Part shown: positions 1-64,000 of the stretch, one piece after another
Layout: each line of letters opens with the position of its first letter
Numbering within the stretch: position 1 is the first letter of the stretch
Assembly (NCBI GenBank): GCA_963377175.1
Contig: CAUJNA010002157.1
Span: 248,399-312,398, forward strand
DNA: 64,000 nt
Source: Effrenium voratum
Taxonomy: Eukaryota > Sar > Dinophyceae > Suessiales > Symbiodiniaceae
Direction: 5' to 3'
Position numbers and translations under genes: made by a program
Notes under the pieces: generated by a model
Told to the model about the DNA's origin: nothing
What the model saw: only the letters and a program-made list of their open reading frames with translations
The model's database searches: none

Positions 1-388
1 CCTTTTGGGTGGTTTTTTTGTACTGGTCACCCCATGTAAAGCCTTGATCAACCCCAACATGTTGCGAATGTTTGGCAATCCTTGCGAGGCGTTGAATGGC
101 CCTGGACCTACCTTCGTTATTTGTTGAGTCGGCACCGAGCCATGTTCACTAACCACTCTGGACCCGACCCTGGCACAAATAGGCTCAAAGGGGCTTGCTT
201 GTCAACCCGGGTGTTGATCAACCGGTTGCTCAACCGCCGCGCCGCCGGTATCCCAGAGTGCCCTCGCACCCATAGTCGTCGGGAAGTTCTCGGACCTCAA
301 GTTGTGGGAAGAAACCACATCCAGCCAGGAACGAGATCTTTCAGCAGCCCTTCGGTTTCAGACCCAAGATAATTCTTCCCATGTCCAG

Positions 389-487
389 GTGGCGGGTGTG
401 TTGGAGTTCACCATCTGGAAGGAGGACCCTGAGAGGGGCGCAGGCAACTTCGGGGACCCGCTGGGCCTGAACCAGTACACGGAGGAA
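389..487 (+). CDS. Internal exon of a chlorophyll a/c-binding (light-harvesting) protein
   Basis: This exon encodes part of a plastid antenna protein that binds chlorophylls and carotenoids in the thylakoid membrane. It follows a TCCAG acceptor at 384-388 and reads in phase 0 from VAGVLEFTIWKEDPE to GNFGDPLGLNQYTEE. The GxFGDPLGL motif before the last membrane helix is typical of FCP/acpPC-type antenna proteins of algae with red-derived plastids. It joins naturally to the terminal exon at 1376. The 3' boundary is uncertain: no GT donor lies at the end of the homologous stretch, and a GA donor (GAACGG at 485) or a junction near 487 is possible. Upstream exons should lie left of the window. Confidence 0.82.
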
Positions 488-1375
488 CGGAACGCTTGGG
501 GTGGGAAGCACCGTAGGGGTTAGTAAACCATATTCCCCATTGAGAACAAGCAATGTGCCTTTGGCAAAATACTTGAAGACAGGGGAAGGGGAGAGGCTGT
601 GCCTTTGCCTGGTGTTGTGCTGTATCCAAGCAAGCAGCTGCGGGCTTAGGTTTTAGCTTTTGTGCCGGCAGAATGAGGTAAGCTTTGTGTGCTTGGCTCA
701 GATCCGCATTGCATGTTGAGAATCTAAAGAAGGATCCTTCTTTGGCCCATCGTTTTCCGTAGCAATCAAGCAGGGGTGCCCTTCTTCCGTTGAGCCTTTG
801 GGATCTCAGAGGGGAGTCGAAGGCAAGAGCTCCGTCAGCTTCCGGCAGAGTCCGAGGCATGACCTGCCTTCGCTGTTCACAGTTGAGACGTGGTGGCTCA
901 AAAGTTGAAGAGCCCCGCAGGTTTTGGTCTACTTTTCCATCCAAGGAACCTTTTCCCACTTTGGGCCCCAAGTCACAGGAGCCGGCTCGTTTGGCCGAGT
1001 TCTTTGGGCAGAAGATTCGAGCGACCGGGTTTTTGCAAGGGCACGACGTGTGTTGAGGTTTTGCACTTGCACTCCCTACCCTCCAAACGCCCAATCGGGT
1101 GTTGCATTATATCATATATATATATATAATAATATTATAAACATGCTTCGGCAGGGCTGATGCTGGCAGGTGGCATGGAACAGAAACACGGACGTTCTGG
1201 ATCTTTTGACCGAACTCCCCAGCCCAGGAAACGTGTCGCCAGTTAAATCCGTAATCCGCCAGCTTCCACAAGAGACATTTAAAAACCCGAGCTCAACTCT
1301 TATACCATCTAGACCCTAAACCCTAAACTTGAAGCTCGCGACGACTGACCTCTCGCTTTTGGCCCGCTGTCTCAG
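488..1375 (+). other. Intron of the antenna-protein gene
   Basis: Sequence between the two antenna exons. It shows no recognisable coding segment. A short TA microsatellite lies at about 1108-1140. A CCCTAAA-like doublet at about 1314-1327 is too short to interpret. Confidence 0.6.
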
Positions 1376-1489
1376 GACATGCGGAACCGGGAGCTGAACA
1401 ACGGCCGCTTCGCCATGTTCGCTGCGCTGGGCATCGTGGCGGCAGATCTGGCCACGGGCAAAGACGCCGTGCAGCAGCTGGGCCTGTGA
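1376..1489 (+). CDS. Terminal exon of the same chlorophyll a/c-binding protein
   Basis: After a CTCAG acceptor (1371-1375) the exon reads DMRNRELNNGRFAMFAALG, continues through a hydrophobic helix and TGKDAVQQLGL, and stops at TGA 1487-1489. The E-x-x-N-G-R-x-A-M signature of the last LHC helix supplies a chlorophyll-ligating Glu/Arg pair and an Asn ligand, so the pigment-binding residues visible here are intact. The exon is in phase 0 with the exon at 389, giving a two-exon 3' end typical of this family. The intervening intron is about 890 bp. The identification of the family is secure. Which subfamily it belongs to, and whether the full gene is functional, cannot be judged from the 3' end alone. 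Confidence 0.88.
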   Translation, partial: DMRNRELNNGRFAMFAALGIVAADLATGKDAVQQLGL

Positions 1490-2700
1490 GCCTCGCGCCT
1501 CGCCTTTCGGCCCTTCAGGAGTTGATGTCAACGCCTCGGGCGACGTGATGCGACAGGGGGGGGGCTTTCATGAAGTGACCGTGGCAAACGTGACCCCCAG
1601 AAAGGTGTTAAAGCTTGACTGAGGAAAATCCGCGGTTTACCAACAGGACATGCACTGGAAATGCTTGACACAGGTTCCATGTTGAAACCGGTCGCCCAAG
1701 TCTTTGTGCATCGTGCAAGGGCTTGTGGTAGGGCCGAGCACTGGACCTTTCAGGAATAGTGATGATAGAGATGGTGAACAAATACTCATTGACTCATGCG
1801 GGCCATCTAAACGTAGCGAATGTAGGTAGCCATTGTCAGGATAATGAGTCGTGTGGTTGGAGGGTGCTGCCTTCCACACATCCGAGTGAGAAACTAGCTT
1901 AAAAGCGTCTTCGCAGCTTTTGGCTGCCTTTATTTTTCTGGCTGCCCATCAGCCCAAGAGAATCACCAACTTCGATGGTTCGGGTGTCAGCTGAATGCAA
2001 GGAAGCACAACTCACGAGGGTTTGCAGTGCAGTGAGGTGAACCGGATTACCAACGACTTTGCTAACTCCCGGACCATCTAAGCAAGCTTTCTCAAAGACT
2101 GCAAGCCCATCGCTTTGTCGGCAGACAAGAGCGCTTCGTATTCATTCGGTGCTCGGGGTTCATAGCTGTGCGACGTCAACATTTGGGGCTGGGACAGGAT
2201 CTGTGGGTGCCGTTTTCTGCAATTCATATTTTGATGTGCCAAAGCAGGGACTCTTGTTGCTTCATGTTTAAGAAAAGCTGACATAGGAGAAAAGGTCCCC
2301 TAGCACACGCCGTGTCGTAGGGATGGTGCCCGAATGATTCTTCCCAGGGGTTGTCGTTAAATGCCATTGTCCCAGTTTCCATAGGGTGACGCTGTTTGTT
2401 GACCCACACAAGGCGGCCAAGTGGTGTTTATTCTTTACCATGTCCACTGGGGAAGTAAGTCAAGCCTAGGTAGCTGAAAAGACCGCCGTGAGTAGCGGAG
2501 TTTTGGACAAGCACGTCAGGGAAGATGCTTAGCAGTGTTCCAAGACTTGGGAAGCCGATTCTTAGGCCTTAGCTGTGGATTCACTTTCACATGGTCTCAG
2601 GTGTAGCAGTGTTGTTTGTTGTGATAAGCAGCTACGTACATTGCAGGCGCAAATGATCAAGAGACTAGAGCATATGTGGTTGTTGCACCAATCTATCTAT
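1490..2700. other. No recognisable gene
   Basis: I see no convincing exon, RNA gene or repeat in this stretch. A G-run at 1556-1563 follows the antenna gene. The segment must hold the antenna 3' UTR and earlier parts or introns of the gene that ends at 2967. Confidence 0.4.
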
Positions 2701-2707
2701 ACATAGT

Positions 2708-2813
2708 ATATATGGCAGTGGGCCAAAAATAGGTACCCAAAATGGAACCCTGGTAAGTGGCAACATGGACCAAAACCTGTGGTCCCCTGGTGGTTCAATT
2801 TTGACCCACACCC
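2708..2813. mobile_element. Short intronic inverted-repeat element (introner-like), copy 1
   Basis: The left end reads GTGGGCCAAAAATAGGTACC and the right end ATTTTGACCCACACCC, so the termini are imperfect inverted repeats (GTGGGYCAAAAAT / ATTTTGACCCAC). The body aligns along its whole length with 16856-16955, sharing GGTACCCAAAAT, CCCTGGTAA and GCGGTCCCC-like blocks. Both copies end shortly before the acceptor of a terminal exon. The size (about 100 bp), terminal inverted repeats and intronic position resemble a MITE or introner. It carries no coding sequence. Confidence 0.6.
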
Positions 2814-2863
2814 ATATGTATATGTGTATATTGATATAGACACCGCCTTCCTGACTTCGGCAG

Positions 2864-2967
2864 CATTTGTTGCGGACAAGCATGTGGAACAAGCCCAGCT
2901 GCCCGGCAGCACACAACTTATCGAATCCGATCTAGCAGGGCTTGCAGTCCTTGGCCCTGCATCCTGA
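2864..2967 (+). CDS. Probable terminal exon of an unrecognised gene
   Basis: Following CTTCGGCAG (acceptor ending 2863), the open frame reads FVADKHVEQAQLPGSTQLIE, then a short Leu/Ala-rich tail ending GLAVLGPAS and TGA (2965-2967). The balanced composition, acceptor and stop make a terminal exon likely. The family is not recognised and earlier exons were not found. The intron just upstream contains the 100-bp repeat at 2708-2813, the same arrangement as at the gene ending at 17119. Confidence 0.45.
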
Positions 2968-3503
2968 AGCGGAGGTGGCTGTTTTGAGGGAACCTTTTCG
3001 AGTTTGTTGAAAAGGACACCGCCCACTTTGGGGCTTTTCCAAGCTAGAGACAAGCCCCACGTAGCCTTCATGACTGTCATGAGGAGTGTTGGAAGCTTGC
3101 AGAGATTGCGTGCTTGGCTAGGGCTTCAAGGACCACCATTCCAAGGGGGCACGAACAGCAGCAGCAGCTCGTCGCGGCCCTGTCAAGTTGACCAAGCCAA
3201 GGGCAAGGCGCAAACACAGCCCGCCTCACACGCGTCAGCAGACGGCAGCAATCTTAAAGAACGGCGCACGGTTTGTGACTGGATCCATCAGCTCTCCCTT
3301 GCAAGGTCTGAGGCAGATCTGAGGATTCTGGCAGCGGGTTGTATTCCTTTGAGCCATTTCGTTGGCTGAGCCTAAACTTTGAGACGCTTGTTTCAGAGGG
3401 CAGAGCAGGCGAAGTAGAGGTTTTTAGGGTGTCCAAGAGGGTCACCACAACCCCTACGTAGAACCGCACAAGCGCATGCACCCACAGCAGATCGCATTTC
3501 GCC

Positions 3504-6500
3504 ATGGACGTGTCGGCTCCGCCGGCGGACCCGGAGGATGCAGGGAAGTGGCAGATGTTAGCTGTGATCTATGTTGTGTTGGTGTTGCTGCTTCTGATCC
3601 CTTTGCAAATCTTCTGGGAGCGCCGAAGGCGCATGACGCCTGGAGGCTATCACACGGAGAGTGGGGCAGGGGTCGTGATGAGTGATGTAATCACCGTTGG
3701 GGACATACTTAGTTTTTTTTTTGGCGGATGGGTGAAACCAACATGGCCCAGGGCACTTTTGGTGGGCTACTGTTTCTTGAACCCCTCGCAGGCACTTCGG
3801 GGTCTCGCGGGGTCCCAACGCACCATGGTGTCTCACGGTCTTCCGTATTGATGCCAGGGTGTCAACACTTCTGCATGCTGTGTGTCAAAACCGGGACCGA
3901 CAAAAGCCCTCGACAACTGTCCCAAAGAGGTCCATCAGTGTGGACAATCCATCGGGTTGGCTCAACAGTGGAGATGTAGTTGGCAGTGGAAGGCACCCAG
4001 TCCACAGCGTCGGATTCTGCTTTCAAGCAATCCTTGTGGATTGCCTCATGCAGCATGCCCCCCCCTCCCCCAATCCCAATGAGTCAACCATTCCTAGAAC
4101 ACCTCAAGGACTGTTAAGCATGGGCGCAGAGTCCATGAGGCCGGAGTCCTTGCGGTTGCTGATGGTGCGAAATCAGTTTGCACACAAGGAAGCCACATCC
4201 CTATCATCCCTATCTCATGCGCACGTCATTCGCTGTGCAACAACTTGCCTCACGTTTAGTTGCTTCCGGAAGATTCCAAGATCAAACATAAGTGTTGCTC
4301 ACGTTTACGGCGGACTCATGGGCTATACTTCCCTCAGAAAGGCAGGGTTCGTGGAGGTTCGTGGAGCTTGTGCTGTATGAAGTCTTCCCCTTCAATGGGG
4401 AAAACTTATGATGGGTCAGGTTTGCGACCTACAAAGTCTCGTTCCTTTCACTCAATGGCGCTGGACATCAGCATCGTTGCGTTTGATTGACTCCAATAGC
4501 AGGGTACACCGTTGATAGGCTTGCAAGCAACTGACAGGCGCTACTGTTGGCCATTGTTGACCCTTTTGACTATTCAGGGGCACGTCGACATTTTGCCCGT
4601 GCCGACGAAAGAATGTGTGGCATTACCCACGGAAGGGGTGCTCTAAGGAAGTGGAACAGGCTGCAGTGGGAGCACATCGCCCAGTCCTCACGGAAGTGCT
4701 CGGCGGCCTTCATGGCAGCCTTCCGCATCTTCTGCTGCCTGATGGTGCTGGTGGTGGATGTGGTGATGGTGGTCCGGGATCCGGAGAACCCCTTGGTAGG
4801 CCGGGCCATGGGGTGTGCGCTGGGGGCGGGGGGCGGGGGAAATTGGGTGCTCATTCAAGGCTTAAAAATGCAAGGGAAACAAAAAGGGCCCCCAAGAAAT
4901 TCTTTGTGGGTTGAATCCCGATTGTATTGGCTTGTTCAAACACAATGGTTGAATCCCGATTGTATTGGCTTGTTCAAACACAATCCTTGCTCAGTGCTTT
5001 CCTGGGCTGAACATCCTACACCCAAATTGGGCCGCGCTGCCCAAAGGCGCTCCGAAACGGGCGCCAAGAGGGCAAATTCTGAGCTCAGTTCTGAGGCTTC
5101 TGCGACAGCCGAAGCTTCCTTTCTGAGGCTTACAGTCTACTGGGAGTGCGGTGGATTCCGTTTGTCACACGAATCAGCCCAGATTTGTGATCCTTGTTTT
5201 TCCGTTTGTCGGCTTGGCGACGTGTCACCATAGCGTCCCAGACCTGCGCCCCGCGGTCGAGCGGCAGGCGGCTTCTCCGTCTTCGCCACCTTCACCGTGT
5301 GGAGCTGGACGCTGCGCCCCGGAGAACTTTAGCCGCGCTTCCGCCGCTTTCGGCGCCCATGTTTTGGTGGCGCCCGGCTCTGTCCACCTTGCTCTGCTGA
5401 ACATGTGAGCCACGTGCTCAAAACCGGGGTAGATGAAGGTTAGTAGGGACAATCCCAACCATAAATAGCTGCGGCCGCCTTCTCAACTCTTCACATGGTG
5501 CTGGGTGGACCATTTTACGACCGGGTTTTGACTATGACTCACGTGTGCTTCCCAAGGTGTCGCTGAACCCCGAAGGCCAGCGAAGGGATGGGGGCTCTTG
5601 TTTTTTTGGAAGGGCCAACAGATCAACCCTGTGGTGGATGGCCCGCATGCAAGAAGAAGCCGCAGGCTATGAGCAGACACGCTGAGGGGAAGCACATAGC
5701 GCTGAAGATGTGGAATGCTAACCTGTTGGGATGGGCCGGAATTTGTTGGTTTGTGGTGTTGGTGTCGGGTGCAAATGCATTTAAGCAGATAGAACATCAC
5801 AACCTTGGGATGCCCCGAACACTTGGGCGGCATTGCCTCCAATACACTTTTTCCCAGGGTTGTCTCCGAGCCGACCGGAGCATCGTTGAGCCTGAAACAT
5901 GGAGGCATGCATCGGTGGATCCTGGCAAATCCCATGAAGGGCGACAAGTTGATCTGTTGTCTTTCAGGTTGCTTCTTCCTTTGGGAGGAGGGAAGCACAA
6001 GTCAGAATCAGTACTGTCCAGTTAAACCCCCCTAGCACAGCTAGACCTGAGGTTCGGTCCACATTTTCCATTCATCCATGGTGCATCTGGGGACATGGGC
6101 CATGGGGGACTCACCACATGTCCCCACAACGAATTTGGAGCCGAGCTCTAATTTCCCAGCTGAGTCACAATCAAAACCCGGGTAAGTGAAGGTTAGGGAC
6201 GATCCCAACCATAAAATAGCTGCGGATCTCCGCCGTCTTAGTTCTTTACATGGCTCTGGGTGGACCATTTTTGTACCGGGCTTTGGCTCAGCGGAGGATC
6301 GGGGTCTACATGGGCCTGGCCGGCTTCGCTTCAGTGCTGTCGGCCCTTGGCAAGGCGCCCGAGGCCCCTGGGGACGAGCTGCGGTCGGCACGGTGCCTGT
6401 GCCGCATCGCTTGGCTCCTCTTCGAGGCACAGGGGGAGACGGGCCGAGCCAAGGGATTTGTTGCCCTTCTCCGTTGTTGTCACCAAGAAACAAGGCACTC

Positions 6501-7835
6501 CAAGTATTGGATGGCTTTGGCGGAGATTCTTCAGGCAACCATCAAAAAATGAGGCACTCGTTTTTGGAAACACCCATGTGTTTGCTGCTGTTCTGCAGCC
6601 CGGGGCGTGTGCGAGGGCAGCGTGGGCGGTCGAACGCAGCCGGAGATTGGGCGCTGTGTCTTTGGGGCGCACGCCTGTGACGATCTGTTTGCACAGACCA
6701 GACCCAGTGTCCTGGGTTCGTGCTAGTCTTGATGCGCTATTGGTACCAGCCTGGGCAGGGATGTTGCAAGAACACAAAACAGCAAGGGTTTGACGAATGC
6801 AAGTTGGCCTTTACATCCAACATCCCAATCATTATGCTGCAATGATTCCACACCTCATCTCTGGGCACCCTCCCACCAACCTTGAGGCCGCACAGGTGCT
6901 TCCCTGAAAAAAAATATGTTGTCTTCTGCTGGACTTTCATGAGAGATTGGCGAGGTCTTAGGCATGCTCAGCCGAGTGCCAAAATAGGCAGATGAGTTGT
7001 TTGGCCCTTTTGCTCGCGGCCCGGAGAAGTACCAACGAAACAAAGTCGCGCCTGTCCAGCTTTGGCTGGGTCGTTCAAAAACAATCCTTGATTCTGCCAG
7101 ATGGTGGTTTCCTTGAAAAAAGGCAGGCCAATGGGGTCAACCCAACAGTTTCCCTTCCGGTGAAGCTGTGAAACTGGAATTGGACCAGGTCATGCTGCCC
7201 GTGTCCTTCCTGATTTTTCTTGCGGTGTGGCTGATCTTGTTGCCGGCTGCCTACAAGTCCACAGGCACTGACATGGGCCTCTTTTCAGCGTCGTCCCTGG
7301 CGGCGCACAACCTGAATTTTGTCTTTATGCTCACCGAGGCGCTGCTGAATCGATTGTGTATCACCTCTTATCACTTTATATTTGTCTTCTATTATGGTGG
7401 CCTCTACGTGGTCTTCTCCTGGATCTTCTACGCTTTTCATCACTTCTTCTTCTATTTCTTCATTGACTGGCGGTACCCTTTGGTACTCATCGGCCGCTTG
7501 TCATGGCACTTGCTTTCTCCCCAGACAGTGGGTAACAGCAGCACCGAACGAGGAGGTATCCACAAGCGGTTTCCTTGGCAACACATTTTCAGGCTGCGAG
7601 TCGGAGAGTCGCATGGGTTTTTGATTAAGGCTACACAGCCCTGCTGTCGATGCTGACCATCTTCTACTTCCTTGGCCGTTGCCTGGTGAATTGCGTGAAG
7701 CCGCCGCTCTACACCTGGGATCTGGAGCAGAGCTCCAGCGGAGAGGACGAAGCGTCAAGCGGTTCAAACGCTCGCAGTTCTTACTTCCCACAAAAGAAAC
7801 CACGAGGGATGGAGAATTGGCTGTTGGGCAACTAG
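3504..7835 (+). CDS. Multi-exon membrane protein, rolling stone / AIG1-FAR17a-like
   Basis: Exon model: 3504 to about 3671 (ATG at 3504 after CACAGCAG), 4667-4795, a disturbed exon near 5242-5404, 6292-6426, 7189-7492 and 7630-7835 (stop TAG). The phases of 4667-4795, 6292-6426, 7189-7492 and 7630-7835 are mutually compatible. Exon 1 has one membrane helix followed by WERRRRMTPGGY. Exon 2 holds FRIFCCLMVLVVDVVMVV. The large exon has two or three helices with AAHNLNFVFMLTEALLNR, ITSYHFIFVFYYGGLYVVFS and FFIDWRYP. The last has a helix (SMLTIFYFLGRCLVNCVKPP) and a Ser-rich tail. The HxNxxFML...FSWI-Y...DWRYP pattern recalls rolling stone-like polytopic membrane proteins, whose biochemical role is unclear (the related FAR17a/AIG1 group includes lipid hydrolases). 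Two donors are GC (6427, 7493). The family call rests on pattern memory only. Confidence 0.6.
4909..4984. repeat. Perfect 38-bp tandem duplication
   Basis: Two identical 38-bp units (4909-4946 and 4947-4984), each starting GGTTGAATCCCG and ending CAAACACAAT, lie in the intron after the 4667-4795 exon. The lack of differences implies a recent slippage or repair event. Confidence 0.85.
5242..5404 (+). pseudogene. Disturbed exon of the rolling stone-like gene
   Basis: This GC-rich block lies between CGTCCCAG (ending 5241) and a GTGAGC donor at 5405. It must be an exon by position and composition. One frame gives a convincing membrane segment (GGFSVFATFTVWSWTL, about 5267-5314) but hits TAG at 5330-5332. 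A second frame then gives a hydrophobic stretch (LAALPPLSAPMFWW, about 5328-5370) that ends in TGA at 5397-5399. Only the first frame ends in phase 0 at 5404, as the next exon requires. Either an insertion/deletion has broken the gene here, a small unrecognised splice exists, or the sequence has an error. I cannot choose between these. Confidence 0.4.
5419..5530. repeat. Intron-end direct repeat, left copy
   Basis: This copy starts 14 bases after the GTGAGC donor at 5405. It shares blocks GATGAAGGTTAG (GTGAAGGTTAG in the partner), ATCCCAACCATAAA, ATAGCTGCGG, ACATGG and CTGGGTGGACCATTTT with 6171-6286, in the same order and orientation, with small gaps. The two copies sit at opposite ends of the same 887-bp intron. 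Confidence 0.7.
6171..6286. repeat. Intron-end direct repeat, right copy
   Basis: This is the partner of 5419-5530. It ends 5 bases before the CTCAG acceptor (6287-6291) of the exon 6292-6426, so the intron is framed by direct repeats of about 113 bp. This could reflect intron gain by duplication or two insertions of one intronic element. Confidence 0.7.
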
Positions 7836-8499
7836 GGAAAGACGACGCTGGGTACATAACAACTCCAGCCCGAAATCAGTCTCTTGGGCATTGTGTGACT
7901 TCCCGGTCAATAGAGGTGGGTGCCTTGCTGGGTCCTTGCGTTGGTCGAACTCCTTTGATACGGCGCAACCTTTTTGGCTGTTTCCCGTGGTGTGCCATGG
8001 GCCTTTTCTTGAGAGAGCATCGCAGTGCGAGGCCCGAGAGAGGCGCAAGCAGGGCTTTGGGACGTGAGATGCAAAAACACAGCTGGCATCATTCTTTCTT
8101 AGGATAAAGCTTGGCAAAGATGAGGAGCATTGACATGCTTGAATTGGGCGGCAGTTCCATGCTATGATTTCTCTTGCGCATTTACAGAGACTGGCACCAG
8201 CTATCGCCTGTGATACTCTGCCCAGGAAGCCACCAGCCAGTTTTCCGCATGGGAATCAGCTCCCCCCCCTTCAAGCCACTGATTCTTGTACATAAGCAGG
8301 AAACCACTTCTTCTGCAAACCACCAAACCACCAAACCACCAAGAGGGAAGCTGAGGGTCACTTTCTGTGATTCGAGGCAAAGTGGTAAAACATACATAAA
8401 AATGACCCAGATTGGTATCACAGAGTTCGGGTGATTCTCGGCCATGGAAGGGGAAGGACAAGCTGTTCGTTCCCAGCAGTTCCTTTGTCCGAAGACTTG
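7836..8499. other. No recognisable gene
   Basis: Downstream flank of the rolling stone-like gene, holding its 3' UTR. A short run of ACCACCAA repeats lies at about 8320-8342. No exon, RNA gene or mobile element was recognised. Confidence 0.4.
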
Positions 8500-8610
8500 C
8501 TGGCTGAGGGGAACGAGGGAATGACCCCTATGAACCCTCCAACTGGTGGTTTCCTTCCAGGAATCCCCTTCTGGTTCATTCCCTCATTCCCTACCTGTCG
8601 CGCCAGCCAG
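8500..8610. mobile_element. MITE-like inverted-repeat element, family A copy 1
   Basis: The left end CTGGCTGAGGGGAACGAGGG and the reverse complement of the right end (CTGGCTGGCGCGACAGGTAG, then GGAATGAGGGAATG) align with one gap of about seven bases. The interior CCTCCAACTGGTGGTTTCC is shared with the element at 14047-14255. It is about 110 bp with no coding capacity. Confidence 0.6.
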
Positions 8611-9022
8611 AAAAGTGGGGTACCCTCAAAGCATGCCGTGAGGAGAGCTCTGCCAGCTCCGAGTCCCTGGAGTGAGCTGAAAGCGAACGCCGCCGCCGAA
8701 GTGCCGCGACAAAGCGAACTCGCGCACTCGCGCACTCGCGCGCGGCGTCCGTCGAAGGCGTGCGGCGTAAGAGGCCCTGGAGTTTGGTGTAGGCTTCGAG
8801 CCCCGGAAATTGGCAGCCTGCGAATCCAAAGGGATGGAAGGGGTGGCAGAAGGAGACACGCATGAAGTCCCAAGTCTCCAATGGCTGCGGGAGTGTGAGG
8901 AAGAAGAGACGCGCATGCTGTTTTTTTCTCCTTTTTGGTTGGGTCCCCTTTAAACGCCAGGCAAACAAACAGGTGGCCCTTTTTCTTCCTGACGGGGAGA
9001 CCTCGGCGCATCCTTGTTGTGA

Positions 9023-9143
9023 CTTGGTGCGAGAGGTAATGTGGGAATGAACCGGAAGGGGATTCCCGAACCAAGGAAACAACACCAGTGGGATGCTTTA
9101 TACGGGTCATGCCATTTCTCACTCAGTGCCTATCACACCAGCA
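9023..9143. mobile_element. Diverged MITE-like element, family A copy 2
   Basis: The ends CTTGGTGCGAGAGGTAATG and ATCACACCAGCAG resemble the family A termini seen at 14047-14255 in inverted orientation. The GGGAATGA and GTCATGCCATTTCTCA blocks are also shared. It is more degraded than the other copies. Confidence 0.35.
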
Positions 9144-9379
9144 GGGTGAAGGTGCAGTTTGTTTGGCCACACGGCTGCCGCTCCCTAGTGTTGACTTGCT
9201 CGACCCAGCTAGTATATCCGGAGGTAAATGGATCACACTATGCGTACACAGTATATACCCTGCAAATAACAATGCAACCGAGAGCCTTCTGATTTTCAGT
9301 GACGGACCTCAAGAGCAAACTGCATTTTCCAGTTTGCACGGCGGCTTCAACTTGAACCCGCTCGGTCTTCGGTTTGCAG

Positions 9380-9453
9380 GAGGAAGAGCGGGCGAGACGG
9401 TGGCAAGAGGACAAGCAGGCCAGAGACGAGGCGAGGGGACTTTCACATGGCAC
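9380..9453 (+). CDS. Isolated coiled-coil exon
   Basis: After a GGTTTGCAG acceptor (ending 9379) the frame reads EEERARRWQEDKQARDEARG, a highly charged helix. It meets a consensus GTGAGT donor at 9454. An alternative GC donor at 9431 (GAG|GCGAGG) would give a 51-nt exon in phase 0 at both ends. Composition matches coiled-coil or axonemal proteins, but the sequence is too short to assign. Neighbouring exons of the same gene were not identified with certainty. Confidence 0.55.
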
Positions 9454-9507
9454 GTGAGTCTGATGGATTCCCCGGAAGGGTCCATGTTTCTCATGCGATC
9501 TGCTTTG

Positions 9508-9539
9508 CGACATACCGACATACCGACATACCGACATAC
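9508..9539. repeat. 8-bp tandem repeat (CGACATAC)4
   Basis: Four perfect copies of CGACATAC lie in tandem. This is a simple microsatellite. Confidence 0.9.
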
Positions 9540-10621
9540 CCGGCAATGCAATGATACCAGCTACAACTTGCTGAGCCAGGACTCCAGGGGCTCCAAGGGA
9601 GTGGGGATGTCCTTGTAATTTGGCAGGTGTCTTTTTGTTGGGGAGCCCCCCCACAATAGTGGACTTTCTGTTGGCTTTCCTTCAAAGCCACAAAAAATGG
9701 TACCCCAAAAAAGACACTCTCAGTTGGCTGGTAACGGGGATATGAGCAACTTTAAGAATGCCTTGGATGGGACGCTCGTGAACCGTCACAACACTTCCTT
9801 CTTGATCCTCTCCAACACGCTGGCAATTGACCATGGCAATGCAGGTACACACATTCCATGAAATGCTTGGGGACATCTCGCAGGGTTCCATGCTTGAGCG
9901 GTGGCGGGCGGCAATCCATCCCCTCGTGAGACCACGATTTCCAGCGATCAGGGACCCAGCCCTTCCTGCAAGCAGTTAGGGCTTATTATGCCGGATCCGG
10001 AAAGTTGACCACTGCAGGAGGTGTTTGCCCTTTGCCCCGGGAGTTGAAGGTTGGATGTGTAAATGTAGCACTGGAGGTGCTCCATTGCAGCTTGACCACT
10101 CAGATCCATGGTCGCAAGAGCCTGCCTTGAACCTACGCTGCCCCTACCAGCGTAACAACAGTTGATATGCGCCCAGCGAGAGCAGCATGAGACATGTGTA
10201 TGAATAGGTGTATACAGGTTATTTTATCCACACACACATGTCGGTATTTGTGCCTGTAAGTTTGTGCGCTTGTCTGTGTGTCTCTGTCTCTGTGTGTGTT
10301 CGTGCAAACCCTTTTTCTAAGGGCTGTTGAGGTTTCTTGCCTGTTCCTTTCTTGGTTGCTTGTAATCTGCCAGTGCCTGGCAAAGCCTTTGTAGTGGAAC
10401 CACTGGCTCTGAAGAGACAGGTCACACGCACGGCGAGCCTCACGAAACTCTTTTTCACGTTTTTCTTCTACTTCTGCTGTGGGTGCCTCTGCTTGTTTCG
10501 ACTCCTGCACGTGTGTGTGTGTTTGCTTGTTTGTTTAGTTATTTATTTCTTCCTTTCTGGGTGAGCTTCACCACCTTCTCGGCGACCACGCTCCCCGCCG
10601 TCTTGAGCTGCCTCCGCTCGC
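9540..10621. other. No recognisable gene
   Basis: Mixed-composition sequence with a TG/TC-rich patch at about 10225-10305. A GC-rich stretch at about 10562-10625 could be exon-like (SFTTFSATTLPAVLSCLRSL) but has no decisive splice signals. Confidence 0.35.
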
Positions 10622-10706
10622 TGTGCTGGGTCTTCCTTCCTTCCTTCCTTTCATTCTTTCTTTCTTGCTTTATTTCTTTCTTTCTTTCTTTCTTTCTTTC
10701 TTTTTG

Positions 10707-10798
<92 letters not shown>

Positions 10799-10816
10799 TC
10801 CTTTTGTCTTTCTTTA

Positions 10817-10870
<54 letters not shown>

Positions 10871-10930
10871 TCTTTCATTATTTCTTTGACTCTTTTCTTT
10901 CATGATTTCTTTCTTGCTTTCTTTGACTCT
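10622..10930. repeat. CTTT / GCTT pyrimidine microsatellite
   Basis: An uninterrupted run of CTTT/TTTC units (about 10640-10815) passes into pure GCTT units (about 10818-10868) and back to TTTC. Open frames here translate to monotonous FLSFFLS or ACLLACLL and are not genes. The abrupt change of unit suggests independent expansion of adjacent motifs. Confidence 0.95.
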
Positions 10931-12180
10931 TTCTTTTGTTTCTTTGTGTATTGTTTTTCCGTTGCGTGCGCACTGGTTGGCAGCATGGCGGCGCAGAAAT
11001 CTCCATGTCAATCCTTCCTCATTCTCCCAAAGCGCCAACCCCTTTTGACCTGCCTCGTGCATTCTGTGAACATGTTACATCATATCACCTGCCTGATTGC
11101 CGAGGAGCCCCCTGAATGGAGTGAGTCAACTTTACGACTTTGCAGGTTCCTCTTGTCACAGCCAGTCTTCCCTCTCGATCAAAGGCCAAGCTGAGGGCTT
11201 CGGGGAGTTGCCAGCCCATTGGAGGGCACAGCGTGGTTGGCTACACTGCTCCTGGTTGAGCTTCATCTTGGATTCTTGATTGATGGGTTTACTTTGATTT
11301 GCAAGCCTTTCAACTTGGCGCCGGGTTGTTCGTCTTGGCCAACTGTGTGACAGCGCGATCCGGGACTCCATAAGCGGTGAACCACGTTCAGGGTTCGGTT
11401 GTTGGCCATGCCGCGCACTTCGCTGCCACTTCATTTCTTCTTTGTTTCCATTTAGATGCCCACTACTTGCAAACAAACAGCAACTAATTCGTTCAGTGCG
11501 TTCTACAACACCCTGGTTGCAACGCAGCAACGCTTTCCATCGCGCAGGCCGCTCTGCAAGAGAAGCCCCGCCGGCGTGTTTGGCTTGGGGTGGCAGTTCG
11601 GAAGCGCTGCTCATGCCGAAAAACAAAAACACTCTCAAGGAAATAACCATGGAACCAAACAGGGGCTAAAAAAATGGAGACTCCTCTATTGTGAATAGTG
11701 TGATATGCAGTTTTATTAGGGATGGCCCTAACCCAAACGTCTTGGACTGAGTTTGGTATCTTTTCTTAGTGGCTTCAGACCTGAATTGCAGCGTGTGTTG
11801 GATTTCGCCCGGGTGCCACTTGAGAAGTTGTGCGGGGCGGGCGGCGGGACCCCGAAAGGTCCATTGAACATCGGCAAGAGACAGGTTGAGTTTGAAAGTT
11901 GTTGTTTGGCCCATTTAGCACGTCAACAATCGGCCTGCGCCATTTGTTCTGCTGTCCATGCTGAGTAAATGGAAGCTTCTAAGCATGCCACATGGAGTCC
12001 TTCCCCGAAATCCCTGCCGTTGAATGGCTCGAAGCTTTCTTTCTGGGCCTGTGTGTCTCTAAATGGGAGAAGTCTTTGGTTGCTCAGAACGACAAGCAAC
12101 AAGGCACTGATGATATTCCCAGAAGTGCTGTTGGGCATTTTTGCTCATAGAAGTCATTGAGCAGGCTGACACGCGCACAA
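10931..12180. other. No recognisable gene
   Basis: No exon, RNA gene or repeat could be supported in this stretch. Confidence 0.35.
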
Positions 12181-12339
12181 GAGGCCTGAATGTTAAGGGC
12201 AACTGTTCAAAAGCGCAGACCTTCCTACTCAGAGCTACTTTCGTACTCAAGGGTCTTCCGGAGTTTTGGAAGTCATAGCAAGTGCGCGACCAAGATCCCA
12301 GAACACGAGAAATGCGCCAAACAGGCGGCAGTTGCATTT

Positions 12340-12845
12340 CTTTTTGTCAACATCTTTGCCCTTGGCGCTTCGGCGCTTCTATGCGTTTCGGCGTTTCGCA
12401 ATGTGCTCCAAAGTCGAGCAAACCATGCGGCTGGCGGATGCCAACGAGCTCCCCAAGGCTGGGCTCCAAAAGCAGCTTCGGGGCGTTCCTGGCCAGGGGA
12501 CTGACTTGTGTGCAACTGATCCCCTGAATCGTGCGAGCAAGGAGCGGAAAGCCTGTAGGCTTGCGGCTGGTTGCGAGGGCATTGCTAGTCGGGCCCCTTT
12601 TGCTGGAAGTCATGCGCGGGCTTATGTCCACCCGTTTTGGAAAACTCGTCTGCCAGTCACAGCAAGCGCGCGCCGTATGTTCTTGGAGTCGACTCCGTCG
12701 AGTGGTGTTCGAGGTGGCGGGGTTTTTGCCTCTGCGGTCCCTGGCGGCCCTGTGGCAAAGCAGCCGCCGCGTGCAGGGCGTCTTCCGGGAAGCCCATGCC
12801 AGCGGCTGGTTCTTGGGCACCTGCGGCCCGGCAAAAGGGGTACCT
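12340..12845 (+). other. Coding-like GC-rich block, unresolved
   Basis: Two stretches look exon-like on the + strand in different frames. About 12365-12505 reads RRFYAFRRFAMCSKVEQTMR and LADANELPKAGLQKQLRG. About 12690-12840 reads VVFEVAGFLPLRSLAALWQS and REAHASGWFLGTCG, with a leucine pattern slightly reminiscent of an F-box helix. The splice sites joining them are not clear and no family is recognised. Confidence 0.25.
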
Positions 12846-14046
12846 CAGCTCAGTGGCTCAGTGGCACCAATTCTTGTTCCCTTTTTCTTGGGGTGGTTGC
12901 CCCACTAAAAACGGTCTTCCCAAAAAAAGGGTTCCCTTTTTTTTCTCCAGGGTCACTGAACAACCGAGTCAGCGTACTTCCTCCACCCAAAAGGGGAACA
13001 TTCAGGCGCCCCCTCCATACACTTTTGACCCGTGCGCCAGGGACAGACGTTTGGGGAAGAGTACGCCCCTGTTCCACACCTGCGTTGGTGTCAATAAGGA
13101 TCCTATTGATTGAAACACCAAGATGAATGCCTGATGATGTGAGGGGGGCCCGAAACAACACAAACAAATATAATCTGCGAAGCGAGGGGTGCATTGCTTA
13201 TAAACAGATGTTTGTTCCCCGAAAAGGACAACACGTGGCGGGTCCAGCGAGTGTCTGAACCTTTCGGTCAAAAACGCATTGTCAGGCTGGATGAAAGAGC
13301 CTTTTTTCCATGTCAGCTAGGCTTTCAACCCCTGGCAAACTCCGGTTGCCAACACCCACGCTATAGACATGCCTGGGCAATTGCGAACGATCGAACTATG
13401 GCAATGAAGACCTACTAGTGGCTGGAGTTTCCAACATGTTTTAACAATGGGGTAATGTACCTTCGCTACAATCCAAAAGGCGTGACACTCGTATGGGTCC
13501 TGCGTGTTTGCGAGTTGGCACTCGGGGCCTTTTGTGACAACCGCGCAATCAGATTAGGATTCATCGGGCGGTGTTTGCACCATCTACGTCCCTTCGAAAA
13601 TCCTTTGTTAAAGTGAAGTATTGAGACCCATAGCCTTCCCATCACCGGAATTCGACCTGACGAGGGGTGCGCCCTCACCCATGAAGGCGCCTTTGGTAGG
13701 CAGCCCTTGTTTCAGATTGACGAATCAACATTGGTTCAGAGCACTCCCTTTGCCGTGGCTTGGACACTATCTGAGATAAAGAGACACTGTGGGGATACCC
13801 TCCCATCCACCAACATGGAATGCGACCATGGGAGTGCCGGATTTGTTTTCTCTAAAAGGGACCTTCTGGTGAGTTCCATTTTATTGGAAGAAAGGGTAGA
13901 TGCGTAAGCAAAGTGGCTTTGCACACACCCCTGCAAATTCACATGGAACCCCAAACAGGGGTCCGGATCCCAAAAGGACGGGCCTGAATGCGCGATTTTT
14001 GGGGGTTCATGTTCAGAGTCAACGACGCTTTGCCCTGTTCATCTTG

Positions 14047-14255
14047 CTGGTTCTCCGCAGGGAATGAGTAACGGAATGACCCTTATAAACCATCCAACTG
14101 GTGGTTTGTTTAAGGAGACCAAAGCCTCGGTGTGTTCAACCATACTCCCTGAGCACCAGCAAGTCTTTGGGTTCGGTGTTGAGTCTGAGGATCCCCATCG
14201 CTTTGGATTGTTCGTGGGGGTCATTCCATGTCTCATTCCCTACCTGTCGCACCAG
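14047..14255. mobile_element. MITE-like inverted-repeat element, family A copy 3
   Basis: The left end CTGGTTCTCCGCAGGGAATG and the reverse complement of the right end (CTGGTGCGACAGGTAGGGAA, then TGAGACATGGAATGACCC) match over about 40 bp. The interior CCATCCAACTGGTGGTTT matches 8500-8610. The element is about 209 bp and non-coding. Confidence 0.65.
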
Positions 14256-14311
14256 CAACTTATAACCATGGTAAGTATTCCCTTCAACCACTTAGGAGAC
14301 TTATAACCATG

Positions 14312-14347
14312 GTAAGTGGGTTATAACCATGGTTATTACCCACTTAC
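14312..14347. repeat. 36-bp near-perfect palindrome
   Basis: GTAAGTGGGTTATAACCATG and its continuation GTTATTACCCACTTAC form a palindrome with one mismatched pair, centred on CCATGG. It directly abuts the foldback element at 14351. Confidence 0.8.
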
Positions 14348-14350
14348 TAA

Positions 14351-14484
14351 GTAATGTTAACCCGGATTAATAAACCTGTGGTTGATTAATAGGGGGGTGT
14401 CCCCTTTTAGTGGGGATTCCTCACTTTTGGAGGGAACACCCTCCTAATAATGGGACGGGTGTATTAATCCTGGGTCAACATTAC
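14351..14484. mobile_element. Foldback / MITE-like element, family B
   Basis: The left end GTAATGTTAACCCGGATTAA and the right end TTAATCCTGGGTCAACATTA pair over about 23 bp with few mismatches. The interior also folds (GGGGGTGTCCCC and GAGGGAACACCCTCC). It is 134 bp and has no coding sequence. Confidence 0.65.
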
Positions 14485-15073
14485 AATGGTTCTTTAAGTT
14501 GGTTCATTCACAAGGCCTCGGCCTGGCTGTTTGGCCTTGGCGCCTGGAGCGCCACCTTCAAGCGGCCTGGCTCTGGCAGCTGCGCGCCTTCGCGCGCGCG
14601 AGCGTGCCGTGGACGGAGAGAATGCCGGGGGCCAGTGGGGGTCACTATTTCGACTGGGGGTTATCCAAGTCAGCTGGTTGCCTGGGGTGCGACTTGGGTA
14701 GAATCCCGGAAAAAAAAAGAACAAAAAACATCTCACAAGCTGACCCCAAGATGAAAGTTTCTGTGTTGGATTCTGATCGACCCCCTAAAAAAAGCTCGCC
14801 TACCGAAAAACGCTCGACCAAGTCCCCTTCTTCCATCCAGAAAAAGGCGGGCATTGTTACGTTTTTAAATTCACACTCGTTTGCGGATATGCGCGCTCGT
14901 TTTGCACTTCGACTTCTGCTCGCCCTTTCGAAAATTCAACGACCGATCATCCTGGAGGACCGACCAGCCCGGTTTTGGCAAAAACGCTCGAAGAAGGAAA
15001 AAGTGTACGTTTACCATATTTTGGTGACGACCCTTGGTTTTGCAATACGTTTGGGCTACGAAGGGTGCTACAG

Positions 15074-15254
15074 GTATGGTTGTTGACCATGCCTCAGCAG
15101 TCTTTGGATCAGAGGTGATACATCCAGATGACCTGCAGCCCGTGGAGAAGCTTCCCAACGGCATCTCAAGGGCCGGGCTTTTGGAGGCCTACCGCCAGGC
15201 GGCGGCGCAGACAAGACCCGGCACTGAAGAAAAACAACAGGCTGACCCTCCGTG
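15074..15254 (+). CDS. Internal exon of an unrecognised protein
   Basis: The exon follows a GCTACAG acceptor (ending 15073) and ends at a consensus GTGAGT donor (15255-15260). It encodes MVVDHASAVFGSEVIHPDDL, then QPVEKLPNGISRAGLLEAYR and a polar Gln/Lys tail. Both splice signals and the composition support a real exon. No family is recognised. Confidence 0.5.
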
Positions 15255-16041
15255 GTGAGTGGTTTTTCTTGTAGTCCTTTTGTCCCGAGAGCTCTTAAAA
15301 AAGCAGCTGCTCCGTGTCCGAGCCTCAAGTTCACAGCCTGAATGAATCACATTGTCAACTGCACACTGCCTAGGGTAGAAAATGTGATTTTCTTGACCCT
15401 TTGCGTGGATCCCCGCATGTCCGAGCCGAAAACACTGCGTGCATCGCACGCCTGAGTTGCACAGCCTCGTGGGGTTTTGCGTTGATTTTGATCGCCGGCG
15501 AACCTTCTACGTTGGTCTTGCGTCTAAGGGGTGAAAAACACATGTTTTTTGGTACTTACTCAAGGTCCAAGAGTTGGTCTAGTGGCGAGCGCGGTCGCTC
15601 TCGGAAGCGAGCGGTCCGCGCGTTTGGGTGCCGGATCCGGGTGCCTATCCGACGATTTCAGAAACTACCAACATCTGGCTAGGGGCGCTTTGGAGTCAGG
15701 AAGACGCTTGCATTGACGCGATCTACTTCATGTTACGTTAAAACGACACTAGCCGACCAGCTGGCCAACGGACCGACCACAGTATGGGGGTGCCAACATG
15801 AAACCTAAGATGCACCAACAAACACCTTGCAGAAAGTGCCATGAACCTTGTCCATTGCACGTGCCAATTGGCGTAGGGCATTTTTTCCCGAAGGAAGTTT
15901 TGCTTTCCCAAGTTTTGCTGGATGCCTTAGCTGGTTTTGGGCGGTTCTTCGCTTTAAGATAGACAACGCGAGCAGTGGTCAAAGCCTCTCACATCGCTGC
16001 ACGGGTCCTTCAGCTTCGCGTGCTCACCAATTTGCTGCCAG

Positions 16042-16821
16042 GTGAACCTGCGCGCTGCAGTGCGGCGGGCCTCGATGGGCTCCGATTTGGCACTGGCTCT
16101 GGCGCAGAGCAGCCTGCAGCCGGCAATGGCTGCTTGGGCGCGGGCATTGCCCAGGGTAGCCACTTGGACCCGGTGCACTGTGGAAAGCGCTGAGCAGAGC
16201 CTAAGCTGTCACAACTTTAGACCCAGGGAGGGCCTAGGCGTTCTCCCGCTCCATGAATGGTCAGATTTTGGGTTTGGCTCGTGGATTCGATACGAGACGT
16301 CGCTACACCTGGAGTTGCAGGAGCGCGGCAGCTTCACTTTGCATTTTACAGCAAACGAGGACTCCTGCGCTGACTCCGATACTGGTCATGGCGGGAACTG
16401 CGAGGTCAAGTGCACTTGCGACTGGGGACATCAGTCCGTTACTCTGTTTTGCGTCCGTCAGGATGTTGATGGCTATTTGTATGGGAGGGGTCCCAGGTTG
16501 GACGTGCAGGCGGCGCCGCTTGCACGGATCTCCGAAGCTTTGCTGGGGATTGTGGATCATCCTGCCTCTCTCCTCCTGCTTTGGCGCCTGCTGTGTGCCC
16601 CCACTGCCACGTGGCCTCGCTGGGAAGGTCCGTGGAAGGACCACCACTGCGCTTTGCTGGGGGGTCTCCTCAGACAGCCCGGGCATCACAAGACTGCTGC
16701 TCAAGGGGTTTATTTGGAGCTGCGGACGGTGTTCGAGACTGTGGCGCAGCATCTGGCAGGAGCTGTGGCCGCGAATGCTTGCCAGCTGCCATTCCCCTCA
16801 AGCGAAAACCAAAAAACCTGA
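16042..16821 (+). CDS. Long open coding region of an unrecognised protein
   Basis: An open frame of about 259 codons follows TTTGCTGCCAG (ending 16041). It contains an Ala-rich helical start (LALALAQSSLQPAMAAWARA), a beta-rich middle with ELQERGSFTLHF and a cysteine pair region (GNCEVKCTCDWGHQ), and a Leu-rich helical end (FETVAQHLAGAVAANA). It may comprise more than one exon read through in one frame. The 3' part probably splices, from somewhere before the TGA at 16819-16821, to the terminal exon at 16974. No family is recognised. The frame could also be partly fortuitous. Confidence 0.45.
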   Translation: MNLRAAVRRASMGSDLALALAQSSLQPAMAAWARALPRVATWTRCTVESAEQSLSCHNFRPREGLGVLPLHEWSDFGFGSWIRYETSLHLELQERGSFTLHFTANEDSCADSDTGHGGNCEVKCTCDWGHQSVTLFCVRQDVDGYLYGRGPRLDVQAAPLARISEALLGIVDHPASLLLLWRLLCAPTATWPRWEGPWKDHHCALLGGLLRQPGHHKTAAQGVYLELRTVFETVAQHLAGAVAANACQLPFPSSENQKT

Positions 16822-16855
16822 GCTTGTAAGCAGTCGTTTTGCCACCAAGCACATG

Positions 16856-16955
16856 GCTGTGGGTCAAGAATAGGTACCCAAAATTGAGCCCTGGTAAATG
16901 GAACAAAGGACTAAAACTTGCGGTCCCCTTGCTTTATTTTGGGCCCACACCCGCA
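16856..16955. mobile_element. Short intronic inverted-repeat element (introner-like), copy 2
   Basis: The left end TGTGGGTCAAGAATAGGTAC and right end TTTATTTTGGGCCCACACCC are imperfect inverted repeats. The body aligns with 2708-2813. It makes up most of the intron immediately before the terminal exon at 16974. Confidence 0.6.
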
Positions 16956-16973
16956 TGACGCCCCCCTGTCCAG

Positions 16974-17119
16974 GAACTGGAGTTCCCGGAGCGGACGAGT
17001 CGAGATACCCCTTTGACAGCCCCGCGTTGCTGGACGACTTGGCGCTCTTTGCGGCCGGCCCCCCGCACCTGAGGCAGCTACAAGCTCAACAGCAGGAGTC
17101 CAAACGAGATTGGCTCTGA
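16974..17119 (+). CDS. Terminal exon of an unrecognised protein
   Basis: After CCCCTGTCCAG (ending 16973) the frame reads TGVPGADESRYPFDSPALLD, then DLALFAAGPPHLRQLQAQQQ and ESKRDWL, stopping at TGA 17117-17119. A strong polypyrimidine acceptor, a balanced composition and an amphipathic C-terminal helix make this one of the clearest exons in the window. It probably belongs with 16042-16821. No family is recognised. Confidence 0.6.
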
Positions 17120-20100
17120 ATATTGCGGGCCCAACAATCAATCTTAGACTACAGTAACTAGTCCTATCACATCTCGTCTCATCTAATGTCACCTGCTCTT
17201 AACGCACCTCATCTCATCTCATCCAATCTCAATTCATAGTATAGTGTCTTATCTGCGCTTCTCATCTTACCTATCTCTCTATATGGATACATGTGTTTCA
17301 AGGATGACGAACAAAGCCCCCGACAAACACTTCCAGTTTGGCAAGGAAAACTGGGAGGCAAGCCGTGCCGGAGGAAGTGTAGGATTTCCCATCATCCTTC
17401 AGGGTTACTGCGCGTTTCTCAGTTTGCAGAACTGTGGATGGACAACCACCTCCAGCAGTTGAGATGAAACCTAGTGCACATTGGGGACGACCAACTGGAG
17501 TGGTTCCGTGGATTTGCGACATGCTCGGCTTTGGGTCAGCATGGCCCTCAGGAGGCCGACCAAGCCATTGGCGAGTTGGCAGCCGGGGGGCCTCTGGCAC
17601 GTGAAGATTGGCAGGGCCAGTCGACGGACTGGGTGGAAGCGGGCAGAGCGTTTGGGGGGGGGAGGGCTCAAAATAGGACCCAAACGATATAGGCCGTCAA
17701 AGAAAGGATCGTCATGAAGTCGGGAGTGTAGAGAAGAGAACGATATCAAGAGAACCATGGCCGTGGTTTGACCGTGCCACATTTGCTGGGCAGTAAAAGT
17801 AGGATGCATGGCGCCCTGGCTGCGAAGAGCATGGTCGGTCTGGAATGAAACTCGGTTCTGGTCGGTGTTTGGCATATGCGTCTATCATCCCTGCACTCTG
17901 TACTTTCAGACATCGATTAGTAAGCAATCCTTGTCGGGTCCCCGCACTCAGCAAGCAAGATGCTAGTTCTCGGTTGCTCAGGAAAGACAGTGAACTGTTT
18001 GGATTCCGGTTGTGGCTGTTTGGAATGGGCGTAGGGGGCGGGGTTTACCGGGAGGTATGGCTGTTTGTGCTTACTATTTTCAACTCAGTTGCCCAAAGTT
18101 GTATATTGAACAGAGTCGTCCTGGTCCCGCAAAACTAGGACCCTTTTTCTAGGACCCGTTTATGGAGGTCCTTGGACCGGATGCGAGGCTAGGGTTCTCA
18201 GCTTGATCCGTTCTTGTTTTGAACGATGTCCCTTTTCTTTTATTCAGACCCTAAGCGGGTTCATGCGGGTTCCAATCAGCGAGTTCCATTGGAACCCATT
18301 TGTTCGAATCCATTCAGGATCACTCGATTGATGCTTGACACCCCTGGAGGAGCGTCACGACATGGAGGTGGACTAATCGATTTTGAGCCGCTAGCTCAAC
18401 GAATCTTGAGCGATTGTGTTGCCGGGGTCCGATTTAAATTCGTGGAATATCATGGGTTTCGAGGAGGAACCTATGGGAGGGTCCATTCCTGGAGCCATGG
18501 ATCAGAGCTGGAACAAGCCCTACAGCTTTCCAAAGGAAACATGGCTTTGATGTGGGTTTGTCGTTGTTTGGAGGGTACCTTTTTCAGGTTGGTCTCAAGG
18601 GAAACCACTAGGAAGCCGACCATTTTTAGGGATTTCCCCTATTCTGAGACGCACAGTATGTCCATGGACCCTCCCATGAATCCCTCGGTTCTTTCATCCT
18701 TGAGCACTTGGCCTTGAGGCTGCTAGGTTGGGAGACGCAAACGAGCGAGGGACATGCATAGGTGTCCTTTTTGGTTGTTTGGTGGAAAAATAGGTTTACC
18801 TGGTGTTCTTAATCATCTGCCAGGGCCCTCTATTTGCCAATGCCAGGGTCGAGGTTCGAGGGTCTAGAGTCAAATCGGGTATCTTTGGTTTCGACTTTAC
18901 AGGAGCCAGGTTTTAAGCGGTAAGGGGTGTTGAGGCAGCACTGCCGCTTGCGGTTGTGTGACATGACCTTGTTGGGTAAAACACGCAACTCTGAGGGTAC
19001 AGTTGTGATGTTGTTTGAAGTCACCGGGATATGTAGCAGCAGGGAGAAGCTTCACATTTGTCAATATGTCACTGTGCCAATATGTCACCGGGGCATGTGT
19101 TCCAAGGGTGCTGCAGTACCCAGCTTTGGAGGTGCCGCGCTTCATGTATTGACAGCAGCTCACTCAGAGCATGCTCTTTGGGCGCTCATGCGCAGCTTGC
19201 AAGTGAATGTGCGGCATGCTGCCATCCGAGCCCATTATTGTCAGCAAAGGCTGAAGTTGATATTGGTGTGGTTGCCCCACACCTGGGGTGAGACGGGCTC
19301 TCCCTGGACACGATATCTCCTTTTACCCACAGAGGGAAATATGGGACATTTTCAGTTAGGACCTCTTGGGAGTCGGGGGTCCTTCGATGGGGAAGAGGAT
19401 CCCTTCCTTGAATTTCATGAAAAGGCCATCCTCCATCCCAGCCTCAAAGAAGTCAATGAGTAAAACCCATTGCGAGGCAATGCTTGACTTTAAAGTCCAA
19501 TGTCAAGTAAAACTTATTGGGACTCAGAACGAAACTGCTGAAAACCTGTGAAAGCCATCTTGCTGATGGCGCTTTGAGGGTTCACAGATCTGACGACCAA
19601 GTGATCAAACATAAACATCAGGCGTCCAGCATGTGTTGTTGCAAGAGCTTGCACGCGGCTGCACATTTGTGTGCGCGCTTTTCTCGAGGGTGCCCCTTTT
19701 TTTAGCTTTGCTTGGAAAAGCCAACATCAAACAAAGACCATGTTTGCGGCATACTCGTGTAGCTGACTGCAAATCCTGTTGCCACAACGAAGTCGCAAGG
19801 CACGGTTCTGGCAATTTCTTACCACGGTTGTCCCAGACATCCTTCGACCTCGCAGAAAGCCTGGGCTCTCTGTGATACCTCTTGGAGGTAAAGATGTCTC
19901 AAGAAAGGGGGCGAAGGGGGTTCTCCGAACCACTCTTGTTTTCCCTTGCCAGCAAAATGTCTACCCTCTAACGCTCAGGCCTTTGCAGCAAACCTGCAAA
20001 AGGACCACTCTACTAGTCGCACTTTCCTTCTTTGTCGGGAATTTGCCACAAAAACTATGAGAATGGGGCATCATGCTGTTGACTGGTTTCTTCATCATTC

Positions 20101-20740
20101 TAGTCAAGGCCCCAAATGCGTGCAAGTTGCTGGACTTTGCACTTTGGTCAGAAGACAAGTTAATTGGTGGGAAGCAAAGTTTCGGCTTGCCTGGCCAATC
20201 CACTCAGGAATTTGCCACAGGTCAGTCATATGGATGTTGGTTGCAACTTGTTGGGCTGTTGCGATGCTTTTGCTGGTTCTCGGCAGGGAACCCGTATGAA
20301 GTATCCCTTCTAATTTCCTTTCAGGGAATCCCTGGCCCCTTGCGCCAGTGCCGCGCCCTGTGCCAGGAAACATCGGACAAAGCAAATGCACATGGACGGC
20401 GCCCCTTGTCAGCATGATGCGCAGGCGAGTAGGGGCCCTTTTGGAAAGCACGGCGTTCGTTTGTTTTGGGGAGTTCTCAGCGTCTATGCAAGGTTAGGTG
20501 TTCTATGTTTTTGGTGTTTCTTTTGTGGGTGAGCGACTGTCACTGAGCCCAACTTTGATTTGCCTTTACAACCGTGCAGGATCTGCCTCCACTTGGGAAT
20601 GTTGTTCTGAGCAAGCACTTCACTTGAGGCAACGGAGAATCAGGTATTTCAGCGTTCCGGTTGCAAAGATGGCTGCTTTGGATCACTACGACGGGAAACC
20701 ACGTGGACCATCATGGAGCCTTCGGGACACGCATAGTCCC
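17120..20740. other. No recognised gene; one long unassigned open frame
   Basis: After the terminal exon there is a degenerate TCTCAT-rich patch (about 17160-17280). A 163-codon open frame at 18226-18717 (+) has no recognisable domain and may be chance. A segment at about 19085-19290 is weakly exon-like. No repeat family or RNA gene was recognised. Confidence 0.3.
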
Positions 20741-21789
20741 ATATATATATATATTTACATATATATCTATATAGACATATATATATATATGTATATATAA
20801 GCAACCCCCCCCCCCCATGGACCCTGGTTTTGCTGCCTTTTGGGGATGGCAAATCTAGAACTTCCAAATTTATATTCTCGAAATTTCCAATTGTGGGTCC
20901 CCAAAGCGTGATAATTTGGAGCCCGGAGTCCTCCATAGGGTCCCAGTATGATACCCTTTGCACATAAGATGGTACTTCAACTAGAATTGGAATTTTGAAT
21001 ATAGTTTAGTATGGATATAGTTTTCAAAAATGTGTTTATGTTCAATTACAGCTTAAACAAGCAAATCCTTTCCAAATAGCAGCTACATGAAAATGTAAAT
21101 ATATATTTTCGGCTAAACTCCAACTAATCTATAACACAAGAAGTTAGATGGAAGCTTTTTCCCAAATATAATCCAAGTGGTAAGTATAATGTAAGACGAC
21201 CACAACTCAATTTGCTTTTGATAATATCAAGTGAATAGAGACTACATCTCAAATATAATTCATATTAAATATGGCTAAACATTTGGAAATTAAAAATAGG
21301 ATTTGTGTTGTTTACATTCTGGCCCTTTTGTAGCATAAGAAAGGTCCGACATTGAACTTGTTAGACGGTGTTCCAAAGGGAAATTTCAAGGGAAGAGAGG
21401 TTCAAAATCTAAAACTATCTCGAAACAGGGATTCTAGCTAAACCGTTGTATTTAAAGTTCTATTTGCGCAGGAAAGTTAATTCTATGTCAAAAGGTGGAG
21501 GTAGTAGATGAGCAAATGTGGACAGGTAGTTGAAGAGGGTGGGGGACGGTGTGTGAACGTACATACATATGTATATCTATAGATACACATACATACACAC
21601 ATATATAGTACCCCCAATGATCCTGCGCCTCCTCATAAAATACTGGAAAATGCAGTATTTTTGAGCGTTGCACCTGCCTTTGTTTACCTCCTGGAAAGGG
21701 GTCAACATGAGCATAGCTGACATGAAGCTCACCAAAAGCACTTGAAAGTTTGTCTAACCAATAACTTGAACGTGTGTTTACTGGATCGC

Positions 21790-22065
21790 TAAGCACTTGA
21801 AAATTTGCTACTATCGGATGGAAGATTCAATATTGAAGATTACACAGAACACTTTCCTGAGAATTGTCAATCCTGGCCAAACCCAAATAGCATTCAAGCT
21901 CTTCTAACACTTGAAAGTGCTTTACCACTGGATTGGGGATTCAATATTGAGGAGCCCACAAACCACCACTTTCCTGAGAATCATCCATCCTGGTCAACCC
22001 CTAAAATGTTCAAGTTGTTCTATCACCTTGAACATCCGTTACCACTGGATTGAACTATTTCACGG
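21790..22065. repeat. Diverged tandem repeat, period about 113 bp
   Basis: GATTCAATATTGA, CACTTTCCTGAGAAT, CATCCTGG/CAATCCTGG, CACTTGAAA and CCACTGGATTG blocks recur in the same order, with unit starts near 21824 and 21937 and a partial copy before the first. The units differ by substitutions and small indels. Confidence 0.65.
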
Positions 22066-22132
22066 AAAACTTTTCCGAGAATCTTATTGAACACCGAGAG
22101 TATTGGGACAACCCTGGAATTTTTAAAACTTT

Positions 22133-22306
22133 TTAAAAAATATGGGATTCAAGATTCAAGATTCCCAGAAAATATTTTCTCAGATTATTGAATCTTGAAT
22201 CTTGAATCCATATTTTTTAATAATTTTTAAAAATTCTGGGATTCAAGATTCAAGATTCCCAGAAAATATTTTCTCACATTCTTGAATCTTGAATCTTGAA
22301 TCCCAG
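22133..22306. repeat. Two successive long hairpins
   Basis: 22133-22219 and 22236-22306 each consist of GGATTCAAGATTCAAGATTC, a central CCAGAAAATATTTTCTC, and GAATCTTGAATCTTGAATCC. The arms also contain direct TTCAAGA doublets. Each hairpin has about 25 bp of stem. Confidence 0.85.
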
Positions 22307-22549
22307 GTTTTTTTTTACTAATTTTTAAAAATGTCTGAGTTGTTCTTGTATTCTTGGATGCATTCAAACTCTTTCAGATTGCAGGTGCTGATGTCATTGC
22401 TTTTATCACATCTGTATGCATGCATGCGTATCATATACATGTACGACCCTCCCCCCAATTTTGACACAAATCCAAGAAGCAAAAAGAAGCATAAAACACT
22501 GGAAAATACAGGTCAACCGCACCAAACCAGGGTCCATGGGGGGGGGGGG

Positions 22550-22551
22550 TA

Positions 22552-22586
<35 letters not shown>

Positions 22587-22613
22587 CGTGCGTGCGTGCG
22601 TGTGTGTGTGTGT
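22550..22613. repeat. TA, GTGC and GT microsatellites
   Basis: (TA)n passes directly into GTGC repeats and then (GT)n, next to the right inverted repeat of the AT-rich segment. Confidence 0.95.
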
Positions 22614-23488
22614 CTTTTTTAAGGTATATACCCTTTTCAGCTTGGTTTAAAGGGAAACCAGCAGCGAAGCACTAAGTTTGGGTGTGGGTGTCCCTTATTT
22701 TGAACAGTTCCAACCAAGCTGATTTCTAGCCGGAGATGAACAGCGCCTCAAAAAGGCACACATTCAGACAAAATTTCATCCAGCAGCAGCCACACACTTA
22801 GTTCCGAGGTGGCCTTCCTCACCAGGCAGCTACAAGAGCAGAAGGACGTTAAGGCAGGCGTCGTTTCAACGGGAACCCGATCTCGATTCCCTTTGGCTTG
22901 GCCTTAGTTTGTCGCCGGCGTGCAAGTCCTCCTTTTTGGGTTTGCCGCAAGGTTTTTGCAAAGAGCATCAACCAGCAAAACAGGTGTGTGTTTCCTCTCG
23001 CCTTTGGACGCATGCCCTGGGAGCCCCTATGAGTAAACTCTTTTGTTCATGGTCGCTGGGCAATAAGTGGCAACACGAGGCAGCAGCCTCGGGCTGTTCG
23101 CACGTTAGGCTGCGGAGAAGGAGGAGCAGCGAAGATGTGCAACCCTCGGATCTCGGAGCACTTGGCTCTCGCATTCGGCTCGGGTGCTGGGGTGCTGTTT
23201 GGATAGCGGTTGGAACCAGCCGAGGATGTCCTTCTCAGAGTTGGAGCCGGTCAAGTGAACAAAAAGAAGTGGCAAGGATCCTGGAAATGGATGCGCGAAT
23301 TCGGGGTCCGTGCCAGGAGTCTTGTTTTCTTTGTTGGCCAGAAACAGTTTTGGTGTAAAGCTCAATCAAATAAATCATTATGCTTCAGTGTTTGGTGTAT
23401 TAAGACATGTCTTGGTGTAACCCCGGCTGGTGTTTTTTGAAATGTTTCGGTGTAGACCCGGCTGTTGTTTGTTTTTGCCGGTTTTCAG

Positions 23489-23550
23489 GCCGTGAGAGGG
23501 AGGAGCAGCTGTCGGCCGCGGAGCTGGAGAAGGAGAGGCGCAAGGCCTGA
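23489..23550 (+). CDS. Coiled-coil exon left of the satellite
   Basis: After a GGTTTTCAG acceptor (ending 23488) the frame reads REREEQLSAAELEKERRK, a clear charged coiled-coil. It can end in two ways: at the TGA of 23548-23550 as a terminal exon, or at a GC donor after AAG (23545, GCCTGA), leaving the exon in phase 0. In the latter case it is phase-compatible with the exons at 32206 and 32550, and the satellite would lie in the intron between them. The gene is not identified. Confidence 0.55.
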
Positions 23551-25783
23551 GCGGAGGGGGGGGGGGCGGGGGGCGTTTGCTCGTCCCAGTCACAAGGTGG
23601 TGACCCACAAAAGAAGGTCTGAAGGTTTTGCCTCGTTTTTATAATCCAGTGCCTCGATGATTCGATGATTGATTTAACAATTATTAGGGGTCATACACGT
23701 TGCCAACCACCATGAAATATCATAGGCGTTGCCAACCACCATGAAAAATCATAGGCGTTGCCAACCACCATGAAAAGTCATAGGCGTTGCCAACCACCAT
23801 GAAAAGTCATGGGCGTTGCCAACCGCCATGAAAAATCATGGGCGTTGCCAACCACCATGAAAACTCATGGGCGTTGCCAACCACCATGAAAAATCATGGG
23901 CGTTGCCAACCGCCATGAAAAATCATGGGCGTTGCCAACCGCCATGAAAAAATCATGGGCGTTGCCAACCACCATGAAAAATCATGGGCGTTGCCAACCA
24001 CCATGAAAAATCATGGGCGTTGCCAACCACCATGAAATATCATGGGCGTTGCCAACCACCATGAAATATCATGGGCGTTGCCAACCACCATGAAATATCA
24101 TGGGCGTTGCCAACCACCATGAAATATCATGGGCGTTGCCAACCACCCTGAAATATCATGGGCGTTGCCAACCACCATGAAAAATCATGGGCGTTGCCAA
24201 CCGCCATGAAAAATCATGGGCGTTGCCAACCACCATGAAAAATCATGGGCGTTGCCAACCACCATGAAAAGTCATGGGCGTTGCCAACCGCCATGAAAAA
24301 TCATGGGCGTTGCCAACCACCATGAAAAATCATGGGCGTCGCCAACCACCATGAAATATCATGGGCATTGCCAACCACCATGAAATATGATAGGCGTTGC
24401 CAACCACCATGAAATATCATGGGCGTTGCCAGCCGCCATGAAATATCATGGGTGTTGCCAACCACCATGAAAAATCATGGGCGTTGCCAATCATCATGAA
24501 ATATCATGGGCATTGCCAACCATCATAGGCGTTGCCAACCACCATGAAAAATCATGGGCGTTGCCAACCACCATGAAATATCATGGGCGTTGCCAACCCC
24601 CATGAAATATCATGGGGGTTGCCAACCCCCATGAAAATCATGACGGTTGTCAACCGCCATGAAAATCATGACGGTTGTCAACCCCCATGAAAATCATGAC
24701 GGTTGTCAACCGCCATGAAAATCATGACGGTTGTCAACCGCCATGAAAATCATGAGCGTTGCCAACCACCATGAAATATGATGAGCGTTCTCAACCACCA
24801 TGAAATATCATGGGCGTTGCCAACCACCATGAAATATCATGGGCGTTGCCAACTATCATGAAAATATCATAGGCGTTGCCAACCGCCATGAAAAGTCATA
24901 GACGTTGCCAAGCATCATTTAAAAAAAACATAGGCGTTGCCAACCACCAATCATGGGCGTTGCCAACCACCGTGAAATATCATGGGCGTTGCCAACCAGC
25001 ATGAAATATCATGGGCGTTGCCAACCACCATCAAATATCATGGGCGTTGCCAACCCCCATGATCATGACGGTTGTCAACCGCCATGAAAATCATGAGCGT
25101 TGCCAACCGCCATGAAAATCATGGGCGTTGCCAACCGCCATGAAGAATCATGGGCATTGCCAACCGCCATGAAACATCATCGTCGTTGCCAACCACCATG
25201 AAAATTCATGGGCGTTGCCAACCACCATGAAAAATCATGGGCGTCGCCAACCACCGTGAAAAATCATGGGCGTTGCCAACCACCATGAAAAATCATGGGC
25301 GTTGCCAACCACCATGAAAAATCATGGGCGTTGCCAACCACCATGAAAAATCATGGGCGTTGCCAACCCCCATGAAAATCATGAGCGTTGCCAACCGCCA
25401 TGAAAATCATGACGGTTGTCAACCGCCATGAAAATCATGAGCATTGCCAACCACCATGAAATATCATGGGCATTGTCAACCGCCATGAAATGTCATGGGC
25501 GTTGCCAACCACCATGAAATATCAGGGGCGTTTCCAACCACCATGAAAATTCATGGGCGTTGCCAACCGCCATGAAAAAGCACAGGCGTTGCCAACCATC
25601 ATGAAAAATAATGGGCGTTGCCAACCGCCATGAAAGATCATGGCCGTTGCCAACCACCATGAAAAATCATGGGCGTTGCCAACGGCCATGAAAAATCATG
25701 GGCGTTGCCAACAACCATGAAAAATCATGGGCGTTGCCAACCATTATGAAAAATCACAGGCGTTGCCAACCACCATGAAAAAT

Positions 25784-25880
25784 GAACGGCCGCACAAGTG
25801 GTGCTTCTCTGCCGCAAAACCCCTTGTGCGGCCATTTTTAGCAAAAGGGCCTTTGTGCGGCCATTTTCTGTGCCTTGTGC
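25784..25880. repeat. Hairpin cassette 1 within the satellite
   Basis: This block breaks the 29-bp rhythm and begins GAACGGCCGCACAAGTGGTG. GGCCGCACAAG pairs with CTTGTGCGGCC 24 bases on, and a further TTTGTGCGGCC follows about 20 bases later. Six more copies occur at about 26800, 27499, 27678, 28172, 28674 and 28807, each about 95 bp. Confidence 0.85.
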
Positions 25881-26799
25881 GTTGCCAACAACCCTGCAAA
25901 ATCATAGGCGATGCCAGCTACCATGTTTTTTTTGCGTTGCCAAGCACCAAGAAAAGTCATAGGCGTTGCCAACCACCATGAAAAATCATGGGCGTTGCCA
26001 ACCACCATGAAAACTCATGGGCGTTGCCAACCACCATGAAATATCATGGGCGTTGCCAACGGGCGTTGCCAACCCCCATGAAAATCATGGCGGTTGTCAG
26101 CGTTGCCAACCCCCATGAAAATCATGACGGTTGTCAACCCCCATGAAAATCATGACGGTTGTCAAACGCCATGAAAAGTCATAGACGTTGCCAACCATCA
26201 TAAAAAAAAGGAGAAAAACAAAAAAAACATAGGCGTTGCCAACCACCAATCATGGGCGTTGCCAACCACCGCGAAATATCATGGGCGTTGCCAACCAGCA
26301 TTAAATATCATGGGCGTTGCCAACCACCATCAAATATCATGGGCGTTGCCAACCCCCATGAAAGATCATGACGGTTGTCAACCCCCATGAAAATCATGCC
26401 GGTTGTCAATCGCCATGAAAATCATGGGCGTTGCCAACCGCCATGAAAAATCATGGGCGTTGCCAACCACCATAAAAAAACCTGGCCGTTGCCAACCACC
26501 ATGAAATATCATGGGAGTTGCCAACCGCCATGAAAAATCATGGGCGTCGCCAACCACCGTGAAAAATCATGGGCGTTGCCAACCACCATGCAAAATCATG
26601 GGCGTTGCCAACCGCCGTGAAACATCATGGGCGTTGCCAACCACCATGAAACATCATGGGCGTTGCCAACCACCATGAAACATCATGGGCGTTGCCAACC
26701 ACCATGAAATATCATAGGCGTTGCCAACCACCATGAAAAATCATGGGCGTTGCCAACCGCCATGAAAAAGCACAGGCGTTGCCAACCACCATGAAAAAT

Positions 26800-28894
26800 G
26801 AACGGCCGCACAAGTGGTGCTTCTCTGCCGCAAAACCCCTTGTGCGGCCAATTTTAACAAAAGGGCCTTTGTGCGGCCATTTTCTGTGCCGTATGCGTTG
26901 CCAACCACCCTGCAAAATCATAGGCGTTGCCAGCCACCATGAAATCATATGCGTTGCCAACCACCATGAAAAATCATGGGCGTTGCCAACCACTATGAAA
27001 AATCATAGGCGTTGCCAACCACCATGAAAAATCATGGGCGTTGCCAACCGCCATGAAAATCATGGGCGTTGCCAACCACCATGAAAAATCATGGGCGTTG
27101 CCAACCACCATGAAATATCATGGGCGTTGCCAACCATCATGAACAATCATGGGCGTTGCCAACCACCGTGACAAATCATGGGCGTTGCCAACCACCATGA
27201 AAAATCATGGGCGTTGCCAACCACCATCATGAAATATCATGGGCGTTGCCAACCGCCATGAAAAATCATGGGCGTTGCCAACCGCCATGAAAAATCATGG
27301 GCGTTGCCAACCACCATGAAACATCATGGGCGTTGCCAACCACCATGAAACATCATGGGCGTTGCCAACCACCACGAAACATAATGGGCGTTGCAAACCA
27401 CCATGAACAATCATAGGCGTTGCCAACCACCATGAAAATTCATAGGCGTTGCCAACCATTATGAAAAGTCACAGGCGTTGCCAACCACCATGAAAAGTGA
27501 ACGGCCGCACAAGTGGTGCTTCTCTGGCGCAAAACCCCTTGTGCGGCCATTTTTACAAAAGGGTTTTTGTGCGGCCATTTTTTTTGTGCCTTATGCGTTG
27601 CCAACCACCATGAAAAATCATAGGCGTTGCCAACCACTCTAAAAAGTCATAGGCGTTGCCAACCACCATGTAAAAATGAACGGCCGCACAAGTGGTGCTT
27701 CTCTACCGTAAAACCCCTTGTGCGGCCATTTTTACACAAGGGCCTTTGTGCGGCCATTTTCTGCGCCTTATGCGTTGCAAACCACCATGAGATTCATAAG
27801 CGTTGCCAACCACCATGAAAAATCATGGGCGTTGCCAACCGCCATGAGAAATCATGGGCGTTGCCAACCACCATGAAGACTCATAGGCGTTGCCAACCAC
27901 CATGAAATATCATGGGCGTTGCCAACCACCATGAAATATCATGGGCGTTGCCAACCGTCATGAAAAATCACGGGCGTTGCCAACCGCCAAGATAAATCAC
28001 GGGCGTTGCCAACCACCATGAAACATCATGGGCGTTGCCAACCACCATGAAGCATCATGGGCGTTGCCAACCACCATGAAAAATCATAGGCGTTGCCAAC
28101 CACCATGAAAAATCATGGGCGTTGCCAACCGTCATGAAAAAGCACAGGCGTTGCCAACCACCATGAAAAATGAACGGCCGCACAAGTGGTGCTGCTCTGC
28201 CGCAAAACCCCTTGCGCGGCCATTTTTAGCAAAAGGGCCTTGTGCGGCCATTTTCTGTGCCTTATGCGTTGCCAACCACCGTGCAAAATCATAGGCGTTG
28301 CTAACTTGCTAACCACCATGAAATCATATGCGTGGCCAACCACCATGAAATTCATATGCGTTGCATAGCGCTATGAAAATCATAGGCGTTGCCAACCACC
28401 ATGAAAAAATCTTGGTCGTTGCCAACCACCATGACAAATCATGGGCGTTGCCAACCACCATGAAAAAATCATGGCCGTTGCCAACCACCATGAAAAATCA
28501 TCGGCGTTGCCGACCACAATGACAAATCATGGGCGTTGCCAACCACCATGACAAATCATGAGCGTTGCCAACCACCATGAAAAATCATGGGCGTTGCCAA
28601 CCACCATGAACAATCATAGGCGTTGCCAACCACTCTAAAAAATCATAGGCGTTGCCAACCACCATGAAAAAATGAACGGCTGCACAAGTGGCGCTTGTCT
28701 GCCGCAAAACCCCTTGCGCGGCTAATTTTTACAAAAGGGCCTTTGTGCGGACATTTTCTGTGCCTTATGCGTTGCCAATCACCATGAAAAATCATAGGCG
28801 TTGCCAACGGCCGCACAAGTGGTGCTTCTCTGCCGCAAGACCCCTTGTGCGGCCATTTTTACAAAGGGCTTTGTGCGGCCATTTTCAAGGCCTT
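26800..28894. repeat. Hairpin cassettes 2-7 within the satellite
   Basis: Copies at 26800-26893, 27499-27593, 27678-27771, 28172-28263, 28674-28767 and 28807-28894, with satellite units between them. All keep the GGCCGCACAAG / CTTGTGCGGCC pairing except that copy 6 has lost several stem bases. Spacing is irregular (about 90 to 700 bp of satellite), so they are not a simple higher-order repeat. Confidence 0.85.
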
Positions 28895-29334
28895 ATGCTT
28901 TGCAAACCACCCTGCAACATCATAGGCGTTGCCAACCACCATGAAATCATGTGTGTTGCCAGCCACCATGAGATTCATATGCGTTGCCAACCACCATGAA
29001 ATTCATATGCGTTGCATACCACTATGACAAAAATCATATGCGTTGCCAACCACCATGAAAAATCACAGGCGTTGCCAACCACCACGACAAATCATAGTCG
29101 TTGCCAACCACCATGAAAAAATCATGGGCGTTGCCAACCACCATGAAAAATCATGGGCGTTGCCAACCACCCATGAAAAATCATGGGAGTTGCCAGCCAC
29201 CATGAACAATCATGGGCGTCGCTAACCGCCATGAAAGATCATGAGCGTTGCCAACCACCATGAAAAATCATGGGCGTTGCCAACCGCCGTGAAAAATCAT
29301 CGGCGTTGCCGACCACCATGTAGTATCATAGGCG

Positions 29335-31850
29335 TTGCCAACCACCATGAAAATCATGACGGTTGCCAACCGCCATGAAAATCATGAGCGTCATGGACGC
29401 TGCGCCCGCCAAGGACGTAAACCCCGAAAATCATACGCGTTGCCAACCGCCATGAAAATCATGACAGTTGCAAACCGCCATGAAAATCATGACGGTTGTC
29501 AACCCCCACGAAAAACATGACGGTTGTCAACCCCATGAAAATCATGACGGTTGGCAACCGCCATGAAAAATCATGAGCGTCATGGACGCTGCGGCCGCCA
29601 AGGACGTAAACCCCAACCGCCATGAAAATCATGACGGTTGTCAACCGCCATGAAAATCATGACGCTTGTCAACCCCATGAAAATCATGACGGTTGGCAAC
29701 CGCCATGAAAATCATGAGCGTCATGGACGCTGCGGCCGCCAAGGACGTAAACCCCGAAAATCATACGCGTTGCCAACCGCCATGAAAATCATGACGGTTG
29801 CCAACCGCCATGAAAATCATGACGGTTGTCAACCCCCATGAAAAACATTACGGTTGTCAACCGCCATGAAAATCATGAGCGTCATGGACGCTGCGGCCGC
29901 CAAGGACGTAAACCCGGAAAATCATATGCGTTGCCAACCGCCATGAAAATCATGACGGTTGCAAACCGCCATGAAAATCATGACGGTTGCAACCCCCATG
30001 AAAAACATGACGGTTCTCAACCCCCATGAAAATCATGAGCGTCATGGACGCTGCGGCCTCCAATGACGTAAGCCCGAAAATCATACGCGTTGCCAACCGC
30101 CATGAAAATCATGACGGTTGCCAGCCGCCATGAAAATCATGACGGTTGTCAACTGCCATGAAAATCATGAGCGTCATGGACGCTGCGGCCGCCAAGGACG
30201 TAAACCCCGAAAATCATGTGCGTTGCCAACCGCCATGAAAATCATGACGGTTGTCAGCCGCCATGAAAATCATGTCGGTTGGCGGTTGGCAACGCATATG
30301 ATTTTCGGGGGTTACATGCTTGGCGGCCGCAGCGTCCATGACGCTCAAAGTTTTCATGGCAGTTGACAACCGTAATGATTTTCATGGGGGTTGAAAATCA
30401 TGACGGTTGTCAGCCGCCATGAAAATCATGACGGTTGTCAACCGCCATGAAAATCATGAGCGTCATGGACGCTGCGGCCGCCAAGGACGTAAATCCGGAA
30501 AATCATATGCGTTGCCAACCACCATGAAAATCATGACGGTTGCAAACCGCCATGAAAATCATGACAGTTGTCAACCCCAATGAAAATCATGACGGTTGTC
30601 AACCGCCATGAAAATCATGAGCGTCATGGCCCCTGCGGCCGCCAAGGACGTAAACCCCGAAAATGATACGCGTAGCCAACCGCCATGAAAATCATGACGG
30701 TTGCAAACCGCCATGAAAATCATGACGGTTGTCAACCCCCATGAAAAACATGACGGTTGTCAACCGCCATGAAAATCATGAGCGTCATGGCCGCTGCGGC
30801 CGCCAAGGACGTAAACCCGAAGAATCATACGCGTTGCCAACCGCCATGAAAATCATGACGGTTGTCAACCGCCATGAAAATCATGACGGTTGTCAACCCC
30901 TATGAAAATCATGACGGTTGTCAACCGCCAGGAAAATCATGAGCGTCATGGACGCTGCGGCCGCCCAGGACGTAAACCCCGAAAATCATACGCGTTGCCA
31001 ACCGCCATGAAAATCATGACGGTTGTCAACCCCCATGAAAATCATGACGGTTGCCAACCGCCTTGAAAATCATGAGCGTCATGGACGCTGCGGCCGCCAA
31101 GGACGTAAACCCCGTCATGGACATGCATGACGGCCGCCAATGAAAATCATGACGGTTGTAAACCCCGAAAATCATTCATGACGGTTGTCAACCGCCATGA
31201 AAATCATGACGGTTGTCAACCCCCATGAAAATCATGACGGTTGTCAATGAAAATCATGAGCGTCATGGACGCTGCGGCCGCCAAGGATGTAAACCCCAAC
31301 CGCCATGAAAATCAACCGCCATGAAAATCATGACGGTTGTCAACCCCCATGAAAATCATGACGGTTGTCAACCGCCATGAAAATCATGAGCGTCATGGAC
31401 GCTGCGGCCGCCAAGGACGTAAACCCGGAAAATCATATGCGTTGCCAACCGCCGTGCAAATCATGACGGTTGTCAGCCGCCATGAAAATCATGACGGTTG
31501 TCAACCCCCATGAAAATCATGAGCGTCATGGACGCTGCGGCCGCCAAGGACGTAAACCCCGAAAATCATACGCGTTGCCAACCGCCATGAAATTCATGAC
31601 GGTTGCCAGCCGCCATGAAAATCATGACGGTTGTCAACCCCCATAAAATTCATGACGGTTGTCAACTGCCATGAAAATCATTTGCGTCATGGACGCTGCG
31701 GCCGCCAAGGACGTAAACCCCGAAAATCATATGCGTTGCCAACCGCCATGAAAATCATGACGGTTGTCAGCCGCCATGAAAATCATGACGGTTGTCAACC
31801 CCCACGAAAATCATGACGGTTGTCAACCCCATGAAAATCATGAGCGTTGC
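29335..31850. repeat. Satellite, domain B (28-bp units plus higher-order segment)
   Basis: Here the unit is GACGGTTGTCAACCGCCATG followed by AAAATCAT. About every 130-190 bp it is joined by a segment reading GCGTCATGGACGCTGCGGCC and GCCAAGGACGTAAACCCCG. About fifteen such segments are visible (first near 29388, last near 31685). Each carries the dyad GCGTC/GACGC and usually GCGGCCGC. The array ends abruptly at about 31850. Confidence 0.93.
30281..30393. repeat. Inverted segment inside satellite domain B
   Basis: In this interval the units read in reverse complement (GGCGGTTGGCAACGCATATG, GATTTTCGGGGGTTAC, GGCGGCCGCAGCGTCCATGA), while both flanks are in forward orientation. It is a local inversion of roughly one higher-order unit. 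Confidence 0.85.
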
Positions 31851-32205
31851 AAGCTTCTATGACCCCTAAAGATTTTTTTGTCCGATGATTTGGTTTGTTT
31901 TTTCGGGGGAGAGCCGCATGTATCGGGAGGTATTGTGTCGTCAACTTGTTGGACGCTCCCTCTTGGAGTTGTGTTTCTTCCCGCCAGCCCTAAGACCCTA
32001 AGATTCAGGGATATTCGGGGATTCCTGATCCAGGGCTTACGATTCTGACTGTGGAGTGATCTCCCTGGATCGCAGTTTGGTCGATTCGAGAGAAGGTTGA
32101 ACAAGACTAGCTTTCAATCAGCAACTGCTCTCACTTTGGGTTCTTTGACCCCACCAATGAACAGGCTTCTCATTTCTAGATGGCTCGGACTTCTGGGGCT
32201 TGCAG

Positions 32206-32251
32206 GTCTTGGAGCGCAAGAAGCGAGAGCAGGACGTGCGGACTCTTTGGG
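32206..32251 (+). CDS. Short coiled-coil exon right of the satellite
   Basis: Following GGGGCTTGCAG (ending 32205) the frame reads VLERKKREQDVRTLWG. A GT donor at 32236 (GTGCGG) would give a 30-nt phase-0 exon ending REQD. A later GT at 32252 is also possible. Charged helix composition matches the exons at 23489 and 32550. No gene is identified. Confidence 0.45.
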
Positions 32252-32549
32252 GTTTCGCTTGAACGCTGGTCTCTCCGTCCGTTGCTTGCCGACTTCTTGC
32301 CCTCACATTCAAGGAAAGGCGCGCCCATTTATCTCAGGCGTCAACACAGAAAAAGGTCCCATGCAAAAGGTGAAGCATTGGTGGGACAGCTTCCGCAGAT
32401 TCGTCATGCTACATTCTCTTCAGATTAGTTGTGATATGCATGCATAGGCGCATCAACACAAGCCTTACCAAAGATGCCACGGTCTGATTGATTGAAACGG
32501 CGACCACGAGGCACATGTCTCCGTTTTTAACGGTTTGTTCTCTATCCAG

Positions 32550-32588
32550 GAGAATGCCCAGTTCTTGCAGCAGCAGATCGATCAGAAG
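32550..32588 (+). CDS. Short coiled-coil exon
   Basis: After CTCTATCCAG (ending 32549) the frame reads ENAQFLQQQIDQK and meets a GC donor after AAG (32589, GCGCGT). The exon is 39 nt, in phase 0 at both ends. The NxxFLxxQI-x-x-K pattern recalls coiled-coil axonemal proteins such as the RIB43A group, but 13 residues cannot prove it. Confidence 0.45.
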
Positions 32589-35500
32589 GCGCGTGATCCG
32601 GCACACATCACAGCGGCAGGCACATTATGTTGAAGGGCTGAGCTGGAGCCCCTACTGTAGAAACCACGCTCCACCCCCCAGATCCAAGCATCAAAAGGAG
32701 CCAAATGTGCTTGCCAATCTTGCCACTGGCTATGAGGTTTAGAGAGGCTCGGATTCATACTATGCTAGATAGACTTTATACACATACTGGTGGATAAAGG
32801 CCAAGGGGCCGCCTTCGAAAGCGCTGGGTCGACCACTTGCCGCTTCGCCAGTCTGCTTCAAAGCGCTCCAACGACCAGATGACGCAGGCGCCAGCGCCGA
32901 CACTGACTGGTATCAGAGTTGGATTAGGGCCAGTCACCGAATGACCAAGTCCCAGTTGAATATGGTCAGACCCGGCAGAAGCATGGCGGCTTTTTGTTCA
33001 CCGTTGCCTGTGTACTGCAACTGTGGAATGCAATGTGAACAAAAGGGGCAGTGAGATCACCAATTTCGGGGATAGAATGAGCAAACCCCATCATCAAGGT
33101 CCTGTAGCTGGGAGTCTTTTGCTTTCGGTTTTATGAATTTATAGTACTTTGCCCAGGTGCGATCTGGTATAAACCGGCGTGTGCCATTCAGCTCGCGTAA
33201 CGGCTCACAGGTCACATGCTCTCATTGCCGGTCCAGGGCCCGCTTTGCTGGGTTCGTTTCAGGGCAACTTGTGTGTGTGTGTGTGTTGGGGGGGGGGCAA
33301 GTTTGTCCCATGTTCTGGTGGCGGGGGCCTGGCAACCATGAGGTCGTTGTTGCGGCCTGCTCTTGACGAGGGCCGTGCATAGAACCCGACTCTGTGGGTC
33401 CCTTTAAGGGGCTGGGGTCATCAAGCCCCTGCCTGAGCGCCCTGGTTCTGATGAATTTTGGATTGTCGGAACAGGTGCTCTTGGGACCCCCCAAACAGTG
33501 CGACGTGCGGCAAGTTTGGGCGTGACAATTGGCGCTCAGGTGGAGCAGTCCATGAACAAGGCCTCTTTCGCCGTCGGAAATCGATGTGAACGAAGGGTCT
33601 ACCTCCAAATGGCTGGCTCCATGATGGTCTCTTACGTGTAAGTCTTAAACTTGGAGGCACCCTCAGCTGGTTGAGTCAATTTGCTGGCACCTGTAGATAC
33701 TACCATTCAACAAGTCTATTCTAGGGTTCTGTTGCATTTTGATACGCATCCCTCAGCGTGCTTTGGAAGGGTGCGACGCACAAGATGCGACGGACATTGG
33801 GCGTGAATTGTAATAGGGGACCCTTCGGTGGACATCATTTTAGGTGGGGATTCACGTCCACCAGCCACTTATGAGGTAGTTCTGTTGAAAAATGTCATGT
33901 CGAAGGCCTTTTTTGGGAGGCCTTCGCAAGGGCAGTGGTTGATCAGTCACTGTGTTTCTTTTTTTTTGAATTCTTCTCCGGGGACCACCCAACATGTTGG
34001 TGGTCCTTTTGGTTTTCCTTTTGAACCACAGAGGAAAGATACCCCCCCAAAAATAAAGACAGCCAAAAAGCAACATCCTGCTTCTTCCGTGGATGGCTCC
34101 GTTTGCCACACCCCCAAACACGGAGCGAGACAAGGGCGGGCTCTTGCCTCACACAAAGCGCAATTAAACAGAAAAACGTGCCTCAGGAAAAGTGGGCGCC
34201 CCTGCACCTGAACCGAAGAGATCCCTTCGTTCGGAAGATGTTTTGGTTGCCCGGCATCGCCCAAAAGTTGCTGCAGCGGGGGGACTCGGACGGAGGCCCG
34301 GTTGCAGCGAGCGACCGAGCCCAAGACACTGCAGATGCCGCTTGACATTGGAGAATGCTTGCTTCAGCTTTCGAGGATCGAACAAGTTCCTTCTAATTGA
34401 CCTAGTTTGGTTTCCTTCTAGCCTTGGTTTGCCTTCTGCTACATGAACGAACCAAGAGGGAACCTTGAAATGACCAGATGTACGTGAACTGCGGTTCTTA
34501 GAGTTTACATATTTGTCATAGCCCAGTTGTTTGGCCCCTGTTTTGCTCAACAGGCTGTGTTCCTACATTTTGGGGCCCCCTGGTTTCCCATCGAGACAAG
34601 TCCACCATTGCAGTTTCCGATGCCCGGAAAGAATGATGTTGTGCCTGTATTTGGGCGACACTGCCCGATCATTGATTCACTCAGGGGACGGTACATCATT
34701 TGGCCTGTACGTGGGAGTCGAGGGCGTCCCGTTCTTGGTCGAGAAAGAACAAAACTGAGACCGCCCATTCAGACAGCGAGAGACACCCGGGAAGCTTGCT
34801 CGATTGTCCCGGGGCAGAAGTTGCGTTGCTTGTTTTGGGGGTGTTCGGCTGTAAACCATGTGGTAGGTTTCCGGTTACTTATCATATCGCTGTGAGCATC
34901 GTGACGGAACATCTGCTCGCAAGTTGTTGAGACTCCGCACAAGAAGTCGATAAGTCGATTAGGCTCTTCTCTCACCTGCTTCTAGCAAGATGACTTTTTT
35001 ACTGGTTGCTTCAACAGCGAGTGCACGATGCACGCATCCAAGGTTGGTGCAGAACAAGATGAGGCAGGGCTTGGTGCTGCGTTTGCCTTATGCTCATGTG
35101 AACCACCAACAATGGCACCTGGGTAAATCAACAAACCATGTTTTGGAAAGGCAATTGCAGTGGTGCTCTTCTGGGTGGGCGGCTTTTGGGCAAATTTGGA
35201 TCAACCAAGGGGGGTGTGGTCTTGTTTGTGTTCCCATGGAGCTCTGGAAGGTCGCACCCCCCCCCCCCCGGCACGACTCTTGTAGCTTCCCTTTGACGGG
35301 CTGGCATCGATTCGGCTGCCCTGGATCATGAGAGGAACCCCAAATCAAGCAGTAAATCTTGCCTTCAAACACAGACTCAAAGAGCCCGGTGCCTATTAAC
35401 TATGTATCTCAATCTGATTCGAGTGAGTCACTTTGAAGCTCCAATGAGGATCGCCTGCGGGTGCCAGAGTTGCCTTAGAAAAAAGATCAGCCCCCTCACA

Positions 35501-37181
35501 TACGAGCGAGATCAAGCAAAGGTCTGACCAAGGCAGACACGTGTTTGCATGGAACTGTAGTACCAGGATAAACATGATCGTATCATGATTGTTATTGGGG
35601 ATGCTCGAAGTGTTGGAAGTCTTAAACTAGATATATACTAAAATAGGGCCTTGCCGCACACCGAATTGTGCAGTGGAATCGACTCTTTCTGGCGATCCTC
35701 TCTTTCTGGCGATCCTATCCACGCACCCAGCTAACCACAAATGTTTGAACTTTGCCATTAGCGCTTTGACAGACTGATTTTGGTTGTTTTTCCAGCCATG
35801 TCAAGCTCAGTTCACCCAGGTTCATTCGCTTTTCCTTTGCCTGAGTGAGTTCATCTCCCCATTTGCCCTGTCCAGAGGTCGAGTAAGTTACCACAGAGTG
35901 CGAGAAGCGTCCAACGGGTTTTGCTCGGCTCCATCGCTCCCGGAGAGGCAATGCGGCCTTCCCGGCGAGTGATGCCTCCAGAAACCTCGTGCGGTGCCTG
36001 CAAGGCGGATGCTGCGTTCCAGGCATCGTCAAAACGCGTTGCCCACCAGGTGATCAGTATCTCCCTTCCAGTAGGAGAATATGATTAAGTGAAGGGAATC
36101 AACCTCTCCCGTTGCCGGTCTTATACTAAGCAAAGTAGGATGAGAAAATTGTGAAGTGAAGGGAACCCCTTTCTATTTTTTTCATTGGAAGGCAGCAGCT
36201 CGCCTAATGGGCTGTGTTCTGATTCTTACACGCAAACATTGGCCTGTGCGGTCACTCATATACCCTATCAGGTCTCCTGACATCAGGGCTGCATCTCACG
36301 TGGCTTTTCTTTGCTGGGCCTGAGCTCCATGGGTCAAAGCGTACTTGGCTCTTGTGATTCATTGGGCAACAGCACGACAACACCTCACAGTTTCCTACGA
36401 TTTGTGTGGTGTGTTTTCACGTAGCATGGACGTATACGATAGGTTTTCTCAAGTCGATGCGAATGCGTGCGACATTCATATGTCCAGCCCCATGCGCAAA
36501 ACAAGCATGCCCGTATTTGAGAACATGTCCCAGATGCATGTGTCATACGCTTGCTTTGTCGCCAGCACCATCCGCTCCGGAAGGTCGCACTCAATCAGCA
36601 GCCCCTTAGGATGTGGTTTCACTGCAGACCCAAAGCCAGTGGGATGCGAGCGCTTGCAACTAGGGTCACTTTGAGCTTGACAACTTCCGATACCCTCGCA
36701 TTTGGTTTCCTTGGTGCTTCAACGTTTCATCAATCGTGCATCGCACAGCTCATTGTTTGAAAGACAAGGCGCGACCATTGACGCAACCGGGAGTCAAGAC
36801 AGTTCGAAGAAAAGAGCTGCACCAATCGCCGCAAGACCCAACCATCGGAATTCGGATTTGGACGCAGCCTTGGCTAATTCTGTCAAGGCAGAATCCAGCT
36901 CGCACAAAGCATGCTGCAAGCCGACAGCCGTGCGCGGAAAGAAAAGGTGAAGAGGCTTGGGCCGGGTAACTTGTTACGAGTCCACCTTGCCTGGCATTCC
37001 TTTTCGGAAGGCCGTGAGGATGAAGGGGAAAGTCGGACCTCGGCATCATCCGCAGGGCTGTACCAGCACCAAGCGGCAGCCCTTCAAAATAGATGAATCA
37101 CCAGGAAGTAAAATTGGCTTGCAAGTGCTCATTGAAGAGGCTTGGGTCACCGCAGGAACAGCCAAGGGAGCAACGCCACCC
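32589..37181. other. Intron or intergenic DNA, mostly featureless
   Basis: A GT/G-run patch lies at about 33268-33298. A possible 21-nt phase-0 micro-exon lies at 33540-33560 (VEQSMNK, acceptor GCTCAG, GC donor after AAG), with low confidence. A short tandem TCTTTCTGGCGATCC pair lies at about 35686-35716. No other gene, RNA or mobile element could be supported. Confidence 0.35.
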
Positions 37182-37297
37182 AGGGTTCCACTTTTTAACT
37201 ACCCCAAGATAGACTTAAACCCAGGGCTTCTCCTTTTGGGGGTAATGAACAACCCTGGGTTTAAGTCGACCCTGGGGTACTCAAAAAGTGGAACCCT
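37182..37297. mobile_element. Foldback element with 44-bp terminal inverted repeats
   Basis: The left arm starts AGGGTTCCACTTTTTAACTA and ends GACTTAAACCCAGGG. The right arm starts CCCTGGGTTTAAGTC and ends CTCAAAAAGTGGAACCCT. The arms pair over about 44 bp with only a few mismatches around a spacer of about 25 bases. It is non-coding, and no clear target duplication is seen. Confidence 0.8.
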
Positions 37298-37419
37298 GAC
37301 ACCACCCGCAAATGATCTTTGCTCTAGCGGGCGGTAGCGCTCGAGGTGTGTGTTTGAAAAGCTGGTTGCCATGCAGACTTCCTGAGACCGACTTGATCGC
37401 GGGTAGGGATTCAGGAAAA

Positions 37420-37927
37420 TGGATGTGTTTGACGTCCTGGCACGCCTCAGATTCGGTCGCCCGGCGAGTCACCGGCCTCCAACCTGCCTTACCGCCCCCT
37501 TTATGGCGACAAGTGCTATGCTTTTGGGGCACCGCCTGATTGCTCGGCCCAGTCCTTCGGTTCGGTGCTTTCTTTTCGGCATTGGGGAACCGGGTGATTC
37601 AACTGGCCCGGGAAGTTTGATCGCTGTAGCCCGTACCACAGGTCGATTGAGGCAGGCGTCAGGACGGAGATGCGTCAAGGATGGCGGTTCACGCTTGCCA
37701 TGTCGTCGGCATCTGAATCCCTCGTCCTTCGGGCTGAAGGGTTGATCCACCAGGAGACCTTCCATGAATTATGAGCCGCGGTGGCGCTCCTGCATCACCG
37801 CCCGCAGTTGCTTGGGGAAGGGATCGTCCCAATCTGTGACCCGCAATTGCAGCTGTCCTTTTTCAGAGAGACATGACCAGTTCGCTGGCTGCCGTTGGCA
37901 GGGGTTGGATTTGAACCCCTGGTTCAT
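37420..37927 (-). other. Block of bacterial-like sequence with an open frame ending at 37769
   Basis: On the minus strand a frame of about 52 codons, open from a TGA near 37927 to TAA at 37769-37771, reads QLQLRVTDWDDPFPKQLRAV and ends MQERHRGS. Both strands have long open frames between about 37420 and 37770 with even, GC-rich codon use. The texture resembles proteobacterial DNA rather than the surrounding sequence. No start codon, ribosome site or known family can be given. It could be a transferred fragment, an assembly contaminant or chance. Confidence 0.25.
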
Positions 37928-38270
37928 GGCTTAGTTGTGGAGTGATAGCGGTAAGAAAGGTATAAACTCGGTCACCAACCACTTGCTAATGTAGCCCATT
38001 GCCCACCCTTGTTGGGTCCCTTGAGTGTGGTGCCTCAGAGCATCCGGCTGAGGTGCTATGCCAAGCTGATGGGCAAGGGTAAGGCTCGGAAAGGGAAGAA
38101 TTGAGAAAGCCCGGTACCAACGCGGGTGCGTTTACAATCATGGCCCTCTTTCGGCTGCTATTTGAAAACCAATTGTTTGAGACACACTATACCCATCTTG
38201 GGGGTTGATTGAAAGATTGTACTACATTTTACATGCATGTTTTGCAAGCCCCCCCATTGAGTTCCCTTGT

Positions 38271-38646
38271 CCAACCCCCCAACCCCCCCCCAACCCCCAA
38301 CCCCCCAAACCCCCCCCAACCCCCCAAACCCCCCCCCCAACCCCCAACCCCCCCAACCCCAACCCCAAACCCCCAACCCCCCCCCCAACCCCCCCCCAAC
38401 CCCCAACCCCAACCCCCAACCCCCAACCCCAACCCCCAACCCCCAACCCCAACCCCCAACCCCCAACCCCCAACCCCAACCCCAACCCCCAACCCCCAAC
38501 CCCCCCCCAACCCCCAACCAACCCCAACCCCAACCCCCAACCCCCAACCCCCAACCCCAACCACCCCCCAACCCCCAACCCCCCCCCAACCCCCAACCCC
38601 CAACCCCAACCCCCAACCCCCCACCCCCAACCCCCACCCCCACCCG
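38271..38646. repeat. C-rich CCCCCAA tract (G-quadruplex-prone on the minus strand)
   Basis: About 375 bp of irregular CCCCAA, CCCCCAA and CCCCCCCAA units with no G and essentially no T. Translations are Pro/Asn/Gln or Gly/Trp monotony, not proteins. The minus strand is (GGGGTTGGGGG)n-like. The tract ends about 10 bases before a candidate exon acceptor, where it could serve as an exaggerated polypyrimidine tract. Confidence 0.95.
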
Positions 38647-38655
38647 CGCCTCGAG

Positions 38656-38703
38656 GCGGTGGTGCTGGAGAAGCTCACGGAGGAGGCGGCCGAGCGCGCC
38701 AGG
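38656..38703 (+). CDS. Short coiled-coil exon after the C-rich tract
   Basis: After CCTCGAG (ending 38655) the frame reads AVVLEKLTEEAAERAR, 48 nt in phase 0, ending at a possible GC donor (38704, GCCCCA). Composition and phase match the coiled-coil exons at 23489, 32206 and 32550. It may belong to the same long gene. The frame stays open beyond, so the end is uncertain. Confidence 0.4.
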
Positions 38704-39059
38704 GCCCCAAAGCCAAGGGGAAGAAGCCGAGAAAATCGAGGGACGCCCGCGTGGGCGGTCTATGTGTCGTTTCCCCTTTGACACCCCGTGTCGTTTTTTT
38801 CCCTTTGACGCCCCAAGAGCAAAACAACTGATCTAGAAGCCACCAACCGGAATGGAGATGACTTGCCATTTTGGCTGTACCGTCGAAATGTCTTTCGCGG
38901 CTCTTGGGGTAACATTTCGGGGCAGCATGTGTGAGAATCACTTTCTGCGACGACGACACCAAACAATTGCTGCGGTACTATCCCCCGACGCAATCACGCC
39001 CAGGGATATCCTCAACAAATCACCAAACACACCATTGACATCCTTCAAGACACGCCCAA

Positions 39060-39545
39060 GTGTCGGGAAAGATGTCTTGAGGGGTTGTCTTAAAAGGTGA
39101 TGTCTCTGCAGGTGTCTTGGGGCTGCTGTTTTGGGAGACAGTTCGGTTTGGAAGCTGTCTTGGCGCGATGTCTTTTTGTGAATGTCTTTAGGGGGCCAGT
39201 CTGCGGGGGATTCTGTGGGGATGTCTTTGGGGGGTGTCTTTCCAGGACGTCTTCAGTTGTCTTGGGCGATGTCTTTGGGAATCTCAGTTAGGATGCTTTT
39301 AGGAAATATCTTTGGATGTCTTGCGGGTGTCCTTGGGGGTGTCTTCAGGGTTGAGTTTGGGAACCCAAGACAACCGCAAAGATGATTCCCAAGGACACCC
39401 CAAGACAACAGCAAAGACATCCCCAGCCAAGACATCACCTTTCAAACATATTCCCTTGTTATTACGCTCTAGTTCGCAGAGACAGCTTCCAAAGACACGT
39501 TGGAAGTCCTCTCCCCAAAGACATGCCTCGACAAACACCAAGAAA
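39060..39545. repeat. TGTCTT short repeats with a strand switch
   Basis: From 39060 to about 39360 the + strand is studded with GATGTCTT, GGTGTCTT and GTCTTGGG. From about 39365 to 39545 the complementary forms AAGACA and CCCAAGACA dominate. Matching pairs include AAAGGTGATGTCT-like sequence (near 39094) with AGACATCACCTTT (near 39430), and GGAAGCTGTCT (near 39150) with AGACAGCTTCC (near 39480). Confidence 0.6.
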
Positions 39546-40355
39546 GCTTCACACTCCGCACACTGAGGCAGAGCGCCTGCCACAGCATTCAACGCGTAAG
39601 CGTTGCACGTGCCACGAAACCGGCACGCCATGCATCAAAGCGTTGACCGATTTGAGCACAGGCGCATTAAAAGCTCAATCACCACATTGCGGGTGCGAAC
39701 TGTTGCGGACCGTTGCGAACGTTTACAACAACTAGAGCAGCATGTCGCGAACACGACCCCCACCCCCAAACCCCCACTTATAATGGGAACATATGGGAGC
39801 TGTGTCTTTTTCGGGCTAGACCTCAGACAGCTTCAGATTTGGGCCTTGTGCTCCTCTTTGTTTGGGTGTTCATTTTTGCGGTTTCCTCCAGTTTCCTTTG
39901 GGTGGCTTCTTTTTCAGGTTCACTGCTTCCCTTCAAGTACACAAATTGAGCCTTCTCTCCCAAACAGAATCTCAGGTGAGCAGCCCATGAGCTTTCAACT
40001 GGACCAGCGTCTGAAATCTACTCGGTTTGGAGAAAGATACAAGCAATGGCTTTGTTTCTTGAGGCTTGTGTCAACCATGCCCCTGTGGCGGGTCAAAAAT
40101 CGGTACCCAAAGTCGAACCCACGTCGGGTTGAGCCGCTTCAGGCAAGGCCAATTGGGCCCAAGTGTCTCACGTCTCACGTTCCCCGAGGCTGTGGATCAG
40201 CTTCGGTCTTCCGGCTTTGTCGCGGAGGCCGGACATGTTTTCTGTTTTATCCCCACCAAGTTTCTTGTTCTTGAAGTTTTGGCCAACATTATTTTCCTTG
40301 AAGGTTTGTGTGCGTATGTTTTTTTGTTTGTATGTGTATACGTGTGTGTTTGTGT

Positions 40356-40707
40356 GTGTGTGTGCGGAGTGACAGAATGCCCTGTCACCACCCTTTCGGT
40401 TTCTCAGCAGGGGGCCAGCGGCCATCAAGCAAACGCTGGCCAACGAAGCTATGCTTGATGGTGGATGCACGGATTGATCACCCGTGTGTACCTGCGTTTG
40501 TGAAGTGATGTTGATGAAAGTCCTTTTGGCCCTCTCCTTTCGCTCGCTGTGTGTGCTTCATGTTGGAACTGGTAACGTTTTCGACACTAGAGTGAAACCG
40601 AGTGCATTGCGAGCCGAACCCACACCCACTCGAGACTCATCAGTTGTACTCGAGACTCATCAGTTGTACTCGAAAGATTAGCACTCTCCATCTGGAGTTT
40701 AAGTGTG
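40356..40707 (+). repeat. Left terminal direct repeat of the retroelement
   Basis: It begins GTGTGTGTGCGGAGTGACAG inside a host GT microsatellite, which blurs its exact start, and ends GGAGTTTAAGTGTG. It contains a 20-bp tandem doublet (ACTCGAGACTCATCAGTTGT twice, from about 40627). It probably carries promoter signals for the downstream ORFs, but none is recognised. Confidence 0.93.
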
Positions 40708-41001
40708 TACACCCCATTCGTGGGGAATCCTCGGGTGTACCCATTGTGTGACCCCGGGCCGGCTCTGTCGGAAAATTTGACCTCAACGTGCTTATCATAG
40801 AACAGCGGAATTTCACATTTAACCAGGAACGAGGTCTCACTAAAGGGAAGACAGCGGTCAGATCATAGAGACGTCTCACCATCGATGTTTGCTTGCCATT
40901 TGTTGGATTCGTTGATACCTTGCCGTTGCATGGATTTGCTTGTTGTCTGATACGTGTCTCTCAAGATGGAAGCGTGAAGATTGAGAGTCGATTGTGTAAC
41001 C
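40708..41001 (+). promoter_or_regulatory. Leader of the retroelement
   Basis: Non-coding 5' region between the left repeat and ORF1. It opens with nested inverted repeats: GTACACCC (40707) with GGGTGTAC (40733-40740), enclosing CCCCATTCGTGGGG (40712-40725), a 5-bp stem capped by TTCG. A pyrimidine/GT-rich stretch ending TCTCTCAAG (to 40965) is the candidate trans-splice acceptor for ORF1. Confidence 0.5.
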
Positions 41002-42468
41002 ATGTCTCGACGTGATGATCGTGATAGATCCAGGACTCGGCGCAGACGTGATCGGAGTACTTCTCCTCAGGCTCGTAAAGCACACCGACGTGAACACAAT
41101 GACCACCACGTCTCGGAAGGCATGGATTGGAACAACCTGGTATCTTGGCAACACAATTCCGGCTACAACTCTGCCAACAATTTCCCGATGATGCCCACCA
41201 ATTTTCAATCGACTCACAGTCCCACACAGCAATTCCAACACCCAGCGATCAACTACATGATGCCGATCCCTCCAGACCCCACGCCAACGAAGTTCATGCC
41301 ACCCGTGATGCCACCACCGGTCACTACTCCGCAACCTACACCGCCACCTGGACCTCCTGCGGCTCTACCGGTTCGCCCTCAGAAAGCCTGGCTTACACCA
41401 TCGCCTGACTGGACACCTGGAGATGGCATGTTTGATGTCAATCAGCTCTACAACTTTAGCCTGCCCATGACCGTTGCCAACACTCCGCATGGCAACCTGC
41501 GCGACATGTCAGGCATGGATATTCGTGACGTTCGCCTGGTTCAGGTTATTCATGGGGGCCTCACCAACTGGCTGCTCCGACCGTTCGCTCACGGCAGATT
41601 CGTGACGTGGGAAGGCTTTCGCACTCGCACCGAGGCCTTACTTTGGAGTACCTGTTCCAAACTACTACGACGATCACAGTCGATCAACCTGCTCACCCTG
41701 GAAAAGGACCTTGCCAACTCGCTGGGTCTCAACATCGATGACTTCAATCAGCGGATCAAGGTTCATGACCATTTGGCCAGCTTGGTACTTCAATTTCTTC
41801 AGCAACACCACGCCTCTCTCACACCTTCCACCCAGACAGATGACATGGTCAAGAAGTACAATGATCTAAATCGTGCGCATGAGCTGCTCCAGGCTCAGTA
41901 TTCAGCATCGCTGCGCGCTTCGACCTCTCCCACGATGGCAAGCCAGAAAGATGATGCAGAGTTGGTTACACCGCCACCGGTCAACCACACACCATCCTCG
42001 TCACCTGCCAGCTCCCTTCCTACAGCCAGCGCAGCGGCCCTTGATGGCAAGTCGTTTGATAGCGCGGTGCAACCCCGGATCATTCAGTCTCTTCACGGAG
42101 TGTCTTCACCGCCGTCCAAGCCGGCGGCGTCACAATTGCTCACCATGCACAGCACGCCGGAAGAAGTTGTCAAGTACTACACATGGACCAGTGACCAGCC
42201 ACGCCTTTATCTCAAGCAATCGCCCACAACCACGACTTTGACGTCACTGGTCAAGTGGGCCAATCACCCGTCCCGGCTCAACGGCAACAAGTCATTAGAT
42301 TCCATGGCGACGCAGCTCCTTCAAGCGCGTCAACGCATGCCGAAAGGCGACGCACCTACTCTCGGGGCGATGGCGGCTTCGTGGGGACTGGAACCCGGCT
42401 ATCTCACCAAGCTCACTGAGAAGGCGTTGAGTCACCTCATCGTGACCGCTCGCCTACTCAGCGGATGA
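41002..42468 (+). CDS. Retroelement ORF1: RS- and proline-rich protein (488 aa)
   Basis: ATG 41002 is the first in frame after the candidate acceptor at 40965. The N-terminus is RS-like (SRRDDRDRSRTRRRRDRS), followed by an Asn/Gln/Pro-rich spacer with PPPVTTPQPTPPPGPPA. A folded-looking domain comes next, from about residue 140 (QLYNFSLPMTVANTPHGNLR to FNQRIKVHDHLASLVLQFLQ). After a low-complexity linker, a second helical domain runs from about residue 385 (EEVVKYYTWTSDQPRLYLKQ to KALSHLIVTARLLSG). By position it could be a Gag- or ORF1p-like nucleic-acid-binding protein, but no zinc knuckle or RRM is visible. This is inference from place and composition only. Confidence 0.75.
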   Translation: MSRRDDRDRSRTRRRRDRSTSPQARKAHRREHNDHHVSEGMDWNNLVSWQHNSGYNSANNFPMMPTNFQSTHSPTQQFQHPAINYMMPIPPDPTPTKFMPPVMPPPVTTPQPTPPPGPPAALPVRPQKAWLTPSPDWTPGDGMFDVNQLYNFSLPMTVANTPHGNLRDMSGMDIRDVRLVQVIHGGLTNWLLRPFAHGRFVTWEGFRTRTEALLWSTCSKLLRRSQSINLLTLEKDLANSLGLNIDDFNQRIKVHDHLASLVLQFLQQHHASLTPSTQTDDMVKKYNDLNRAHELLQAQYSASLRASTSPTMASQKDDAELVTPPPVNHTPSSSPASSLPTASAAALDGKSFDSAVQPRIIQSLHGVSSPPSKPAASQLLTMHSTPEEVVKYYTWTSDQPRLYLKQSPTTTTLTSLVKWANHPSRLNGNKSLDSMATQLLQARQRMPKGDAPTLGAMAASWGLEPGYLTKLTEKALSHLIVTARLLSG

Positions 42469-42650
42469 GCAGGCATCTTAACGACCTTCGTTCTCTTATG
42501 AGCCCGGAGCGGCAACCGTGTCACGGATGAGTCAAGGTTAAAACTCGTCCGTCATCTTTCTGCGTTGCATCAGTTTGATCTTGTACTTGGTTGTGCTTGC
42601 ATTGACTTGTGCGTGATTGTCTGTGCAGCTTGTATCCATGTCGCCGCCTT

Positions 42651-45600
42651 ATGGTAGATTTCATTGGTTGCATTTTCACCATGTTGGATGAGCTTCGCCG
42701 CTGTGGAATCTATGATGATGTTGCACAATGGCAGTCTCTGGACAACTTTTTACACTCGTTGACCATGTTCTCTACGTGCTGGCAATACTGCTTCCCTGGA
42801 CTACCACCACCGTCGATACCAGCTGATGAGTACGAATCAATCACACAACTACCGTGGTTGGGCCTCATTCTGGAAGTCTTAGTTGTGGTCCGGATTGCCC
42901 TTCAGATTCCGAATCACGCTATGTCACACTCTCAACACACTGTGGCCAACAGGTATGAGATTCATAGATGTCGGTGCACTGCCTATTTATTGATCAGTTT
43001 CTTACAACGTCTCATTTCCCAAGATCATGGCTACTTTCCGCCGTTCTTTGAAGTCCTTCACTTCTACAAGGCTTCTCTCTTGTGTGAAATCATGCACTCC
43101 ACTTTTGCCGACACGCGACATCTTCGCTCATTGCGGGCACGATTTCCGGACCTCTATGACTTCATTCACGATCCAGGTCATCATCAACAACCGTGCGTCT
43201 ACATCCGACTTTCCCCATGGCACACACCTTACTACGTTGGTGCGACTGATCAGGATGTTCTACGACGTGAACACTCACGCAGTCGCAAATTTCTACAACT
43301 ACTTCGAAGACGTCATGCCTTCTTCGAACCCGCGCTTCACTACTGGAAGCGATCCAATACTTACTGGCTCTTCTGTGCTGTTCCGGTTGAGATCAAACTT
43401 CCCGTTTCCTCGGTTTGGGTCCAGGAAAGCAAATGGCAATACCTGCTACGCCCGCATTTGAATGCACCCTGGGTACACAGACTTCTGCGAAAGGTGGGCT
43501 TCCGGGAACACCTCGTTGATTTTCGACGTCACTCGTTGTCGTCTCCCACTTCCCTCGGCTTGCACAAACGCTTTCGACGACGACTACATCCGGATCTCCA
43601 ACGGCAACTACGTCCCGACATGCTGGATGACATTCAGGCCCATTACTCTATTCTCTATCAGCTGGGATCCAATACAGGTGCATCGTTCCAAGCCATGCGT
43701 GACCTTCTGTCGGCAGCTTTCCCTCCTACTCAGCTTTACTACTTTCTGCGGCTCTCCGTCTTTGTCAACGAGCCCTTCCGCTCCAAGGCGCAGAAACTCC
43801 TCGCCCAGGTGTTACGCAAGCGACAGCTACAATCACCCACCACTTTGACACAACTACTCCTACCGCCTCTACATGTCCAGAATTGGAAAGCTCTACTTGG
43901 CACATGGTTACAAAGCTGGATTGCTTCTCATCGTGATTTGTTTCCCTCCCTTTTCCTTCCAAAGATCCGGGTGGTGGAAACTCGCAGTGCCACGTTGGGC
44001 GACAAGATCTACAACTACCGCACATGGCAGCGCAGATGGACTCCTGAAACATCCTTTCCGTGTCGCTGTTTGGACATCGATGATCACCATATACACCGAG
44101 CACATGGACATGCTGTAATGGTTGATGAGTTCTCACGCATCAATGCGGACATTGACATGGAAATCATGGCCGCATCAATGAAGGATCAGTATTTCGGTGA
44201 TGTCGACTTGTTACATCAACGTTTCACCACGCAACTTCGCAAACTTGCTCGTCGCTGGCATGTGCATGGTTCCAGTCTTCTTGTTGATCTGCAGCCGGTT
44301 TTGACTCAGTTGATGGACACTCATCGAGCTAACCTTCAAGATCGTGCTTATTGGTCATCGACATCGTTGCAGCGCACCGTGGCTTCTCTGTCATCGTGGG
44401 TTGTAATCCCCGCGGATCATTTCCCCTCCCGCGCACATGTGATTTGTCCGTCCCTGTTTGCCATACTGATGCGGAAGACCTTTTGCTCGGGAGATGTCTT
44501 TTCGCTTTGCCGTGAATCCGCAGCATCTTTTCGCTCTGAAGTGGTAACTACGGTACCTTCCCTCCTACGTCAGCGATATGCATGGGGACTTCGACTTCAA
44601 GCACCGTTGCCCACAGCTCGCATCCTTCCAAAGCCGACCAAGGACTGGCAGAAAGCACGACCCATCATTTCATTCTTTCGCACGTGGGCAGCTCCCTTCC
44701 TCACGGTCTTCGGCGCCCTCATATTTGAACTTACCAAAGCTACTTTTCCCGACATTGCAGGTCAACTTTCAGTACAAGAACTTGTCCAGCAGCTGTGGGA
44801 GTCGCTGTCAAAGGCAGATCCCGATGAATACATCCACCTGGTGTCACAAGACCTGTCAGGCTTCTTCACGTCCATTCCTACGGAACGCTTCCACCAGGCA
44901 CTACAAGTGCTTCTCCATCGGTACGATCAAGTTGTTGGCCTTCGCAGATCCTCTCAATGGTCAGTGTTCGAAGTAAAGTCTGATCATCGACGCCGTATGT
45001 TCAAAGGAAAATGGCGCCGTCAAACAAAGATCCCTCGAACTTTTCATGAACAAGATCTCCGGCACCTTCTGGACTTTGTCATTGACAACAGTCACTTCGA
45101 GATCAACGGATACTTGTTCCGCCAAGAACGGGGAGTCGCTATGGGATCACCAGCCGCGCCACCGCTCTGCAATTTGGTTGCCACGGTTGAGGATTTCTTC
45201 TGGCACCAGACAATGTGTTCTCTGCGTTTTCGCATGCCCGATATCGGTGTGATCTGGCATGAGCGCTACGTCGACAATCGTTTCATTCTACTTCGTGATT
45301 CAGCCCCACACTCGCCCGTGCTCATGAATTTTCTTTCCCTGGAATTTTATCGCCCACCAGTGATGCTTGAGGTTCAACATGATGACAAAGTGCTGGGCTA
45401 TCGATGTGATTCTTCTTCCAGAACTATTACACCACAGCTACCTGATCATCCCTCCCAAATCAAAGGAATTCGGAGTGCCAATGATCAGATGTTTACTTAT
45501 TCTTCCTGGTCTTCTCGCTCCTGGCTCATCATACGTGGTGCACAACCTGCGGTTCAGCAACAGCAAGGACTTAACGCTCTCAAGCGCCTTTATGAGGCCA

Positions 45601-45710
45601 AAGGTTTCGACCCCCACCTTCTCCGTGACGTTCGGCGTCGACTCGGGACAAAATCTGCATGTGAGCTTGTCATGTTGTCTCTTCTTGCGCACGCTTGTGA
45701 TTGTTGTTGA
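42651..45710 (+). CDS. Retroelement ORF2: GIY-YIG endonuclease plus Penelope-like reverse transcriptase (1019 aa)
   Basis: The start is the first in-frame ATG after CTGTGCAG (ending 42628). A short out-of-frame ATG precedes it at 42638. Residues about 181-275 form a GIY-YIG nuclease: CVYI (182-185), YYVG (194-197), LRREH (204-208), and QESKWQYLLRPHLN with Glu259 and Asn271 in the places of the catalytic Glu and conserved Asn. The reverse transcriptase follows: KARPIIS (668-674), QDLSGFFTSIP with Asp734 (motif A), QERGVAMGSPAAP around Met831 (motif B), and RYVDNRF (motif C) with Y873-V-D875-N876. This is YxDN instead of the usual YxDD. The motif style (FFTSIP, GVAMGSP) is that of Penelope-like elements, but with the nuclease N-terminal. 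The frame is intact. The product would copy element RNA into DNA at a nicked target. Confidence 0.88.
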   Translation: MVDFIGCIFTMLDELRRCGIYDDVAQWQSLDNFLHSLTMFSTCWQYCFPGLPPPSIPADEYESITQLPWLGLILEVLVVVRIALQIPNHAMSHSQHTVANRYEIHRCRCTAYLLISFLQRLISQDHGYFPPFFEVLHFYKASLLCEIMHSTFADTRHLRSLRARFPDLYDFIHDPGHHQQPCVYIRLSPWHTPYYVGATDQDVLRREHSRSRKFLQLLRRRHAFFEPALHYWKRSNTYWLFCAVPVEIKLPVSSVWVQESKWQYLLRPHLNAPWVHRLLRKVGFREHLVDFRRHSLSSPTSLGLHKRFRRRLHPDLQRQLRPDMLDDIQAHYSILYQLGSNTGASFQAMRDLLSAAFPPTQLYYFLRLSVFVNEPFRSKAQKLLAQVLRKRQLQSPTTLTQLLLPPLHVQNWKALLGTWLQSWIASHRDLFPSLFLPKIRVVETRSATLGDKIYNYRTWQRRWTPETSFPCRCLDIDDHHIHRAHGHAVMVDEFSRINADIDMEIMAASMKDQYFGDVDLLHQRFTTQLRKLARRWHVHGSSLLVDLQPVLTQLMDTHRANLQDRAYWSSTSLQRTVASLSSWVVIPADHFPSRAHVICPSLFAILMRKTFCSGDVFSLCRESAASFRSEVVTTVPSLLRQRYAWGLRLQAPLPTARILPKPTKDWQKARPIISFFRTWAAPFLTVFGALIFELTKATFPDIAGQLSVQELVQQLWESLSKADPDEYIHLVSQDLSGFFTSIPTERFHQALQVLLHRYDQVVGLRRSSQWSVFEVKSDHRRRMFKGKWRRQTKIPRTFHEQDLRHLLDFVIDNSHFEINGYLFRQERGVAMGSPAAPPLCNLVATVEDFFWHQTMCSLRFRMPDIGVIWHERYVDNRFILLRDSAPHSPVLMNFLSLEFYRPPVMLEVQHDDKVLGYRCDSSSRTITPQLPDHPSQIKGIRSANDQMFTYSSWSSRSWLIIRGAQPAVQQQQGLNALKRLYEAKGFDPHLLRDVRRRLGTKSACELVMLSLLAHACDCC

Positions 45711-45748
45711 TGTATTGCGTTGTGTCTGCATGCAGCTGGCTCAGAACC

Positions 45749-47122
45749 ATGGCGGAGTACACGGTCACCAGTCTCTTACGCTCAGACGGATCAGTGCAAA
45801 CTACGAGCCGCGTGACGCTGGAGCACCTTCCCAACTTCATCAACGGCAATGAGATGCAAATGTTCATCCGGACACACGGACTAGCACACCAGCAAAGTGT
45901 ACAATCCCACGGCCCATCCCGTGACGCTCCGGCACTTGGATCCGAGGCCAACATCCGAGCGGTACGCAATCACACCGGAAGGTCACGCTCGCGCTCACCC
46001 AGGTCCCGTCATTCCCGGATCAAGCTCACCCCAGGCCCACAGGGAAAGTCAGATGAGGAGGAGGACTGGGGTGAATGGAAAAGTGATGGGAGGCGTGCTC
46101 ATAGTGATCAAAGGAGGCCCCGCTCGCCTCCGTTGCCTCCCGCTCAAGTCAGTCCATCCGAGAACCGCATTGTGCTGCTGCCTCTCTCAGTTCGACAGCA
46201 TGTACCCGATTTTGGCAGTCATCGCTTCAAGCTGCGCACTGGTTGCCGGGTCGAGGAAATTGCCATCGTAGTGAATGATGTCCTTTACTACACCTTGCCC
46301 TCGATTGCCGCCTTAGTATTTCCTGAACCTGAGCAGTGGAAGAAATCGTGGGAGACGGTCTACAGGAGCCTCATGCCGCATCGCCGCAGCATCATCGAAG
46401 ATGAGCAGCGGGTCAAGTCCATTTCGGAGTTTCCGTTTTCTCCGCCACCACATGGCGTCCCGGGACGTTGGACGGATCAAGTGGTCAGAGACATTTCTGA
46501 CTACTTCCAGATCTCCCCGAAGTCACTGCCGCAGCAACTCATCGTACAGCTTGGCATTTGCGAAGAAAAATGGCCATATATCAGCAGGACTGCACGGACG
46601 TATCACCACTTCTCGACGGACAAAAAGCACTCCCAGAAGAACCTCTTCGGGATCATCTTCTCGTTTGAGCCGCGCCGATTGCTGCCGGACAAGCATCGCA
46701 CTCAGTCACAGTCGACGTTTTTCTGGTCCCACAACACCAATATGCAGGCGGCCATGAACATCCTGCGTGATGAAGAGCTGATCAGACCCTCAAAATGGCA
46801 AGAGCATCCTTCCCCCAATCGCGAGTGCTCAAACTGGAACGAAGTCTGGTTGCCTCCGATGGGATTTTACTGCAGGGGCAGCCTTCATTCTCAAGAAGCG
46901 GCAATCCAATCAGCAGCGCAGTTCGCGGGAATTCACACGGATCGCCCCGTGTGTATTGGTGGAACTGCACGTCTCCGGCAACAGCATTGCACCATACCCC
47001 GTGGCGGAGTGTACGCTGACATAGCTGCTTCCCATTACTATGACTGCATTCACGCCAAAGATGGCAGGTGGAAACTCCGATCATCGATTGCGGTGCCCAG
47101 CTACATGGGCATGTTCTGGTGA
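45749..47122 (+). CDS. Retroelement ORF3: unrecognised protein with RS segment (457 aa)
   Basis: ATG 45749 (ACCATGG) is the first after the candidate acceptor TGCATGCAG (ending 45735), 39 bases past the ORF2 stop. Residues about 87-100 are RS-rich (GRSRSRSPRSRHSR), followed by an acidic stretch (DEEEDWGEW). The C-terminal 270 residues look globular, with ISDYFQISPKSLPQQL, a segment FFWSHNTNMQAAMNILRDEE followed by LIRPS, then MGFYCRG and GGVYADIAASHYYDC. The S/H-N-T...A-x-x-IL-x-x-x-x-IRPS layout faintly recalls ADP-ribosyltransferase or Tpt1/KptA folds, where a start motif is followed by an amphipathic helix and an (I)RP turn. This is only a hint. No catalytic set is proven. Confidence 0.75.
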   Translation: MAEYTVTSLLRSDGSVQTTSRVTLEHLPNFINGNEMQMFIRTHGLAHQQSVQSHGPSRDAPALGSEANIRAVRNHTGRSRSRSPRSRHSRIKLTPGPQGKSDEEEDWGEWKSDGRRAHSDQRRPRSPPLPPAQVSPSENRIVLLPLSVRQHVPDFGSHRFKLRTGCRVEEIAIVVNDVLYYTLPSIAALVFPEPEQWKKSWETVYRSLMPHRRSIIEDEQRVKSISEFPFSPPPHGVPGRWTDQVVRDISDYFQISPKSLPQQLIVQLGICEEKWPYISRTARTYHHFSTDKKHSQKNLFGIIFSFEPRRLLPDKHRTQSQSTFFWSHNTNMQAAMNILRDEELIRPSKWQEHPSPNRECSNWNEVWLPPMGFYCRGSLHSQEAAIQSAAQFAGIHTDRPVCIGGTARLRQQHCTIPRGGVYADIAASHYYDCIHAKDGRWKLRSSIAVPSYMGMFW

Positions 47123-47356
47123 ACGACTATGGCAATGCAGTCTGACAACCCTTTTGCACAGGCCCACCGTGGTTTGTGCCCTGACTTTCATGGTGTACAT
47201 CATGACGCTCCTCTTCCGGAAAAAGCGTATGGGGTTGCCTGAGGCTCATGTCTTGATGAAGTGTGTTGCATGCTTGTTGTGTTGCTTGCCGTCGCCGCAT
47301 TTGAGTAGATTACTGATTGATTTGGCCCTCTCTGTCGCATCTTCACCTGCATTGTG

Positions 47357-47860
47357 ATGGATCATGGGGACCTTTTACGTGAATGTCGGCACATGCTGCT
47401 TGCCATTTCGTCGCAAATCAGTCTTCTTCTGGCCGGACTGCAACGTCTTGAAGGCCAGCAGCGGCATCCACAGCCGCCACCACCGCCACCGGTTCCTGAC
47501 GGCCAACCACCGCCGCTACCCCCGCCGTCTACGACGCCACCGCCCTTGCCGGCAACATCAGTCCGGCCAGATTACATGACAGCACCGGTCACTCTTGTGG
47601 CCACCTCAGACAACCGTACGGAGCACCCTGCTCACGTCCGCACGGTGAGTGTCAGTACTTCCTGGGAGCACAGACGGAGGAGAAGGTCCAGACATCGGGA
47701 GCCTCATCGGCGTCGATCTCGCAGTCATCACCGGCGGCTTCCTGGCCGACCTGACGACGCGGTTCCCACGTCCCGCCGCCATGCCTACAATCCGAAGTAC
47801 CCGCCGGCAGTCAAGGCCATGCCGGCGTGTCGACCATCAGGTCTGTCGTATGACCGTTGA
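47357..47860 (+). CDS. Retroelement ORF4: small proline/arginine-rich protein (167 aa)
   Basis: ATG 47357 opens a frame with an N-terminal hydrophobic/amphipathic helix (LLRECRHMLLAISSQISLLL), a poly-proline region (HPQPPPPPPVPDGQPPPLPP), and an Arg/His/Ser-rich tail (EHRRRRRSRHREPHRRRSRS). The upstream 200 bases are rich in TTGCTTG. The architecture (short helix, Pro, RS) parallels ORF5. The function is unknown, and binding of RNA or nuclear speckle factors would fit the RS tail but is not shown. Confidence 0.6.
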   Translation: MDHGDLLRECRHMLLAISSQISLLLAGLQRLEGQQRHPQPPPPPPVPDGQPPPLPPPSTTPPPLPATSVRPDYMTAPVTLVATSDNRTEHPAHVRTVSVSTSWEHRRRRRSRHREPHRRRSRSHHRRLPGRPDDAVPTSRRHAYNPKYPPAVKAMPACRPSGLSYDR

Positions 47861-47979
47861 CGGAACACCAGCGGCAAAAGGACCTCAGTATTTCGGCGCA
47901 TGCATGTTCGCAAGCATCATGTCTTCGCAGTTCCGCAGCCTTACTTGCTTGATTTGTCCTTGCTGTGTGTTCATTTGCC

Positions 47980-48708
47980 ATGCAGTTGTCAGCCGAGTTT
48001 GTGAATAACCTGGTGGCGGTACTCAATGTCCTTGCATCCCAAGTTGCGACAGCTCTGGACACCCTGAACTTTGCCCTGATGACCGAGCGAAGCCATCCGT
48101 CAGACACTAGAGTGTCTCCCAGGGCACCACGGAACTCCAGACATGGGCTGCGCCCTCGCATCATCACAGAGCGCATTTCGTCTGACCGATCCCGCTCTCC
48201 CACTCGAATTCGAACCCGACCTTTGGACACTTCATCCACCTGGTATATACCGGCCTTATCCCCGCCTCGTGCGGCACATCGGGATGCCGCTGACAACAAT
48301 TCTGGTTGTCGGCCTGAATCGATGTTGGATCACCTGCCACCACCTCGGCCGCTTGCTCCCTTAGCCCCACACGGCGGACGAGAACCAGGACAGATGACGC
48401 CTACGACACCTGACTCGGATTCTGATGGCTCAGGGCGTCCACATCCAGGTGCCTCGTCGTTCCGACCGTCTCCTACGGTGGTTCATGGACCTCGGGAACT
48501 TCTACAAGAATTCACCATTGCACTTCGCAATGCACACCGTGAACCTTTCACGGCATGGACACAGGGTGAGCTGGATGAGATGGTGCGACGGAAGAAAGAC
48601 AAGGATTCCAGGCCCACCTACAAAACCATTGCTCGGTTCCTTCAGAAGCCCATTGAGGAAGTCAAGCAGGCATGGAAGGTCTATCAGCAACTTGAGGCTC
48701 GCGGCTAG
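47980..48708 (+). CDS. Retroelement ORF5: RS-containing protein (242 aa)
   Basis: The frame starts at ATG 47980, but the candidate acceptor CATGCAG ends at 47985. If splicing occurs there, this ATG is lost and the next in-frame ATG, in ALMTERSHP, would be used. The N-terminus is a hydrophobic helix (FVNNLVAVLNVLASQVATAL) like that of ORF4. An RS segment (SSDRSRSPTRIRTRPLD) and Pro/Asp/Ser linker follow. The C-terminal 75 residues look folded (ELLQEFTIALRNAHREPFTA, then WTQGELDEMVRRKKDKDSRP and IARFLQKPIEEVKQAWKVYQ), a helical domain somewhat like a SANT/Myb or HTH arrangement. No family is assigned. Confidence 0.65.
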   Translation: MQLSAEFVNNLVAVLNVLASQVATALDTLNFALMTERSHPSDTRVSPRAPRNSRHGLRPRIITERISSDRSRSPTRIRTRPLDTSSTWYIPALSPPRAAHRDAADNNSGCRPESMLDHLPPPRPLAPLAPHGGREPGQMTPTTPDSDSDGSGRPHPGASSFRPSPTVVHGPRELLQEFTIALRNAHREPFTAWTQGELDEMVRRKKDKDSRPTYKTIARFLQKPIEEVKQAWKVYQQLEARG

Positions 48709-48937
48709 GAACCCGGTCATCAAATGCAACAGCGACCACCGGAGGACTAAATGGTAGGCCGTGGCGGCGTATTCGGCTAGCGCTGCAGGTTGTTGCGACG
48801 GTTGGGATTGTAGTCATTATTGATCACATGAAATTTGCTTGCTTGCACTTGACTGACATTTTACCAGGGTAATATTGCTTGCCGTTGTGGGTGTTGCTGC
48901 TGACGTGAATTGATTGCATGACTGAGTTGCTCAAATC

Positions 48938-49507
48938 ATGTCGGAACAAGTCGTACAGACGTACATTACATGGACCCATGGAGCGCAGCCGACGTGGTTA
49001 CAATTTCACGGACCTGGAGCCCTGCTTGACAGACCCATTCGGCAGACTACGTCACCTCCGCCCCCACCAAGTTTCCCACTGCTTCTTCCACCTCCGCCTC
49101 CTCCACCGCCACCACCACCGGTGATTCTACACCCACAGTTTATGCCCTCAGTACGGAGCCCCTCGATCTCAGCTCCTCGCGGACAATCCTGCCCTGCCAC
49201 ATCGAAATCGCAGCGCACACGCCGCTCGATCTACAGCACTGACCATTCCCGTGATGAAGAGCTACGCAGTCCAGGGCGTTCATCCAAACGATCTCGGACA
49301 GCATCCGCTTCGGCACCGCGGAGATCTCGGCGGCCCTTTACCGTGTTCCCCTCCAAACGTGCTGGCCGTCCATCGCTGTCCCCATCGGCAAATTGCAAGC
49401 ATTACTGTCATGCCTTCCTGCGCCACGGGCGGAAATGTCTTTCCCCTTGTGATCGTAGACGACCAGGACATTATCATTGCAGGTGTGCGCGGCATCAACG
49501 GCGGTGA
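48938..49507 (+). CDS. Retroelement ORF6: proline/RS-rich protein with Cys/His tail (189 aa)
   Basis: ATG 48938 follows a TTGC-rich stretch. An AG at 48926 would remove an earlier out-of-frame ATG at 48918. The N-terminus (VVQTYITWTHGAQPTWLQFH) is followed by a long proline tract, an RS-like region (RSSKRSRTASASAPRRSRR), and a C-terminal Cys/His cluster (CKHYCHAFLRHGRKCLSPC, then HYHCRC). The cluster could be a zinc-binding motif of CCCH or knuckle type, but spacing fits no standard finger exactly. Another frame is also open at the 3' end (to 49514), so the C-terminus is less certain than the rest. Confidence 0.5.
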   Translation: MSEQVVQTYITWTHGAQPTWLQFHGPGALLDRPIRQTTSPPPPPSFPLLLPPPPPPPPPPPVILHPQFMPSVRSPSISAPRGQSCPATSKSQRTRRSIYSTDHSRDEELRSPGRSSKRSRTASASAPRRSRRPFTVFPSKRAGRPSLSPSANCKHYCHAFLRHGRKCLSPCDRRRPGHYHCRCARHQRR

Positions 49508-49659
49508 AGCTTAGGCGTCGTACTCGCTGCTGTGTCTCACCTTGAGTTTGAAAAGTTGCCTTGCATCCCTTCAGCTGCGCGCGGTTGTCATTGCATGTGT
49601 GTCTTCGCCGCAGATTTTCGATTGCTTTTAGCGGCCGCGCGAGAGCCTGTCTTGCCGCT

Positions 49660-50043
49660 ATGAACCCTCAATATTTCGAGTACCAGATCGACAGAGGAGT
49701 GGAATGGATTCGAATTTACTCACCGGGCACGTGGCGACCCGTTCCCGATGATGCTCCAGTGCTCGACCCGGTCTACGCTTCCACGTATCGGGAGTGGCGC
49801 AGGTCATATCGCTTCCAAGTGTACTGGTCCGAAGACAGCGCCGGAGGAACAACAACGGATCCCATTGTCACGCCCAGTTCGTATGTGTCCTACCACGTGT
49901 GGGAGTACCGAGACTGGCAAACACGAGGGTATCAACGACTTGGAGCTCCTTTACCAGCCATTGGACTCGCGATGCTCGTGAATGCAGACGCCAATTCCTC
50001 GGTGGACTCATCGGTTAGAGCCGTCACCACCACCATTCTATGA
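49660..50043 (+). CDS. Retroelement ORF7: first member of a four-copy family (127 aa)
   Basis: ATG 49660 is the first in-frame ATG after GTCTTCGCCGCAG (ending 49613). The protein holds the family signature: YFEYQI near the start, EWIRIYSPGTWRPV, TYREWRRSYRFQVYW and YRDWQTRGYQRLG. These blocks recur in ORF8, ORF9 and ORF10. It is Trp- and Tyr-rich and has no signal peptide or membrane helix. No known domain is recognised. Confidence 0.75.
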   Translation: MNPQYFEYQIDRGVEWIRIYSPGTWRPVPDDAPVLDPVYASTYREWRRSYRFQVYWSEDSAGGTTTDPIVTPSSYVSYHVWEYRDWQTRGYQRLGAPLPAIGLAMLVNADANSSVDSSVRAVTTTIL

Positions 50044-50210
50044 TCCTTGGAACGATTCGGAGTGATACTTGAGCAACATGTCGGATAAAATGACGCGGTT
50101 GTGCTTGCTTTGTATGCGATTCCATGTTGGGTTGTCTTGCTTGGTGTTGTGCGTTCCGTCTCCAGCTGTTCGCCGCCTTCATTTGACTCTGAGCGGTTTG
50201 CCTGGTTGAT

Positions 50211-50654
50211 ATGTTCAATTGTACAATGTATGGCGCAGCACGATGGGTCCTGCCTCGCTACTTTGACTATGACATCGTCAATGGCCCCGCGAATACGAGT
50301 GTAGAATGGATTAGGATCTATGTACCGGGTCCGTGGCATCCAGTCGCCGAGAACACTTTGGGACCAGCCCCGGATGACTCAACCACCTATCGGGAATGGC
50401 GCAAGGTTTACCACTTCGAAGTGTATTGGCCGAGGGATAGCACAGGCGGCACAAATACAGGTGCTGTTTCGCAGCCGGTATCTTATGCATCCTTCTATAC
50501 TTGGCATTATAGAGACTGGGTCACCAGGGGATACCAACGGCTGGGTCGCCCACACCCTAGCATTGCGCGGCCAGTTTTCGCTTCGGGCGCACCGGACCTC
50601 ATGTACGCTGGATTGACCTCTTCATCGGCATCCTCCAACTCGGATGGTGGCTGA
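50211..50654 (+). CDS. Retroelement ORF8: second member of the family (147 aa)
   Basis: The acceptor candidate is CCGTCTCCAG (ending 50165). ATG 50211 is used here, and a second in-frame ATG follows five codons later. Blocks YFDYDI, EWIRIYVPGPWHPV, TYREWRKVYHFEVYW, YTWHYRDWVTRGYQRLG and a Ser-rich tail match ORF7 over nearly its whole length. It is the closest paralogue of ORF7. Confidence 0.75.
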   Translation: MFNCTMYGAARWVLPRYFDYDIVNGPANTSVEWIRIYVPGPWHPVAENTLGPAPDDSTTYREWRKVYHFEVYWPRDSTGGTNTGAVSQPVSYASFYTWHYRDWVTRGYQRLGRPHPSIARPVFASGAPDLMYAGLTSSSASSNSDGG

Positions 50655-50836
50655 TGCTTGTCCTCGCCTTCCTGGGGAGTCTGTTCATTTCAATTCGATT
50701 CGGGAGATTGACTTCGATACCGGAGCCGTGCATTGCTGCAAAAGTGATTTCTTGCACTGTGGCAGTTGTGTCTCTTTCAGTAATTGTTGTCTGCAGCCGT
50801 ACACTTATCAATTTGTCTTTCCGGGTTTGCGTTGTC

Positions 50837-51418
50837 ATGCCGTGGCTGGAATGGTGTCCGGATCCTCAACAACCAGATGCCCAGTGGGTCAAGATCTTTC
50901 ATCCGGGCTCATGGACTCCACATGAAGAACATGATGCTCCACCTCCACCGCACACGTATAGAGAGTGGAGGGAGTTCTATGCTCCCAACCCGGACCAAGA
51001 CGGTGAGCAGCTCAATGTCACCATGTGGTACAAAAGAGACTGGGCCACAGAGGGCTATCGGAGAGTCGCTGCCCCTCAAGCTGGTCATGACTTTGATTCT
51101 ATGTCTTTTCCTGATCATCACAGCGTGGCCACGCAATCCGCGGCATTGAGTATGTCACCGCAGATGTTAGAAGCGATCCTTAGATCCTCGGATGCGGCGG
51201 ATTTCTCTACCGAAGAACTGACTCGTCTCCAAGAGGGGATTTCTCAACAACTGACAGCTCGCGCACGTCACGCTTCCCAACTTCATCAACCTGTACGTGC
51301 ATCACGTGGAATCACACCATCGGAGACGGTTGGGGTCTCCGAACCATACCGGCCTGTTAATCCTTCCGACAGCTGCAAAGCCAAGGCGAGACCTATCTTC
51401 GAGCTAAATGAGGACTAG
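50837..51418 (+). CDS. Retroelement ORF9: third member of the family, extended (193 aa)
   Basis: The same frame is open from 50654, but the acceptor candidates CTCTTTCAG (50780) and GTCTGCAG (50796) make ATG 50837 the likely start. It has WVKIFHPGSWTPH, TYREWREFY and WYKRDWATEGYRRVA, matching ORF7/8 with a shorter middle. An extra C-terminal region follows: a helical segment (SPQMLEAILRSSDAADFSTE) and a basic tail. The extension may add a second function. Confidence 0.7.
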   Translation: MPWLEWCPDPQQPDAQWVKIFHPGSWTPHEEHDAPPPPHTYREWREFYAPNPDQDGEQLNVTMWYKRDWATEGYRRVAAPQAGHDFDSMSFPDHHSVATQSAALSMSPQMLEAILRSSDAADFSTEELTRLQEGISQQLTARARHASQLHQPVRASRGITPSETVGVSEPYRPVNPSDSCKAKARPIFELNED

Positions 51419-51567
51419 ACGCACGCGAGTGGGGTAGCGTACAAAATAAGGTGGTTTTCACACTTGCATTACCTTGCTTGGTTGTTGCTTGTACATGGTT
51501 GTGCATGGTGCCTGTTCCTCTATCAGCTGGATCGGAGCCCGCGATACGCCTTGCCTCTTACTTCGAC

Positions 51568-52078
51568 ATGGACATCGAGGATTCGAAGCAGCACCCATGG
51601 CTCGAATACTCGGTCTGGCAGGATCAGGAGTGGGTGCGGATCTACACTGCAGGACAGCCTCAGCGATGGCACCACGGAGAAACTGTACCTGATCTACCAG
51701 ACAATTCTTTTCGGGAATGGCAGCGGGTGACTGATCCCAATGGGCACTGGTGAGCACGGTCAGGCATGGACCATCCGCGACTGGCAGCATCAGGGATACC
51801 AGCGCATTCTGTCTCGAATGGAGTCCTTCACAACTCATCATTCGCATGATCAATCTCTTGGTGAAGTTCGGAATTCCGATGCCATTCCAGTTGAGGAGAC
51901 GTTCACCTATGCTACTCCGTTTTCTCATGGTGATCGCTCGACTGCTTCACAACTCGCTTCAGTCCTCTATGGCGACACTCGTAATGCTCAACGTGGTGAT
52001 CTCTCGTTCCCGTCTTCTGAGCGGTTTAGGGCTGTTTCTCGTTCCCCTCGCCGCGGTGGATTTTTTGGTCAACGATAG
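51568..52078 (+). CDS. Retroelement ORF10: fourth family member, frame-shifted
   Basis: After TCCTCTATCAG (ending 51526), ATG 51568 opens a frame with EWVRIYTAGQPQRWH and SFREWQRVTDPNGHW, which stops at TGA 51751-51753. The continuation AWTIRDWQHQGYQRIL and a Ser/Arg tail (SRSPRRGGFFGQR) lies in the +1-shifted frame, open 51740-52078. The two pieces together match ORF7-9 end to end. Either this copy is inactivated by an indel near 51740-51753 or it is read by a programmed shift. The overlap is only 14 bases and no obvious slippery site is seen, so mutation is simpler. Confidence 0.6.
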
Positions 52079-52125
52079 GGACACGGGGTTGAGCATGTGA
52101 TCTTCCTGCGGAAAAGGAGACTCCT

Positions 52126-52144
52126 CGCCCCTCATTGAGGGGCG
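52126..52144 (+). terminator. Hairpin immediately before the right terminal repeat
   Basis: CGCCCCTCA and TGAGGGGCG are perfect inverted repeats separated by one T, giving a 7-8-bp stem in RNA. It lies 47 bases after the last stop codon and abuts the right repeat. A role in RNA processing, or in recognition by the reverse transcriptase, is possible but not shown. Confidence 0.45.
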
Positions 52145-52495
52145 TGTGTGTGCGGAGTGACAGAATGCCCTGTCACCACCCTTTCGGTTTCTCAGCAGGG
52201 GGCCAGCGGCCATCAAGCAAACGCTGGCCAACGAAGCTATGCTTGATGGTGGATGCACGGATTGATCACCCGTGTGTACCTGCGTTTGTGAAGTGATGTT
52301 GATGAAAGTCCTTTTGGCCCTCTCCTTTCGCTCGCTGTGTGTGCTTCATGTTGGAACTGGTAACGTTTTCGACACTAGAGTGAAACCGAGTGCATTGCGA
52401 GCTGAACCCACACCCACTCGAGACTCATCAGTTGTACTCGAGACTCATCAGTTGTACTCGAAAGATTAGCACTCTCCATCTGGAGTTTAAGTGTG
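52144..52495 (+). repeat. Right terminal direct repeat of the retroelement
   Basis: Identical to 40356-40707 except T at 52403. It is directly preceded by a 19-bp hairpin (52126-52144). Host sequence begins at 52496. Confidence 0.95.
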
Positions 52496-53659
52496 AGCCT
52501 AGAGCGGCTGCAAGATGCTTCGGACTGCTTCCTTTGGTTGCTGGTTTCAGCGGCCAATCTTGTTGGGTTTCCTATGGCTCCACGGGTGGCGATGATTGAT
52601 TGGTTGTCAACTCCAACAGGAGGCCTCCTGGAGGCAAGCTGCAGAGAATGCAGCAAAGAGTTCGAAGGGTGTGAATTCTTGAGTTGGGTTCTTCCATTTG
52701 CTTAAGAATATGTTTTTGTTTTCCCCTGTTGGTTCAAAGGGAATGTATCACTACTGGACATATGTTTACTTTTTCCAGGGGACTTATGCAAGTGGAGGGG
52801 TTGGAAGCGGCAGCATCAGCCACAATTGTAAACATCCAGCACGCAGGCCGCTGGAGCGACAAAGGGTTCGATCTGTTTTGTGGTCACCTTTTGGTTCCGG
52901 CAATGCCCATTTGTTTTGCCTCGGCATGACGCTGAGGACAGTCTCCACAGCTACAAATTGGTATGGCACGCAAGGATTGGATGAAACACCTGGCGGGTTG
53001 TCGAAAGGGGCCATGGTTTTGACAACCCCCGCCTGAAAGTGGCACTGTTACTTTAATTCTTGCTGAGACGTTGGGCTTGCATCTTCTGTTCTGGAAGCAG
53101 GATGGATTTCAGGAGTCAGAGGTCAGCAAGCACTCAAATGCTGATGAACGTGGTTCGGATGACCAGGGTTTCAGAGTCCCTCTCTTCGTCCAGAATCTAA
53201 CAAATTCTCCAACAAACAAACTGGGATTTTATGGTGTGGAATTGACGGCAACAACTGACAGGAATGCCCTTATTTTGGGCAGGAACGAAAAGGGAAACAA
53301 ACTACTGTTAGCTGAACATCCCAGAATAGCTGACACTTCCAACATTTCAGAAGTAGCTGGCGTGCAGCTAGGCATGGCCCGAAGGTTTTGTTGCCGGCGG
53401 CCTCCACTGCGCACTAGTTGCGACACTGCAATCATTGCGGCACTCTCTTCGCCTTTGCCGATTAAACAAGAGGAGCAGCTTCGTTCGAGTTCTCTACAAA
53501 GGCTGGCAACCTCAGAAGTTCCTGGCAACAAGCCCAGAATCACTGTGACATGTGGCCAGTTCCAGGGTCTCATCTCCCTGCAAGCCTGTTCATCACTAAT
53601 TGCGATTGCGTATGCGTTGCGTCTTGATAGGTGGAGCCAATGCCCACGAAGGCTGAGAA
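52496..53659. other. Right flank of the retroelement, no recognised gene
   Basis: An open frame of 201 codons (53071-53676, +) has no recognisable domain and lacks clear splice or start context. It is left unannotated as a gene. A hydrophobic stretch at about 52740-52800 is not convincing. Confidence 0.3.
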
Positions 53660-54654
53660 ATCATAATTTAAATTGAAAAATATTTTGATATTCAATAGAT
53701 AAATCAAACATCATGAATTATCTTTATACATAGATATCACGAAAGCTAGCTTTAGCTAGCTGAAATTTCTCTTTGCGTAAGAAGGTAAGGGGTTGAATTA
53801 CCGAAAGATTTTTTTTCTTTTTTTTTCTTCAATTATTTGAACCGAAAAAATTGAAATTATTTAGACTCCCCTCCCCTCCCGGTCTTAGGCTTGATTCTTT
53901 TTTGGTTTTTCTTTCCTTTGGGTAGTGGTTTAATATTTTAGAAATCTTGGTTTGCTCGTTATTACTATATTAGATAGGTCGATAATAAAATAGATTTATA
54001 AATATATTATTTTTTAATTCGGTAAAATTTATAAAATACGATATATAAACATATACAATAATATAACAAACCTTAAAAAATAAAAACAACGAAAGGTATT
54101 AGAAGTTATTTTAAATTTTATATATTATGTATAAAATTTTTTGTGAGGTGGTTTATTAAGAAGATTAAGGTTTTAAATAAATAAATTAAATCGGTGGAAT
54201 ATATATTATTAGTTTTTGTTTATTTGTTTTTTAAATTTTAAATATTGATTTAAAATATATTTATTTATAAATAATTAAATTCTATTTTTTTATATATTGG
54301 TATATTGGTATTTGGTTTTTTTTTTTAGGAATTGCGAATAATTAAATATATTTATAGAATGTTTATTTATTTTAATATTTATATAGATAAATACTTAAAT
54401 ATATATATATATATATTTATATTTGATTTTATAATAATAATTTAATTATTTTTATGTATGATATTATAAATACATATATATTATATTTATTAAATTTTAT
54501 ATATTATTATTTGTATTTTTTTTATTTTTTTCCGAAATTGTTTAATTTTTTTTTTTGTTTAAACCACAAATTTTGTTTGCGAATTGTTTGTAGGAGTTTT
54601 GGTTTTTTTAAGTCTGAGATTATTTTATTTTTTTTACCTACGAACTTACCCCCC

Positions 54655-56140
54655 AAATCTTAAATTTTCTGAACACGCTTAAACCTACCCCTACTCGAAA
54701 CCATCACCCTAAAACATACATAACCCACCCATAACCAATCCCAAACCGATCCCAAATCAATCCGAAATCACCAAACTAACCCTAAATTAACAAACTAGTC
54801 CTGAACCTACCCTAAACCCACCCTATACGAACTCTAAACCCGTCCGAACCTTGATTTAATCGTAATCCCACCCCATACCTTAACTTTAGGTTAAACCAAC
54901 AATAAACCCACCCGTTAAACCCAACTAAACCCCAATCTCACCTTAATCTAGCTTTAACACAACCCCAAACCTAATTTAAACCCTAAATAGATCCACCGAC
55001 CAACCAATCCTCAATCCTAAAACGACCCTAAACCAATCCTAAACCCACTCTAAAGCCTGCTTTAACCAATCCTAAACCACCCCGAAAATCAACCTTAAAA
55101 TTAAACCCAATAAAACCAACCCTAGACTAACCTTACCCCCACCCTAAACTCACGCAAAAGCAACCCACACTAAACTCAAAAATCAACCTGGACTAGTCCT
55201 ACATTTAAACCAACCATAAGCCAATGCCATACCCTGAGATGCTGAGCTTAACCTAACCCTAAATCCAATACAACCAACCCTAGGCCAACCACAAAACTAA
55301 TTCATATCCAAGTCGAACCAACCGCAAACCCCACCTTCAACCATCCCAAACTAACCCTAAACCAACCTATATCGAACCCAATAACATACCCTTAAAAACC
55401 CTAAACACACCTAAAATCAAGCTACCCCAAATCAACCCTAAGCCACCCTTGAACGACCCCAAGCCTCCTCTAACGTAATCCCAACGCCACCCTAAACATA
55501 GACACACCATAAACCGCCTTAAACCAACCCTACACCAACCCTAAGCTAACCTTACAGCCACCACAAACCTACTCTAGACCTTCTAAACCAAACACAAACC
55601 CGTCAACCTAATCCAACCCGAAGCCAACCCCAAACCCACCTCAAACAGATTCTAAGCTAACATTATATCCACCCAAATCCACCCTGAAACCTTTCGACAC
55701 AAACCCTAACCCCACCCTAAATTAACACCATGTAAATCTAATCTTTATCCCAACCCTAACCTCACCCTAAACCCATTCTAAACCCACCCATAGCCAATCC
55801 TAAATCCATTATTATAAACCCATTGTAGACCCATTCTCACCCACCCTCATCCAACTTTGAATCCACGATATACCTAACATAGATCTGCTCGAAACCAACC
55901 TTAAACTTAAACCGACCACAAACTTGCCCTTTCTATCCCGAACCAATCCTAAACCCACCCTCAACAAACCCTCAACAAACCCTACCCCGCCTCTAAACCC
56001 TTCCTACACAAACCTAATCCTGCCCCAAACTCCTTACCCTAAATCCTAAACCCTAAACCCTTCCCATCCAAAACCAACCCTAAACCCACCACCCTAAACC
56101 AACCCTAAATCCAAAGCCATTCCGAAACCAACCCTAAACC
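54655..56140. repeat. Degenerate CCCTAAA-like (telomere-like) tract
   Basis: For about 1.5 kb the + strand is built from variants of AACCCTAAACC, ACCAACCCTAAAC and CCCACCCTAAA, with a recognisable 6-8-base rhythm but few perfect arrays. TTTAGGG/CCCTAAA is the telomere repeat reported for dinoflagellates, so this may be a decayed interstitial telomeric sequence. It may also be a strand-biased simple repeat. Confidence 0.7.
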
Positions 56141-56179
56141 GTTGCTTAGTGCAGTTGCCGCAGGCGTCGCCACAGGGTT

Positions 56180-56350
56180 GGCAAAAAAGAAATGGAGGGT
56201 TGAAAGGAAGAGGCGGAGGGTCAGAAAAAAAGGGGGGAGGGTTAAAAAAGAAGGGGGAGGGTTAAAAAACCGGGAGGAGGGTTAAATTGAAAGGGTAAAG
56301 GGTTGAAAAAATAGGGAAGGGTAAAAAAAAAGGTTTGGAGGATAAGAAAA
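56180..56350. repeat. GAGGGTTAAAAAA-like purine repeat
   Basis: About ten variants of GGAGGGTTAAAAAA and GGAGGGTTGAAA lie directly after the C-rich tract. They are the opposite-strand counterpart in composition. A short balanced-composition stretch (about 56140-56180, TTGCCGCAGGCGTCGCCAC) separates the two. Confidence 0.8.
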
Positions 56351-57560
56351 AAGGATTCCCCATTATTTATGTAATTAATGGTTTATGAATAAAACAATAA
56401 TTATATATTAAATTAAATATGATTTATTAATTATATATAATTAATTATTTATTATATATAATATTTATTTATTTTTAATGGGAATATTATATATTGTATA
56501 ACTATATGTATTTTTTTTTATGAATTTGATTTGTTTATGGTAAATTGAATAATGTATATTTTGATATGTTTAATTATTATATTATTATTTTAATGTACTT
56601 AAGATATATGTAATTCTGAATTTATTTAGATTTTTATTTTATATAAAATAAATTATATTAATAATTAATAACATAATATTAATATAGAATAATATATTTA
56701 AATTCATCCAAATATATATTCAAATATTTAATATATGGAGATTATTTAAAATAATGTTGCCTACAATCTCCTAATCATCGACCAATACCAATCCTATAAA
56801 AATAAAACGGATAATAAAACGCTCAAAGATGGAATTCGTGCAATCGCCAGCCAATCGTAAAATTCGGCGGCGAAATTTCGGTTTATAATATCCAACCTTG
56901 CCAACAATCAAGTTGCAATATCTAGGCCTATACAAACAAAACCATTGCATAAATATAATTAACGAGGATATATATAATATCTATATTCAAAATATGTTCA
57001 TACCCTTTCATAATCCAATCCATTTAATAAATAATGTTAAATAATCACATATTAATATACAATCGAATATATAAAATCAAAATAAAAATTCATCAAATTC
57101 AATAATCAATATATATTTTAAAAATATACATTCATAATATATACTAAATATTTAAATATTCTAACTTAAAATATACAATTATAAAAAATCATTCCAAATA
57201 TCAAATATACCATATAATAATCAATCATAATTATTAAAATAATAAAATCAATAATTTATTTTCCAATATATATATATATAAATTAATCTTCAAATAAATA
57301 TTTTTTAAATCATATATTCCTTTGTTTATATATCATTTACAAATAATTCAATCTAACCATATTTTATTCAAATTCCAAATTAAATCAATCAAATCAATCA
57401 AATCAAACATAATATACAAATCATCTCAATATATATATATATACATATATATCATGTAATTATATATTGTTTATAATTAAATAATGACTACATAGTCAAA
57501 TGCATATATAATCATATGAAATAACACGCCCAATTTCAATTCATCCCAAAATAGCCATGT

Positions 57561-58505
57561 TCTATTTTCTAAATCAAAGAACAAAAAGCAGAGCAAACCA
57601 AAACATCAACATAATTGTTCAACATCTCCATATAATCCGCGAGAAACCGCCGAAAGAGAGCGAACTGGTAGCCCTTGCCCGCTCTTCAAAATACAATGAT
57701 GTCAAATCACATTACGAGATAGTTTGCTTCGTTTTCTATCCATTGCTATGCTTGCGATTTGGCCTGCTGTTTTTGCAGCACTTCCGTATTTATAAGAGGT
57801 CGTTCTATTCGCACATGCCATCCAGCATTGAACTTTGCGAACGCTTGACGTTGACTTTGGGGGCGTCTGCGCACCCCGGCCAGCCACTTCCATCAGTTTC
57901 AGCCCAGGAAGTGCTTGGCTGTTCTTGGTTTAAAGGAACACAAAACACCATAAACCGATCCCAATGATTTGAGGGCCGTGAGGAACAAATAGGACACCGG
58001 CCCCCATGAGGTTCCACATGCCATAAAGCAAACCATCCCATTGGAGCAACCGGCGAACCAACACGCCTAGACCAAGATGCGTCACTTCACTTCGCGTTGC
58101 TCCGAGTGGCTATGGCAGTCAGAAAGCTGTGAAGTTTTCGGACACAGCAGCCTGCGCCAACGTCAATGGTAGCCCTTGTCAAACCCAAGTGTAGAGTGGG
58201 CCTATGACTTGCCACTTGCAGCCCTTCAAGGAGGTTTGACTTGAGCTATACCAAGGGTCCCAGCGCCCAAGCCTTCGCACATGGCTGAAAGTCCCCACCT
58301 CTGAAAGGCGCCCAAGGCTGCAAGCCGTGCGTCCCGGGGAACCTGATGTACCAGGTGTCTCTCACGGCCCCAAGCCCCATGAATTTCTGGAAGGAGACTG
58401 ACCCCAAATCAGAGTCACTTCGCAAGACGTCCAGTATCACATGCCGCGTTCAGCACTCGGTATTTCCCCCTGGTCAACCAGTCAGCCATAGTTTGCCGGG
58501 GCTGA
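57561..58505. other. No recognisable gene
   Basis: Normal-composition DNA after the AT-rich island. A long open frame (57557-57967, +) starts inside the AT-rich border and has no recognisable domain. No RNA gene or repeat was found. Confidence 0.35.
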
Positions 58506-58754
58506 GGCCCGTGTCTTTTTGCTTCTTCGCACCTGGCCGGGCGTCTGGACTTTGCCAAAACGTGCCTTCCGCTGCGGCGTTGCTTCCTCCAGATGTCCAA
58601 AGGCGCGGAGCGTTTTGTGGGGTTGGGACCCGGAAATCGCCAGCGTGTTGCGGGCACAGAAACTCAGGAAGCTGAAAGGATGATGGATGCTAAACGCCAA
58701 GCAATCACCGCAATGCAACAGATTCGCTCCTGTCAGGTCGAAGGGTCCTCATGA
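58506..58754 (+). CDS. Candidate exon of an unrecognised protein
   Basis: This frame has no ATG at its start, so it is easy to overlook. It is open for 82 codons after a TGA at 58503-58505 and reads HLAGRLDFAKTCLPLRRCFL, QMSKGAERFVGLGPGNRQRV and EAERMMDAKRQAITAMQQIR. A GT donor at 58737 (CAG|GTCGAA) would end it before the stop at 58752-58754. The helical, polar end suggests coiled-coil. The acceptor could be CTGAG ending 58506. No family is recognised. Confidence 0.4.
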   Translation, partial: GPCLFASSHLAGRLDFAKTCLPLRRCFLQMSKGAERFVGLGPGNRQRVAGTETQEAERMMDAKRQAITAMQQIRSCQVEGSS

Positions 58755-58958
58755 GGCGAACTGGGTCAAGGGGCTCTAGCCTTCCAACACATTCCCAAAG
58801 GCCGAGCAACACACACACACACACGTCCAAAGAAAAACAGCAACCGCAAAGCTCGGCCACGTTGAATATCTCCAGTTCCCAGCAGCCGTCCCAAGGCAAA
58901 GCCCTCGATAGGGCGCAGGTTGTTGAATCAAACTGCTACAAACTCAGCTAGGATTCAG

Positions 58959-59079
58959 GTGGGTTTCATGGCTGGCTCGCTGACGGCCACGCTGCTTTGC
59001 ATACACTGGATCAAACCTGGCCTTGGGCCGATGCCCGAGCCGGCGCAGTACAGCATGGTCCTCGACACAGCCACGGGCT
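58959..59079 (+). CDS. Candidate exon of an unrecognised protein
   Basis: After AGGATTCAG (ending 58958) the frame reads VGFMAGSLTATLLCIHWIKP, then GLGPMPEPAQYSMVLDTATG. It stays open to 59249, so the 3' end given is approximate. The start could be a short membrane helix. It may follow 58506-58736 in one gene. Confidence 0.35.
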
Positions 59080-59402
59080 GGGCTTTTCTGCCACACGAGA
59101 AGAGTTCCAGATTCTTGACGCATTCCCATGTCCTTGACCCATTCAACGTATACGATATGCACCCACAGTTTGACATTTATTGGACAAACACATATACGGA
59201 TCTGGCCAAAACATCGTGCTGGTTTGAGCGAAACCCAATTGTACCGTGACAGAAACGAGCTCTGCAAATTGGTGTGCAGGAAGAGGCTATAATGTGTACC
59301 TGCTGGCTTGCCCCATTTATCAGAAGTACTTTTTGACCCAAGTTTTGTCACGTGGGACATATCCCTGCTCATGGATGAAGACCCAGCGCTCATGAACCAG
59401 TG

Positions 59403-59642
59403 ACTACCATTATACATACATATATACATATATACATATATATATATATATACAAATATATTTGTCTACATAGATATACACAATATGTATGCATATATAT
59501 ATACATATATATATATATATACACATGTATATATGTATGGTGAATCTGTGCATGTGTATGTATACATATATATATATATATATACACGTATATATATATA
59601 TATATGTATTAATGTGGGTATATATACATATATACACACGTG
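59403..59642. repeat. TA / CATA microsatellite
   Basis: About 240 bp of ATATAC, ATAT and TGTATA repeats. Translations are Tyr/Ile monotony and not genes. Confidence 0.95.
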
Positions 59643-61258
59643 TGTGACTCATTTGTTTGCTTGGGGGACTCGATCTCGCATATGTACCAAACTTGGCACG
59701 CCGACCAAACCTGGGCCTTCGATGTCGCCAAACCCCCTACCGGAGGCCTTCTGCCATGTCATACCCTACTATAGGAGCCTAAACAAGTAGAATGGGGTCG
59801 TGTACAGAAAAAAAGGCCACCAGTTAGTCGTCATAGCAATAAAATAGGAGTTGAAGGCCAGGCATCAAACAACGTGGCGCGTGTAAATTGCTTATTTGAG
59901 AGGGAACCAGGATAGAACACGAGAGAGGATCCGCGGGTTTTAAGCATTCCCTTGTCCTTGCATCACAACATTTGGAGACATTAAACACTTGTCAAGTCGG
60001 ACAGATTGGCAGGAAACCAGCTGACAAACTTCAAGTCATGTAGTGCAGACAACGCATCAAACTCTACTCACCTTCTCAGCCCCGGTTTTTTCGCAACTTG
60101 TTTGACAAGGGGGGAACCATGGAAACGCACACATCAAAGGTCATGTGAATGATGGCTTATTGCTGCGTTTAGCACAACAGTCCCAGAACTCAGAGCCACA
60201 TAATCCAAGCATAGGCGTCTTACTCCCCTACAAATTAACATGGAACCCAACAAAAAGATCCGCCAAAGGGAGATTCCCGCAGATGCATGTTAATCTGCCA
60301 CCTGTATTGCAAGCCCCAAACCCCACAGAGCAAACAGCTGAGCACCCCACAACTCGAGCTTCGGCCAGGAACTGCTTCATGGCGACGCTGCCTGTGCCAA
60401 CGAGGCTTTGAAAATGGATTCTCTTTTGGAAGGTGCTCTTTTTGGGGTAGGTTCAAAGGGAAACTACACGGAACCCGGCCTTTATGGGTGCTGCAGATAA
60501 TTGCCGAACCCTTTGGAGACCTTCATTGGTGAGCTGACATGACACAAGGGTGCCTGACAGGCCCCATTTCTCTTGGCCAGTCGGAGGTTCAAGTACGAGC
60601 TTGCCCCAAAAAGGGACCCCACAAAAACAAGGCGGTTTCCATCCATTGGGATTTCCCCAAAGAAACATTGAGCAAACAGGCACACTCCAAAAAACAACAC
60701 AACCCGCTGGCCCAACTCGTGGTTTCTTGAGCACGTGCTCTGCGATGGGCTCGTTGCCGAAAGAAGTTCTTGCTGTCCATGTGAAGATGTGAATGTGCAA
60801 TAGACGCCGTTGTGTCCTGGTGGGTACAACACTGGTGAAATGCATGTTAAAGGATCACGGGGTCTGACCAACCAAGCTTGGAAACGCACCCGCAAGCATA
60901 TCTTTGAACCTCTCACTGTTTGTTTCATGAACGTGTTTACTCCTACCTTTTCTGTGAAACGAGTCATTCTGAGCAACATATTCAAGATACCGTCCGTCTT
61001 CATGGGCCGCGTGGCCTGCTTGACAGCCATGAATAGCTCAAGTCGCTGCTTCTAGCTGCACCCAGCCATGCTTACTACAGATCCAAGCCCCGGAATTCGC
61101 TCAAGCTAAGTTTGGCCTTTGCAACAATCAGCCCTTCGCCACAACCTTGTCCAGAAGAAGCCCTTCAAGCCCAAACTCCCAACCATGTGGACGTTGCCCT
61201 CGCTCTTTTCTTGGTGGGCTCTTACCCAAATATGTTTTGCCGCACCGAAGGTGAGCAA
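59643..61258. other. No recognisable gene
   Basis: Several open frames on both strands, none with recognisable domains or convincing splice sites. No RNA gene or structured repeat was seen. Confidence 0.35.
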
Positions 61259-61384
61259 GGTACCATCTGGGCAAGGTACCATTTTGGCAATCACTTGGGC
61301 AAGGTATGCTTTGGGTAAGGTACCAGCTGGACAAGGCGCCATTCGGGCAAGGTACCACTTGGGCAAGGTACCATGTAGGCAAGT
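61259..61384. repeat. 16-bp tandem repeat
   Basis: Seven to eight imperfect copies of GGTACCATYTGGGCAA, one with a 10-base insertion. The period of 16 is not a multiple of three, so it is not a coding repeat. Confidence 0.9.
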
Positions 61385-64000
61385 GGGGAAGCTGACCACG
61401 GCTGACCCGTTTGCGAGGATAGCCCGCTTGTTTTCTGTCTAGAGGCGTATTTGTGTATCTGCGTTTTGACAGCAACATGCATATATATATATATATGTAT
61501 ACATGTATGTATTGAAACACACCGAGTTATGTTCCACATGCAAACATCGAACGGCAGGTAGGCAATGACGATAAAAAGGATCCCTTGACCCTTCGTCAAT
61601 GCATCCATTCTAATCCCCCAAAGGGCGTGCCCCTGGAGCTTTTTCGACGCATCCACCCCCCTGATGTATGGAAGCGGGGAACCCCAAATAAATCAGCCTT
61701 CCGCATGAATATGTCTCTCTACGATATGGAGTCCTAATCTGGGCATCAGAACTTACCTGGCAAGGGCCTATTTTGGCTCCGGACGAGCAGCTGTGTTTTT
61801 GGTGGGTTGGCGGGGCTGCCCCGGAATCCGTGTGTCCTAGCTCCGAAAGACCAAGGGCTCGCGCTAAGGACTTTCCAGCCATCAAGCTTGGAATCAAGAG
61901 ATGCTGGGGCTGGGGGCTCTTGTCTACCTACAGTCTTACTTAAATCAGAAAGCTTAGATTGAATCAGAATGCATTTTTTGACTGCGCATTCTGGGACCAT
62001 ATTTCGTGAACGGTGCAATGGACAGCGTCCACGAGGCCCCATTTCTTGCAGTTGTTTGTCCCAGTGGGACTTCACCCTCCAGGGCCTGAACAAATTGGAA
62101 TGGGGTTTGTGGGGGTGCCTCAAAACCACTGATTTATACAGGATCAACACATGGCTGTGGGTCAAAACCAATGGGATCCCATTTTGGGCTTTTCGGTGCA
62201 CGACCCATTTTAGAACCTATTTTAGTGGGGATTGGGATGTTCACTCTGGGGGTACAGGATTTTGACCCATGGCCACATCGGTATTCCAAACAACCCCCTT
62301 CGAGACAAGTCCCACTTCCACTTCCACTCCCCAACCCAAGGCTCAAACCCCCGACTCCGCGCCTCCTGGGCGCTCTTCCTGTAATAAAGCCACCCAGGCG
62401 GCGCGAAACCTCAGGATGTCTTTCGCAAAGGGCAGCCGAAGACGGCGGGGTCCTTCCTGCTTCTGGACTTTTGCCTACCAAAGGGGGGCAAATGGTTAGT
62501 TCCTTCTGATTATTTTTCTTGGTTTGCCCACCAAAAGGGGGCAAAGGGTCGGTTGCCTCTCTAACACTTGTCCAGTTTTCCAAGGGGCCGGGTAGAACAA
62601 GACACAGCTTCACCGTTTGGAGCCTGGGTGACGCAGGGAAATTAGGGACCCCAACACCATGCAAAGAAAACCTGGAAGTTCCGAGCAAGCCCTCGAGATT
62701 CGCCTCCTTGGAGCTGCCTCCCCTTTTCTGATTATGGGTCACAAAAACAAAAACAGCCAGGAATTGGGCCGCGATTTTTTAGTCCATGATTAAATTTGTC
62801 AGGGCAAGCCGTTTTGGGGGTTGCCCTATTCCTGACCGCCAGTTGTCATTGTGGTACCGGGCTTCTCCTTTTCAAGAGTGTTTTCTTGGCGACCTGTGAC
62901 TGGAAGCGAGAAAAGTGAGGCGTGGCGTTGGGCGGATTCTGCAGGCATTGCTTTTCCCCTAAGTGGGATGGACACCAGGGTTGGGCCACCCTGTGCTCAA
63001 CAACTCTTGAACGACCCTCTTCCAGAAACAGGGCCCCCCTACTGTTTCCAGCTGCTGTCGCGTGCTGCGAGGAGACGCTGACGCCAGACCTCACCCAACC
63101 CCAAATGCCCAAATGCCGGAAGTCGTGCCCAAATCGCAGCCAAAGAAACCAAAAGGGAACTGCGGTACCGGTCATCGTGACCATTCCACCCCAATCCCAA
63201 CAGGACATTACTCCAAACATGACTGCTCTTCGGGGGCCTCCACACTCCACATGGGTGTCCTTTTGTGGAGGTTGGTGTGATTCAAGGGAAGAGGTTCCTT
63301 TATTTGGAGACAAACAAATAGGGTTGCAATGTCTTCTAGCTGTGCCCTAGACTGTTGTAGTTGTTGGCAGTTCCTTCTATCGTTGGGCAGGACAGCTCCA
63401 GCTCGAACATCCCGTGCAGCATCTTTACGCACAAGGAATTGTACTGGTTTGCTCTTGTCGTTGCTTGTCAAGTAACATACCCTCCCCCTAACCACCCAGG
63501 ACACAGACGTAGGGGTGACTAAAACAACCCCACACGATTCGAAAGAGAAATGATTGCCCACACAGAGTTTCAACCAAGCGCGAGTTGCTTGAAACCTTGA
63601 AAATCTCAAGTCTTCAGAAATATGACCCATCAAGGAGTCCCATTCTGGACCAGTGGGAGGAAGCTTCACATGAGCAAAGCCCACCAGCTCAAATCGAGGT
63701 GGATGCTGGGCATGCTGCCACAGCCTTCTGCAATGAGCTCGTCGTTGGCGACTCAACCTGTCGTGACTGCGCGACCATACACATACCAGCAACCGAAAGA
63801 AGTTGCAGCCTTCGTGCCACAAGCGTCCTCCACCAATTGCACAGCTGCAAAAAAAAACATCGAACCCCGGAAAAGGCCCCCCTTCCCCCCCCCAAAAAAA
63901 AAGAAGAAGATGTTTTGGGGGGTGCCATGCTAATTTGCCGGGGGTTTTGGCTCACCGGGAAGACCTCGGATCGTGCCTTGCCAGCCCAGCAGGTGCTCAG
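61385..64000. other. No securely recognised gene
   Basis: Apart from a TA patch at about 61480-61500 and the inverted-repeat element at 62156, this end of the window has only unassigned open frames on both strands, the longest on the minus strand at 62134-62742 and 63208-63822, without domains or start context. An A-rich run lies at about 63890-63910. Confidence 0.35.
62156..62277. mobile_element. Inverted-repeat element related to the intronic family
   Basis: It starts TGTGGGTCAAAACCAATGGG and ends GGATTTTGACCCATGGCCAC. The termini match those of the elements at 2708 and 16856, while the interior is different. A partial relative (left half only) occurs at about 40083-40120 (CGGGTCAAAAATCGGTACCC). 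Confidence 0.45.

Follow-up and report, generated by a model that had tools for sequence, protein, structure and literature searches.

A ten-ORF dinoflagellate retroelement with paired direct repeats and an endonuclease-reverse transcriptase of likely Penelope-like affinity

We place at roughly 0.7 the probability that a 12,140-base segment of the Effrenium voratum genome (positions 40356-52495 of the window, by which we mean the whole 64,000-nucleotide stretch analysed) is an autonomous multi-gene dinoflagellate retroelement that works in the manner of Penelope-like elements carrying an endonuclease, here a GIY-YIG nuclease at the N terminus. Ten ORFs on the + strand lie between its direct repeats (Table 1). 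The near-identical 352-bp repeats around ten same-strand ORFs that a first-pass annotation had described were confirmed, with exact coordinates and a single mismatch between the two 352-bp copies, and GTGTG stands at both the start and the end of the repeats. Between the repeats, 84% of the + strand falls within stop-to-stop frames no shorter than 150 aa, compared with 13% on the minus strand and a mean of 17% (maximum 38%) in 100 dinucleotide shuffles; this coverage and the dN/dS values given below rule out chance frames as an explanation of the extra ORFs.

Table 1. Features of the element, in window positions.
Feature	Position	Strand	Remarks
5' direct repeat (pLTR-like)	40356..40707	+	starts GTGTGTGTG; last bases GTGTG
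5' leader	40708..40880	+	retained in non-autonomous short elements (4/4 examined)
ORF1, 488 aa, arginine-rich N terminus, proline-rich middle	41002..42468	+	dN/dS 0.07-0.10 in three comparisons
ORF2, endonuclease-reverse transcriptase, up to 1019 aa	42651..45710	+	start may be 42681
GIY-YIG endonuclease motif region of ORF2, N-terminal to RT	43194..43463	+	signature match
CRC (CxC) motif, linker between endonuclease and RT	44061..44069	+	reading follows descriptions of Naiad/Chlamys elements
RT core of ORF2	44700..45401	+	DLSGFFTSIP (44850), MGSP (45141), YVDN (45267)
ORF3, 457 aa, N-terminal part RS-rich	45749..47122	+	dN/dS 0.22 vs C99 and C1480
ORF4, 167 aa, proline- and arginine-rich	47357..47860	+	dN/dS 0.27, 0.23, 0.44 vs C99, C1480, C612
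ORF5, 242 aa	47980..48708	+	dN/dS 0.29-0.37
ORF6, 189 aa, basic, proline-rich	48938..49507	+	dN/dS 0.13-0.19
ORF7, W-rich domain paralogue	49660..50043	+	dN/dS 0.30-0.36 over undisrupted part
ORF8, W-rich domain paralogue, 147 aa	50211..50654	+	dN/dS 0.16-0.22
ORF9, W-rich domain paralogue, 193 aa	50837..51418	+	dN/dS 0.30-0.34
ORF10, W-rich domain paralogue	51568..52078	+	frame disrupted in window copy
Hairpin, perfect 9-bp stem	52126..52144	+	adjoins 3' repeat; read from sequence
3' direct repeat (pLTR-like)	52144..52495	+	352 bp

Searching the 1.16 Gb genome with the repeat, and scoring 40 of 1668 candidates, we retrieved 13 close pairs, nine of which (the window included) are spaced 10.9-12.1 kb apart, and 14 single matches. 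Within the eight other long pairs the body is colinear with that of the window, its aligned blocks 90-99.8% identical and stretches missing from one, and the order (repeat, ORF1 through ORF10, hairpin, repeat) is fixed across copies. The first pass had proposed a search for multiple copies sharing boundaries and ORF order; these eight pairs are such copies, and repeat pairs enclosing colinear bodies rule out unrelated dispersed repeats. Of 45 ORF2 copies scored among 2145 candidates, 40 contain no internal stop. At ten further ORF2 loci, chosen independently, ORF1 sequence adjoins in every case and ORF8-10 sequence is present in six (displaced in one), the remaining four ending or jumping earlier. 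Host genes that happened to be caught between dispersed repeats would explain same-strand ORFs alone, an arrangement also seen in dinoflagellate genes, but the same order and ends recur at nine loci and beside the independently chosen ORF2 loci; we take the colinear copies to refute this reading.

In four short elements the outer ends flank a middle of foreign sequence; the ends of the long element are thus reused. The 5' leader, which diverges from that of the window by 1.7-2.9% in copies C99, C1480 and C612, is a probable cis-acting signal; the hairpin beside the 3' repeat is present both in short elements and in a diverged family, while RNA folding of the repeat with the next 53 bases was not special (z -1.1). 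A fragment of that diverged family carries an ORF2 piece, ORF9, ORF10, hairpin and repeat in the same order, its ORF9 giving a dN/dS of 0.24 at a dS of 0.61. A diverged repeat is present at C3456. The repeats of C124, and the left one of C2351, differ from those of the window by 5-6%, above most of the body, which counts against the preferred reading.

ORF2 alone has a recognizable retroelement enzyme, as the first-pass annotation held, though its profile matches are weak. Its dN/dS is 0.11 in three comparisons. The GIY-YIG signature, a pattern composed with the sequence in view, was matched by none of 5000 shuffles; the region had no Pfam match and yielded no nuclease in a PDB sequence search. 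The CRC motif presumably corresponds to the CxC linker described for Naiad/Chlamys elements, and motif A, DLSGFFTSIP, looks Penelope-like; motif C, usually YVDD, reads YVDN. No RT family was among the matches of whole ORF2 in Pfam (E to 1), PHROGs or NCBIfam (E to 10). The RT stretch alone matched RVT_1 (E 0.0042), a PHROG reverse transcriptase (E 0.0012) and TIGR04416 (E 0.057), all at the same place (motifs B-C) and below curated cut-offs where such cut-offs exist. Sequence searches of the PDB, run with ORF2 and separately with its endonuclease and RT parts, gave no or chance-level matches, and AlphaFold modelled ORF2 alone at a pLDDT of 37. Using tblastn, we found no match to ORF2 in phage records or to its RT part in plasmids, and a scan of prokaryote genomes confirmed no close relatives. 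Weak RT profile matches, obtained with the RT stretch alone, the missing Pfam GIY-YIG match and the YVDN of motif C were counted against our preferred explanation. Penelope-like membership, resting on motifs and behaviour, appears likely.

dN/dS was computed with shifted-frame controls against copies C99, C1480 and C612. Relative to C99, ORF1-ORF9 gave values of 0.07-0.34, as did the first part of ORF10, with a weak 0.67 for the second part of ORF10; across comparisons the first 56 codons of ORF10 gave 0.10-0.15 and the rest 0.50-0.67, barely apart from the 0.67-0.85 of the shifted frame. For ORF6 and ORF8 the true frame is not the most ORF2-like in codon use. Both this and the second part of ORF10 count against the preferred explanation. 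These substitution patterns indicate that protein-level selection acts on the ORFs, most weakly on ORF10. Of the earlier proposal of a new, large, multi-gene Penelope-related element, the multi-gene retroelement with real extra proteins accordingly stood, on the strength of the copies and of substitution patterns (weakest for ORF10), and the Penelope relationship is likely: the RT and GIY-YIG motifs, the pLTR-like repeats and the microsatellite targeting agree with it, though the RT profile matches are weak.

No significant Pfam match was found for ORF1. The shared W-rich domain, together with 52% identity between ORF8 and ORF7, rules out that ORF7-10 are unrelated, and the N terminus of ORF6 resembles them weakly. 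Relative to all eight other copies the window copy has short deletions in ORF7 and ORF10, the latter splitting ORF10 between two frames; ORF9 is open in all eight, and longer open versions of ORF7 (135-140 aa) and ORF10 (170 aa) each occur in six. Comparison of a W-domain alignment with the PDB gave no or chance-level matches. An AlphaFold model of ORF8, built on an alignment of nine paralogue sequences, was beta-rich but too poor to use (pLDDT 49.6), and in a Foldseek search with it none of 327 matches reached E <= 0.001; for this reason we draw nothing from the single-stranded-DNA-binding proteins in several top rows.

Several accessory genes under selection, among them four small paralogues (beta-rich in that poor model) and several basic proteins that could be structural, would suit an endogenous reverse-transcribing dinoflagellate virus whose extra ORFs encode particle proteins. 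We consider this improbable: no virion family was found in Pfam (ten ORFs), PHROGs (ORF2 and part of ORF3 only) or the PDB (W domain), the ORF8 fold lends it no usable support, scans of IMG/VR viral contigs for close relatives of ORF2 and of its RT core confirmed none, and none of ORF2 turned up in phage records.

The 13 repeat pairs bear on a further alternative, an LTR-type retroelement: its repeats would be true LTRs, restored through strand transfer, and an unusual polymerase module, the RT with GIY-YIG, would stand in for integrase. All 13 have direct pseudo-LTRs as in Penelope-like elements, complete at both ends, having been picked as pairs from the 40 repeat matches for possessing two repeats; left and right repeats differ by 0-4 substitutions in 11 of them, although copies differ among themselves, but by 19 and 23 (12 and 19 by pairwise alignment) in the other two. 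This LTR-like homogenization in 11/13 elements is not obviously Penelope-like and was counted against the preferred reading. An LTR-type origin nevertheless seems unlikely, if slightly less so than a viral one, as the ten ORFs, scanned against Pfam with ORF10 in the longer form from another copy, gave no protease, RNase H, integrase or tyrosine recombinase, the repeats end in GTGTG and sit at (GT)n, and two of the 13 elements have the dissimilar repeats just noted. At all 13 insertions GTGT closes the left flank, with no change of orientation, and at ten TGT opens the right flank: (GT)n is contacted in one orientation. The microsatellite insertion bias of Penelope-like elements with N-terminal endonucleases is thus seen here.

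Most inter-ORF gaps contain an A-run, a T/G tract and AG, like the spacing between dinoflagellate genes, so that the ORFs are probably released from one RNA by trans-splicing and polyadenylation. Two motifs picked after inspection of the sequence follow this layout: every one of the ten TTGCTTG in the body is found no more than 160 nt upstream of an ORF start (1.4 expected), preceding six of the ten ORFs and absent in front of four, and AAAA occurs in eight of ten post-ORF gaps but not in two, with 10 of 21 AAAA in noncoding DNA (3.3 expected). The ORFs and gaps that lack these words, and the choice of both after inspection, count against the preferred reading. Exact dinoflagellate spliced leaders number 251 in the 1.16 Gb genome and 0 in the control; the window holds no spliced-leader core, and the ORF leaders show no clear spliced-leader relic (best 8/12, in four of ten leaders and none higher, against 22% of random stretches).

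Members of the Naiad/Chlamys family have pLTR-like direct repeats, an insertion bias for microsatellites, no hammerhead and essentially one ORF. Craig et al. in 2021 are said to have defined them as N-terminal-endonuclease Penelope-like elements, with GIY-YIG before RT and a CxC linker. The present element resembles them in its repeats, its insertion bias and its lack of a hammerhead (Rfam, down to matches at E 10, window positions 36000-56000), and probably also in the GIY-YIG signature ahead of the RT and the CRC linker motif; it differs in having ten ORFs instead of essentially one. According to a 2025 paper (PMC12477816), Penelope-like elements had been unreported in TSAR, the supergroup including alveolates, before its brown-alga Chlamys elements; the host here is a dinoflagellate, an alveolate. 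Canonical Penelope/Poseidon elements likewise have pLTRs and GIY-YIG plus RT, and nick and extend target DNA, but are described in PMC3846280 and PMC11167929 with a C-terminal endonuclease, a single ORF and AT-rich targets.

The long-standing view of Penelope-like elements is of compact units bearing one or two ORFs; exceptions of large size have been described, but these are telomeric and without a linked endonuclease (PMC6431247). The first-pass statement that neither the Penelope-like nor the LTR plan has nine extra proteins overlooked these exceptions, the Terminons of bdelloid rotifers: giant Penelope-like elements with several accessory ORFs, among which a GIY-YIG-like protein can occur (PMC6431247). 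Their multi-ORF plan of RT plus accessory proteins is shared here, yet that the present element is a dinoflagellate Terminon is very improbable, since those are endonuclease-deficient, telomere-attached, equipped with a 3' hammerhead and endowed with other accessory proteins, whereas here the GIY-YIG signature lies in the same ORF as the RT, the flanks are (GT)n and the Rfam search found no hammerhead. Dinoflagellate retrotransposons have also taken up DNA methyltransferases (PMC5890265), a captured methyltransferase there compared with nine extra genes here.

As an endonuclease-bearing Penelope-like element, it would be transcribed into a single genomic RNA starting in the 5' repeat and ending in the 3' repeat, which host spliced-leader and polyadenylation machinery would cut at A-run/T-G tract/AG into separate capped mRNAs. 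The ORF2 protein would nick a (CA)n strand, to which the GUGUG end of the RNA may anneal and so prime reverse transcription; the RS-, proline- and arginine-rich proteins of ORF1 and ORF3-6 could coat or escort the RNA, with the four W-rich paralogues ORF7-10 as an accessory or structural set. More tentatively, it is possible that the element represents a new class, an autonomous multi-gene retroelement expressed via the host spliced leader, with one RNA yielding some ten capped mRNAs, structural or particle-like proteins among their products, and (GT)n integration by pairing of the GUGUG ends of the RNA: effectively a virus-like retroelement with a Penelope-type endonuclease-RT as its foundation.

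If true, a dinoflagellate element with ten genes, many copies and an endonuclease of its own would widen the scope of the Penelope-like class. It would show a mobile element taking on the 'stop to start' arrangement of dinoflagellate genes, and trans-splicing could explain how a eukaryotic retroelement affords ten separate genes. The non-autonomous short copies point to cis-acting ends, which would lay the mechanism open to direct testing.

The first-pass annotation had described near-identical 352-bp direct repeats, and these lie exactly at 40356-40707 and 52144-52495 of the window, with one mismatch between them. Counting same-strand open frames of 150 aa or longer, coverage of the enclosed DNA reaches 84%, against 13% on the opposite strand and a mean of 17% (maximum 38%) in 100 dinucleotide shuffles. 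The finding stands, and on the gene side it is stronger than initially claimed; the family name (Penelope-like) remains provisional.

We searched the host assembly (1,155,904,702 bases in 3,699 contigs, window included) with the repeat and scored 40 of 1668 candidates; as only part of them was scored, no copy number can be derived. The scored matches comprised 13 close pairs and 14 single matches, which may have unscored partners. Nine pairs, including that of the window, are spaced 10.9-12.1 kb and four about 1.5-1.6 kb. In all eight other long pairs the body is colinear with that of the window, and the blocks that align are 90-99.8% identical, so that multiple copies with the same ORF order and boundaries, proposed earlier as a check, do occur. 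One copy (C612) is missing parts of ORF3, of ORF5 and of the gap that follows ORF5, and another (C2351) has an insertion within ORF1. A separate search with the ORF2 protein, the endonuclease-reverse transcriptase, gave 96-100% identity in the 45 copies scored of 2145 candidates, 40 of these 45 being without internal stops. Ten further ORF2 loci, drawn from the 45 and absent from the copies examined before, served as a co-occurrence test. Each has ORF1 sequence directly upstream (981-1001 of the 1001 bases read in seven loci, 123-400 bases in three), and six have ORF8-ORF10 sequence downstream, once displaced by about 1 kb. Three of the remaining four are colinear and then stop, in ORF3, ORF4 and ORF7; the fourth, on C3456, switches, once past ORF2, to fragments from a diverged relative.

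The proteins are real, nine clearly and ORF10 less so. With the window as reference, dN/dS was computed against three copies, with shifted frames as control.

dN/dS of the ORFs against three copies (window as reference), and state of each ORF in the eight other copies
ORF	C99	C1480	C612	Other copies	Remark
ORF1	0.07	0.10	0.09	intact in 4/8	
ORF2	0.11	0.11	0.11	intact in 2/8	
ORF3	0.22	0.22	0.93	intact in 3/8	C612 alignment unreliable because disrupted in ORF3
ORF4	0.27	0.23	0.44	intact in 4/8	C612 alignment unreliable because disrupted beside ORF4
ORF5	0.29	0.33	0.37	intact in 5/8	
ORF6	0.16	0.13	0.19	intact in 5/8	
ORF7, undisrupted part	0.30	0.33	0.36	open for 135-140 aa in 6/8	short deletion in window
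ORF8	0.16	0.22	0.16	intact in 5/8	
ORF9	0.34	0.33	0.30	intact in 8/8	
ORF10, first 56 codons	0.10	0.15	0.15	open for 170 aa in 6/8 (whole ORF)	from 2-3 and 5 changes; short deletion of ORF10 in window
ORF10, rest	0.67	0.50	0.62		

Shifted frames gave values above 1, apart from ORF9 (0.88 in one frame against C99), the second part of ORF10 (0.67-0.85 in one frame, all three comparisons) and ORF3 against C612 (0.71 and 0.94, both frames); some shifted ORF10 frames contain no synonymous changes, leaving the ratio undefined. Codon use, compared with that of ORF2, favours the true frame for all ORFs but ORF6 and ORF8.

Within ORF2, a GIY-YIG signature occurs once, at aa 182-271 (counted from 42651), and in 0 of 5000 ORF2 shuffles, using a pattern composed with the ORF2 sequence in view; no other ORF of 100 aa or more in a six-frame reading of the window contains it, and Pfam gave no GIY-YIG match on ORF2. 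Profile searches with the whole protein found no reverse transcriptase (RT), while the RT stretch alone gave weak matches that coincide in position (RVT_1, E 0.0042; PHROG reverse transcriptase, E 0.0012; group II RT, E 0.057). The motifs DLSGFFTSIP, MGSP and YVDN follow in the right order, with a CxC motif in the linker that separates the endonuclease and RT regions. The same order of endonuclease, linker and RT occurs in Naiad/Chlamys elements. A W-rich domain is common to ORF7-10 and shows 16 invariant columns in nine sequences (four paralogues and their variants), whereas ORF6 has its first segment only; ORF1, 3, 4, 5 and 6 contain arginine-, RS- or proline-rich stretches. No accessory ORF has a significant Pfam match, and RNA-binding and structural roles for these proteins are guesses.

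GTGT directly precedes the element at all 13 insertions examined, often within longer (GT)n, and always with GT on the element's + strand; the right flank starts TGT in ten of them, all but C2900, C2491 and the window. Because the repeat itself starts GTGTGTGTG and ends GTGTG, a target duplication is unreadable. All four short elements examined retain 40356-40880 and 52124-52495 or more, and these enclose a middle that does not resemble the element. These segments diverge from C99 and C1480 by 0-2.9%, barring the C99 hairpin (5%) and right repeat (6%), against 7.7-17% in seven of eight inter-ORF gaps and 1.7-4.2% in the other; they are likely cis-acting ends. The short elements (L025-L028, on C1302, C2900, C2491 and C670) are non-autonomous, about 1.85-2.0 kb long; in the two stretches of their foreign middles that were read, a CGCCCGYTTAGGGATGGC-like word is repeated. 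In 11 of 13 elements the left and right repeats are separated by 0-4 substitutions, even though exchanged blocks distinguish one copy from another; in the remaining two they differ by 19 and 23. Some step therefore usually keeps the two repeats alike, as happens in LTR elements or perhaps in Penelope tandems.

Inspection by eye shows, upstream of each ORF, an AG and a stretch rich in T and in T/G; T makes up 30-40% of the preceding 120 nt against 25% of the body. Two words were picked after inspection of the sequence. All ten body occurrences of TTGCTTG lie no more than 160 nt ahead of an ORF start (against an expectation of 1.4; matched by 3 of 5000 random placements), before ORF1, 4, 5, 6, 8 and 10 and not before the other four. 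AAAA occurs in eight of ten post-ORF gaps, six times as AAAA[GC]; overall, 10 of 21 occurrences are noncoding (3.3 expected, p 0.0006), whereas TTTT shows no excess (5 of 34; 5.4 expected). Passages of one study describe AAAAG/C as marking the polyadenylation site in Amphidinium, and its trans-splice acceptor as AG without a simple wider consensus (PMC2488372); a passage of another states that the spliced leader is thought to divide polycistronic RNA (PMC7245778). The 21-nt dinoflagellate spliced leader occurs 251 times without mismatch in the host assembly (reversed control, 0), which identifies the host as a dinoflagellate. An array of exact copies on C722 (G000:C722:109307-122977), many spaced at about 136 bp, probably represents the host spliced-leader RNA genes. 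The element would be transcribed as one RNA and, we infer from these signals, then cut into separate mRNAs.

Elsewhere in the window, a tandem array of some 8 kb occupies 23698-31847; its units measure 28-29 bp (resembling CGTTGCCAACCACCATGAAAAATCATGGG), and its higher-order periods include 58, 87, 133, 161 and 330 bp. A 118-bp long hairpin at 37181-37298 (minus strand), with matches to microRNA families (mir-607, E 2.5e-5, below Rfam's cut-off), is perhaps a small inverted-repeat transposon. The CCCCAACCC-type minisatellite at 38271-38645 lacks stops in several frames of each strand, hence long proline-rich or glycine-rich chance ORFs. Just outside the element, 53000-58000 is AT-rich (GC 0.29-0.36) with strong strand asymmetry (GC skew to -0.60).

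Among the matches listed in the open-licence literature on dinoflagellate Penelope-like/GIY-YIG elements and retrotransposons, Terminon/Naiad/Chlamys/pLTR and microsatellite targets, titles and abstract openings describe no comparable element; the Terminons are the clear precedent for Penelope-like elements with multiple ORFs.

Copies have also exchanged parts. In C1284, C124 and C2351, ORF2-ORF6 are less than 2% from the window and ORF8 is diverged (dS 0.36-0.39, dN 0.026-0.036); their ORF8 derives from another lineage, and lineages have therefore exchanged genes. In contrast to the low divergence of most of the element's ends in C99 and C1480, both C124 repeats and the left C2351 repeat differ from the window by 5-6%, which exceeds the divergence of most of the body in these copies. 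Blocks are also exchanged inside the repeats, at about 40498-40609 and the same part of other repeats: the second third belongs to one of a few cassette types, which recur in differing combinations between copies. A fragment on C3456, from a diverged family, is 80% identical to 50697-52495: its ORF9 is open (72% amino-acid identity, dN/dS 0.24 at dS 0.61), its ORF10 matches at 72% in one part and 45% in the other, the hairpin is present with one centre change, and the repeat (86%) continues into (GT)n; upstream lies a piece of ORF2 that is 88% identical over 82 aa. On C988 (L067) and C3456 (L065), diverged repeat pieces (84% and 86%) are fused to near-identical or diverged bodies, junctions that point to recombination between families. 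The C3456 fragment supports the view that the order of the 3' genes, at least, has been retained over a long time.
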